Shown: positions 1-45,283 of the stretch, piece after piece
How the letters are laid out: the number at the start of each line of letters is the position of its first letter
How positions within the stretch are numbered: position 1 is the first letter of the stretch
Assembly (NCBI GenBank): GCA_937872325.1
Contig: CALMSN010000126.1
Span: forward strand, 1-45,283
Reading direction: 5' to 3'
DNA: 45,283 nucleotides
From: an uncultured Xanthobacter sp.
GTDB lineage: Bacteria > Pseudomonadota > Alphaproteobacteria > Rhizobiales > Xanthobacteraceae
The notes under the pieces: generated by a model
The model's input: only the letters and a program-made list of their open reading frames with translations
The model's database searches: none
What the model was told of the DNA's origin: nothing
Translations under genes and position numbers: made by a program

Positions 1-36
1 TGCCCATTCCGTGTCGGTCAGTTCGTGGCGGCGCAT
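1..36 (-). CDS. IS5-family transposase, N-terminal fragment (runs off the window)
   Basis: Reading the minus strand from the ATG at 36 gives twelve residues, MRRHELTDTEWA, before the window ends. This is the characteristic opening of IS5-family transposases of the kind common in alphaproteobacteria, which begin with a basic-HELTD-WA motif. Only the start is visible, so whether the enzyme is intact cannot be judged. It lies just outside the proposed island end at 223, so the IS probably inserted next to the island. The call rests on recognising a short motif. Confidence 0.55.
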   Translation of the reverse strand, partial: MRRHELTDTEWA

Positions 37-106
37 CTCGAACGCTCCCGGTTCGGGAGCTTGAATCACCACAAGCCCAATAACGCAAATTTATGGGGAC
101 ACTGCC
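1..106 (-). mobile_element. End of an insertion sequence
   Basis: The 5' leader of the transposase fragment runs to about 106. The segment at 91-106, read on the minus strand as GGCAGTGTCCCCATAA, looks like an IS terminal repeat. It is followed at 106-109 by CTAG, a plausible short target sequence. The other end lies outside the window, so neither the terminal inverted repeat nor the target duplication can be confirmed. The exact boundary is a guess within a few bases. Confidence 0.35.
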
Positions 107-117
107 TAGCACGATCT

Positions 118-145
118 CTACCCACCGATAGGTGTCGGTAGGTAG
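118..145. repeat. Imperfect 13-bp inverted repeat
   Basis: Bases 118-130 and 133-145 form a 13-bp palindrome with two mismatches and a 2-bp centre (CTACC-ACCGA on the left, TCGGT-GGTAG on the right). It lies in the gap between the IS end and the island att site, with no coding region nearby. With a two-base loop it is more likely a protein-binding site than an RNA hairpin, but nothing shows what would bind it. Confidence 0.45.
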
Positions 146-222
146 GAGATGGATTATTTATTTTTCTCAGTAGGTTAGATCGCGCTTGGGCGTATTTTCG
201 GATGCCCTCGGATGGGCCAAAA

Positions 223-237
223 TCATTCCCACTCGAT
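223..237. other. Distal attachment site (att) of the guaA-integrated island
   Basis: TCATTCCCACTCGAT matches the last 15 bases of guaA at 15287-15301 (TCATTCCCACTCAAT) at 14 of 15 positions and in the same orientation. Read on the minus strand it encodes a GuaA-like tail (IIEWE plus stop) with no guaA upstream of it, as expected for the remote att copy left after integration into the guaA 3' end. Integration of islands at the 3' end of guaA is a known pattern. The integrase gene and the arm-type motifs near both ends support the assignment. Confidence 0.65.
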
Positions 238-299
238 GATTGACCGGAGTGATAAGTATTTGAATTTTCGATAAGTGTAAAACGGTGAAATCGACAGTT

Positions 300-318
300 G
301 CCGTCAGATATACCGTCA
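300..318 (+). repeat. Integrase arm-type motifs, left end
   Basis: Two copies of the motif lie here: GCCGTCA at 300-306 and TACCGTCA at 311-318. The same 8-mer occurs five times near the integrase at 15019-15171. Clusters of a short motif at both ends of an element, inside the att cores, are what arm-binding sites of a tyrosine integrase look like. The assignment is by pattern only. Confidence 0.5.
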
Positions 319-555
319 TATTCATAAGCAATTGATTTCCCACAATAAATGTGGCGCAGTGCGCGACATCAATCTGTACGCTTGCATTATATACGAAGTG
401 CGAGAGAAATAGCTAGAGCCAATCGCAAAAGCTCGCGATTGACTGCGATAGATAACGATACCGTGTGCGCGCTCCTCGCTGCTCTGCAGGCTACGCATTC
501 GATGCACTCCAGCCCTCACCGGGCTTCCAACGCTCATCTCTTTCAGCAGGCTCGA

Positions 556-1401
556 TCAGGGGAAGCAGAAATCCGGCGAGGTCGGACACGACGGCAGCCA
601 GCTCCGTCGGCGCCGAGGCCATTCGCTCTCGCCCCAGAAAGCCCCTCCACTGTCGCCCCCAAGCTTCGACGTAAGCATCGCTGGGACCGATCGGTTCTCG
701 GTAGGAAGCATGGTCTCGCGGCGCGCAAAGGTCTGGCGAACAGCCTCTGCAAGCGATACCCGATCAAATTCGAACGTCTGCGCGATCAGCCAGAGATCGT
801 AGAAATCCTTCAGCCGGCTGTTCGCAATACCGAGCTGGACGAGCGCCTGGAATTTCTCGGCAACCACCGTCGTCACCGGATAAGCGCGCAGGCGGGGTGC
901 TGGCGCGTCGAGCAGTGGCGGATACACGATCTCGACGGGTCCCGGCGTGACGGCATCACCAAAGCCGATGTCGACCTGGATCGGAACGCGGGCGCCGGCG
1001 ATCGTCGCGGAGGTGCGCACGCGGATGCCGCCGTATTCAACGTCTTCCCGGATCGGAACAGCCGTGATCGCTCCGATATCGAACTCCACGCCATCATCAT
1101 CGACCGGTTGCCCGCAGATCTCGCGAAAGACCCCGCCGATCGCGTCCGGGCTGTTCTCGCCATAGCCGAGGAAATCGAGATCGCGTGTCGGCCGAAACGG
1201 GTCTTCCACCCAGGTCACGAACAACATCGCCCCTTTCAGAACGAAGCGGTCGCGATGGGGTGATTGGCTCAGCCGGTAAAGAAGCCGCTCCAGCGCATAG
1301 CGCGTCAGCAGAATCTGAAAATCCGTGCGTTCGACGCGAGACCGGCCGAGCAGACGAGCCCGGACCGAAGCGCCGACGTTTTTCCGGGGTTCACGCGCCA
1401 T
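556..1401 (-). CDS. AbiEii/AbiGii-type nucleotidyltransferase toxin (C-terminus frameshifted)
   Basis: This is the toxin half of an AbiE type IV toxin-antitoxin/abortive infection pair. It carries the nucleotidyltransferase signature: KGAMLF, then TRDLDFLG with the paired acidic residues, then the helical motif VVAEKFQALV and a KDFYDLW segment. The start at 1401 overlaps the end of the antitoxin gene by 11 bases, so the two are probably translationally coupled; the longer upstream start would add seven unlikely residues. After about residue 245 the reading frame loses family similarity and stops at 556. In another frame the sequence continues as a normal AbiEii tail (QWRGFL...ELAAVVSDLAGFLL...) to a stop at 491-493. 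The shift lies at the run of five C (plus strand) near 656-660. It is either a real loss of the C-terminus or a homopolymer error. Confidence 0.8.
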   Translation of the reverse strand: MAREPRKNVGASVRARLLGRSRVERTDFQILLTRYALERLLYRLSQSPHRDRFVLKGAMLFVTWVEDPFRPTRDLDFLGYGENSPDAIGGVFREICGQPVDDDGVEFDIGAITAVPIREDVEYGGIRVRTSATIAGARVPIQVDIGFGDAVTPGPVEIVYPPLLDAPAPRLRAYPVTTVVAEKFQALVQLGIANSRLKDFYDLWLIAQTFEFDRVSLAEAVRQTFARRETMLPTENRSVPAMLTSKLGGDSGGAFWGESEWPRRRRSWLPSCPTSPDFCFP

Positions 1402-2002
1402 CGGACACCATCGCCTCCACATAGGGTTTCATGGCCGTCCAGACCTTGCCCTTCGTTCCGTAGGTCCAGAGCTGGTCGCTGGTGACTTTCCGCCGTCGCA
1501 GCCCCTCACGCAGACCTTCCAGGGCAACATCCAGTCCGACCTTCGCCCGATAACGAAAGCAATCGACGATCGTCCGCGCCGGGTTTGTGATCGCCACCTC
1601 GACGCCATCAATGGAATGCCGCTCGACACCTTGCGCCAGCGCGGGACCAGTGAAGCGCACGAAGCGAATGGGTGGATAGTCGATCTTGGGACGCCAGGCG
1701 GTGCGATCGATGGCCATCCAAACGGCGGATGGCATGTGCAGAGTCAGCTCATGGAATTGCAGCGCCGAGATCACGCAGATGACGCCTTTGGGCACGAGCG
1801 CCGACGCTTCGGCAAGGACGCGAGCGGCATCGCCTGAACTATCCGCAAGCTGATAGAGACCGCGAGCGGGACGAATGACCTCCCCGTCCCGGACGAGCCG
1901 TGCCAGGGTTTCGGGCGCGATGCCATGAGCGGCGAAGTCCTTCAGCCGCATCATCGGGCACGTTTTCAGCAGCTTGAGCGCTTGAGCGCGTTGAGAATCC
2001 AT
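1391..2002 (-). CDS. AbiEi-type antitoxin / transcriptional autorepressor
   Basis: The protein starts with a winged-helix region (residues about 1-65: ALKLLKTCPMMRLKDFAAHG, then GLYQL), followed by the antitoxin core with NPARTIVDCFRYRAKVGLDVALEGL, typical of AbiEi family antitoxins. AbiEi represses its own promoter by binding an inverted repeat, and one is present immediately upstream (2013-2062). I chose the ATG at 2002 because the product then starts as family members do and the operator stays outside the gene; a TTG at 2041 in the same frame would place the start inside the operator. The gene ends within the toxin gene start, giving the usual antitoxin-then-toxin order. Confidence 0.82.
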   Translation of the reverse strand: MDSQRAQALKLLKTCPMMRLKDFAAHGIAPETLARLVRDGEVIRPARGLYQLADSSGDAARVLAEASALVPKGVICVISALQFHELTLHMPSAVWMAIDRTAWRPKIDYPPIRFVRFTGPALAQGVERHSIDGVEVAITNPARTIVDCFRYRAKVGLDVALEGLREGLRRRKVTSDQLWTYGTKGKVWTAMKPYVEAMVSDGA

Positions 2003-2012
2003 GGCGGTAGCG

Positions 2013-2062
2013 ATGTGATATTTCCTCGGCAAATTTTGCAAGTAGCAGAGGTTTTATCACAT
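2013..2062. promoter_or_regulatory. Inverted-repeat operator of the AbiE operon
   Basis: Two 15-base arms (2013-2027 and 2048-2062) are inverted copies: ATGTGATA-N3-CCTC on one side and GAGG-N3-TATCACAT on the other, with the three central bases mismatched and a 20-base spacer. It sits 10-60 bases upstream of the antitoxin start, where AbiEi proteins are known to bind inverted repeats and shut off their own operon. The identity of the binder is inferred from the family; the symmetry is visible in the sequence. Confidence 0.6.
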
Positions 2063-2166
2063 TTCTGAGGAGGAGGAAACCAGGATGACGGGTCCGATGT
2101 CGGCCGGTCGAAGGTGGCCCTGTTCGACTTGGAAGGCCCAAAAAGCAGAGTTCCGGTACGCTATTG

Positions 2167-2895
2167 CTACCTAAGCGCTGCCTCCAGCGCCTCCTTTCGC
2201 TCCTCCCAATCGGGCATCACCGTCTCAAGTAACGCACGCCATCCATCACCATGATCGGGGTAGAACGCATGCGCCAGCTCATGACAGATGACGTAATCGA
2301 TCAGCCGCGGGCTCGCTCTCACCAAGTCAATATTTAATACGACACGTCCACTTGGCGTATAGCTGCCCCACCTCTTTGCCATCGGACGAATGACGAGTGA
2401 AGGCCGCCTCAATCCTTTACGAACAAACGGCTCCAAGACGATGTCGAACCGTTGCCGGAGCACCTCACGCGCTCTCAGTCGATAAAATGCCTGAAGCAGA
2501 CGCCTGCAATGTGGTTGGTCGTCCGGGGCTCTGGCCGCTATCACCATACGGCCACCATCGATCCGCACATGAGGGTCTTCTGATTCCTCGACCGAGAGCC
2601 GATACTGCCGACCAAGCAGAAGATGGGTCTCCCCCGAAATGTACCGACGCTCCGGCGTAACCTTCGGTCTTTGGGCAATGGTATCGATCTGAGCGAATAT
2701 CCAAGCGCCTTTCCGGTGCGCCCTGGTTCGGATCTCTTCAATGCCCTCGCCAACCGGGGCAAAAACAGTCACCTCTCCCGTCGGGCGAACATCGATGCGC
2801 AGTGCCCGCCTCACCGTGCGGGTCAACTCCGCAGTGACCCTGCGCTCTCCCCAACATATCTCGATTTGCTCGGCTGTCGGCAAGGCCATGGCCAT
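2167..2895 (-). CDS. YgjP/SprT-like zinc metallopeptidase (DUF45/M48 type)
   Basis: The C-terminal half holds the zinc-binding signature HELAHAFYPDHGDGW, preceded by RPMAKRWGSYTPSGRVVLN, the hallmark of the YgjP family. The N-terminal half is the family's beta-rich part. Such genes are regularly found next to type I restriction genes, and here it directly follows hsdR: the start overlaps or abuts the hsdR stop at 2898 (a GTG at 2901 would overlap it as GTGA; ATG at 2895 and 2889 are alternatives). Its role in restriction systems is not established. It is full length at about 242 residues, although its partner hsdR is truncated, so it may no longer be meaningfully expressed. Confidence 0.85.
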   Translation of the reverse strand: MAMALPTAEQIEICWGERRVTAELTRTVRRALRIDVRPTGEVTVFAPVGEGIEEIRTRAHRKGAWIFAQIDTIAQRPKVTPERRYISGETHLLLGRQYRLSVEESEDPHVRIDGGRMVIAARAPDDQPHCRRLLQAFYRLRAREVLRQRFDIVLEPFVRKGLRRPSLVIRPMAKRWGSYTPSGRVVLNIDLVRASPRLIDYVICHELAHAFYPDHGDGWRALLETVMPDWEERKEALEAALR

Positions 2896-2897
2896 CC

Positions 2898-4720
2898 TCA
2901 CTGAGCCAGCCGCACGCGTGCCGATGCCAGAACATCATCGACGATACCATCAAGAACACTGGGGTCGATCAGAACGCTCCGTTCTCCCCGCAGTTCCTCG
3001 AAAAAGAAATCGTCGATATCGTTTCGAATGGCGTTCTCCACATCGCGGTCATACTGCCAGCCGACTTTGCGCCGACGCTGGATGATCTGACTGATCTGCA
3101 GAGCAATATCGGCAGCCAAGCCTGGATCATTCATGCCGGCCTTATCTAGGTTGCGCTTGGTCAATCCCCAGAACGCCTGGGCATGGCTGTCATCCCGAAG
3201 GCAGGCTGGCGTCGGATCGGCTTCGTCCTGCCGCGTAAGCACCTTGTCCCGCAACGCCTTGATCTTCGAAAGATAGGTCAGGTCGCCGATCCGCCCTTTG
3301 TGGAAGTCTGCAATTGTGTCGCGCACAAGTTTTGAGAATTTCTCGAAGAAGATTGGATCTTCATCCCACTTCTCTTCAATCGATCGGGTCAATTGGTGTG
3401 CGATCGTATCCGCTACCGAAGCGTCGCTTTCGGTCTTTTCCTGCCGCCGCTCTTCAATCGCTATGTCGTCGAATATATTCAACGGCTCAACCAACGTTAC
3501 GACATCGCGTGCGATGACGTGGCGATCCAGCAACTGACGAATGCGCTTCTCGTAGTCACGCCAATCAACGCGCTCGGCATAACGAAGCGTGACTGCGGCA
3601 CGCAGAGAGACGAACCGCCCGAGATCATCCTTCCAGCGCTTCAGCAGTTCCGGCTTCGTCGTCTCGATAAAGGCCGGAGAGGCAAGCGCCACCGTGAAAG
3701 CCCGAGAAAACGCCGAAAGGCGCTCATAGAACTCGGCTCTGATCTCTTCATCCGCGAGAAGACGCGCATAGGCTTCCGCATCGAAGGTGTTCGAAACGGA
3801 TTTGAACACGTCGAGCAGAGCGGCGTGCGCGCCCGGCACCTTGTTCGCCTCTTCCCGAATAGCCAGGACACTGCTGGCGATGTCCTCCGGACTAAAGCCT
3901 TGCAATGCATCGTAGCTCGCAAGCGCATCTCCGAGGTCTTTCAGGACGCCCGTATAGTCGATGATGAAGCCAAAGGGCTTCTCCGGCGCCCCCTCCTCGT
4001 CGAACACCCGATTGACGCGGGCGATGGCCTGCAAAAGTCCATGCTCCCGCAACCGGCGGGCCACATAGAGCACCGTGTTGCGCGGCGCGTCGAAGCCCGT
4101 CAGAAGCTTATCGACGACAATGATGATGTCGGGGTCGCCGGGGCCTTTGAACTGCTCGACGATGGTTCTGTTATAGGCTTCCTCGCCCCCATACCGCTCC
4201 ATCATCTTGCGCCAGAAGGTGCGCACGAGATCGTCGTCAGCCTCGTCGACCTCGTCTTCGCTTTCGCGCATTTCCGGCGCGGAGATCACCACTTCCGTGG
4301 TGACGACACCAAAGTCATCGAAGAGCTTCTTGAGCTGGATGGCGGCCCGTTTCGAGGGCGCCGCAAGCTGCCCCTTTAGCCCGGTCCCCTTGAAATTGGC
4401 GGAAAAATGCTGACCAACATCGAAGGCGATCGACTGAAGTCTGGAATCCACGCCTTCGATCTCACGGGCGCGGCTCATCTTGCGCTTCAGGTCGGTGCGT
4501 TGGTCGTCGGTAAGACCGCGCGTGTGGACCTCGAACCAACGGTCGATCTGGGCGTCATCAACATCGGTGACGACTTCCCGCCCTTCATAGAGAAGTGGGA
4601 CGACAGCCTTGTCATCAACGGCATCTCGCATCGAGTAGGCGGGCTGAACCAGCTCGCAAAACTTGGCGAACGTGCTCTTCTCCTTCTTGGCGATCGGTGT
4701 GCCTGTGAATCCGGCGCTTG
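2898..4720 (-). pseudogene. hsdR: Type I restriction endonuclease subunit R (HsdR), 3' part only
   Basis: From about 4720 downward the minus strand encodes the second half of an HsdR motor subunit. It opens at helicase motif III (GFTGTPI), goes on with KAVVPLLYEGR, then IIIVVDKLLTGFDAPRNTVL (motif V region) and AIARVNRVF (motif VI), and ends with the HsdR C-terminal helical region. The N-terminal nuclease domain and helicase motifs I and II are missing. The open frame continues to 5066, but those extra roughly 115 residues are not HsdR-like and are read through a DUF4357 fragment and antisense to alpA. No hsdM or hsdS is present. The fragment is too incomplete to restrict DNA. Confidence 0.8.
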
Positions 4721-4920
4721 CGCCAGTCGCCATAGCTCTGGCCCGTGGTGGCGTGTTTCCAATAACGGTTGCCGCTGACATTGCCGCCATAGACGGTGCC
4801 GGCCGCGCCCGAGGGAGAGTCGAAGGCGGTGTCAGCCGTAAAGCGCAGGAACTTTCCATCCCCATCGGCCACCAAGACACCATCGGCAATAAGCTGCGCG
4901 CGTCGGCGCTTCGCGGACAC
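4720..4920 (-). pseudogene. DUF4357-domain fragment
   Basis: Reading minus from 4920 gives KRRRAQLIADGVL, then DSPSGAAGTVYGG and YWKHATTGQSYGDW, which is a DUF4357 domain (a small C-terminal domain seen on several DNA-modifying and GIY-YIG-type proteins). It has no upstream body: at about 4915 it abuts an alpA fragment on the opposite strand. After the DW at about 4722 it abuts the hsdR remnant in a different frame. It is therefore a roughly 200-base piece trapped between two recombination joints. The parent gene cannot be told. Confidence 0.55.
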
Positions 4921-5128
4921 GACGATCTACGAGATGGAACAGCGCGGTGAATTCCCCAAGCGCTTCTTCCTGACGCCGCGCTGCGTGGTATGGGATCTGG
5001 TGGAGGTCGAGATCTGGCTCGTTGAACGACGCCGCGCGTCAGAGGCGGGCACGGTGAGTAAAGCACCAGCGCCGGATGTCAGCCAACGGCGCGCACGACC
5101 GGTCAGGCTCCCAATTCAGCGCCGGTGA
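4915..5128 (+). pseudogene. AlpA-family (MerR-like) excisionase/regulator fragment
   Basis: From about 4916 the plus strand reads TTIYEMEQRGEFPKR, then the typical PRCVVWDLVEVEIWL and a basic tail ending at 5128. AlpA proteins are small winged-helix regulators found in P4-like islands, where they control integrase or excision. The first helix and the start codon (about 15-20 residues) are missing; upstream bases belong to the DUF4357 fragment on the other strand. The open frame that runs back to 4796 is chance. Loss of alpA may mean the island can no longer excise efficiently, which is inference. Confidence 0.6.
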
Positions 5129-5570
5129 ACGGAGCCATAATTTCCTGCCGATCATTCAGCGAAAAGGGGCCGATCGGATCGAGGTTGAGCAGGTGCCAAA
5201 ATAGGTCTTGGTCGGCGCTTTGATTGCGGACGTTCGGCTTTACGCGGCATTGCAGTCGTTAAACGCCCGATGTCCCATTATCGAAACCGGACCTTCATAA
5301 ATTACAGCATGTCGTGCGCTGGTCGACATTAGCGGGCTTTGGCCGATGCCCATCTCCGTAGGCCCTGTGGTCGGGATTGACAGCAAAGCCACCCCTGTCC
5401 GCGCTATAGGACATAATACTAATTGTTGCACACCACACTCAGAGCGAGTTGAATTAACAGAAAGGTCACTGCCGTAAACCACTGATTTATTTGACTTTCT
5501 ATGCCACCTACTACGAGTTCTCGGCACGAGAGACTCAACCGCAGACACGCGTGTTTTTTTTGATCGGCGT
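5129..5570. other. Non-coding gap between the recombination scar and the sigma-like operon
   Basis: No convincing gene is present. On the minus strand a short stretch ending at about 5107 reads DLFWHLLNLDPIGPFSL without a start and with a stop not far upstream; it could be the remnant of another gene. The rest (5250-5570) is of mixed composition, with a T run near 5553-5561 (eight T). The promoter-like element for the next operon starts at 5571. Confidence 0.4.
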
Positions 5571-5614
5571 GGTTCCGGGTTAAGGTTCCTCCCGGAATTA
5601 GGGGCGCAGAGGCG
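5571..5614 (+). promoter_or_regulatory. Shared cis element upstream of the sigma-like operon (copy 1)
   Basis: The element is GGTTCCGG (5571-5578), 14 variable bases, CGGAATTAG (5593-5601), 4 bases, then GCAGAGGCG (5606-5614). A second copy with identical internal spacing lies at 10551-10594 before the ubiquitin-like gene, and both are exactly 93 bases upstream of their start codons. It can be read as a promoter with a -35-like GGTTCC and a -10-like GAATTA 18 bases apart, or as an operator, because TTCCG and CGGAA are inverted. Which protein uses it is not shown; the sigma-like product of the downstream gene is the obvious candidate. Confidence 0.6.
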
Positions 5615-5663
5615 GGCCAGACGTGGACGCCCGAACACCACTGTTGCGCGCGCGAGGCGGTAA

Positions 5664-6449
5664 ATGGCGAGACCACTGAACAAAAAATTGGACGAAGGCG
5701 GTTTTTATACCCGCCGCCCCGAAATTGAGGCCTGCATCGACGAGGCACTGAAGCAGAACACGGAAACGGTGCTTCGACGCGCGGCGATCCGGAATGTCCG
5801 TGATCCCGACTACATGCCTATGGAGTGCTTGCTGCACCTCATGCGTGAGGCTCGTCTCGGCAAAGACAAGTCGATGGAAGGCAAGCTCTACGTCCTTTTC
5901 ATGCCGCGCTGCGAAGCGCGGCTGAAGCGAGCCATACCGGATGGTAGCCGGACGGATGCCGCCGACCTCCGCGATGAGGTGATGTTCAAATTTAATGTGA
6001 TGTTCGCTCGCGTCGGCACCAATGAAGACGCCACAGCGCTCGACTATTACGAGGTCAGTTTCAACCAGGCATTCCAGTTTCTCTGGTGGAAGCAGGTTCG
6101 CAAAGACAACGCGCGCAATAAGATCCTCGTCGATATCGGCCAGGAAAAAGATGAGGACGGCAGACCGCTTGACGAAGAAAACACTCTCGCGAAGCTCTCG
6201 GAGGCTGCGCGCAGTCCTGCGCAGCAGGACAACGTCGTCTATCTCGCGCAGGTTGGAAAATTTCTCGCGACGTTATCTCCTGCCGACCGGGAGACCATCA
6301 GACTGGTCCTGATCGAAGGCCACACGATCGAATCGGATGATCCGGACGAAGTCACCGCTGCTAAGATTCTTGGCGTGGGCCGCCGGGCCATCAACAAGCG
6401 GCTCGCCAAGGTGGCTGCCGCACTGAAAAAGTTCCAGCAGGAGAGCTGA
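5664..6449 (+). CDS. Sigma-factor-like protein
   Basis: A 261-residue protein whose layout matches a sigma70-family factor. Residues about 75-155 look like region 2: RLKRAIPDGSRTDAADLRDE, then aromatic and basic helices with FLWWKQVRKDNARNKI. Residues about 190-258 form a region-4 helix-turn-helix: FLATLSPADRE, then TAAKILGVGRRAINKRLAKV. Similarity to known sigma groups is weak, and the linker (residues 155-190) is acidic. An RBS (GAGGCGG) precedes the ATG. It opens an operon with the next two genes (2- and 7-base gaps). The operon has a cis element identical in design to the one before the ubiquitin-like cassette, so it could direct transcription of both units. It might instead be a DNA-binding regulator that is not a true sigma factor. 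Confidence 0.65.
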   Translation: MARPLNKKLDEGGFYTRRPEIEACIDEALKQNTETVLRRAAIRNVRDPDYMPMECLLHLMREARLGKDKSMEGKLYVLFMPRCEARLKRAIPDGSRTDAADLRDEVMFKFNVMFARVGTNEDATALDYYEVSFNQAFQFLWWKQVRKDNARNKILVDIGQEKDEDGRPLDEENTLAKLSEAARSPAQQDNVVYLAQVGKFLATLSPADRETIRLVLIEGHTIESDDPDEVTAAKILGVGRRAINKRLAKVAAALKKFQQES

Positions 6450-6451
6450 AC

Positions 6452-7108
6452 ATGACGACCATCAACACGAAAGACGAGAGCGATGTGCTGTACGCGCTCG
6501 CGCTCGCCATGCCCACCCCGGATCCAAAGACGCTGGACGAGTTTGTTCGAAAGCATCCGCAGCACGCCGCAGCCCTGACCGAGTTTGCCGTTGAGCTTGC
6601 CCTTAACCCGCAATCCATCGGCGACGAGGAAGGCGATGAGAGTGTCGGTGGAGCCGTCAGCCCGGCGGTCTCGCGCGCGATCAGCCACTTTCAGAACATT
6701 TCATTCGAGTTGGAGCAGAAAGGTCTGCCTGGCGACTTGGAGAAGAAAGGGTTGCCTGAAGCACCGAAATCGTTCGGCAATCCATTTGCGTCTTTAAGCA
6801 CCGAAGGCTTTCGAGCATATGCGGCTAAGCTTGGCGCCAACTCGATTTTCGTGATGAAGCTCCGGGACGGCAGGATCGAGCCCGAAAGCATTTATGCGCG
6901 TCCTGGCTTTTGCAAGGTCGCAGCCGACGGCCTCGACATCCCTGTTGAGGTGCTGATGGCGCATGTCCGCTCCGGACCAACGGTGAGCGCGCAGCAACTG
7001 CATAAATCCGACAGCAAGCCCGTCGCTGACAAACGCGAAACCTTTGAAGAAGCGGTCCGCAGTTCGGGACTGACACCCCAACAGCAGCAGCGCCTTTTGG
7101 AAATGTGA
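6452..7108 (+). CDS. Unrecognised 218-residue protein, possible regulator/antagonist in the IrrE operon
   Basis: No known family is recognised with confidence. Residues about 28-50 form a helix (LDEFVRKHPQHAAALTEFAV) and residues 105-165 contain LGANSIFVMKLRDGRIEP followed by LDIPVEVLMAHV. This second part resembles a module seen in regulators paired with ImmA/IrrE proteases, where the protease cleaves the partner. A charged linker (EEGDE) and a disordered middle separate the two. The gene lies 2 bases after the sigma-like gene and 7 bases before the IrrE-helicase gene, with a strong RBS (GGAGAG). A role as an anti-sigma or repressor that is cleaved by the IrrE domain is a hypothesis from this position, not something the sequence proves. 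Confidence 0.6.
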   Translation: MTTINTKDESDVLYALALAMPTPDPKTLDEFVRKHPQHAAALTEFAVELALNPQSIGDEEGDESVGGAVSPAVSRAISHFQNISFELEQKGLPGDLEKKGLPEAPKSFGNPFASLSTEGFRAYAAKLGANSIFVMKLRDGRIEPESIYARPGFCKVAADGLDIPVEVLMAHVRSGPTVSAQQLHKSDSKPVADKRETFEEAVRSSGLTPQQQQRLLEM

Positions 7109-7115
7109 GACGCAC

Positions 7116-10100
7116 GTGGACGCCTTCGAAACCATACGGATCACTGCCGCAGGGCTGCACGACCAATTCGTGGCAGGCGGAGCCGACGCGCTCAAACCGC
7201 TGACGCTCATCGACGCTGCGATCAAGCATTATGGTATCGAGCTGGCATTCCTCGAACCGGGCAACACGGCCCTCAATGGCGGCCGGGCCGTATTCGACCA
7301 GCAGAGCCGCACCATCTGCGCGGAAAACAAAGGATCGGACGCGGATCGCGCTCTTCTTGTAGGCCATGAGATCGGCCACGTGGCTGTTCACACGATGTCG
7401 AGCTGTTGCAGCGCCAGCGATATCGATCCGTCGCGCTCGACCGAATCCGCGCCTGTGGGCCTGCAAAAGGTGGAGGATTACGGCGCACGCGAGCGGCGCG
7501 AACTCGAAGCGAACGTGTTCGCCCGCGAGTTCCTGTTCCCGCGTCACCTCGCGCGAAAGATGCACGTCGATCAGGTGATGTCGGCGGCGGATATCGCGGC
7601 GGCCACCGGCTTACCGGTGCCGCTCGTGCGGCAACAAATCCTAGATGCTCTGCTCCTGCCGAAGATCGAGCCGTCCGCCAGCAAGCCAAAGCCGATTTTC
7701 ATAGAGGACCCAGCCCAAGAAGACGCAGCCCGACATCGCGATAAGCCCTACTTGCTGCGAGCGGGGCCTGGGACGGGCAAAACGCGAACGCTTGTCCGAC
7801 GGATCGAAACGCTGATCGCGGACCATGTCGATCCGCCCTCCATGCTCGTGCTGACCTTCTCGAATCGTACAGCCGGCGAACTGTCGGAACGCCTGTCCAA
7901 GGCCATCGGGCAGGATGCAGCCCAGATGTGGGTCGGCACTTTCCACGGTTTCGGCCTCGATCTCGTCAGGCGGTTTCACGAAAAGCTCGAACTGCCGCCA
8001 GACCCCACGCTCTTCGATCGCAGCGATGCAATCTCGGTATTGGAGCAGATCCTTCCAACCCTGCCACTCAGCCACTATCGCAATCTGTGGGACCCGGTCG
8101 TTGTGTTGCGCGAGATTCTGCAAGCCATTTCGCGCGCCAAGGACGAAGTCGTAACGCCTCTCGAATACCGGCGCCTCGCTGAAGCCATGACGAAAGGCGC
8201 TGATCCATCGGATGAGAAGGCCGTCGATCTCGCCGCGAAATGCCTAGAGATCGCATCCGTTTACGAGCTTTACGAAGATGCAAAGCGCAGCCGTGGTGCG
8301 GTCGATTTCGGCGACCTTATCATGCTGCCGGCCTTGCTCATCGAGCGGGACGAGGCAGTGCGCAATGCGGTGCGTATGCGTCACAGGCATTTGCTCGTCG
8401 ACGAATACCAGGACGTTAATCGCGCCAGCGTCCGGCTGGTGAAGGCGGTCGCTGGTGCTGGCGAAAACCTCTGGGCCGTCGGCGACGCTCGCCAGTCCAT
8501 CTATCGCTTCCGGGGTGCGTCGTCCGCCAACATGGCATCGTTCGGCGCCGACTTTCCCGGTGCGCAACTCGGTCAGTTGGGCCTGAGCTACCGGTCGACG
8601 CAGAAGGTATTGGATACATTCAGCGGCTTTTCTGCCGGCATGCCGTTGCCGCAGGAGCTCGCAAATCTGCCACTCAAGGCCGAGCGCGGCCCCGGCGAGG
8701 CGAAACCTGAGTTTCGCACGCTCCTCGATCCGGCTGAGGAGGCTGCCGGCATCGCCGCGAGTGTCCGGGAATTGGAGACGGGCGGTATCGCCCTTCATGA
8801 TCAGGCTATCCTTTGCCGCACGAACGACAGACTGAACGAGATTGCGCAGGCACTCGAAGACCGCGGCATTCCCGTTCTCCATCTCGGCAGCCTGTTCGAG
8901 CGTGAGGAAGTGCGGGATGTGCTCAGCATCCTCAGCCTCGCAGCCGACCGGTTCGGTGCGGGCCTCGTGCGCATCGCCGGCATGGAGCGCTATGCGATCC
9001 CGGCGCAGGATGTGAAACGGCTGCTCGTCCATCTGCAAGGTGGGAATAGGCCAGCCATCCTCCGCCTGGATGAACTGCCGTCGGTTGCCGACCTGTCGCC
9101 TGCCGGCGTGCAAGGCGTCACCAGACTCGCGAACGACCTGCAGGGCGTGAAGGCCTCGGCTTCGCCCTGGGACATGGCGACAACCTTCCTCCTCGATCGC
9201 ACCGATTTGGTCCGCCGGATGGCGTCCGGCACGTGCATCGGCGACCGCATGCGGGCCATCGCCGTCTGGCAGTTGCTCAACTTCCTGCGGGATCAGAGCC
9301 CTGTGGCGACGGGTTCACCCGTGCAAACGCTGCTCGATCGTGTCCGCAACCTCGTTCTGCTGGCAGAGGAACGGGATTTGCGGCAGGTGCCCGACGCAGC
9401 TTTGCAGATGAACGCTGTCCGGCTTATGACCGTCCATGGCAGCAAAGGTCTTGAATTCGAAGCGGTTCACATTCCCGGCTTCGTAAAGACAGGCATTCCC
9501 GCAAGCTACCGTGGCCTGTCGTGCCCCGTACCGGAGGGCATGATCGAAGGTGCGGTCGGCACCGTCTCGCAAGAGGCCGAGCGTGCCCATAAGCAGGAGC
9601 AGGAATGTCTGTTCTTCGTGGCGATGTCACGGGCGCGAACCTATTTGCACCTCTACAGCTACCGGCAGCAGCCGAACGGCGCGACGCGTAATCCGTCCGA
9701 CTATATGGCGCGGATCGCCGGCAGTTTGCGGTCGATCGCGTCCCCGTCCACGATCTATCTGCCGCCCCGTCCTCCACGGCGTATAGAGATCACCATCGCG
9801 GATGAGTGGGAGCGCACGCACAGACACGTGTCAGCTTACGAGAGCTGCCCGCTTCGCTTCTTCTATACGCATGTCCTGGGCATCGGCACGGCACGGCGCA
9901 CCACGCCGTTCGAGCGCACGCACGCCTGCATCTACGAGTTCATCGACTGGCTGGCGGAAGAGCGCGTCAACGCACCGCCCGATCTGAACGCCGCACAAGA
10001 AGCGTTTGACGCAATCTGGAAAGACAAAGCTCCGCACGACAGCCCATATGTTGTCGACTATCACAAGCTGGCCAGCAGCATCGTTGCCGGCCTGATCAAG

Positions 10101-10532
10101 GCCGGTGCTGGTCGTCGCTTCAGGGAAGCGTCGCCACTCGCCATCAATTACCGCAATGGCAAGGTGATGGTGATCCCCGACGAAATCGCGGAGCGGCACG
10201 ATGGTGTGATCGTCGTGCGCAAAGTGCGTACCGGCAAGCGGGGCAAGACCGAGTTCGGCAAGTTGGAGTATTCACTTTATCAGCGCGCGGCCACGCAGCA
10301 TTTTGGTGCTCGGGCCATTGTCGAGGCCGTGCATCCGAGCGATAGCGGTGTCGAAGACGTGCCGCCGCCGAAGGCGACGAAAGCTGGCAATAACGACACG
10401 AAGGTCGAAGAGATCCTCGCAGGTATTGCTGGAGGGCATTTCCCTCCCGATCCCGATGCCTTTCGCTGCCCACGCTGCCCCCACTTCTTTATATGCGCGT
10501 CGGCACCGGAAGGTCCTCTCGCCATCGCATAG
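7116..10532 (+). CDS. ImmA/IrrE metalloprotease - UvrD/Rep helicase - AddB-like Fe-S nuclease fusion
   Basis: A 1138-residue three-part protein starting at GTG. Residues 1-185 are an ImmA/IrrE protease with HEIGH at 84-88 and a downstream ERRELEANVFA helix supplying the third zinc ligand. Residues about 205-860 are a superfamily 1A helicase: Walker A AGPGTGKT (216-223), TFSNRTAGELSERL, GTFHGFG, DEYQD (429-433), GDARQSIYRFRGA, SYRSTQ, TVHGSKGLEFEAV and FVAMSRAR near 837. The C-terminal region (about 895-1138) is like the RecB/AddB nuclease, with cysteines 911, 1118, 1121 and 1127 in the C-xn-C-x2-C-x5-C pattern of AddB iron-sulfur clusters. The expected acid-x-lysine of the nuclease site is replaced by RKVRTGK, so cleavage may be lost. 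It could sense abnormal DNA and signal through proteolysis. Confidence 0.85.
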   Translation: MDAFETIRITAAGLHDQFVAGGADALKPLTLIDAAIKHYGIELAFLEPGNTALNGGRAVFDQQSRTICAENKGSDADRALLVGHEIGHVAVHTMSSCCSASDIDPSRSTESAPVGLQKVEDYGARERRELEANVFAREFLFPRHLARKMHVDQVMSAADIAAATGLPVPLVRQQILDALLLPKIEPSASKPKPIFIEDPAQEDAARHRDKPYLLRAGPGTGKTRTLVRRIETLIADHVDPPSMLVLTFSNRTAGELSERLSKAIGQDAAQMWVGTFHGFGLDLVRRFHEKLELPPDPTLFDRSDAISVLEQILPTLPLSHYRNLWDPVVVLREILQAISRAKDEVVTPLEYRRLAEAMTKGADPSDEKAVDLAAKCLEIASVYELYEDAKRSRGAVDFGDLIMLPALLIERDEAVRNAVRMRHRHLLVDEYQDVNRASVRLVKAVAGAGENLWAVGDARQSIYRFRGASSANMASFGADFPGAQLGQLGLSYRSTQKVLDTFSGFSAGMPLPQELANLPLKAERGPGEAKPEFRTLLDPAEEAAGIAASVRELETGGIALHDQAILCRTNDRLNEIAQALEDRGIPVLHLGSLFEREEVRDVLSILSLAADRFGAGLVRIAGMERYAIPAQDVKRLLVHLQGGNRPAILRLDELPSVADLSPAGVQGVTRLANDLQGVKASASPWDMATTFLLDRTDLVRRMASGTCIGDRMRAIAVWQLLNFLRDQSPVATGSPVQTLLDRVRNLVLLAEERDLRQVPDAALQMNAVRLMTVHGSKGLEFEAVHIPGFVKTGIPASYRGLSCPVPEGMIEGAVGTVSQEAERAHKQEQECLFFVAMSRARTYLHLYSYRQQPNGATRNPSDYMARIAGSLRSIASPSTIYLPPRPPRRIEITIADEWERTHRHVSAYESCPLRFFYTHVLGIGTARRTTPFERTHACIYEFIDWLAEERVNAPPDLNAAQEAFDAIWKDKAPHDSPYVVDYHKLASSIVAGLIKAGAGRRFREASPLAINYRNGKVMVIPDEIAERHDGVIVVRKVRTGKRGKTEFGKLEYSLYQRAATQHFGARAIVEAVHPSDSGVEDVPPPKATKAGNNDTKVEEILAGIAGGHFPPDPDAFRCPRCPHFFICASAPEGPLAIA

Positions 10533-10550
10533 ATTCTTTTTCCCCAACCC

Positions 10551-10594
10551 GGTTCCGGTTTTGCCCGTGACTCGGAATTAGCCCGGCAGAAGCG
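10551..10594 (+). promoter_or_regulatory. Shared cis element upstream of the ubiquitin-like cassette (copy 2)
   Basis: GGTTCCGG (10551-10558), 14 variable bases, CGGAATTAG (10573-10581), 4 bases, GCAGAAGCG (10586-10594). It matches the copy at 5571-5614 at every fixed position except one A/G, with the same internal spacing and the same 93-base distance to the start codon (10644). Only 3 of the 14 spacer bases agree, so the blocks look functional rather than recently duplicated. It lies in the 111-base gap after the helicase fusion gene, making the Ubl-E2-JAB-E1 cassette a second transcription unit under the same control. Confidence 0.6.
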
Positions 10595-10643
10595 ACAGGA
10601 ACGGCAATCGGGCCCGCCCTCTCGCAAACGAAAGGGTTGGGAC

Positions 10644-12101
<1,458 letters not shown>

Positions 12102-12109
12102 GGATTGAG

Positions 12110-13495
12110 ATGATCACTTTTACCCCTGCCGACGAGATGCATAGGCTCGCCAAGCGAGCCATGGACAATGGCACGGTCGCAAGCCGCCAAGAGGCCGAGG
12201 CTCTGCTGCGCGGCTACCGGATCGCCTTGTCCATAGGACCGGACGAGGCGATCGATCGTCATCATCAGGCCGCGCTGCTGACCGCAGTGGAGCTAGGCCG
12301 GCGCGTCTTTCTCGGCGGCGTAACCGTCGAGGGCGACCTTGATGTGCCGCTGAACGTTCCGGTGTCCCCCGGCCCGACGCTCCGACACGCCGTCGCGGCC
12401 GCAGGCGGTACGCCAGGGGCAGCGACCGCAGGCATCCCGCACATCTCGATCGGCGGTCTGGTCAAGCAAAAGTCAGATGGCTTCTCGATCAGGGCGGTAT
12501 TCGATGGCTGGCGCGGCGGGATCGTGCCCGGTCACGCTGAAGGTCCCGATCGCGGCGAGATCGGCCCGATGGCTTTGGCGCCGATGCTCGCCGCCGCATT
12601 GGCGATCAACGAAGCATTCCTCCATCTTTCGGGCGACAATCCCTTCGCCGGAAAGCGAACCGCCGGACTCAATCTCTGGAACCTGTCGCGGTCGACCGAC
12701 TGGATGTCGTGCGACGCGAGCACGCCGGAGCTCTCCTATCTTCCATCCCGCCTCTGGCTCATCGGCCTCGGACATCTCGGCCAGGCCTATCTCTGGGGAC
12801 TCGGGCTTTTGCCATACTCGGCCGACGCGAAAGTGGAATTGCTCCTCCAGGACGTCGATGTGATCACCCCCTCGACCGAAAGCACCTCAATCCTCTCGAA
12901 CCGCACGATGCTTGGCGAACAGAAGACGCGCGTTACCGCCAAATGGGCGGAACGGCGAGGATTCGCCACCGCCATCACCGAGCGACTGTTCGATGAAACC
13001 TGCCTCCGTCACCACAATGAACCGTCGATCGCGTTGTGCGGCCTCGACAATGCCGTAGGACGACGCGCGCTTGACCTGGTCGGTTTCGACTTCGTGGTCG
13101 AAGCCGGACTGGGGCGCGGGCATCAAGATTTCCGCAGCCTTCTGATTCACACGCTGCCCGGCGAAATGTCGGCGAACACACTATGGAAAGACGAAGATGA
13201 AGGCAGCCAAACGGCAGTCGATGCGGCGGCCTATCGCAAGATGCTCGACGAGGGCTCCCTCGACCGTTGCGGCGTGACCTTGCTGGCAGGCAAGGCGGTT
13301 GGAGCTCCGTTCGTGGGTGCGGTTGCTGCGACGCTCGTGCTCGCAGAGGTGTTGCGCCTCCTGCACGGTGGCGCCCTGCACAGGCTGGTCGATATGAACC
13401 TGGTCGACCTCGCGTACGTTCGAGCTGTGCCTCAGCTGCGCGACTTTTCGGCGTTCAACCCTGGCTTCATCACGGCAGAAGGTAGGCGCTCTTGA
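12110..13495 (+). CDS. E1-like ubiquitin-activating enzyme (ThiF/MoeB family)
   Basis: A 461-residue E1-like protein. The N-terminal part (about 1-205) has no nucleotide motif and fits the inactive or accessory domain of bacterial E1 proteins. The C-terminal part is the adenylating Rossmann domain: IGLGHLG (218-224), the acidic QDVDVI (247-252), Arg265 in SNRT as the arginine finger, Lys272, and the Mg-binding Asp313 in CGLDNAVGRR. Cys387 in LDRCGVTLLAGKAVGAPFVG is the best candidate for the thioester cysteine. It follows the protease gene by 8 bases with a GAGG ribosome site, and is the last gene of the cassette. It would adenylate the trimmed Ubl glycine and load it on the E2. Confidence 0.82.
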   Translation: MITFTPADEMHRLAKRAMDNGTVASRQEAEALLRGYRIALSIGPDEAIDRHHQAALLTAVELGRRVFLGGVTVEGDLDVPLNVPVSPGPTLRHAVAAAGGTPGAATAGIPHISIGGLVKQKSDGFSIRAVFDGWRGGIVPGHAEGPDRGEIGPMALAPMLAAALAINEAFLHLSGDNPFAGKRTAGLNLWNLSRSTDWMSCDASTPELSYLPSRLWLIGLGHLGQAYLWGLGLLPYSADAKVELLLQDVDVITPSTESTSILSNRTMLGEQKTRVTAKWAERRGFATAITERLFDETCLRHHNEPSIALCGLDNAVGRRALDLVGFDFVVEAGLGRGHQDFRSLLIHTLPGEMSANTLWKDEDEGSQTAVDAAAYRKMLDEGSLDRCGVTLLAGKAVGAPFVGAVAATLVLAEVLRLLHGGALHRLVDMNLVDLAYVRAVPQLRDFSAFNPGFITAEGRRS

Positions 13496-13713
13496 TTAGG
13501 GAAGCGGACCGTCCGGTCTTTCTCTACAGTCGCTCCAAAGTGGTCAATCAGTTTCCGGCCCATCCCTGACGTAACAGTCTAGCGGAGGAAACGCCAAAAA
13601 GCCGGGCGCTCCGAACTTTGCCCGATTCTCCACTGCCGCCCGCACTCTCTGCCAATCCAAAATTGAATACCGCCTAGTCGCATGGCTCATGCATGGAGCG
13701 CGACGGCTCACAG

Positions 13714-14970
13714 TCAGCCTTCCCCTCGACCGGCCATAAACGCCATCGTCGGCGGCAGGAGTGTCGGCGCCCGCTTCTCTCCGCTCACCCAGGCATCGAT
13801 CATGTCGGCCCATTCCTGGAGCATGTGGCGGCGCTGCGGCTCGTATTCCGCCTTGTTGTAGACGCCGCGCGATGAGCGCCCGTCTTCGTGGGCCAGGCAC
13901 TTCTCGATCCAGTCGCTGTTGAACCCAATCTCGTTCAACAGCGTCGAGCCGGTCCGACGCAGGTCGTGGACCGTGAACGGCTCCAGAGACAGTCCTTCCT
14001 TCTTCGCCCGCGCCACGACCGCCGTGGTCACACGATTGAAGGTCGCCCGCGACATGGGGGCATCGGCGTCATAGCGGGACGGCAGCAGGAAGCGCGAATT
14101 GCCGGCGCAGGTCTTCAGGGCGATGAGGATATCGAGCGACTGTTGCGACAGATAGACGTTGTGCGCCTTCGATCGCTTCATCCGCTCCTTTGGAATGGTC
14201 CAGACGGCGTTCTCGAAGTCGACCTCGTCCCAGACCGCGTCCTGCAGCTCGCTCTTGCGCACCATGGTGAGCAGGATCAGACGCAAGCCAAGACGGATCG
14301 TCGGCAGCGTCGGCACATGCTCGATCTGCTGCAGCATGATCTTGATCTCGGCCGGCGACAGCGCCCGGTCCTTCGGCTGGAAGGTCGCGATCGAGGCTGG
14401 CCCCACCTCGTCGGCCGGGTTCGGCACCTTCTCGCCATGCAGGATGGCGAAGGCGAAGATCTGTTTGACGATGTCGCGGGCGTGGATGGCGGTCGCCGGC
14501 GCGCCGCGCTCCTTCACCTTGGCGCAGAGCTGGCGCAGATCATCCGGCGTCACCTCGGTCAGAAGGCGGTTCTTCCAGGCGGGGAGAATGTCGCGATCGA
14601 GGATCGCCTTGCGCATGGAGCGGGTGCTTTCCGCCATCCGCGCTTCCTTGATCCATAAGGCGCTCACCGCACCGAAGCTGCGCTCCATGGCCTTGCGCCG
14701 TTTGTCGCGCTGTTTCTCGTGCGCGGGAGAAAGCCCCTCCGCCACGTGCTTGCGGGCCGCGATGCAGCGCTCGCGGGCTTCGGCGAGCGTGAGGCCCTCG
14801 GCGCCATAACGGCCGATCGTCAGCGTCTCCCGGCGACCGTTCAAACGGTAGTCGTACCGGAAGGTGATTTGGCCTGTCGTGGCGACGGAAACGTACATAC
14901 CGTCACGGTCGGCCACCTTGTATAATTTATCCTTTGGTTTCAGCCTATTGATGGCCATGTCGGTGAGCAT
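13714..14970 (-). CDS. int: P4-type tyrosine integrase
   Basis: The protein has the DUF4102 N-terminal arm-binding domain (INRLKPKDKLYKVADRDGMY), a central SAM-like domain, and the catalytic domain with Arg in TMVRKSELQ, the H-x-L-R-R box (HDLRRTGSTLLNEIG), a later His in LAHE and the nucleophile Tyr in RGVYNKAEY. I chose the ATG at 14970 (MLTDMAINRL) because it has GAGG 8 bases upstream and leaves the TACCGTCA arm motifs at 15019-15041 outside the gene; the open frame extends to 15042. It points away from guaA and lies about 320 bases from the att core, as usual for P4-like islands. All catalytic residues appear present, so it is probably active. Confidence 0.92.
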   Translation of the reverse strand: MLTDMAINRLKPKDKLYKVADRDGMYVSVATTGQITFRYDYRLNGRRETLTIGRYGAEGLTLAEARERCIAARKHVAEGLSPAHEKQRDKRRKAMERSFGAVSALWIKEARMAESTRSMRKAILDRDILPAWKNRLLTEVTPDDLRQLCAKVKERGAPATAIHARDIVKQIFAFAILHGEKVPNPADEVGPASIATFQPKDRALSPAEIKIMLQQIEHVPTLPTIRLGLRLILLTMVRKSELQDAVWDEVDFENAVWTIPKERMKRSKAHNVYLSQQSLDILIALKTCAGNSRFLLPSRYDADAPMSRATFNRVTTAVVARAKKEGLSLEPFTVHDLRRTGSTLLNEIGFNSDWIEKCLAHEDGRSSRGVYNKAEYEPQRRHMLQEWADMIDAWVSGEKRAPTLLPPTMAFMAGRGEG

Positions 14971-15018
14971 GGGAGCAACCTCGTTGACGATCCAAAGCGC
15001 CTTTTCGAGCCACAATTT

Positions 15019-15171
15019 TACCGTCAAATCCGATACCGTCAATCAACGCGAATAATCGTTATAAAACAGTGTAATAACTTGTTTTTCCGTAGCCTGCTTC
15101 CGCTTTCGGCCTGACGGTAGGGCAAAAATCCGGCTGATGGCGAAAAACGCATACCGTCGCGCGCACCGTCA
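15019..15171. repeat. Cluster of integrase arm-type motifs, right end
   Basis: TACCGTCA occurs at 15019-15026 and 15034-15041, inverted as TGACGGTA at 15112-15119, and as one-base variants at 15152-15159 (TACCGTCG) and 15164-15171 (CACCGTCA). The same motif is at 300-318 near the other end. These are probably the arm sites bound by the integrase N-terminal domain; the copies next to the integrase gene may also regulate it. Confidence 0.55.
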
Positions 15172-15257
15172 GGGCCCATCGCTTCAAGGCGATAGGCTCC
15201 GATAGTGAGCACTTGACTTCTTCTTTGATTTCAGTTAGTTATGATGATGTTGCGATA

Positions 15258-15277
15258 GTTCGCGAAACGCCGCGAAC
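15258..15277. repeat. 7-bp inverted repeat next to the guaA att core
   Basis: GTTCGCG and CGCGAAC form a perfect 7-bp stem around a 6-base loop, 9 bases from the guaA stop codon. No T run follows on the guaA strand, so a classical terminator is doubtful. It may help define the integrase crossover region or end guaA transcripts. Confidence 0.4.
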
Positions 15278-15286
15278 CACATCATT

Positions 15287-15301
15287 TCATTCCCACTCAA
15301 T
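15287..15301. other. guaA-proximal attachment site (att)
   Basis: TCATTCCCACTCAAT covers the last five codons and stop of guaA (minus strand: IEWE plus stop). It is a 14 of 15 match to 223-237. As the insertion regenerates the guaA end, the reading frame is complete. Confidence 0.65.
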
Positions 15302-16834
15302 TGTCCCCGGCGGCTTCGATGTCACATCGTAGACCACCCGGTTCACGCCCTTTACCTCGTTGATGATGCGGGTGGCCGCGCGGCCGAGGAAGGCCATGTC
15401 GAAGGGATAGAAATCGGCTGTCATTCCGTCCACCGAGGTCACCGCGCGCAGGGCGAGGACGTGGTCGTAGGTGCGGCCGTCGCCCATCACGCCCACCGTG
15501 CGCACCGGCAGGAGCACCGCGAAGGCTTGCCAGATCACGTCGTAGAGCCCGGCATAGCGGATCTCTTCCAGATAGATCGCATCGGCCGCGCGCAGGATGT
15601 CGAGCTTCTCCCGCGTCACCGCGCCCGGGCAGCGAATGGCAAGGCCGGGGCCGGGGAAGGGGTGGCGGCCGACGAAGCTCTCCGGCAGGCCCAGCTCGCG
15701 GCCGAGCGCGCGCACCTCGTCCTTGAAGAGGTCGCGCAGCGGCTCCACCAGCTTCATGTTCATGCGCTCGGGAAGCCCGCCCACATTGTGGTGGCTCTTG
15801 ATGGTCACCGATGGGCCGCCGGCGAAGGAGACGCTCTCGATCACGTCCGGATAGAGCGTGCCCTGGGCCAGGAAGTCGGCGCCGCCGATCTTCTTTGCCT
15901 CCGCCTCGAACACCTCGATGAACAGCCGGCCGATGGTCTTGCGCTTGAGCTCGGGATCCTCGACCCCGTCGAGCTCCCTCAGGAACAGGTCGGACGCCTC
16001 CACATGCACCAGCGGGATGTTGTAGTGGCCGCGGAACAGGGAGACCACCTCGTCCGCCTCGGCCCGGCGCATCAGGCCGTGGTCGACGAACACGCAGGTG
16101 AGCTGGTCGCCGATGGCCTCGTGGATCAGCACCGCCGCCACCGAGGAATCGACACCGCCGGAGAGGCCGCAGATCACCCGCCCCGTGCCCACCTGGGCGC
16201 GGATGCGCGCGATCGCCCGCTCGCGGAAGGCGCCCATGGTCCAGTTGCCCTCCAGCCCGGCGACCTTGCGGACGAAATTGGAGAGCAGGCGCGCTCCGTC
16301 CGGCGTGTGCACCACCTCGGGATGGAACTGCACGCCGTAATAGCCGCGGGCGACGTCGGCGATGGCGGCGAAGGGGGCGTTCGGCGAGGTGGCCACCACC
16401 TCGAAGCCCTCAGGCAGCGCGGTGACGCGGTCGCCATGGCTCATCCACACGGTGTGGCGCTCGCCCGGCCGCCAGACCCCCTCGAACAGCGGCACGGCCT
16501 TCTCGACAGTCACCTCGGCCCGGCCGAACTCGCGATGGTGCCCGGCCTCCACCGCGCCGCCGAGTTGGGCGGCCATGCACTGCTCGCCGTAGCAGATGCC
16601 CAGCACCGGCACCCCGGCGGCGAAGGCCGCTTCCGGCGCCTTCGGGCTCTGGCCCTCGATCACCGAGGCCGGGCCGCCGGAGAGGATGATGGCGCGGGGC
16701 TTGAGCCGCACCACCGCCTCGGCGGCTTTCTGGAACGGCACCACTTCGGAATACACGCCCTCCTCGCGCACCCGGCGGGCGATGAGCTGGGTCACCTGGC
16801 TGCCGAAGTCGATGATGAGGACGGTATCTTGCAC
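15287..16834 (-). CDS. guaA: GMP synthase (glutamine-hydrolysing)
   Basis: It converts XMP to GMP using glutamine and ATP. The N-terminal class I amidotransferase domain has the nucleophile Cys in GICYGEQ and the His-Pro-Glu of [10 protein letters not shown]. The ATP pyrophosphatase domain has the P-loop SGGVDSSV, and the C-terminal dimerisation domain ends in GTIEWE. I chose the GTG at 16834 ([13 protein letters not shown]), which gives 515 residues, close to the usual length; an in-frame TTG at 16882 would add 16 unlikely residues. GMP synthase is an essential or near-essential housekeeping enzyme, and its 3' end is the island integration site. The gene is intact. Confidence 0.95.
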
Positions 16835-16948
16835 GGCCGGACTTTCTGGCGGGAGGAGCTGATCGCGCCTGTTTAGCCCCAAGTCGCCAAATGCAAAAGC
16901 CCGCCGACCCGGCGCTTGCCGCCGCCCGGCGTTCTCCCGGCGCCGGGG

Positions 16949-17295
16949 CTAGGGGCAGGGGACCTGCTTGCCGGACGCCCAGATCTGAGACAGGCCGGCG
17001 GCCGGCAGCTGGGTGATGTCGGCGACCTGGAAGCACTGCCCTTCGCGCAGCACGCCGAGGGATTGGCCCCAGGCGGCGGCCGGCCTCAAATTCACCGACC
17101 AGCGGGCACGGAGCACATCGTCCTTCTTGAGGGGGGCGAAATCGCCGCTTCGGATTGCCGATCAAGGTTGACCTCGTCGGTACCAGGGAAGCCGACGGCC
17201 ACCCAGGCCTTTTGCGCGGAGGCCGGGGTGGACGATCCGGGATCGGATATCGTGCCGGCAGGACTGGCCTGGCTGGGCAGCGGGCTGAGCGCCAA
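16949..17295 (-). pseudogene. Small putative exported protein, frameshifted
   Basis: Two minus-strand pieces fit together as one gene. The first (17295 down to about 17135) starts in an Ala/Ser-rich leader-like part and reads KAWVAVGFPGTDEVNLDRQS. After a run of six C the sense passes to another frame, reading LKKDDVLRARWSVNLRP, then GVLREGQCFQVADITQL and QIWASGKQVPCP to a stop at 16949. One extra C at 17131-17136 would restore a single frame of about 115 residues. The second half resembles small beta-rich exported proteins (SH3-like), but no family is recognised. A clear start with an RBS is not seen; a TTG at 17295 is the nearest. It could be a real pseudogene or a homopolymer error. Confidence 0.4.
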
Positions 17296-17487
17296 GGCAG
17301 AAAAAGAGGCGCTCGCACGGGTATCGATACCTGATCTGGCTGGCCTCCGACCCCGAATGATTTGGGAAGCAGAGTGCGAAGGCTCAAAATCTGATCTCCG
17401 GTGAGGGGGGATCTGGGCCAGATGAAGTTCAACGTGTCACGCACGGCATTCCAGCATGTGGCTTGCCGGTTGAACTGATCTCGTTGA

Positions 17488-17634
17488 ATCTTCTCCGCGG
17501 GTTTGAAATTGTCGGCGGCTTTTCCGTATGAGATCTACTATCACTATAAAAATGGTGATTTCGGAATTCGTTATGATATCAGCTCTGCTGACACAGATTT
17601 TCCAGAGATCGGCAGGTTGAATCCCTATGATTAA
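17488..17634 (+). pseudogene. C-terminal remnant of an AT-richer gene
   Basis: Within a locally AT-rich stretch (about 17430-17720), one plus frame reads FPYEIYYHYKNGDFGIRYDI followed by an acidic end LNPYD and a TAA at 17632-17634. The residue pattern (alternating aromatic and charged) looks like real protein rather than chance. There is a stop just upstream at 17485 and no start codon, so it would be the tail of a decayed gene. Base composition differs from the flanks, suggesting horizontal origin. No family can be named. Confidence 0.3.
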
Positions 17635-17873
17635 CATCACCCAAGAAATACATGTATGGTGGGCGAGAAAAATGACCTGCGCAGGTAAAAGGTGTATATT
17701 ATAGTTATGCAACTAATTGATAGAGTCGTCAGGGCGCGAAGGTGGCTGCAGGGGGAGGGCGCTCGGCAGGGCGCCGGGATCTCCTCGGCCCTCGCAAGCC
17801 CCCTTACCCCTTCCCCGTTCATCGCCCCGGAAGCGCACGCCTTATGCCGTCCGACAGCTTCGGGGCCGGCACC

Positions 17874-18098
17874 TCAAACCCCTGTCCAATAAGCCTGACA
17901 CCCATCCGGCGGCGTCACCGCCTTGGCGCCGTGGCGGCGCTTCAGTTCTGCGCACGCAAAAGCGCGGGCATCGGCCGGAAGGCGCGAATTGATCGCGGTG
18001 CCGATCTCGTCATAGGGCTCGCCCGAGGCATAGACGTAAAATGCCCAATAGCCCGCCACCAGAACAATGGCGAAGAACAGGACGCGGATCAGTCCCAT
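17874..18098 (-). CDS. Small membrane-anchored or exported protein of unknown function
   Basis: The 74-residue product starts MGLIRVLFFAIVLVAGYWAF, a single hydrophobic segment that would act as a signal anchor. About 50 polar residues follow, with two cysteines (ACAELK and PDGCQAYW). The ATG at 18098 has a strong RBS (AAGGAGG) 8 bases upstream; the ATG at 18116 in the same frame lacks one. It stands alone on the minus strand between degraded DNA and the cobalamin region. The family is not recognised. The two cysteines could form a disulphide outside the cytoplasm. Confidence 0.7.
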   Translation of the reverse strand: MGLIRVLFFAIVLVAGYWAFYVYASGEPYDEIGTAINSRLPADARAFACAELKRRHGAKAVTPPDGCQAYWTGV

Positions 18099-18692
18099 GG
18101 CTCGATCCTCCTTCAATGCGGGCGGGCACGCCGCTCGTCGCAGTCATAAACGCCGCTGCTGCGCCTCCGGTTCATCCGGCAAGGTTCGCGGCAAGGATCT
18201 GGCACGCGGCATGGAGACGGCTGGGGTCCGAGCTCGGCGGATTCCGGCCGGCTGGGCGGACCACCTCGGCATAAGGCCCGCGGGCCTCGACCTGCCGAAG
18301 GAGCGGGAACTGGCCCGGACCCGGCCGGCCTCCATGTGAAGCTGATGCGCCGGGTCGTGGGGGGAAGGGCGAACCCGGTCCCGGACCGGGCCGTCGCCGA
18401 CCGTGTCGCGACGTGGATGCTGCGTCTCGACGATGCCGGCAGGCTGCGGGCGCGGGGGTGCCAAGCCCCCCCGCGGACACCATGACCTTGCTCCCACGGC
18501 GGCGCTATCCTCAGGCCGGCTTGCGCTCCGGCCCGACGCAGCGCGGGGAGTCATGGCCGGTGGGCCGGGATGATCGCCCGTCGGCTCCGATCCCCCTTCA
18601 CGCGGTCGCCAGACGTGGCCGCGCGGGGGAGCCCGTCCCGGGCGCCACCCCTTTTGCGCGCGCCAAAAGCCGCTCATGGACCATCCAGGCGG
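18099..18692. other. Gap without a supported gene
   Basis: Very GC-rich sequence in which open frames exist on both strands, but all translate to Arg/Pro/Ala-rich strings without start signals or family features. No tRNA, obvious repeat or riboswitch is seen. Confidence 0.4.
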
Positions 18693-19268
18693 CTATGCCG
18701 CCGGCGAAAGCGCCACCCCCAGCGATCGCAGGGCCCAGCGCCGTCCGTCGAAGCGCAGGTCCGCCAGGCTTCCCGGGGCAACGTCGAGCCGCCAGAAGGC
18801 GTCGGCGGGTGCCTTCAGCACCAGCAGCACGGCGACGCGGATCACCGCCGCGTGGGTAACCGCTATGGTGTGGCCGCGCGCGTCTCGCGCGCCGTCCAGC
18901 CAGTCCGCGACGCGCGTCCTCAGGGCCGCCCGCGATTCGCCTCCATGGGGGGCGGCGCCGTCGTCGCGCATGAAGGTTTCCAGAGCCTGCGGCTCGGACG
19001 TCGCGATCTCGGCGAGGCCGTGCCCCGACCAGCGGCCGTGGTCGAGGTCCCCGAGGGCGGCTGTTTCGACGGCGTCGAGGCCGAGGGCGGCAGCGGTCTG
19101 GCGGGCGGCGAGGCGGGGGCTCGTGAAAGCGCGGTCGCTGCGGCGCAGCGTCGTCGCCAGGGCCGGCAGCTGGGCGAGGGCATCCGGCGTCACCGGCTCG
19201 TCGGCGGGGGAGGCGGGGCAATGGGGCGCCGCAGTGGGGGCCTTGCCGAGCAGCGGGGGGCGGGGCAT
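18693..19268 (-). CDS. Histidine-phosphatase-family protein (CobC-like), catalytic RHG motif degenerate
   Basis: The middle and C-terminal parts match small histidine phosphatases of cobalamin loci: PADEPVT, SPRLAARQTAAALGL, DLDHGRWSG, and the second catalytic His in TIAVTHAAVIRVAVL. At the N-terminus, where a His-containing motif such as L-I-x-H-A is expected, the sequence reads LLGKAPTAA, with Lys at the catalytic His position. Unless this is a sequence error, phosphatase activity should be lost. Start choice is uncertain: ATG 19268 gives MPRPPLLGK, close to the family start; ATG 19310 is upstream. It is divergent from the riboswitch-controlled cbtBA genes. Enzymes of this kind dephosphorylate late B12 intermediates such as alpha-ribazole phosphate. 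Confidence 0.65.
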   Translation of the reverse strand: MPRPPLLGKAPTAAPHCPASPADEPVTPDALAQLPALATTLRRSDRAFTSPRLAARQTAAALGLDAVETAALGDLDHGRWSGHGLAEIATSEPQALETFMRDDGAAPHGGESRAALRTRVADWLDGARDARGHTIAVTHAAVIRVAVLLVLKAPADAFWRLDVAPGSLADLRFDGRRWALRSLGVALSPAA

Positions 19269-19349
19269 CGAGGGCCAAAATGCCCGAGCGGCCGGGCGGC
19301 CACGCCGCATTTTATTTGCAAGGGGGGGGCCCCGCGCCTAGCTTCCAGC

Positions 19350-19452
19350 GTCGAGCGAGGGTTTGAAGCCGGTGCAAGTCCGGCACGGTCGCGCCACTGT
19401 GGATCGGGATGTGCCTTGCCATCCCGAAAGTCAGGCCTGATTCACGCTCGAC
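19350..19452 (+). promoter_or_regulatory. Cobalamin riboswitch upstream of cbtB
   Basis: An outer stem is formed by GTCGAGCG (19350-19357) and CGCTCGAC (19445-19452). Inside are the conserved pieces of the cobalamin aptamer: GCCGGTGCAAGTCCGGC, then GCGCCACTGT, a stem GGGATG/CATCCC, and GAAAGTCAGGCC. It is on the coding strand 40 bases before the cbtB start. Binding of cobalamin should lower expression of the cobalt-uptake genes. Confidence 0.8.
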
Positions 19453-19492
19453 CAGCTTCATCCAGCGGGACGCGCCATCCCGGGAGTGCATA

Positions 19493-19702
19493 ATGTCCGA
19501 TATAGTCCTGAAGCCCACCGCCCAGCCGGTTGCCATCCCGGTGGGAGAAATTCTGCCGTGGGCCGTGTTCGCTGGCCTGATCCTTCTGCTCGCGCTCTAT
19601 TTCGTCGGCGCGGAGGAGGGGGCGACCTCCCTGATCTCCGGCTCTTCCGTCCACGAATTCGTGCATGACGGGCGTCATCTCCTCGGCTTCCCCTGCCACT
19701 GA
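19493..19702 (+). CDS. cbtB: CbtB, cobalt transporter small subunit
   Basis: A 69-residue protein with one membrane helix (LPWAVFAGLILLLALYFVG) and a C-terminal histidine segment (SSVHEFVHDGRHLLGFPCH), which is the CbtB signature thought to bind cobalt. It starts at ATG 19493, right after the riboswitch, and is followed 10 bases later by cbtA. CbtB and CbtA are predicted to work together in cobalt uptake for B12 synthesis. Confidence 0.88.
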   Translation: MSDIVLKPTAQPVAIPVGEILPWAVFAGLILLLALYFVGAEEGATSLISGSSVHEFVHDGRHLLGFPCH

Positions 19703-19712
19703 GGAGCGCGTC

Positions 19713-20465
19713 ATGGTCGGAAATCTGTTGCTGCGCGGCATGATCGTCGGCGTCGTCGCGGGGCTGCTCGCGTTCGGTTTCGCCAGGGTCTTCGGAGAGC
19801 CGGCGGTGGAGCACGCCATCGCCCTCGAGGAGGCGGCAAGCCAGGCCAAGGGAGAGGCCCCCGAGCCGGAGCTGGTCAGCCGAGAGGTCCAGGCGGGCCT
19901 CGGCCTGTTCACCGGGCTCGTCACCTTCGGCGCCGCTTTGGGCGGGCTGTTCTCGCTGGCCTTCCCCTTCGCCCACGGCCGCCTCACATCGCTCTCGCCG
20001 CGGGCCACCGCCGGGCTGCTGGCGCTGGCCGGCTTCGTCACCCTGGTTCTGGTCCCGGCGTTGAAGTATCCGCCCAATCCGCCCGCCGTCGGCGATCCGG
20101 AAACCATCGGCCTGAGGACGCAGCTTTACTTTGCGATGCTGGTGTTCTCGCTCGCCGGCGCGGTTCTCGCGGTGGCGGTCGGCAAGCGCTTCCGGCCCGC
20201 TCTGGGGGTCTGGAACGCCGCCCTCCTGGGAGTGGTGGTCTATGCCGCCGCGGTGATCCTGCTGCAACTGGCTCTGCCCTCGATCAACGAGGTGCCGGAA
20301 CAGTTTCCGGCGACGCTGCTCTGGCAGTTCCGCACCGCCTCGCTCGGCGTCCAGGCCACGGTGTGGACCACGCTCGGCCTGCTGTTCGGCTACGTGGCGG
20401 AGCGCTACATGGCCGCCGCCCGCACCGGCGATGCCCGGCTCGCTTATTCCCAGGGCTCGCGCTGA
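19713..20465 (+). CDS. cbtA: CbtA, cobalt transporter membrane subunit
   Basis: A 250-residue integral membrane protein with about five hydrophobic segments (LLLRGMIVGVVAGLLAFGFA at the start, TGLVTFGAALGGLFSLAF, ATAGLLALAGFVTLVLVPAL, YFAMLVFSLAGAVLAVAV and later). KYPPNPPAVGDPETI is the conserved loop of CbtA. The ATG at 19713 has GAGG upstream, while an in-frame ATG at 19665 lies inside cbtB. It is co-transcribed with cbtB and shares its riboswitch. Confidence 0.88.
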   Translation: MVGNLLLRGMIVGVVAGLLAFGFARVFGEPAVEHAIALEEAASQAKGEAPEPELVSREVQAGLGLFTGLVTFGAALGGLFSLAFPFAHGRLTSLSPRATAGLLALAGFVTLVLVPALKYPPNPPAVGDPETIGLRTQLYFAMLVFSLAGAVLAVAVGKRFRPALGVWNAALLGVVVYAAAVILLQLALPSINEVPEQFPATLLWQFRTASLGVQATVWTTLGLLFGYVAERYMAAARTGDARLAYSQGSR

Positions 20466-20622
20466 GGCGCGGGTCCGGGCGAGGGAAGTCCCGACCGGGA
20501 AGCGCCCGGCCGGGATCGCCCTGACATCGGACGCCGTCGCCGTGCGAGCCCTCGCAGTTCCCGTGCCGGCAGTGCCTCTCCTCGCCGCGCGTGTTCTTGC
20601 TGTGCGTGTTCTTGCCGCGCGC

Positions 20623-21240
20623 ATGGCGGGGCGCGTGCGCCGCGACGTCGCCTCCCTTCTGGGCGCCATCGTTTTCGCGATGGCTTTGCTGGTGCTTCCG
20701 GCAGGGGCGCACTCGCGCGATGGCGGGGGAGACCTGCCCGGGCTCGATATACCCGGCCTCACTCACGGCGAGATGGCGGTGGTGGCGCAGCATGCCGGGG
20801 CCATCCGCGCGCTTGCGGAGCGGCAGACCCGCACCGACCCGACCTTCCGGCGGCTTCTGAACTTCGCGGCGCTGCAGCGCACCTATTGCCTGTGGGGCCT
20901 CATGCCCGGCAGCGTGAGCGACGAGGAGAGCCCCTTCAACGCCTGCATGCACGCCTATCTCTCGGCGCTGCGGGCGGTGCTCCTCCACATGCAGGGCATG
21001 CCGGGGGCGCAGGCGCCGGCGCTGAGGCTCGGCGCAGACGTGGCGCAGGAGATGGAGCGCAGCGCCGCGGCGGCGGTGGTCTGCCAGTATAGCGGCGCGC
21101 CCTTCAACACCGCCGAGGTGATCATGCCGCCGTGGCGCGGCATCGCCGCCCACCCGCCGAGCCTGCTCATGGCCTGCGCCACGGCGCTGCTGCTGGCGGC
21201 GGCCGGGGTCGCCCTGTTCCTGCGGCCGGGAGCGCGCTGA
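20623..21240 (+). CDS. Conserved exported/membrane protein of the cobalt-transport operon, function unknown
   Basis: The protein has an N-terminal signal segment (LLGAIVFAMALLVLPAGAHS), a soluble middle and one C-terminal membrane helix (LLMACATALLLAAAGVALFL). The middle has conserved-looking motifs: IPGLTHGEMAVVAQHAGAI, YCLWGLMPGSV, CMHAYLSALRAVLLHM and CQYSGAPFNTAEVI. Proteins like this recur next to cobalt or cobalamin genes in alphaproteobacteria, but no activity is assigned to them as far as I know. Several His and Cys residues could bind metal. I chose the start at 20623 because the signal peptide follows it; the open frame reaches back to 20431 inside cbtA through low-complexity Ala/Val/Arg sequence. 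Confidence 0.65.
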   Translation: MAGRVRRDVASLLGAIVFAMALLVLPAGAHSRDGGGDLPGLDIPGLTHGEMAVVAQHAGAIRALAERQTRTDPTFRRLLNFAALQRTYCLWGLMPGSVSDEESPFNACMHAYLSALRAVLLHMQGMPGAQAPALRLGADVAQEMERSAAAAVVCQYSGAPFNTAEVIMPPWRGIAAHPPSLLMACATALLLAAAGVALFLRPGAR

Positions 21241-21269
21241 GGCGGCCGCGCCAGGTCACCAGAGCAGGC

Positions 21270-22004
21270 TCACCTGCGGCGCAGCAGGTAGGTGTCCATG
21301 ATCCAGCCGTGCTGCGCCCGGGCGGCGGCGCGGCGGGCGATGATCCGGGGGCCGGCTTCGGCGAGCGGACCCGCCTCCAGCACCTGCTCCGGCATGCCGA
21401 GGAAGGCGCCCCACCAGATGTCGAGGCCGGCCGGATCCAGATGCTGGAAGCTCGATTCGCCGTCGAGCATCACCACCACCGTCTCGGCGCCCGGCGGCCA
21501 GCCGCCATCGCGCAGGCGGCGCCCGGTGGTCACGGTGACCGGGCCGTTCACCGTATTGAACGCGATCGCATGGGCGGCGGTCAGCGCCTGCAGGGCGGAG
21601 ATGCCCGGCACCACCCGCAGCCGTGGGCGCGGATCGAGCCGGGCGGCGATGCGCAGCGTGCTGTCGTAGAGCCCGGGATCGCCCCACACCATCAGCGCCA
21701 CCGGCCCCGCGGGCCGGGCCTCGGCGATGGCCCGCGCCCAGATGGCGGCGATGGCGTCGTGCCAGCGCCGGACCCGCTCCAGATACGGCAGGCTCTCGTC
21801 GCGCTCCGGCATGTCGAATGCGGCAACCGGCGCGGTGCTGCCGCAATCCTGCAAGATGGCGAGGCGCAGCGCCGCGAGGTCGGCCTTGTCCGGTCCCTTG
21901 CGCGGCACCAGCACCAGCGCGGCATCGCGGAGCGCCTGCCGGGCCTCCAGCGTCAGGTGGGCCGGATTGCCGGTGCCGATGCCGATCAGCCAGAGCTCAG
22001 TCAA
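21270..22004 (-). CDS. cobF: Precorrin-6A synthase (deacetylating), CobF
   Basis: CobF methylates precorrin-5 at C-1 with loss of acetate, a step of the oxygen-dependent pathway only. The tetrapyrrole-methylase start ELWLIGIGTGNPAHLTLEAR, the segment ALMVWGDPGLYDST and the motif VVPGISALQALTA identify it. At 244 residues it is about normal length. Its ATG overlaps the end of cobA by 8 bases, so it is the last gene of the long minus-strand cob operon. Confidence 0.92.
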   Translation of the reverse strand: MTELWLIGIGTGNPAHLTLEARQALRDAALVLVPRKGPDKADLAALRLAILQDCGSTAPVAAFDMPERDESLPYLERVRRWHDAIAAIWARAIAEARPAGPVALMVWGDPGLYDSTLRIAARLDPRPRLRVVPGISALQALTAAHAIAFNTVNGPVTVTTGRRLRDGGWPPGAETVVVMLDGESSFQHLDPAGLDIWWGAFLGMPEQVLEAGPLAEAGPRIIARRAAARAQHGWIMDTYLLRRR

Positions 22005-22731
22005 AGCCCACCCCCAGCTCGGCCAGCGGCCCGTAGAGAATCAGCGCCGGATGGCTGCTGACCGCGTCCGCCAGCCGCTCCGCGAGACCGGCGACGGTGG
22101 CGCGGGCGAGGGCCTGCTCGGGCGTGCCCACCGCCTCGGCGAGGAGGGCGGGAGTATCGGCGGGCAGGCCGTGGGCGATCAGCGCCGCAGCCAGAGCGGG
22201 GAAGGTGCGCTGGCCCATGAAGACCACCGTGCAGGCATTGGGATCGGCCAGCGCGGCGAGGTCGAGGTCCGGCGGCAGGCGGCCGGTGGCATCGTGTCCG
22301 GTGACGAACTGCACCCGCCGCGCCGTCAGCCGGCGGGTGAGGGGAATGCCGCACGCCGCCGCGGCAGCGAAGGGCGAGGGCACGCCGGGCACGATCTCGC
22401 AGGCGATCCCGGCCGCGCGCACCGCCACCAGCTCCTCTTCCAGCCGGCCGAACAGGCCGCTGTCGCCGGACTTCAGCCTCACCACCCGGCCGCCGGCGCG
22501 GGCATAGTCCACGAGCAGCCGGCTCACATGATCCTGCCGGGGCGAGGGCCGTCCGGCCCGCTTGCCCACCCCCACCAGATCGGCCCCCGGCCGCGCGAAG
22601 CCCAGGATGGGGCCGGCGGAGAGGTCGTCAAACAGCACCGCATCCGCCTGGCGCAGGCGGTCGACGGCCTTGAGGGTGAGCAGCTCCGGATCGCCAGGGC
22701 CCGAGCCGACGAAGCTGACGAACCCGCTCAC
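21997..22731 (-). CDS. cobA: Uroporphyrinogen-III C-methyltransferase, CobA
   Basis: It adds two methyl groups (from SAM) to uroporphyrinogen III to make precorrin-2, the committed step. Visible motifs are VGSGPGDPELLTLKA at the start, DAVLFDDLS, VVRLKSGDSGLFGRLEEE, IVPGVPSPFAAAA and GIPLTRR. The GTG start at 22731 overlaps the cobB stop as GTGA. It is a stand-alone CobA, not fused to CysG domains. Confidence 0.93.
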   Translation of the reverse strand: MSGFVSFVGSGPGDPELLTLKAVDRLRQADAVLFDDLSAGPILGFARPGADLVGVGKRAGRPSPRQDHVSRLLVDYARAGGRVVRLKSGDSGLFGRLEEELVAVRAAGIACEIVPGVPSPFAAAAACGIPLTRRLTARRVQFVTGHDATGRLPPDLDLAALADPNACTVVFMGQRTFPALAAALIAHGLPADTPALLAEAVGTPEQALARATVAGLAERLADAVSSHPALILYGPLAELGVGFD

Positions 22732-24053
22732 GGCTGCTCCTGCGCGATCAGGTGGAAGAAGGTGCCGCTCACCGGCCCGCGGCGCGAGCCGGTCTCGGGA
22801 ACGGGATTGCCGTCGGCGTCGGCGACGCGGGCCAGCGGCAGGTCGGGCTGGTCCACGATCGTGGAATAGTGGAACTCGTGCCCGCGCAGCACCGCCCCGG
22901 CCCGCTGCCCGGGCATCGCCGCCTCCAGCACCGCCCGGCGATAGCCCAGGTGGAACCGGCGCGTGGCGTAGGAGGGGACGAGGCCCAGCAGCCCCGCCAT
23001 GGCCTGGCGCGCCCCGGCCTTATCTCACAGCCACGCGCCCGGCCCCAAACGAACGCCCCCCTCCCCCCGGCCCCGAGCGGTCTCGGCATGGGCGCGAAGC
23101 CCGGCCATGAAGCGCCCGGCGGCGGCGAGGCGCCCGGCATGAAGCTCGGGATAGCCCCCAGGCAGCCAGACGAGGTCCGCCGCCGGATCGGGCGGCTCGT
23201 CGGCCAGCGGCGAGAAGGGCACGATCTCGGCTCCGCCGGCGCGCCAGCCTTCCAGCAGGTGCGGGTAGGCGAAGGAGAAGGCGGTGTCCCAGGCGAGGGC
23301 GATGCGCTGGGCCGGCGGCGGCGGCAGCGCGCCGGGCCGCGATTGGGCGGTGCCGCGCGCCGCGGCGGTGATGGCGGCAAGGTCCACATGGGCGCGCAGG
23401 AAGGCGGCATAACCGGCGATCGCCGTCTCGAGGTCGGGATGCTCCGCCGCCTGGATCAGGCCGAGATGCCGCTCGGGGAGGGTGAGGTCGCCGCGCCGGG
23501 GCAGGGCGCCCAGCACCCTGACGCCCGCCCGCTCCATGCCCAGCCGGATGAGGCGCTCGTGGCGGGGGCTGGCGACCCGGTTCAGGATCACCCCGGCGAA
23601 GGGGAGGCCGGGGTCGTAGGTCTGGAAGCCGAGGGCGGTGGCGGCGGCGGACTGCGCCTGGCCGCCCACGTCCAGCACCAGCACCACCGGCCAGCCCATT
23701 GCGCGGGCGGTCTCCGCGCTGGCGCCGAAGCCGCTGAGGCCGCGCGTCGCCACCCCGTCGTAAAGGCCCATGGAGCCTTCGGCGACGCAGAGATCGGCGC
23801 CCTGCGCGCGGGCCGCGATGGCCTCGAACACCGGCGCCCCCATGGCCCAGGTGTCGAGGTTGAACGAGGCCCGGCCGGTGGCGGCGCGGTGGAAGGCCGG
23901 GTCGATGTAGTCGGGGCCGGACTTGAACGGCTGCACCGCCAGCCCGTCCTCCACCAGCGCCCGCAGCAGGCCGAGCATCACCGTGGTCTTGCCGGTGCCG
24001 GAGGCGGGCGCCGATACCATCAGGCCCGGCGGAAGGTGCGGAGTGTCAGTCAT
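22728..24053 (-). pseudogene. cobB: Hydrogenobyrinic acid a,c-diamide synthase CobB, interrupted by an in-frame stop
   Basis: From ATG 24053 the first 342 codons are a normal CobB: P-loop SAPASGTGKTTVMLG, FKSGPDYIDPAFH, EGSMGLYDG, LNRVASPRHERL, and the start of the amidotransferase domain (LVWLPGGYPELHAGRLAAAG). The expected glutaminase motif with its catalytic Cys (G-E-C-G-G-Y) is replaced by GRGEGGVRLGPGAWL and then TGA at 23025-23027. The same frame resumes as DKAGARQAMAGLLGLVPSYA and HLGYRRAVLEA to the natural end at 22728. Net length is 441 codons, as expected, so the fault is a scrambled G-rich patch plus a stop rather than a simple deletion. As written the enzyme would lack its glutaminase nucleophile and C-terminus. 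Sequence error is possible. Confidence 0.75.
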
Positions 24054-24849
24054 CGCCCGAGGTCCAGTCCGCCCAGCGGCTGCCGGCCGATTGCGGGCGA
24101 TAGCGCCGGTCGTAGTCGGCGGCGTAGAGCCGGCTTTCGGCAAAACCCTGCGCCGCCAGCGCCGGCCCCACCAGGATCAGCGCGGTGCGGGTGATCTCGG
24201 CATCGCTCTGGCTGCAGGTCGCCTCGATGGTGGCCAGGGTGGCGCGCAGGATCCGCTGGTCTGGCCAGCTCGCCCGGTAGACCACCGCCACCGGGCAGTC
24301 CGGGCCGTAATGGGGCAGCAGGTCGGCCACCACCCGCGCCAGGTTCTGGATCGACAGGTGGATGGCCAGGGTCCCCCCGGTGGCCCCGAAGGCGGCCACC
24401 GTCTCGCCCGGCGGCATGGCGGAGGCGCGCCCCGGCGTGCGGGTCAGCACCACCGACTGGGCGAGGCCCGGCAGCGTCAGCTCGGCGCCGAGCGCCGCGG
24501 CGGCGGCGGCGAAGGCGGGCACGCCCGGGGTGACGGTGTAGGCGATGCCGAGCGTCTCCAGCCGGCGGATCTGCTCGCCCATGGCCGACCACACCGACAG
24601 GTCGCCGGAATGGAGCCGCGCCACATCCGCGCCGGCCCGGTGGGCGGCGGCGATCTCGGCCATGATGGCGTCGAGGTCGAGGGGGGCGGTGTTGACGATG
24701 CGCGCGCGCGGCGGGCAATGGGCGAGCACCGCCTCCGGCACCAGCGAGCCGGCATAGAGGCAGACCGGGCAGGCGGCGATGAGGTCGCGGCCGCGCAGGG
24801 TCAGAAGATCCGGCGCGCCGGGGCCGGCGCCGATGAAGTGCACCGTCAT
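24046..24849 (-). CDS. cobM: Precorrin-4 C11-methyltransferase, CobM
   Basis: The start [20 protein letters not shown], followed by [11 protein letters not shown] and the methylase motifs [17 protein letters not shown] and [20 protein letters not shown], is diagnostic for CobM/CbiF. It uses SAM to methylate C-11. It overlaps the cobB start by 8 bases and follows cobL by 19 bases on the same strand. Confidence 0.94.
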
Positions 24850-24868
24850 GTCCGCTCTCCCGCCGCCA

Positions 24869-26608
24869 TCACAGCACCACCCGCCATTGCACCACCGGAT
24901 AGGCCGCCTTCCAGCCCAGCCGGCCGCCGAGGGGGGCGGCCTGCGCGAGCTCGATACGCAGCAGCTCGCCGCCGATCCGGCCCTGCCAGCCGGCCAGCAG
25001 GGCCTCCGATTCCAGCGTTACCGCATTGGCCACGAGGCGGGTGCCCGGCGCAAGGCACCCCTGGAGGTGCAGGAGCAATGCCTCGCAGAGCCCGCCGCCG
25101 ACGAACACCGCCTGCGGCGGCGGCAGCCCGGCGAGGGCCTCGGGCGCCGATCCCTCCACCACCTGCAGCCGGTCGACGCCCAGCCGGGCGGCATTGGCAC
25201 GGATGCGGGCGGCGCGGTCGGTTCGCAGCTCGATGGCGGTCGCCTGCATCCGTGGATGGCGCAGCAGCCATTCGATGGCGATGGAGCCGGAGCCGCCGCC
25301 GATGTCCCACAGCATCTCGCCCGGGACCGGCGCCAGAGCCGACAGGGTCAGCGCCCGCACCGGGCGCTTGGTGATCTGGCTGTCATGGTCGAAGAAACCG
25401 TCCTCGATGCCGGATGCGCAGGGGATCGCGGCACCGCTCCCGTCCACGCTCACCGCGACGCAGACGGGATGGACGAAGGCGGTGGCCGGCAGGGCATCGG
25501 CCGTTGCCCGGGTGAGCTGCTCGCGCGGTCCGCCGAGGGCCTCCATCACCGTGAGACGGCTGGCGCCGAAACCCTGTCCGGACAGATACAGGGCCAGCTC
25601 GGCCACCGCCGCGCCGTCGCGCAGCAGCACGATGGCCTGCAATCCGGGCGCGAGATGCGGGCGCAGCCGGGTGAGCGGCGCCGCATGAAGCCCGACGCAC
25701 AGCGTGCGCTCCAGCGGCCAGCCGAGCCGGGCGGCAGCCAGCGAGAAGGCGGATGGGCCGGGCAGGGCCCGCCATTCCTCCGGCCGCAGATCCCGTGCGA
25801 TGACGCTGCCGGCGCCGAACCAGAACGGATCCCCCGAGGCCAGCACCGCCACCCGCCGGCCCCTGAGCCCGTGGAGCACCGGCAGGCCATCGGCGAACGG
25901 CACCGGCCAGGCGATGCTCTCGGCCGCGAGGTCCGGCAGCAGCGCCAGATGGCGGGGGGCGCCCATGACGATCTCGGCCGCCGCCAGCGCCGCCCGGCTT
26001 GCAGGCGGCAGCCCGTCCAGTCCATCCTCGCCGAGGCCGACGATGGAGAGCCAGGCGGCCCCTGGCGGCGGTGCATCGGGGGGCGGTGCATCGGGCAGGG
26101 GAGCTTGGCGCATCGGCGGTGCGGCTAGGGGTGTTTCGGGGCGTTCTGCTTGGCGCACCAGGGCTTCAGTCGTCGGTGGTTCGGGCAGGGGTGCTTGGTG
26201 TATTAGCGTGTCGGGCAATGGTACCCCGAGCTGCGCTGCTTGCCGCATCGGCGGTTTGGCGAGCGGTGTTTCGGGCCATTCTGCTTGGCGTATCGCGGTT
26301 TCGGCCGTCTCTGCATCCGGCCGCGCGGCTTGGCGCATCGGCGGTTCGGCGAGCGGTGCTTCGGGCCGTTCTGCTTGGTGAACCGGCGGTTCGGCGGTAG
26401 GTGGATCGGGCAGCGCTGATTGGCGCATCGGCGCATCGGTCGTCGGTGCCGCGGGCAGTTTTGATTGGCTTATCGGCGCTTCGGGCAGCGGTGCCTCCCG
26501 AATCCGCGCATCGGTCATCGGCGCATCGGATCTGGGCGCTCTTGAAGGCTGCGCCTCGGGCATGGGAGCTTCAGTGTCGGGATCTTCAGCCATCGCAGCC
26601 TCGGCCAT
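24869..26608 (-). CDS. cobL: Precorrin-6Y C5,15-methyltransferase (decarboxylating), CobL, with a repetitive N-terminal extension
   Basis: The core (from about 26053 down) is a normal two-domain CobL: a CbiE-like methylase ([49 protein letters not shown]) and a CbiT-like domain ([29 protein letters not shown]). It methylates C-5 and C-15 and removes the C-12 acetate carboxyl. Ahead of the core, in frame without a stop, lie about 185 residues of proline-rich 15-residue repeats that no CobL needs. ATG 26608 is the longest sensible start. It shares the tetramer CATG with the cobK start on the other strand, which leaves no room for an ordinary promoter. Internal ATGs (for example 26113) would shorten the extension, but none has a clear RBS. 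Confidence 0.88.
26056..26480 (-). repeat. 45-bp coding repeats in the CobL N-terminal extension
   Basis: About eight or nine diverged 45-bp units translate to 15-residue repeats of the form (M/I/V)(R/H)QA-x2-P-x2-P-x-A-x-P-P, for example [30 protein letters not shown] and [15 protein letters not shown]. Units differ by substitutions, not length, so the frame is kept. They suggest repeated expansion of one unit and then drift under a frame constraint. Confidence 0.75.
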
Positions 26609-27362
26609 GCCGCCCAATCTCCTGATCCTGGCCGGCACCACGGAGGCGGCGGGGTTGGCGCGCGCGTTGGCGGCGGCCGGGATCGCCGGCACCGTCTCGT
26701 TCGCCGGCCGGGTGGAGCGCCTGCCGGCGCAGCCGCTGCCGCAGCGGGTCGGCGGCTTCGGCGGGGTGGCCGGGCTGGGGGCCTACCTGCGCGCCCACCG
26801 CATCACCCATGTGATCGACGCCACCCATCCCTTTGCCGCGCAGATGAGCGCCCACGCGGTCGCCGCCTGCGCCGAGGCCGGCGTGCCCCTGGTCGCGCTG
26901 ACCCGGCCGGCCTGGACCGAGGAGCCCGGCGATCGCTGGATCCGGGTGCCGGACATGGCCGCCGCGGTGGCGGCGCTCGCCCGCCCGGCCGGCCGGGTGA
27001 TGCTGGCGGTGGGGCGGATGCAGCTGGCGCAATTCGCGGTCCATCCGCAGCACTTCTACCTTCTGCGCTTCGTCGAGCCGGCCACCGCCCCCCAGCCCTT
27101 CCCGGACTGCCGGGTGGTGGTGGATCGCGGCCCGTTCAGCCCCGAGGCCGACCGCCGGCTGATGGAAGAGCATGGCATCGATCTGGTGGTTTCGAAGAAT
27201 TCGGGCGGCACCGGCGCCTATGCCAAGATCGCCGCGGCCCGGGCGCTGGGACTTCCGGTGGTGATGATCGACCGTCCGCCGCCGCTGGCCCGCGCCGAGG
27301 CGGCGAGCGTCGATGCGGTGCTCCACTTCATCGCTCATGCCGGCACCGACCGCGGCGTGTAG
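26607..27362 (+). CDS. cobK: Precorrin-6A reductase, CobK
   Basis: It reduces precorrin-6A to dihydro-precorrin-6 with NADPH. Motifs: [18 protein letters not shown] at the start, VIDATHPFAAQMSAHAV, LRFVEPATAP, VVDRGPFSPEADRRLM and VVSKNSGGTGAYAKI. It is on the plus strand while its neighbours cobL and cobJ are on the minus strand, so it lies antisense inside the long cob operon. Its 3' end overlaps the cobJ 3' end by 28 bases, and its ATG overlaps the cobL ATG. It must have its own promoter, perhaps inside the cobL repeat region. Confidence 0.93.
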   Translation: MPPNLLILAGTTEAAGLARALAAAGIAGTVSFAGRVERLPAQPLPQRVGGFGGVAGLGAYLRAHRITHVIDATHPFAAQMSAHAVAACAEAGVPLVALTRPAWTEEPGDRWIRVPDMAAAVAALARPAGRVMLAVGRMQLAQFAVHPQHFYLLRFVEPATAPQPFPDCRVVVDRGPFSPEADRRLMEEHGIDLVVSKNSGGTGAYAKIAAARALGLPVVMIDRPPPLARAEAASVDAVLHFIAHAGTDRGV

Positions 27363-28087
27363 ACGATCGGGACGCCCTCGCGCGCGATCATCCGGGTAGT
27401 GGAGGAGCCGACCAGCACCACGGTGCGCATGTCGGCCATCTCCGGCCGCGCCTGCGCCAGCGGCACCACCGTTATCGCCTCCTCCGGCGTCGAGACGGCG
27501 CGGGCGAAGATCACGATGCGGCCGGGCTCGCAGGCGGCGTGCAGGATGTCGAGCACCCGGCCGAAGCCCTCGGGGCGGGCGAGCGAGCGCGGATTGTAGA
27601 AGGCGATGGCGAAATCGGCCTCCACCGCGAGGCGCAGGCGGCGCTCGATCAGCGCCCACGGCTTCAGGTTGTCGGACAGGTTGATGGCGCAGAAATCATG
27701 CCCCAGCGGCGCCCCGGCCCGCGCCGCGGCGGCCAGCATGGCGGTGATGCCGGGCAGCACGCGGACCTCGATCCGCCGCCAGCCGGCATCGCCCTGCTCC
27801 AGCGCCTCGAACACCGCGGCCGCCATGGCGAACACGCCGGGATCGCCGGAGGAGACCACCACCACCCGCCGCCCCTCGGCGGCGAGGGCGAGGGCGTGGC
27901 GGGCGCGGTCGATCTCCTCGCGGTTGTCGCTCTCGTGCCGCACCAGCCCGGAGCGCGGCGCCACCCGACGGACATAGGGGATGTAGCCCACCACGTCGGT
28001 GGCGGCGTCGAGCGTCGCGGTCACTTCCGGCGTCACCAGCCGCCCGTCTCCCGGGCCGAGCCCGGCGATGGCGAGCCATCCGCTCAC
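27335..28087 (-). CDS. cobJ: Precorrin-3B C17-methyltransferase, CobJ
   Basis: It catalyses ring contraction coupled to C-17 methylation. Motifs: GWLAIAGLGPGDGRLVTPEV, DVVGYIPYV, VVVVSSGDPGVFAMAAAVFE, VLPGITAMLAAAARAGAPLG, DFCAINLSDNLKPW and AFYNPRS. The GTG start at 28087 overlaps the cobI stop as GTGA; the long open frame beyond it is a shadow of cobI. The size is 250 residues, as usual for the single-domain form. Confidence 0.94.
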   Translation of the reverse strand: MSGWLAIAGLGPGDGRLVTPEVTATLDAATDVVGYIPYVRRVAPRSGLVRHESDNREEIDRARHALALAAEGRRVVVVSSGDPGVFAMAAAVFEALEQGDAGWRRIEVRVLPGITAMLAAAARAGAPLGHDFCAINLSDNLKPWALIERRLRLAVEADFAIAFYNPRSLARPEGFGRVLDILHAACEPGRIVIFARAVSTPEEAITVVPLAQARPEMADMRTVVLVGSSTTRMIAREGVPIVYTPRSVPA

Positions 28088-28812
28088 GGCCGCCGCCCCT
28101 GGCCGTGGACGATGACGATGGAGAAATAGGGCGCGCTCGCCCCCTCCACCTCGGCCAGCGGCGTCACCCGCTCTTCCGCCATGCTGGCATATTCCACCAG
28201 GATGGCGCGCTCCGCCTTGCCGGCGGTCTCCAGGGCGCGGCGGACGCGGCCGAGGTTGCGGCCGATCTTCATCACCACCAGGGCATCGGTCTCGACCATC
28301 CGGCGGGCGAGCTCGGCCTCCGGCATGGTGCCGGCGAGCACGGTGAGCACATCGTCGCCCCAGGTGACCGGCGCGCCGCTGGCCGTCCAGGCCGCCGACA
28401 TCCCGGTCACCGCCGGCACCACCTCCACCGGCACCTGCCCCTTGAGGCGGATGTGCAGGTGCATGAAGGAGCCGTAGAAGAAGGGGTCGCCCTCGCACAG
28501 CACCACCACGTCCTCGCCCGCCTCCGCCAGCGCCTGCAGGTGGGCGGCCGCCGTGGCGTAGAAGCCGGACAGCGCCGCGTTGTAGCGCGGGTCGTCGAGC
28601 GGGATCTCGGTGGTGACCGGATAGTCCATGGGGAATTCGCGCACATCCGGCCGCAGCATGCCGGCGACGATGCCGCGCGCGCGGCCGGAAAGGCCGGCCT
28701 TGCGGAAGAAGGCGAGGTTGACGGCGCCGCGCACCAAGCGGTCGGCGCGCACGCTCATCAGCTCCGGGTCGCCGGGCCCGAGCCCGACGCCGTAGACGAT
28801 GCCGGGGCTCAT
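28084..28812 (-). CDS. cobI: Precorrin-2 C20-methyltransferase, CobI
   Basis: It methylates precorrin-2 at C-20 to give precorrin-3A. Motifs: GIVYGVGLGPGDPELMSV, AFFRKAG, MDYPVTTEIP, VVVLCEGDPFFYGSFMHLHI, VVPAVTGMSAAW and MKIGRNLGRV. ATG 28812 overlaps the cobH stop (28809) by 4 bases; cobJ overlaps its end in the same way. Confidence 0.95.
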   Translation of the reverse strand: MSPGIVYGVGLGPGDPELMSVRADRLVRGAVNLAFFRKAGLSGRARGIVAGMLRPDVREFPMDYPVTTEIPLDDPRYNAALSGFYATAAAHLQALAEAGEDVVVLCEGDPFFYGSFMHLHIRLKGQVPVEVVPAVTGMSAAWTASGAPVTWGDDVLTVLAGTMPEAELARRMVETDALVVMKIGRNLGRVRRALETAGKAERAILVEYASMAEERVTPLAEVEGASAPYFSIVIVHGQGRRP

Positions 28813-29438
28813 TCCGCCCGGCTCGCGATAGCGTTGACCGCGGCGACCGTGATGGCGCTGCCGCCGAGGCGGCCCTCGACGATCAGGCAGGGCGCCGGCC
28901 GCGCCGCCCACAGCGCCGCCTTCGATTCGGCCGCGCCCACGAAGCCCACCGGGCAGCCGATGATGGCAGCCGGGCGCGGGCAGTCCTGATCCTCCAGCAT
29001 CTCCAGCAGGTGGAAGAGGGCCGTGGGGGCGTTGCCGATGGCGACGACGGCGCCCTTCAGATGCGGCCGCCACAGCTCCAGCGCCGCGGCCGAGCGGGTG
29101 GTCCGCAGCCGCTCGGCGAGGGCGGGCACCTCGGCCGACTGGAGGGTGCAGATCACCGGGTTGGCCGCGGGCAGGCGGGTGCGGGTGATGCCCTCGCTGA
29201 CCATCCGGGCATCACAGAGAATCGGCGCGCCAGCTTCCATCGCGGTCCGCGCGGCGTCGACCACGTCGGGGGAGAAGCGGATGTGGGCTTCCAGGCCGAC
29301 CATGCCGGCGGCATGGATCATCCGCACCGCCACCTGCGCCTCGTCGGGCGTGAACGGCTGGAGGTCGGCCTCGGCCCGGATCATCGCGAAGGACTGGGCA
29401 TAGATGGCCGCGCCGTCGGTTTCGTAACTGTAGGGCAT
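28809..29438 (-). CDS. cobH: Precorrin-8X methylmutase, CobH
   Basis: It moves the C-11 methyl to C-12, giving hydrogenobyrinic acid. Visible signatures are RMIHAAGMVGL with the catalytic His, APILCDARMVSEGI, TRSAAALELW, AIGNAPTALFHLLEML, and AAIIGCPVGFVGAAESK. The length of 209 residues is typical. It follows cobG by 3 bases. Confidence 0.95.
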   Translation of the reverse strand: MPYSYETDGAAIYAQSFAMIRAEADLQPFTPDEAQVAVRMIHAAGMVGLEAHIRFSPDVVDAARTAMEAGAPILCDARMVSEGITRTRLPAANPVICTLQSAEVPALAERLRTTRSAAALELWRPHLKGAVVAIGNAPTALFHLLEMLEDQDCPRPAAIIGCPVGFVGAAESKAALWAARPAPCLIVEGRLGGSAITVAAVNAIASRAE

Positions 29439-29441
29439 CCG

Positions 29442-30614
29442 TCAGCCGCCGAGCATCGCCTGGACCTGCCGCGGCGGGATCGCGCGGCGGTGGGGTTCAT
29501 CCCATGGTGTTCCATTCGTGACAAGGTCGAAGGCCCCCTCGCGCCCCACCAGCGTCAGCTCGGCCGGGCCGGGACGGGCGCAGCCCTTGGCGCAGCCGGA
29601 GACATGCAGCGTGGCGCCGCGGGGCACCGCCGGGGCCAGCGCGCGGGCAAGCTCGCGGGTCGCGACGCTGGCCTGCGGGCAGCCCGGCGCGCCGGTGCAG
29701 GCGATGACGCGGAGCAGCGGGTCGCCGGGGGTGAGGATCAGGTCCGGCGCGGCGTCGAGCCGCCCGGCGGCGGAGGGATCCGGCAGGTGGACCATGCGCC
29801 ACGGGGTGATGCGCAGGCGGGTGGCGCCGCTGTCGGCCAGCAGATGCAGGTCCTGCGCCCGCAACTGGCCGAATGCGGCGGCGACGCAGAGCCCCGCGCC
29901 CATGGCGCCGGGGCGGGGCGGCGGGGCGGCGGGGTTGGGCGGCATCGCGCCCCGCAGGTCCGCCGGCAGCGTGGCGCCGGCCGCCAGATGCGCTGCGATC
30001 CGGCCGCGGCCGTCCGCCCCGACGCCGCCGGAGGCGAGGAACCAGCGGGCGAGGTCCAGCGCCAATGCCACGGCCTCGGCGGGACCGGCGACCGCCCGGC
30101 CTCCGGCCTCACCGTCGGCGCGGACGATCAGCGTGCCGCCCGAGGCCTCGATGCGGATGTCGCCGCTGATGCCGTCGAGCCGGCGCAGCGGGCCGGCATC
30201 GATCACGAAGCCGAATTTCGAGGGCAGCAGCGCGAAGGCACGGGCTGCAAGCTGCGCCGCCAGGGCCTCGGCGCAGCGGGTCTGGGCATCGTCCGCCGCG
30301 AGGGCGCGGAACGGGTCGACGATGATGTTGCGCCGGCCTTCCGCATCCGCCTCCGGATCGAGGAGGCCGAGGCGCGCCAGCCCGTCGAGCAGAGCGGGAT
30401 GGGCGCCCGCGCGCACCCCGCGCAGTTGCAGGTTGGCGCGGTTGGTGAGCTCGATGATGCCGTGGCCGTGGCGTGCGGCGAGGTCGGCGAGGCCGTGGGC
30501 GGCGTCCGGGGTCAGCTCGCCGCCGGGCGGACGCACCCGGACCACCAGCCCGTCGCCGGAGAGCATGGGCCGGTGCGCGCCGGGGCACCAGCCCCTGACG
30601 GCGGGCGCGCTCAT
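29442..30614 (-). CDS. cobG: Precorrin-3B synthase, CobG
   Basis: An iron-sulfur mono-oxygenase that uses O2 to make precorrin-3B, the marker of the aerobic pathway. It belongs to the nitrite/sulfite reductase ferredoxin fold: N-terminal [17 protein letters not shown] and [14 protein letters not shown], and the cluster cysteines in [10 protein letters not shown] and [15 protein letters not shown] 30614 overlaps the cobN stop (ATGA); the open frame reaching 30662 is within cobN. Confidence 0.93.
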
Positions 30615-33600
30615 GCCCCCGCCTCCAGCGCGGCGACCACCGAGTTGCGGCGCGAGGACCACAGCCCGGCGGCATGGAGGGCGGCGAAGCGGCTCCGCAG
30701 GGCGGCCAGCGCCTGCGGATTGGCCTCGGCCATGAAGGCGACGACGTCGGCATCGCCCAGGGTGGCGTCCCAGTAGAGATCGAACAGGTGGGCCGGCACG
30801 GCCCCGGCCAGATGGGCGAAGGCCGCCATGTTCTCCAGCGTGGCGGCGATCTCGGCCGCGCCGCGGAAGCCGTGCCGCCGCATGCCGCCGGTCCAGCCGG
30901 GATGGGCGGCGCGGGCGCGCACCACGCGGGCGATCTCCTCGGCCAGCGGGCGGGCCCGCGGCCGGGTGGGATCGGTGGTGTCGAGGTGGTAGAGCGCGGC
31001 GTGGCCGCCGGCCACCGCCTGCGCGGCGGCAAAGCCGGCCTCGTGGCCGGCATAGTCCTCGGCGAGGAGAAGGTCGGTCTCGGGCAGGTCCTGGAGGTGG
31101 ACGAAGGCGTCGGCGCCGGCCACCCGCGCGCGCAGCCCGGCCTCGTCGCGCGTCGCCGCTTCGCCGTCGAGGGCGAAGGCGCTGGCGGCGAGCCAGGCCT
31201 CGCCCGCGGCCCGGCGCCCGTCCTCGGAATAGTCGGTCAGCGCGGCGCCGATGCCGAGGCCGAACCCGCCCGGGGCGGGGCCGTAGACCCGCGGCGCCTC
31301 GCGGCCAACATAGGGGTTCCAGTTGGCCGTCTCGTCACGCCCGGCCAGCGCCCGCACCGCCTGCTGGAACAAGGCGGAGAGGGTGGGGAACACATCGCGG
31401 AACAGGCCGGACACGCGCAGCGTCACGTCGATGCGTGGCCGGTCCAGCTCGGCGATGGGGATGACCTCGATGCCGCCGACCCGCTCCGAGCCGGCATCCC
31501 ACACCGGCTTCACCCCCAGGAGCGCCAGCGCCATGGCGAACTCCTCGCCGGCGGTGCGCATGGTGGCCGAGCCCCACAGGTCGACGATCAGCGCGCGCGG
31601 CCACTCGCCCTCGTCCTGCAGGTGGCGGCGCACCAGCTCCTCCGCCAGCCGGATGCCCTGGGCGTAGGCGGCGCGGGTCGGCACCGCGCGCGGATCGGTG
31701 GTGAAGAGGTTGCGCCCGGTGGGCAGCACATCGGCGCGGCCGCGATAGGGCGAGCCGGAAGGGCCGGGCGCGATCCGCCTTCCGTCGAGGGCATCGAGCA
31801 GCGCCGCGCGCTCCGCCGCCGCCGAGGCGCCCACGTCGAAGGCGCCGGCCGCCGCGGGGGCGCGCCCCCAGACGTGCAGGCCGTCGCCGAACTGGCTGTC
31901 CTTCAGGTCGCACACGAAGCGGTCGATGCGGGTGAGCGCCTCGGCCGGGCTGGCGGCGGGGCCCAGGCCGAGGTCGCGCTCCACGCCGCGGGCCCGGGCC
32001 TCGTCGCGGATGTCGCGGACGAGGCGCTCGCGCCGTTTCGGATCGAGGCCGTCGGCATTGGAGAACTCGTCCAGCAGGGCTTCGAGCCGGGCGAGGTGCG
32101 CCGGCGCGCCGGACGCGCGCAGCGGCGGCGGGACATGGCCGAGCGTCACCGCGCCGATCCGCCGCTTGGCCTGCGCCGCCTCGCCGGGATCGTTGACGAT
32201 GAAGGGATAGATCACTGGCAGGGCCCCGGCCAGCGCCTCCGGCCAGCAGGCCTGCGAGAGCGCCACCGCCTTCCCCGGCAGCCATTCGAGGGTGCCGTGG
32301 GCGCCCACATGCACCAGGGCGTCCACCCCCTGCCGCAGCCAGAGATAGAACGCCACGTAGGCGTGGCGCGGCACGCGGGCGAGGTCGTGATAGTCGTCGT
32401 CGCGTCGCTCCCGCCGGCCGCGCTCGGGCTGGAGGGCGACGATGATCCGCCCCCGCCGCAGCGCCTTGAAGGCGAAGCCCTGCGCCGTGGCGTCGGGATC
32501 GTCCTCCGGCGCGCCCCACGCTGCCGCGAGATCGCCGCGCAGGGGATCGGGAAGGCCGGCCAGCGCCGCCGCGTAGTCGGCCAGGGGCCAGAAGATCCGC
32601 TCCTCGCAAAGCGCCTCGGCCAGCGGCCGCCCCTGCGCCACCACGTAGCCGGCGCCGGCGAGATCGCAGAGGATCGCCTCGGCCGAGGCCAGCGCGTCGA
32701 GGCCCACCGCATGGGCCATGTTCCAGTCCCGGCCGGGATAGGTGGAGAGCACCAGCGCGAGGCGCCGCGCGCCGGCGGGCCGCGCGGCGAGGGCGTGCCA
32801 CGCCGCGACTTTGTCGGCGATCGCGGCGATGCGGCCGGGCTCCGGCGCGTGCAGGGCGCGGGCGAACTGGAGGTCGGGGTCGCGGGCGTCCGCGGCCTTG
32901 AAGGAGGCGACACCGGCAAACAGCCGCCCGTCCACCTCCGGCAGCACCACGTGCATGGCGAGGTCGGCCGGCGACAGGCCGCGCGTGGCATTCGCCCACG
33001 CCTCCCGGGTGGAGGTGGCGAGCGCCACCTGGAACACCGGCACCCCCGCCGCATCGAGCGGCGAGGCGCCGGCCTCGCCGCGGCCGGAGAAGGCGGTGGC
33101 GTTGACGATGGCGGCGGGCTTCAGCTCGGCCACCCGCCGGGCCAGCCAGAGCGCGGCCTCCGGCGCCTTCAGCGAGGGCGCGAACAGGCCCAGAACCGCG
33201 AAGCCGCGCGCCCGCAGCGCGGCGAACAGCGCCTCCACCGGCGCCATGTCCGCGGCCACCAGATAGGCGCGGTAGAAGACCACGAGCACCAGCGGCGGGG
33301 CGGCGAGGGCCGGGGCCTCGTGGTGGAGGGCAGGGGCGTGCAGGCGTGGGTCGGGCGCCGAGGCCTCGTTCCGCGGCGCCCGAGGGTCGAATGGCGGCAG
33401 CGCATTCGAGGCGGGACTCTCCGACGAGCCACGATCCTGCGCCGCTAGGGAGTGGAGCGGGGACTGTGCGTTCGAACCCTCAGGCGACGTCCGAGCGTGG
33501 AGCGGTGGCGGTGCATTCGGGCCGGCAGTTGCGGTCTCGCCCCCGATCGGCGGGATTGCGATGCCGAACGCAGGCCGCGCATCGTCGCCGGAAGCCGGTG

Positions 33601-34564
33601 TTGAAACCCGGTCCTGCGGCGTCCGAGCGCCGAACTCCGGCAGCGTTTGCGCGCCAGGGGGCCGGGTCGAGCCCCCGTCCTGCTGCATCCCGACGCTGAA
33701 CGGTGGCAACGCATCCGGTGCGGAAGCCGGTGCTGAAACCCGGTCCTGCGGCATCCAAGCGGCCGATGGAGGCAGGGTCTCCTGGCCGGTCACCGGAAAA
33801 GGGCCGCCGTCCCGCGGCATCCCGACGCCCGACGGCGGCACATTTGGAGCGGGAGCCCGCGTCGAGCCCTCGTCTCCCGCGAAGCCCGCACCGAGCGAGG
33901 GCAGCGCCTTTGATCCGGAAGCCCGAACAGAGCCCGCGTCCTGCGCCATCCCGACGCCCAACGGCGGCATCGCGTCCGGGCTGGCAAGGGGCGTCGAGAC
34001 CCCGCCTTCCGGCGTCCAGGTGCCGAACGGCGGCAGCGCCTTCGAGCCGGGGACCGGGGCGGCATAGAGGCCGGCGGCGAGCGCCATCTGGGCCAGGGCC
34101 GCCTGCGCCGCCACCGCCCCGCCGGTGTCGCACAGCTCCGCCAGCCGCCGCAGGGTCGAGACCGGCACGGTGGAGACGGCATCCAGCCGCGGGTCCGTCC
34201 GCCCGTCCGCCGGCAGCACCGCCAGCGCGATGGCATCGCGGCGGGCCAGCGCCTCGATCTGGCTCAGTCCATAGGGCCAGTACGGCACCCCGCCGATGAG
34301 CCGGATCAGGATGCCTTTGGCGCCGTGGAGTGTGCGCTCCACATAGGTGTCCACCGACAGCGGATGCCGGAGCGCGGCGATGTTGGCGAGCCGCAGCGAC
34401 GCCATCGTGCCGTGGGGCCCGCCGGCCCGGTGCCAGCCGGCCGCAAACGCACCGAGATCGGAATCGGAGAACGACAGCACCACGAGGTCCGCGGGACTTT
34501 GCCCGAGATCGGTGGGGGTCTCGGTCTCCTCCAGCCCGTGGCTTTCGCGGAAGACGACGTGCAT
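30611..34564 (-). CDS. cobN: Cobaltochelatase subunit CobN with a repetitive insertion
   Basis: The large subunit of the ATP-dependent cobalt chelatase that inserts Co into hydrogenobyrinic acid diamide; the partner subunits CobS and CobT are not in this window. The N-terminus ([16 protein letters not shown], then [20 protein letters not shown]) and the conserved core ([102 protein letters not shown]) are intact. Between residues about 172 and 425 there is a proline- and serine-rich repetitive insertion not expected in CobN; with it the protein is 1317 residues. It starts 3 bases after cobW. Confidence 0.92.
33290..34052 (-). repeat. Degenerate 63-69-bp coding repeats inside cobN
   Basis: About ten diverged units of 21-23 residues follow the pattern (A/T)LPPF-x-x-GM-x-QD-x-GS-x2-P-x-S-x, for example [20 protein letters not shown] and [20 protein letters not shown]. 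The frame is kept through all of them. The region lies between the first structured segment and the VVFYRAYL segment of CobN, so it is probably a surface-exposed disordered loop. Confidence 0.72.
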
Positions 34565-34567
34565 GGC

Positions 34568-35623
34568 CTATTCGGCGGCCTTCGCCTGCGGCGCGAGCAC
34601 GGCGCGGATCGCGCCTTCGTCCACATGGTCGTGCTCGGCGATGACCACCAGCCGGCCCCGGCGCGCCTCGTCCGGCGTCCAGGGGCGGTCGGACTGGGGG
34701 GGCACCCGCGCGCCCACCGCCTGCCCCAGCAGCCCCATCGGCTCGCCCGCCACCGCGGCATAGCCCTTCACCCGCAGGATGTTCTGCGCCTCGGCTAGCT
34801 CGGTGATGCGGGCGACGATCTCCGCCGGATCGGCCAGCTCGGGGATGTCGATGACGACGCTGTCGAAGTCGTCGTGATCGTGGCCCTCCTCGGCGTCGTG
34901 GTGGCTGGGGCGGGCGTCGAGGTCGTCCTCCGCCGCCGCGCCGAGGCCGAGGATGACCCGCGGATCCACCGCGCCCTCCACCACCTCGACGATGGGCAGC
35001 GCCCGCGGCGCCTCGGCATGGATGATCGCCCTGGCCTTGGCCACGCCCTCCGGACCGGCGAGGTCGGACTTGGTGAGCAGCACGATGTCGGCGCAGGCGA
35101 TCTGGTCCTCGAACACCTCGCTGAGCGGGGTCTCGTGGTCGATGGCGGCATCGGCCTGGCGCTGGCGGTCCACCGCGGCCACGTCGGGGGCGAACCGGCC
35201 TGCGGCCACCGCCTCGGCATCGGCGAGCGCGATCACCCCGTCCACCGTGACCCTGGAGCGGATGTCCGGCCAGTCGAACGCCTTCACCAGCGGCTTCGGC
35301 AGGGCGAGCCCGCTGGTCTCGATCAGGATGTGGTCGGGCCGCGGATCGAGCGCCATCAAGGCCTCGATGGTGGGGATGAAGTCATCCGCCACGGTGCAGC
35401 AGATGCAGCCGTTGGCGAGCTCGATGATGTTCTCCGCCGGGCATTCCGGAATGGCGCAGCCCTTGAGGATCTCGCCGTCGACGCCGACGTCGCCGAACTC
35501 GTTGACCACCACCGCCAGGCGGCGGCCGCCGGGATTTCGCAGGAGGTGGGTGATGAGGGTGGTCTTGCCGGCACCGAGAAAGCCGGTGATCACGGTGACG
35601 GGCAGTTTTTCGAGATTGGCCAT
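34568..35623 (-). CDS. cobW: CobW, GTP-dependent metal chaperone
   Basis: A COG0523 GTPase thought to deliver cobalt to the CobNST chelatase. It begins PVTVITGFLGAGKTTLITHL (P-loop) and has VVNEFGDVG, the metal-binding CXCC in NGCICCTVADD, ILIETSGLALPKP, TKSDL and a His/Asp-rich segment (HHDAEEGHDHDD) before the C-terminal domain. ATG 35623 fits the family start; the frame upstream runs through the riboswitch. It is the first gene of the operon. Confidence 0.94.
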   Translation of the reverse strand: MANLEKLPVTVITGFLGAGKTTLITHLLRNPGGRRLAVVVNEFGDVGVDGEILKGCAIPECPAENIIELANGCICCTVADDFIPTIEALMALDPRPDHILIETSGLALPKPLVKAFDWPDIRSRVTVDGVIALADAEAVAAGRFAPDVAAVDRQRQADAAIDHETPLSEVFEDQIACADIVLLTKSDLAGPEGVAKARAIIHAEAPRALPIVEVVEGAVDPRVILGLGAAAEDDLDARPSHHDAEEGHDHDDFDSVVIDIPELADPAEIVARITELAEAQNILRVKGYAAVAGEPMGLLGQAVGARVPPQSDRPWTPDEARRGRLVVIAEHDHVDEGAIRAVLAPQAKAAE

Positions 35624-35721
35624 CGCGCCTTGGGTCCCACGTCGTGGTGGCACCGGCCGGGCGCGCGCGACGGGAAAGCTCAGGCTGCCCCGACGCCGGC
35701 ACACCCCGTCCGGTTCCGTCT

Positions 35722-35890
35722 GTGCAACTGGCAGGTCTCCCGGCTTGCGGATCTCGGAGCGGGGCTCCATCGGCCGCCCGGCCTTCCCGGCGTGGCAGCC
35801 AGTGGCATTGGGCGACCTCTCCGGTCACGGTCGCGGGGGCGGCTGCGCTTGGGCCCGGGTTCTCCGGCCGCGGCTCTTGAGCTAAAGCTC
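35722..35890 (-). promoter_or_regulatory. Cobalamin riboswitch upstream of cobW
   Basis: On the minus strand, in order: a GC-rich 5' part with CGCGACCGTGA, the conserved GCCACTGG, GGGAAGGCCGGGCGG, GATGGAGCC, and the B12-box-like AAGCCGGGAGACCTGCCAG at about 35728-35746. The order and spacing match the standard cobalamin riboswitch. It lies about 100 bases before cobW and should control the entire cobW-to-cobF operon. Outer limits are approximate. Confidence 0.85.
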
Positions 35891-36009
35891 TTTGAGTCGC
35901 CGTCGGCCCGGAGCCTGACGCATTCCCTTTTCATCTGTTCACACAGACACCAGTTGCCGCGGACTGTGCCCGAATGACCGACCCTGTCAAGCATGAAGGA
36001 GCCGGAGCG

Positions 36010-36618
36010 ATGGACGACCTCAACGAGCGTCACACCGCCAAGATGAAGGCCATCAAGGCCGCGCGCGACGAGATGATGAAGACCAGGACCGGGGAGAAGG
36101 GCCTCGTCATCGTCCATACCGGCACCGGCAAGGGCAAGTCCTCGGCCGGCTTCGGCATGATCATGCGCTGCATCGCCCACGGCATGGGCTGCGCGGTGGT
36201 GCAGTTCATCAAGGGCGACCGGCCCACCGGGGAGAAGACCCTGCTGCGCGAGCGCTTCACCGCGGAATGCCGGTTCTTCGTCTCCGGCGAGGGCTTCACC
36301 TGGGAGACACAGGATCGCGAGCGCGACATCGCCGCCGCCCGCAACGGCTGGCGCATCGCCCAGGAGCAGATCCTCGATCCGGACATAGACTTCGTGCTGC
36401 TGGACGAGATCAACATCGCCCTGCGCTACGACTATCTCGACATCCACGAGGTGGTGGATTTCCTTGTCACCCGCAAGCCGGCCATGACCCATGTCTGCCT
36501 CACCGGCCGCAATGCCAAACCGGAATTGATCGCCATCGCCGATCTTGTCACCGAGATGGGGCTGGTTAAGCATCCCTTCCGCGATGGGGTGAAGGCGCAG
36601 GCGGGAGTGGAATTCTGA
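36010..36618 (+). CDS. cobO: Corrinoid adenosyltransferase, CobO
   Basis: It transfers the adenosyl group of ATP to cob(I)yrinic acid diamide. Motifs: TGEKGLVIVHTGTGKGKSSA (P-loop), AVVQFIKGD, EGFTWETQDRERDIAAAR, DFVLLDEINIALRYDYL and THVCLTGRNA. ATG 36010 has AAGGAG 10 bases upstream; an in-frame ATG at 35974 lacks an RBS but would also be possible. It is divergent from cobW and overlaps the next start as TGATG. Confidence 0.94.
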   Translation: MDDLNERHTAKMKAIKAARDEMMKTRTGEKGLVIVHTGTGKGKSSAGFGMIMRCIAHGMGCAVVQFIKGDRPTGEKTLLRERFTAECRFFVSGEGFTWETQDRERDIAAARNGWRIAQEQILDPDIDFVLLDEINIALRYDYLDIHEVVDFLVTRKPAMTHVCLTGRNAKPELIAIADLVTEMGLVKHPFRDGVKAQAGVEF

Positions 36619-37505
36619 TGAGCCGCATGGAACAGTCACGTCCCGCCAGTCCCTGCGTCGGCGCCTGTGTCGTCGATGACGCTGCGGGCCTGTGCACCGG
36701 CTGCGCCCGGAGCATCGACGAGATCACCGCCTGGAGCGGCCTCGGCGAGGCCGCCCGCACCGCGATCTGGGCCGAGCTGCCGGCCCGCGCGGCCGCCCTC
36801 GGGCTGGCGGTGCGCCGCCTGAGCTGGCGCGGGCCCGACCTTCTGGACCAGGTGGAGCAGCGGTTCGCCGCCGCTGCCGGAACCTTCGTCGTCGGCGTCT
36901 ATGGCGCGGTGGCGGAGGTGCTGCGCGACCCCGACGAGCCGTTCGAGGCGAGCCGCGACGCTCTCACCCTGACCCTGCGCACCCGGCGGGCGGCGCTTCG
37001 GCTGGAGGCGCCGGCGCACCTCGCGGCCTTCGAGATCGACCGGCCGGGCCGTGCCCCCTTGATCGCGCTGGCGGTGCCCGCGGGCCGCGCGGGGCCGGCC
37101 GGACCCTCGGTCCTCACCGCCCTGGGTCCGGATGCCGAGGCGCTTCTCGATCGCGATGCGGGCGGGGTGCTGTTCGATGTCGGCCTCGGCCGGCGGGCCG
37201 CGCGCTTTTCCATCCGCTGCTCGCAGGCGCTCACCGCTCAAATCATGGAGCATTGCGGCACGCCGTGGCCGCAAGGCCTCTACCGGATCGGCGCCGCGGC
37301 GGTGGCCGAAAGCCCGGTGCGGGTGGTGGAGGCGCCGTGCGCGCGCGCCGAGATCGATGCGGTGATCCCGCCGCCCGGCGGCAGCTCGCCCGAGGGGCCC
37401 CATACCCACCTGCTGCCCGACTTCGTCGCCCAGGGCTTCGACACGCCGCCGACCATCCCCCTGCCGAAGGGCTATCTCCTCTCGGTCCTGTTCTACCCGG
37501 GCTGA
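36618..37505 (+). CDS. DUF1289-domain protein of unknown function in the cob cluster
   Basis: Residues about 11-45 are a DUF1289 domain with four cysteines ([19 protein letters not shown]), followed by [10 protein letters not shown], likely a small metal-binding module. The remaining 245 residues show no known domain but have the look of a conserved globular protein ([38 protein letters not shown]). It overlaps cobO by one base and precedes cobQ, so it is part of this small operon. A role in B12 synthesis is suggested only by position. Confidence 0.75.
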
Positions 37506-37555
37506 CTGGGGTCGCCGCCCGGTCTCCGCCGCCGAAGAAACACCGAGGACACGTC

Positions 37556-39031
37556 ATGGACCGCCCATCGGACCAACGCCGCGGCCGCGCGCTGATGATC
37601 CAGGGCACCGGCAGCAATGTCGGCAAGTCGCTCCTGGTCGCCGGCCTGTGCCGCGCGGCGCGGCGTCGGGGCCTGTCGGTGGCGCCGTTCAAGCCGCAGA
37701 ACATGTCCAACAACGCGGCGGTGACCGCGGATGGCGGCGAGATCGGCCGGGCGCAGGCGCTGCAGGCGCTGGCCTGCGGCCTCGCCCCCCACACCGACAT
37801 GAACCCGGTGCTGCTGAAGCCCGAGACCGATGTGGGGGCGCAGGTCATCGTCCAGGGCCGGCGTCTGGCCACCACGCGGGCGCGCGAATACTTCGCCCTC
37901 AAGCCGCAGCTCATGGGCAAGGTGCTGGAAAGCTTCCATCGTCTTGCCGGCGCGCACGACCTCGTCATCGTCGAGGGCGCCGGCAGCCCGGCCGAGGTGA
38001 ACCTGCGCCGGAACGACATCGCCAACATGGGCTTCGCCTGCGCCGCCGGTGTCCCGGTGATCCTCGCCGGCGACATCGACCGCGGCGGGGTGATCGCCCA
38101 GATCGTCGGCACCAAGGCTGTGCTCGCGCCCGAGGATGCGGCGCTGGTGGCCGGCTTCATCGTCAACAAGTTCCGCGGCGACCCGAGCCTGTTCGACGAC
38201 GGCTACGCGATGATCGCGGCGATGACCGGCTGGCGCGGCTTCGGGGTCTGCCCGTGGTTTCCGCACGGCTGGAAGCTGCCGGCCGAGGACGCCCTCGACC
38301 TTCATGCCCCGCGCCGCAACGGCGGGCCGCACGTGGTGTGCCTCGCTTTGTCGCGGATCGCCAATTTCGACGATCTCGATCCGCTGGCGCAGGAGCCCGG
38401 GCTGCGCCTCACCATGCTGGGCCCGGGCCGGGCCATTCCCGGCGACGCGGACCTGGTGATCGTGCCCGGCAGCAAGTCCACCCGCGGCGACCTCGCCTTC
38501 CTGCGGGCGCAGGGCTGGGATGTGGACCTCCTCGCCCACCACCGCCGGGGCGGGCGGGTGCTGGGCATCTGCGGCGGCTACCAGATGCTGGGGCGCTCCG
38601 TCGCCGATCCGGATGGCATCGAGGGTCCGGCGGGCACCGATGCCGGCCTCGGCCTTCTGGACATCGTCACCGTGATGACGCCGGACAAGCGCCTCACCGA
38701 GGTCGAGGCGGTGCATGCCGCCTCCGGCCTCGGCTTCCGGGGCTACGAGATCCATATCGGCCGCAGCGACGGCTCCGATTGCTCCCGTCCGTTCGCCTTC
38801 ATCGACGGGGTGGCGGAAGGCGCCGTCAGCCCGGACGGGCGGGTGGCCGGCAGCTACCTGCACGGCATGTTCCGCGACGACCGGTTCCGGGCCGCGATCC
38901 TCGCCGACCTGGGCGTCGCCTCGACGGTGGGTTACGACGCTGCGGTGGCGGAGACGCTCGACGCCCTCGCCGCGCACCTGGAGGCCCATCTCGACGTGGA
39001 CGGGCTGCTCGCGGCCGCGCGGCCGGCGTGA
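37556..39031 (+). CDS. cobQ: Cobyric acid synthase, CobQ
   Basis: It amidates four side chains of adenosylcobyrinic acid diamide. The ATPase part has [53 protein letters not shown] and [11 protein letters not shown]. The amidotransferase part has [14 protein letters not shown] with the catalytic Cys and SYLHGMF with the His. The ATG at 37556 follows an RBS-like GAGGAC; the frame upstream overlaps the DUF1289 gene and is chance. Its glutaminase motif is intact, unlike that of CobB in the same cluster. Confidence 0.95.
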
Positions 39032-39567
39032 CGATCGCGCTCCGGAGCCCGGGCCAGTGCACCCCATAAGAGCTTGCGGCAACACCTCCGGCGGCGGCTA
39101 GCCGGGCTTTGGCCTCCTGCGGCGCTGCCGGTCCTCGCCGCTGCCGATCGCATCGAGGGGGCTCGGCGCCTGGCACGAGATCCGGAAGTCATGGAGCCCG
39201 GACGTCTTGTTGGAAGCTCCGGGAGGCTGATTGGAAAATCGGACGAGTCCACCGCGTCTTTCGGCGCTCGGGGGCGTCGAAAACCTGGCCTGATGCGCGG
39301 CATCGCGCGGGCGTTTCCGCCCTCCGGTTCTCGGCCGCCGATTGTCCAAAGAGGCTCCAAGCGGGAAGGGCGTCACCGGCCCGGTGGCTCACCCTCCAGG
39401 GCGGTTTCGAGCCGCCGCCAGCTGGCGTTCCCTCCGGGCAGGCCCGGCCGCGTCTTTTCGGCATCCGGGGGCCAAAACCTGGCCTGATGCGCGGCATCGC
39501 GCGGGCGTTTCCGCCCTCCGGTTCTCGGCCGCCGATTGTCCAAAGCGGCTCCAGGCGGGGAGGGCGG
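39032..39567. other. Repeat-bearing gap between cobQ and cobC
   Basis: No gene is present. Both flanking genes point into the gap. It is filled by a tandem repeat of about 194 bp whose second copy runs into the cobC 3' end, and by sequence related to the gap at 42236-42545. No terminator with a T run is visible. Confidence 0.5.
39215..39365 (+). repeat. Dispersed intergenic repeat, copy A
   Basis: It starts near GATTGGAAAATCGGAC, passes the GGGGGCGTCGAAAACC and GATGCGCGGCATCG segments, and ends in AAAGAGGCTCCAA. The same blocks occur in the same order, inverted, at 42350-42545, and partly at 39447-39560. It is intergenic in each place, so it is likely a non-autonomous repeat element of this genome. 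Confidence 0.5.
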
Positions 39568-39652
39568 TCACCGGCCCGGTCGATCACCCTCAAGGGCGGC
39601 TTCGAGTTGCCGCCAGCCGGCGTCTCCTCCGGGCAGGCCCAGCCGCAGCCAG
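39252..39652. repeat. Tandem duplication, period about 194 bp, including the cobC 3' end
   Basis: Copy 1 (about 39252-39447) and copy 2 (about 39447-39652) share long identical stretches, such as AAAACCTGGCCTGATGCGCG at 39280 and 39474 and the following CATCGCGCGGGCGTTTCCGC. Copy 2 ends inside cobC; the matching end of copy 1 still encodes a cobC-like tail on the minus strand (PGLPGG then WRRLETALEGE). So a segment holding the cobC 3' end and its downstream repeat was duplicated, and the outer copy then drifted. Confidence 0.7.
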
Positions 39653-40548
39653 CTTGCGGACCATGGAAAGATGCGCGACCAGACCTGCCGCTGCGCCAGC
39701 GCTGCCTGCGCGGCCGCGGCATCCCCCACGTCGTAGGTGCGGAACAGCACGGTGCCGCCGACGCGCCGCCAGCCGGCCGCCTCGGCCAGGGCATCGAGCC
39801 GCCGGGCGGCGGCAATCAGGCGCCGGGTGGTCGCCGCGTGCCACGCGCCATCGGCCAGCGCCGCACGGCCGATGGCGATGGCGGGGCCGCTCACCGCCCA
39901 GGGGCCGGCGAGCGCGCGCAGGCGCTCGGCCAGCCCGGCGCCGCTCAGCGCGAAGCCGAGCCGCCCCCCCGCCAGCCCGTAGAACTTGCCGAAGGAGCGC
40001 AGCACCACGACGTTCGCGCAGCCCGGCCCGAGCCGCGGCAGCAGCGACAGCTCCGGCTCCGGATCGGCGAAGCTCTCGTCCACCACCAGCTGGCCGACGC
40101 GGGCGGCAAGGCGCGCCAGCTCGTCGGCAGCCAGCCGCCGCCCGTCGGGATTGTTGGGATTGACCACCACCGCGAGGTCGGTGCCGGCGAGGTCGTCCGG
40201 GGCGCTGGTCGTCTCCACCTGCCATCCGGCGGCGCCGAGGGCGGCGGCGTGCTCGTTGTAGGTGGGGCCCAGCACCCGCGCCCGGCCCGGCGCGGCGAGG
40301 CGCGGGACGAGCTGGATAGCCGCCTGCGCCCCGGCCACCGCCACCGCCGGCGCGGTGGTGCCATAGGCCGCCTGCGCCGCCCCCTCGAGGGCGGCGATGT
40401 CCTCGGCGGCGGGCAGCGCGGTGAAGGCGCGGGCGGGCAGGGGCGGCAGCGGGAAGGGCACCGGATTGATGCCGGTAGACAGATCGAGCCAGTCCCCGCC
40501 GCCATAGCAGGCCTGCGCCCGCCCGAGATCGCCGCCATGGTCGCGCAT
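39568..40548 (-). CDS. cobC: Threonine-phosphate decarboxylase-like aminotransferase, CobC
   Basis: A PLP-dependent class I/II aminotransferase-fold enzyme (CobC/CobD type) that makes or handles the aminopropanol linker for CobD. Motifs: RDHGGDLGRAQACYGGG, WLDLSTGINPVPFPL, VLGPTYNEH, VVVNPNNPDGR, LVVDESFADP and the PLP lysine in VLRSFGKFYGLAGGRLGFA. ATG 40548 has TGAGG 7-8 bases upstream; 40563 and GTG 40560 are alternatives that overlap cobD. The gene's 3' end lies in a tandem duplication. Confidence 0.92.
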   Translation of the reverse strand: MRDHGGDLGRAQACYGGGDWLDLSTGINPVPFPLPPLPARAFTALPAAEDIAALEGAAQAAYGTTAPAVAVAGAQAAIQLVPRLAAPGRARVLGPTYNEHAAALGAAGWQVETTSAPDDLAGTDLAVVVNPNNPDGRRLAADELARLAARVGQLVVDESFADPEPELSLLPRLGPGCANVVVLRSFGKFYGLAGGRLGFALSGAGLAERLRALAGPWAVSGPAIAIGRAALADGAWHAATTRRLIAAARRLDALAEAAGWRRVGGTVLFRTYDVGDAAAAQAALAQRQVWSRIFPWSASWLRLGLPGGDAGWRQLEAALEGDRPGR

Positions 40549-40556
40549 CCGGGGCC

Positions 40557-41498
40557 TCACCATGCGGCCAGCGCGACGAGAAGCATGCCGCACGCGATCA
40601 TCGCCCGGATATAGAGGGCAAGGCCGCGGGCGAGGCTGGCCGCATCCGGATCGGCGGCGCCGGCATTGAGGAACGGCTCGTCCGCCACCCCTTCCGCATA
40701 GATGCGCGGACCGGAAAGCCGCACCCCGAGCCCGCCCGCCATCGCCGCCTCGGGCCAGCCGGCATTGGGCGAGCGATGACGGCGCGCATCGCGCAGCGCG
40801 GTCCGCACCGCCGCCACCGGGGCGGGCGCGACCGCGGCGAAGACGAGGGCGGTGAGCCGGGCCGGGATCAGGTTGGCGACGTCGTCGAGCCGCGCCGCCG
40901 CCATGCCGAAGTCCGCGTAGCGCGGGGTGCGGTGGCCGATCATGGAATCCATGGTGTTGATCGCCTTGTAGGCGGCGATCCCCGGCAATCCGGCGGCAAC
41001 GCCCCAGAACAGCGGGGCGACGATGCCGTCGGACGCGTTCTCGGCGAGGCTCTCCAGCGCCGCGCGGGCGATCCCGGCGCCGTCGAGGCGGCTGGGGTCG
41101 CGGCCGACGATCATGGCAACCGCCCCGCGCGCCGCCTCCAGGTCGCCGGCGGCGAGGGGCTGCGCCACCGCGGCCACATGGGTGTAGAGCGAACGGGCCG
41201 CCACCAGCGGCCAGGCGAGCACGCCGCCAAGGACGATGCCCGCCCACCCCGCAGGCAGCAGCGCCGCCAGCGCGAGCGCCGGCGCGATCGCCGCCGCCAG
41301 CACCAGCGCCACCGTCAGGCCGCCGCGGAGGCGCCGGCCGGCGGGGCTCGTGCCGGGGCGGTTGAGGGCCTGCTCGAGGCCGGAGATCAGGCGGCCGAGC
41401 CAGGTGACGGGATGCCCGATCCGGGCATAGAGGCGGGCCGGCCAGCCGATGAGGGCGTCGACGGCCAGCGCAACCAGCATCATCGCGGCAAAGCTCAT
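40557..41498 (-). CDS. cobD: Adenosylcobinamide-phosphate synthase, CobD (CbiB)
   Basis: A 313-residue membrane protein that attaches aminopropanol (phosphate) to adenosylcobyric acid. Motifs: ALAVDALIGWPARLYARIGHPVTWLG at the start (read here in two parts: the first helix and the GHPV-WLG loop), ARGAVAMIVGRD, ESLAENASDGIVAPLFW, AYKAINTMDSMIGH, DDVANLIPARL, SPNAGWPEAAMAGGLGVRL. Four or more hydrophobic segments are visible. It is upstream of cobC on the same strand with an 8-base gap. Confidence 0.94.
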   Translation of the reverse strand: MSFAAMMLVALAVDALIGWPARLYARIGHPVTWLGRLISGLEQALNRPGTSPAGRRLRGGLTVALVLAAAIAPALALAALLPAGWAGIVLGGVLAWPLVAARSLYTHVAAVAQPLAAGDLEAARGAVAMIVGRDPSRLDGAGIARAALESLAENASDGIVAPLFWGVAAGLPGIAAYKAINTMDSMIGHRTPRYADFGMAAARLDDVANLIPARLTALVFAAVAPAPVAAVRTALRDARRHRSPNAGWPEAAMAGGLGVRLSGPRIYAEGVADEPFLNAGAADPDAASLARGLALYIRAMIACGMLLVALAAW

Positions 41499-41618
41499 GG
41501 ACGCTCCCGGCGCAAGGTCCCGATCCCCACCCGCCTGACCTTCACCTGCCAGACCTGAACTGCCGGATCTCTCGCCCGACCTTCACTTGCGATTGGATTT
41601 CTGCTTTGACATGGCCCC

Positions 41619-42140
41619 ATGGGAAAGTCGATCCTCGTCACCGGCGGTGCCCGGTCCGGCAAGAGCGCGCTTGCCGAGAAGCTCACGCTGGAGATGGGGC
41701 GGCCGGCGATCTATGTCGCCACCGCCGAGGCGCGGGACGAGGAGATGGCGTTGCGGATCGCCCGCCACCAGGCCCGCCGCGGCGCCGAATGGCGCACCAT
41801 CGCAGCCCCGCTCGCCCTCGTCGCAACGCTGCAGGAGACCGACGGCGCGGGTCCGCGCCTGGTGGACTGCCTCACCCTCTGGCTCAGCAACCTCATGCTG
41901 GGCGGCCACGACTGGGAAGCGGCGGCGCAGGACCTGGCGGCGGTTCTGCCGGGCCTCGTCGCGCCGGTGGTGTTCGTCACCAACGAGGTGGGCGGGGGCA
42001 TCGTGCCCGACAATGCGCTGGCGCGGGCATTCCGCGATGCTGCCGGGATCCTCAACCAGACCGTGGCGGCGGCCTGCGACGAGGTCTGGCTGAGCGTCTG
42101 CGGCTGTCCGCTGCGGATCAAGCCGGGTCCGTCCGCGTAA
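41619..42140 (+). CDS. cobP: Bifunctional adenosylcobinamide kinase / guanylyltransferase, CobP (CobU)
   Basis: It phosphorylates adenosylcobinamide and activates it with GTP. Motifs: SILVTGGARSGKSALAEKL (P-loop), YVATAEARDEEM, RHQARRGAEW with the guanylylated His region, LVDCLTLWLSNLM, VVFVTNEVGGGIVPDN and a typical C-terminal WLSVCGCPLRIK. The length of 173 residues is normal. It is divergent from cobD across 120 bases. Confidence 0.94.
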   Translation: MGKSILVTGGARSGKSALAEKLTLEMGRPAIYVATAEARDEEMALRIARHQARRGAEWRTIAAPLALVATLQETDGAGPRLVDCLTLWLSNLMLGGHDWEAAAQDLAAVLPGLVAPVVFVTNEVGGGIVPDNALARAFRDAAGILNQTVAAACDEVWLSVCGCPLRIKPGPSA

Positions 42141-42683
42141 GGCCGCGGCCGCGGTCGGCGCGGCGGGAGGCGCGGGACGGTCCATCCGCTCGCAGGGCTC
42201 TTGGAGATTCTAGCAAAGCATCTGGGGTCCGCTGACCGGGCGTTTTGGGTTTCCTGCGGCGATGCCTATGCTCGCCGATGCTTGCGGCATCGACTGCGTT
42301 CCGGCGCCTGGCGGGAGACCCAAAGGTCCTCGGCCATCCTCAGCCCATAGGTGTTGTTAGAACCTCTTTGAGCCTGTCGGACCGATCGACGACCGGGGTC
42401 TGGCGACCGGCATTTGGCGCCCCGGCAGCAGAGAGCGCGGCCCGATGCCACGCATCGGCTGAGGTCTTCGCCCCCTGGGCGTCGGAAAGGGGCGGTGCGC
42501 GGCCCTGTCGGATTTTCCAGGCAGGCTCTTGGGTTCTGTGAATGGAGCCGGCGTGGGCCATCGCGCGCCAAGGTCCGATCGCCGAGGCTGGCGGCCGTGC
42601 CGCCCCGTGCCGTAATGGGGGCGTCACCTCGGGCTGCTAACCGACGCGATCCCGATCCGACAAGCCACCTTGCGAGGTTCGCC
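42141..42683. other. Gap holding a dispersed repeat, no gene
   Basis: No supported gene lies between cobP and the PhoX gene. Bases 42236-42340 resemble 39100-39190 (CCTGCGGCGATGCC and CGGCGCCTGGC-GAGA blocks) in direct orientation, and 42350-42545 matches copy A in inverted orientation. A GAGG ribosome site for the next gene is at 42674-42677. Confidence 0.5.
42350..42545 (-). repeat. Dispersed intergenic repeat, copy C (inverted)
   Basis: Read on the minus strand it gives CCTGGAAAATCCGAC, then GCCCAGGGGGCGAAGACC, GATGCGTGGCATCG and finally GGCTCAAAGAGGTTCTAA, the same ordered blocks as 39215-39365, with many substitutions. The 39.1-39.2 kb part that precedes the block is found here in the opposite relation, so the element has an inverted core. 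Confidence 0.45.
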
Positions 42684-44702
42684 ATGGCCGCCAGTCGCGA
42701 CCCGTCTCCCGCCGCCGGCCCGCGGGCCGCGGATGCGCCCTTCGTGCCTACCTCCCGCCTCAACACCGCCAGCGACGATCAGCCGGCGAGCCCGCCCGGC
42801 ACCACTTTCGGCGATGTGCTGGCCGAGCGGCTCGGCCGCCGTGACCTCGTGAAGGGGCTGGTGGGGGTGATGGCGCTGGCCGCCGCGCTGCCGCCGGTCG
42901 CCGCGCTGCTCGGTCCCGATGCGGCGCAGGCCGCCGGCCCCGCCGGCCGCTTCCCCTTTCCCGAGCTGACCGCGCCGCCCGACGAGACCATCCATGTGGC
43001 CGGCGGGCACGAGGCGCAGGTGCTGGTGCGCTGGGGCGACACCGTGCTGCCCGGCGCTCCCGCCTTCGACCCGGCGGCGCAGACGCCGGAGGCCCAGGCG
43101 CTGCAGTTCGGCTACAACAACGACTTCATCGGCTTCATCCCGCTGCCGGGCGAGGATCCGGCGCGCCGCGGCCTGCTGGTGGTGAACCACGAATACACCA
43201 ACTCGGAGCTGATGTTCCCCGGCATCGGCCTGCAGCGGGCGGCGAACGGCTTTGCCGGCATCACCCGCGCGCTGGCCGATATCGAGATCGCCGCCCATGG
43301 CGGCTCGGTGCTGGAGATCGAGCGGGTGGACGGCGGCTGGCGCGTCGTGCCGGATTCCCGCTATGCCCGCCGCATCACCGGCCAGACGCCCATCGGCTTT
43401 TCCGGCCCGGCGGCCGGCTCGCGCCTGCTCGCCACCGCGGCCGATCCGGAGGGGCGCACCGTGAAGGGGATGCTGAACAATTGCGCCGGCGGGGTGACGC
43501 CCTGGGGCACCTGGCTGACCTGCGAGGAAAACATCAACTACTACTTCGCCGGCAGCCGTGAGGGCCTCGCCCATGCCGAGGCCCTCAAGCGCTACGGCAT
43601 CCCCGGCACCGGCTATGCGTGGTCGCGCTACCACGACCGCTTCGATCTCCAGAAGGAGCCCTTCGAGCCCAACCGCTTCGGCTGGGTGGTGGAGATCGAC
43701 CCCTTCGATCCCGCCTCCACCCCGAAGAAGCGCACCGCCCTCGGCCGGATGAAGCACGAGGGCGCCGCCGGCATCACCAATGCCGATGGCCGCTACGTGA
43801 TCTACATGGGCGACGACCAGAAGATGGAGCACGTCTACCGCTTCGTCACGCAGGGGAAGGTGGATCCCGCCGCGCGCGAGGCGAACCGAGACTTGCTGGA
43901 CGAGGGCACCTTGTCGGTGGCCGTGTTCCACCCGGACGGTACCGGCGAATGGCGCGACCTCGTCTTCGGCGAGGGCCCGCTGACGCCGGCCAACGGCTTC
44001 GCCGACCAGGCCGAGGTTCTGGTGCATGCGCGCCTGGCCGCCACTCATCTCGGCGCCACCCGCATGGACCGGCCCGAGGACGTGGAGGCCGATCCGAAGA
44101 CCAACAAGGTCTATGTGATGCTCACCGCCAACGACACCCGCACCGAGGCGGAGGTGGAGCCCGCCAACCCGCGGGCGAAGAACGTCCAGGGCCACATCGT
44201 CGAGATCACCCCGCCGGGCGGCGACCACGCGGCGAAGGCCTTCGCCTGGGACGTGCTGGTGCGCTGCGGCGATCCCGGCAAGGCGGAGGTGGGCGCGGTG
44301 TTCTCGCCCGCCACCACGGAGTTCGGCTGGTTCGGCAATCCCGACAATTGCGCGGTGGACCACCAGGGCCGGCTCTGGGTCGCCACCGACGGCAACTCGG
44401 CCGGCACCACCGGCCGCACCGACGGCATCTTCGCGCTGGAGACCGAGGGCGAGGGGCGGGGCACCGCGCGGCGCTTCTTCTCCGTGCCCATCGGGGCGGA
44501 GATGTGCGGCCCCTTCTTCACCGCCGACGACACCACCTTCTTCGTCGCCGTCCAGCATCCGGGCGAGAGCGAGGACGGGCGCCGCTCCACCTTCGACGAC
44601 CCCTCCACCCGCTGGCCGGACTTCGCGGCCGGCATGCCGCCCCGGCCTTCCGTGGTGGCGATCACCCGCAAGGGCGGCGGCCCGGTCGGCGGCCAGGGCT
44701 GA
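42684..44702 (+). CDS. phoX: PhoX-family (DUF839) phosphatase, Tat-exported
   Basis: A 672-residue protein of the PhoX/DUF839 family, calcium- and iron-dependent alkaline phosphatases of the periplasm. A twin-arginine motif (GRRDLVKGLVGVMALAAALP) at residues about 51-70 is followed by a hydrophobic stretch and an AQAA cleavage site; the roughly 50 residues before it are unusually long for a Tat leader but normal for PhoX. Family motifs: QFGYNNDFIGFIPL, LVVNHEYTNSELMFPG, CAGGVTPWGTWLTCEEN, GWVVEIDPFDP, TALGRMKHEGA, YMGDDQKMEHVYRFVT, MDRPEDVEADP and WFGNPDNCAVDHQGRLWVAT. ATG 42684 has GAGG upstream. It is unlinked to B12 synthesis by function. Confidence 0.9.
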   Translation: MAASRDPSPAAGPRAADAPFVPTSRLNTASDDQPASPPGTTFGDVLAERLGRRDLVKGLVGVMALAAALPPVAALLGPDAAQAAGPAGRFPFPELTAPPDETIHVAGGHEAQVLVRWGDTVLPGAPAFDPAAQTPEAQALQFGYNNDFIGFIPLPGEDPARRGLLVVNHEYTNSELMFPGIGLQRAANGFAGITRALADIEIAAHGGSVLEIERVDGGWRVVPDSRYARRITGQTPIGFSGPAAGSRLLATAADPEGRTVKGMLNNCAGGVTPWGTWLTCEENINYYFAGSREGLAHAEALKRYGIPGTGYAWSRYHDRFDLQKEPFEPNRFGWVVEIDPFDPASTPKKRTALGRMKHEGAAGITNADGRYVIYMGDDQKMEHVYRFVTQGKVDPAAREANRDLLDEGTLSVAVFHPDGTGEWRDLVFGEGPLTPANGFADQAEVLVHARLAATHLGATRMDRPEDVEADPKTNKVYVMLTANDTRTEAEVEPANPRAKNVQGHIVEITPPGGDHAAKAFAWDVLVRCGDPGKAEVGAVFSPATTEFGWFGNPDNCAVDHQGRLWVATDGNSAGTTGRTDGIFALETEGEGRGTARRFFSVPIGAEMCGPFFTADDTTFFVAVQHPGESEDGRRSTFDDPSTRWPDFAAGMPPRPSVVAITRKGGGPVGGQG

Positions 44703-44983
44703 GCCGCAGGTGCCGCCTGCCGGGGCGGTGAAGATCGCGCCGGCCTTGCCGCCTGCTTGCTTGAGATCGCGCCGGCGGACCGGGCCAAGACGTCGGGCCG
44801 ATCCGCCGATGCCGTGGATGTATCCAGGGCGGCCTCGCGCACGTTGCGGCGGGAGGCGTTGCGGTCGGGCCTTCCGTGCGGTGGAGCGCCGCCGGCTGAC
44901 ATCGGCGCTTCGTCGAGGCGCGCTAGCGTGGGTTTCCGTCGAGGGCGCCCCATCGCGGGCCGGCCCGGCACCGGGGAGCGCAC

Positions 44984-45283
44984 ATGCAACGGATGGTTCG
45001 CCGCGCGGCAATGGCCGCCTTCGCCGTTCTGGTCGCGGCATCGCCGCTTAAGGCCGCCGAGCCGGCGCCCCAGCTCGGCCCGCGGCCCTTCTTCCTGGTG
45101 GACGACCTGCCGGACGGGCCGCTTAAGGAGAAGCTGAAGGCCTGCGAGGCCGGTCCCTTCAGCCGCTCCGGCTTCTCCATCTCCCACCGCGGCGCGCCGC
45201 TGCAGTTTCCCGAGCACACCCGGCAGTCCTATCTCGCCGGGGCGCGGCAGGGGGCGGGCGTGCTGGAATGCGACGTCACCTTC
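44984..45283 (+). CDS. Glycerophosphodiester phosphodiesterase family protein, N-terminal part (cut by window end)
   Basis: The first 100 residues show a signal peptide ([20 protein letters not shown]) and then the family motif [19 protein letters not shown] with the catalytic His-Arg, followed by [11 protein letters not shown] with the Glu/Asp metal ligands. It would hydrolyse glycerophosphodiesters in the periplasm, which fits its position next to a PhoX phosphatase (both release phosphate). ATG 44984 has GGGGAG upstream. The rest is outside the window. Confidence 0.85.

Follow-up and report, generated by a model that had tools for sequence, protein, structure and literature searches.

Paired promoter-like elements join a sigma-factor cassette to adjoining ubiquitin-like systems and point to a candidate activation switch

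How bacteria hold a ubiquitin-like defence system off until it is needed is the question addressed here. CapP, a component of one of the closest described controllers, is IrrE/ImmA-like. The controllers that we found described (CapW, CapH+CapP and CapK+CapS) are, in the part of PMC13373217 available to us, repressor systems that work by lifting repression: in CapH+CapP an ssDNA-activated protease cleaves a repressor, while CapK+CapS consists of a GHKL kinase and a STAS-wHTH repressor. According to the same part of PMC13373217, CapW or CapH+CapP is present at 219 of 544 Bub operons and CapK+CapS at others, five Bil operons also carry CapK+CapS, and the mentions of sigma factors there concern anti-sigma analogies.

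The window, that is, the whole analysed stretch of 45,283 nucleotides on one contig of an uncultured Xanthobacter sp., holds a type I Bil system, recognized by PADLOC as bilA-bilB-bilC-bilD in one operon, and upstream of it a three-gene cassette:

5664..6449, + strand: ECF-like sigma factor, 261 aa, with region 4 at about residues 185-256
6452..7108, + strand: uncharacterized 218-aa protein (the middle protein), with a weak XRE-like HTH in its middle
7116..10532, + strand: IrrE-type peptidase + UvrD-like helicase + PD-(D/E)XK nuclease, 1138 aa
10644..11147, + strand: BilA, ubiquitin-like protein (PADLOC BilA, 1.8e-55)
11144..11632, + strand: BilB, E2-like (PADLOC BilB, 4.1e-61; Pfam DUF7665)
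11574..12101, + strand: BilC, JAB-type deubiquitinase-like (PADLOC BilC, 4.5e-65)
12101..13495, + strand: BilD, E1-like (PADLOC BilD, 2.7e-168), start approximate
13714-15042, opposite strand: integrase, after BilD
15287-16882, opposite strand: guaA

The start of BilD is approximate in that its frame is open from 11846 and the match to the family covers that frame only from residue 93 on. Direct repeats of at least 18 bases were absent from positions 1-18500, hence no attachment-site repeats were found. The Bil locus of another genome (G038) is likewise flanked by a similar integrase (79% identical) and by a GMP-synthase-like frame.

Akin to CapH+CapP, the locus places a peptidase beside a putative regulator gene and upstream of an immune operon, the operons so controlled including ubiquitin-like (Bub) ones in the available part of PMC13373217. 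It differs in its peptidase, which forms one protein with a UvrD-like helicase and a PD-(D/E)XK nuclease, in an added sigma factor, and in cis elements that are promoter-like and not operator-like. The PADLOC capP/capH models matched neither the sigma factor nor the middle protein, and none was among the best 25 of 53 families for the helicase protein. As opposed to CapK+CapS, there is no kinase or STAS match here (GHKL kinase and STAS were sought with Pfam in the cassette proteins of the window and among the listed matches of the alignments of sigma and middle proteins), and the cassette proteins gave no match either to the WYL domain of CapW/BrxR regulators. With ECF sigma/anti-sigma pairs the cassette shares a region 4, a small-protein gene directly after the sigma gene and a putative promoter common to the sigma operon and its target; unlike these pairs, it has a longer and divergent N-terminal half, no transmembrane anti-sigma was identified, a cytosolic peptidase-helicase-nuclease replaces the membrane proteases, and many relatives carry a putative promoter copy embedded in the sigma gene. 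All four genes of type I Bil (BilABCD) are present, in order, whereas the regulatory cassette lies outside the four-gene description in the available part of PMC11354881. The open-licence literature searched, a scope that excludes the primary Bil and Bub papers, yielded no sigma-based or sigma/IrrE-helicase controller of Bil or related systems. The activation-type logic and the embedded promoter proposed below appear to be new here, neither having been met in the literature searched for defence-linked transcriptional controllers.

Two copies of a cis element lie upstream of the sigma gene and of bilA, respectively:

5571..5578, + strand: -35-like block GGTTCCGG, sigma-side copy (pattern scan and comparison with relatives)
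5593..5601, + strand: -10-like block CGGAATTAG, sigma-side copy (pattern scan and comparison with relatives)
5606..5614, + strand: third block GCAGAGGCG, sigma-side copy (pattern; not kept in relatives)
10551..10558, + strand: -35-like block GGTTCCGG, Ubl-side copy (pattern scan and comparison with relatives)
10573..10581, + strand: -10-like block CGGAATTAG, Ubl-side copy (pattern scan and comparison with relatives)
10586..10594, + strand: third block GCAGAAGCG, Ubl-side copy

A sequence-only reading of this DNA had reported both copies, and they were confirmed on the + strand at 5571-5614 and 10551-10594, with 0 mismatches to its pattern and with an ATG (at 5664 and 10644) 93 bases downstream of each element. 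When up to 3 mismatches were allowed, these were the only matches in the window, against 0 expected (0 matches in 100 shuffles), and the only sites in the whole assembly (3,999,702 bases, 93% complete), where a backwards control pattern gave 0 matches at the same tolerance. The two copies agree at 8 of 8 bases in the -35-like block, 9 of 9 in the -10-like block and 8 of 9 in the third block; the 14-base spacer between the first two blocks is unconserved, as had been claimed (3 of 14 identical), and the 4-base spacer that follows has 0 of 4 bases in common. Identity is also low over the 100 bases upstream (37 of 100) and in the leader after the element (15 of 49), which, together with the divergent spacer, excludes a recent duplication of the two sites. 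Neither site matched a sigma-70-type promoter. The third blocks (5606..5614 and 10586..10594) probably mark the predicted transcript start.

The cassette recurs in other bacteria. By tblastn, the sigma protein was matched in 16 of 299 related genomes (own included; 3 of these matches are short and cover region 4 only) and BilA in 5 of 150 (own included). The sigma, middle and helicase genes stand in order before Bil in G058, G154, G038, G012 and on two contigs of G089, while seven other loci have a divergent cassette that, in those read further, adjoins a multiubiquitin-type system downstream. A scan of GTDB genomes with one degenerate peptide pattern, and therefore not an exhaustive one, found the cassette in 76 further contigs, several of them near-duplicates (e.g. 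L062-L067) and six of them recurrences of loci with G handles (L025=L041, L029=L106, L030=L064, L031=L084, L032=L086, L033=L088). Their hosts are Alpha- and Gammaproteobacteria, Burkholderiales, Verrucomicrobia, Acidobacteria, Myxococcus, Planctomyces and others, L041 being from Rhodopseudomonas rhenobacensis DSM 12706. According to tblastn, BilA is present in 7 of the 76 loci, a multiubiquitin or Ub-E2 relative in 55 and neither in 14; within this last group, L047 and L093 carry diverged Ubl genes (Multi_ubiq), the sequence of L042 ends 208 bases past the helicase match, and nine loci lack the helicase end. L082 has an SbcCD-like pair in place of the Ubl gene, and no Ubl gene was found next to the cassette of L090. 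Wherever the downstream side is readable, a Ubl system is the rule (64 of 66 loci), the effectors including Bil; multiubiquitin + DUF6791/ThiF + DUF6527; a multiubiquitin-E2 fusion + JAB-ThiF; and Ubl, E2 and JAB-ThiF encoded by separate genes. In L120, a plasmid locus of Bradyrhizobium japonicum, the cassette is of multiubiquitin type, with a sigma factor closest to the multiubiquitin clade, and precedes a diverged Bil set, an arrangement that suggests exchange of effector modules.

In this wider family the element has the consensus TTWCCGG-N16-CGAT, of which the window form, GTTCCGG-N14-CGGAATT, is the variant of one clade. When the 76 loci (1.38 Mb) were scanned, the N16 form occurred in 58 of them on the Ubl side, in 56 within the sigma gene and in 7 upstream of that gene, besides 4 sites at other places, whereas each other spacer (10-15 and 17-22) hit the expected places in 0-2 loci and other places 0-6 times; 124 sites were in forward orientation and 1 in reverse. 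An exact Ubl-side copy is present in 61 of the 76 loci, 3 window-type loci included, and the remaining 15 comprise five near-matches that deviate by one mismatch or by one base in spacer length (L048, L053, L087, L107 and L110, L048 having one mismatch plus spacer 15), L090, with TTGCCGG-N16-CGAT on both sides, and the nine loci missing the helicase end. Among the Bil loci, the BilA-side alignment has an invariant TTCCG and AT.A core, and the sigma-side alignment shows TTCCGG. Comparison with the upstream regions of relatives kept the two-block element but not all that had been proposed for it: the third block, GCAGARGCG, is not retained in the sigma-side copy of close relatives; the 93-base distance, common to both window copies, varies (about 85-105 bases before sigma in Bil-type loci, about 91-93 before BilA and about 70-81 before multiubiquitin genes); and the internal spacing, identical in the window, is 13 instead of 14 on the sigma side of the close relative G154 (L026). 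The two broader claims of the sequence-only reading, that this is a selected regulatory site and that the sigma-like operon and the Ubl cassette form one regulon, are supported by the recurrence of cassette-linked paired copies in other genomes, with fixed spacing and fixed orientation.

Away from the module, sites are rare in 12 other whole genomes that were scanned with exact or near-exact patterns: two of them together contained 1 two-mismatch site outside it, and in nine an exact pattern occurred at 21 places, namely 16 in the module, 1 at a caspase gene and 4 elsewhere. G089 gave no match in this search because its spacer is 17, in both module copies; it has a third copy, followed after about 110 bases by a gene for an SbcD-like nuclease and then by an SbcC-like gene, whereas the SbcD gene of G038 (L122) has no element within the pattern tried. 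Of the 4 N16 sites at other places in the 76 loci, one lies at the start of a caspase gene in L044, repeated in G012/L028, and another, in L098, is an additional copy close to a sigma fragment. Once the consensus had been fixed, plasmid loci were fetched (7 of 74 matching records), and all had N16 copies 72-91 bases before the Ubl gene (7 of 7) and a second copy upstream of or inside sigma (7 of 7), although the independent cases are fewer, since L119 and L121 have close relatives among the earlier loci (L059 and L107), and L117 and L118 are both from Acinetobacter. The copies are exact in L115, L116, L119 and L120 and have one mismatch each in L117, L118 and L121, and unrelated places in the plasmid loci yielded 1 exact and 6 one-mismatch N16 sites.

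Alternatively, the middle protein could be a CapH-like repressor that binds the element as its operator and is cleaved by the IrrE domain, the sigma-like protein being an accessory. The IrrE domain is genuine (Peptidase_M78, 1.1e-7, 32.1 bits against a cut-off of 22, with a HEIGH motif in the translation), the window element is a partial inverted repeat (6-8 pairs), and the middle protein, for which Pfam, NCBIfam, PADLOC, PDB sequences and PDB folds gave no confident family or fold, shows weak XRE-like signals (HTH_26 in 2 of 34 members; ClgR, prob 0.41; YdaS, 0.54). We nevertheless consider an operator unlikely in view of (i) the strict orientation of the sites, 124 to 1; (ii) the asymmetry that they show in the larger clade, where the -10 side reads CGATTG and the blocks are 16 bases apart, as is typical of promoters; and (iii) a best self-complementarity of 5-8 pairs in 8 sampled sites; moreover, an operator gives no use for the sigma factor of the cassette. 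As to the middle protein itself, our guess is a putative anti-sigma or repressor that serves as protease substrate.

The two copies of a locus also tend to change together. The 26 internal/Ubl pairs of multiubiquitin type differ by 4.00 mismatches compared to 5.34 when shuffled (0 of 20,000 permutations as low), 5 Bil-type pairs go in the same direction without reaching significance (557 of 6,000 permutations), and all 31 together again gave 0 of 20,000, the pairs having been hand-picked, with near-duplicates and loci lacking two clear copies omitted and relatedness uncorrected. Both copies read ATTACCGACG...CGATTAA in Acinetobacter, CGATGTC in L112, TTGCCGG in L090 (Thermoanaerobaculia) and GGTTCCGG...CGGAATTAG in the window clade, and the third letter of the -35 block agrees between copies in 21 of 24 loci (18 AA, 3 TT, 3 mixed; Fisher p 0.0099). 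These data bear on a further alternative, in which the promoter is used by a sigma factor or regulator of the host and the cassette sigma has its targets elsewhere; in its favour, alphaproteobacteria have many ECF sigma factors. We regard this alternative as very improbable, as the element accompanies the cassette across phyla and on plasmids and its copies co-vary with the cassette, as in the Acinetobacter, Thermoanaerobaculia and L112 loci, which is not expected of a host factor.

In the multiubiquitin clade the regulator-side copy is part of the sigma coding sequence and precedes the middle gene by about 190 bases; this internal copy is absent from the window clade. In a synonymous-site test on 31 genes less than 90% identical (of 52), the internal copy was the 9-codon segment that ranked first in the sigma gene, with a mean z of 8.2 where the median was 1.9, z being derived from within-gene codon shuffles that ignore relatedness, so that the rank within the gene weighs more than the size of z. 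The codons concerned are Tyr TAC (21 of 21, compared to 99 of 209 elsewhere in the genes), Arg CGG (26 of 30 compared to 207 of 952) and Ala GCG (30 of 31 compared to 294 of 863). That the internal copy is conserved protein sequence only, and the window sites a coincidence of intergenic conservation, is scarcely credible: where region 4 begins, the copy does encode a motif that is conserved in the protein, [YF]R..L..AI, yet its third positions depart widely from the codon usage of the same genes, and the variable codon that precedes the motif ends in T in 28 of 31 genes whatever its residue, which conservation of the protein alone can hardly explain.

As to the sigma-like protein, Sigma70_r4_2 was matched in 30 of 34 family members (best 7.2e-10), the window member not among them, and the window protein stays below every curated cut-off (Sigma70_ECF, E 0.04; Sigma70_r4, 0.052; NCBIfam, 8.6e-7 and 0.0034, the latter being TIGR02937 over residues 97-256). 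Region 4 of the structure model fits solved -35-binding domains (3hug_E, TMt 0.79, 1.5 A; 3vfz_A, 0.83, 1.2 A); whole-chain Foldseek matches of the model are mostly sigma factors, with none at E <=0.001 and with low TM scores, so that region 2 is at most putative. The recognition helix of region 4 reads RAIN in the window clade compared to RTIR/KTIR in A1, a change that is one event and thus suggestive only. Public records name the protein a sigma-70 family factor in some cases and a response regulator or hypothetical in others, and phage records contained no relative of it.

Taken together, the paired, oriented, fixed-spacing elements that are rare off the module, their concerted change and the sigma region 4 encoded next to them make it probable that the two sites are -35/-10 promoters which the ECF-like sigma factor of 5664-6449 reads and which together define a small regulon. 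The earlier suggestion that the neighbouring sigma-like protein could read the element is supported by the region 4 of that protein; recognition by it, and autoregulation, we infer. The copy at 5571 would drive the operon of the sigma, middle and IrrE-helicase genes (positive autoregulation), and the copy at 10551 would drive BilABCD. By analogy with established biology, the middle protein would keep the sigma factor inactive, or act as a repressor, and the IrrE-UvrD-like helicase-nuclease may sense phage or damaged DNA and cleave the middle protein, a proposal that follows the logic of CapH+CapP in the available part of PMC13373217. The freed sigma factor would then turn on the Ubl defence and its own operon, as a positive-acting analogue of CapH+CapP, and in relatives with the internal copy the active sigma would transcribe the middle and helicase genes.

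A fuller version of the promoter reading is possible but, on present evidence, doubtful: a portable and self-contained immune switch in which the IrrE-helicase-nuclease senses DNA and cleaves an anti-sigma and the freed sigma factor activates its own operon and the adjoining ubiquitin-like system (Bil or several multiubiquitin/E1/E2/JAB types), in some genomes also a caspase or an SbcCD-like nuclease, while in many members the sigma-embedded promoter would also start a transcript from which the -35-binding domain could be made by itself, as a built-in brake. After the internal copy, 19 of 26 multiubiquitin-clade genes have a Shine-Dalgarno-like AGGA/AAGG with an in-frame ATG 8 bases on, a pair present in 0 of 3 Bil-type or Verrucomicrobia genes and in none of the sphingomonad genes; that a nested region-4 peptide is made from it is speculation.

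If the promoter reading itself is true, a dedicated sigma factor travelling with the system would amount to activation-based, portable control with exact promoters predicted, and the embedded promoter would be a rare coding-region regulatory site visible from codon choice alone. The motif can be used for finding more members of the regulon.

The leaders between element and start codon were also folded. An RNA switch in the window leaders is not claimed, as their single-sequence folds were no better than shuffles (z 0.2 and 0.9). RNAalifold gave 6 pairs for 12 Bil leaders and none for 25 multiubiquitin leaders, whose stems MAFFT misaligns; folded singly, other Bil leaders gave weak signals, and in 17 of 21 multiubiquitin leaders a hairpin pairs the ribosome-binding site with the 5' end (mean z -2.2).

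The promoter-like element (TTWCCGG-N16-CGAT in the wider family) recurs inside the open reading frame of the sigma-like gene in 56 of the 76 further loci carrying the sigma-like/IrrE-helicase cassette (for example, at 10567-10593 of L051), and synonymous sites were strongly conserved at this internal copy. When the sigma genes of the multiubiquitin clade were scanned for a nested start, a Shine-Dalgarno-like site and an in-frame ATG were found 3' of the internal element in 19 of 26 (at about 10594-10641 in L051 and at the equivalent positions in the others). Judged from sequence, a separate peptide containing region 4, the -35-binding domain of sigma, could start at this ATG.

We also folded the leaders of 21 multiubiquitin genes (14796-14855 of L049 and 20 others). 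Most single-sequence folds predicted a hairpin formed by the ribosome-binding site and the expected 5' end of the transcript; the stem letters were not the same from clade to clade.

Some loci carry further copies of the element. In L028 (element at 2601-2628) and L044 (element at 8156-8182), a copy stands where a caspase gene (Peptidase_C14) begins, upstream of the cassette, and this gene is likely a third member of the regulon. In L036, a third copy with a spacer of 17 (9488-9460, minus strand) is located about 110 bases 5' of an SbcD-like gene, after which comes an SbcC-like gene. L027, L082 and L093 also have SbcCD-like genes close to the cassette. L098, a contig without a helicase match, carries two copies close to a sigma fragment (positions 629 and 2814; 27 bases identical, about 2.2 kb apart).

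In the window, guaA adjoins an integrase gene and the pair (together 13714-16882) lies beside the Bil island, an arrangement similar to that in G038 (locus L027). The island of the window thus probably sits at guaA; no direct repeat of at least 18 bases was found within positions 1-18500. In L029, a multiubiquitin-type locus, AbiEi/AbiEii-like genes (3343-5375) lie immediately 5' of the cassette.
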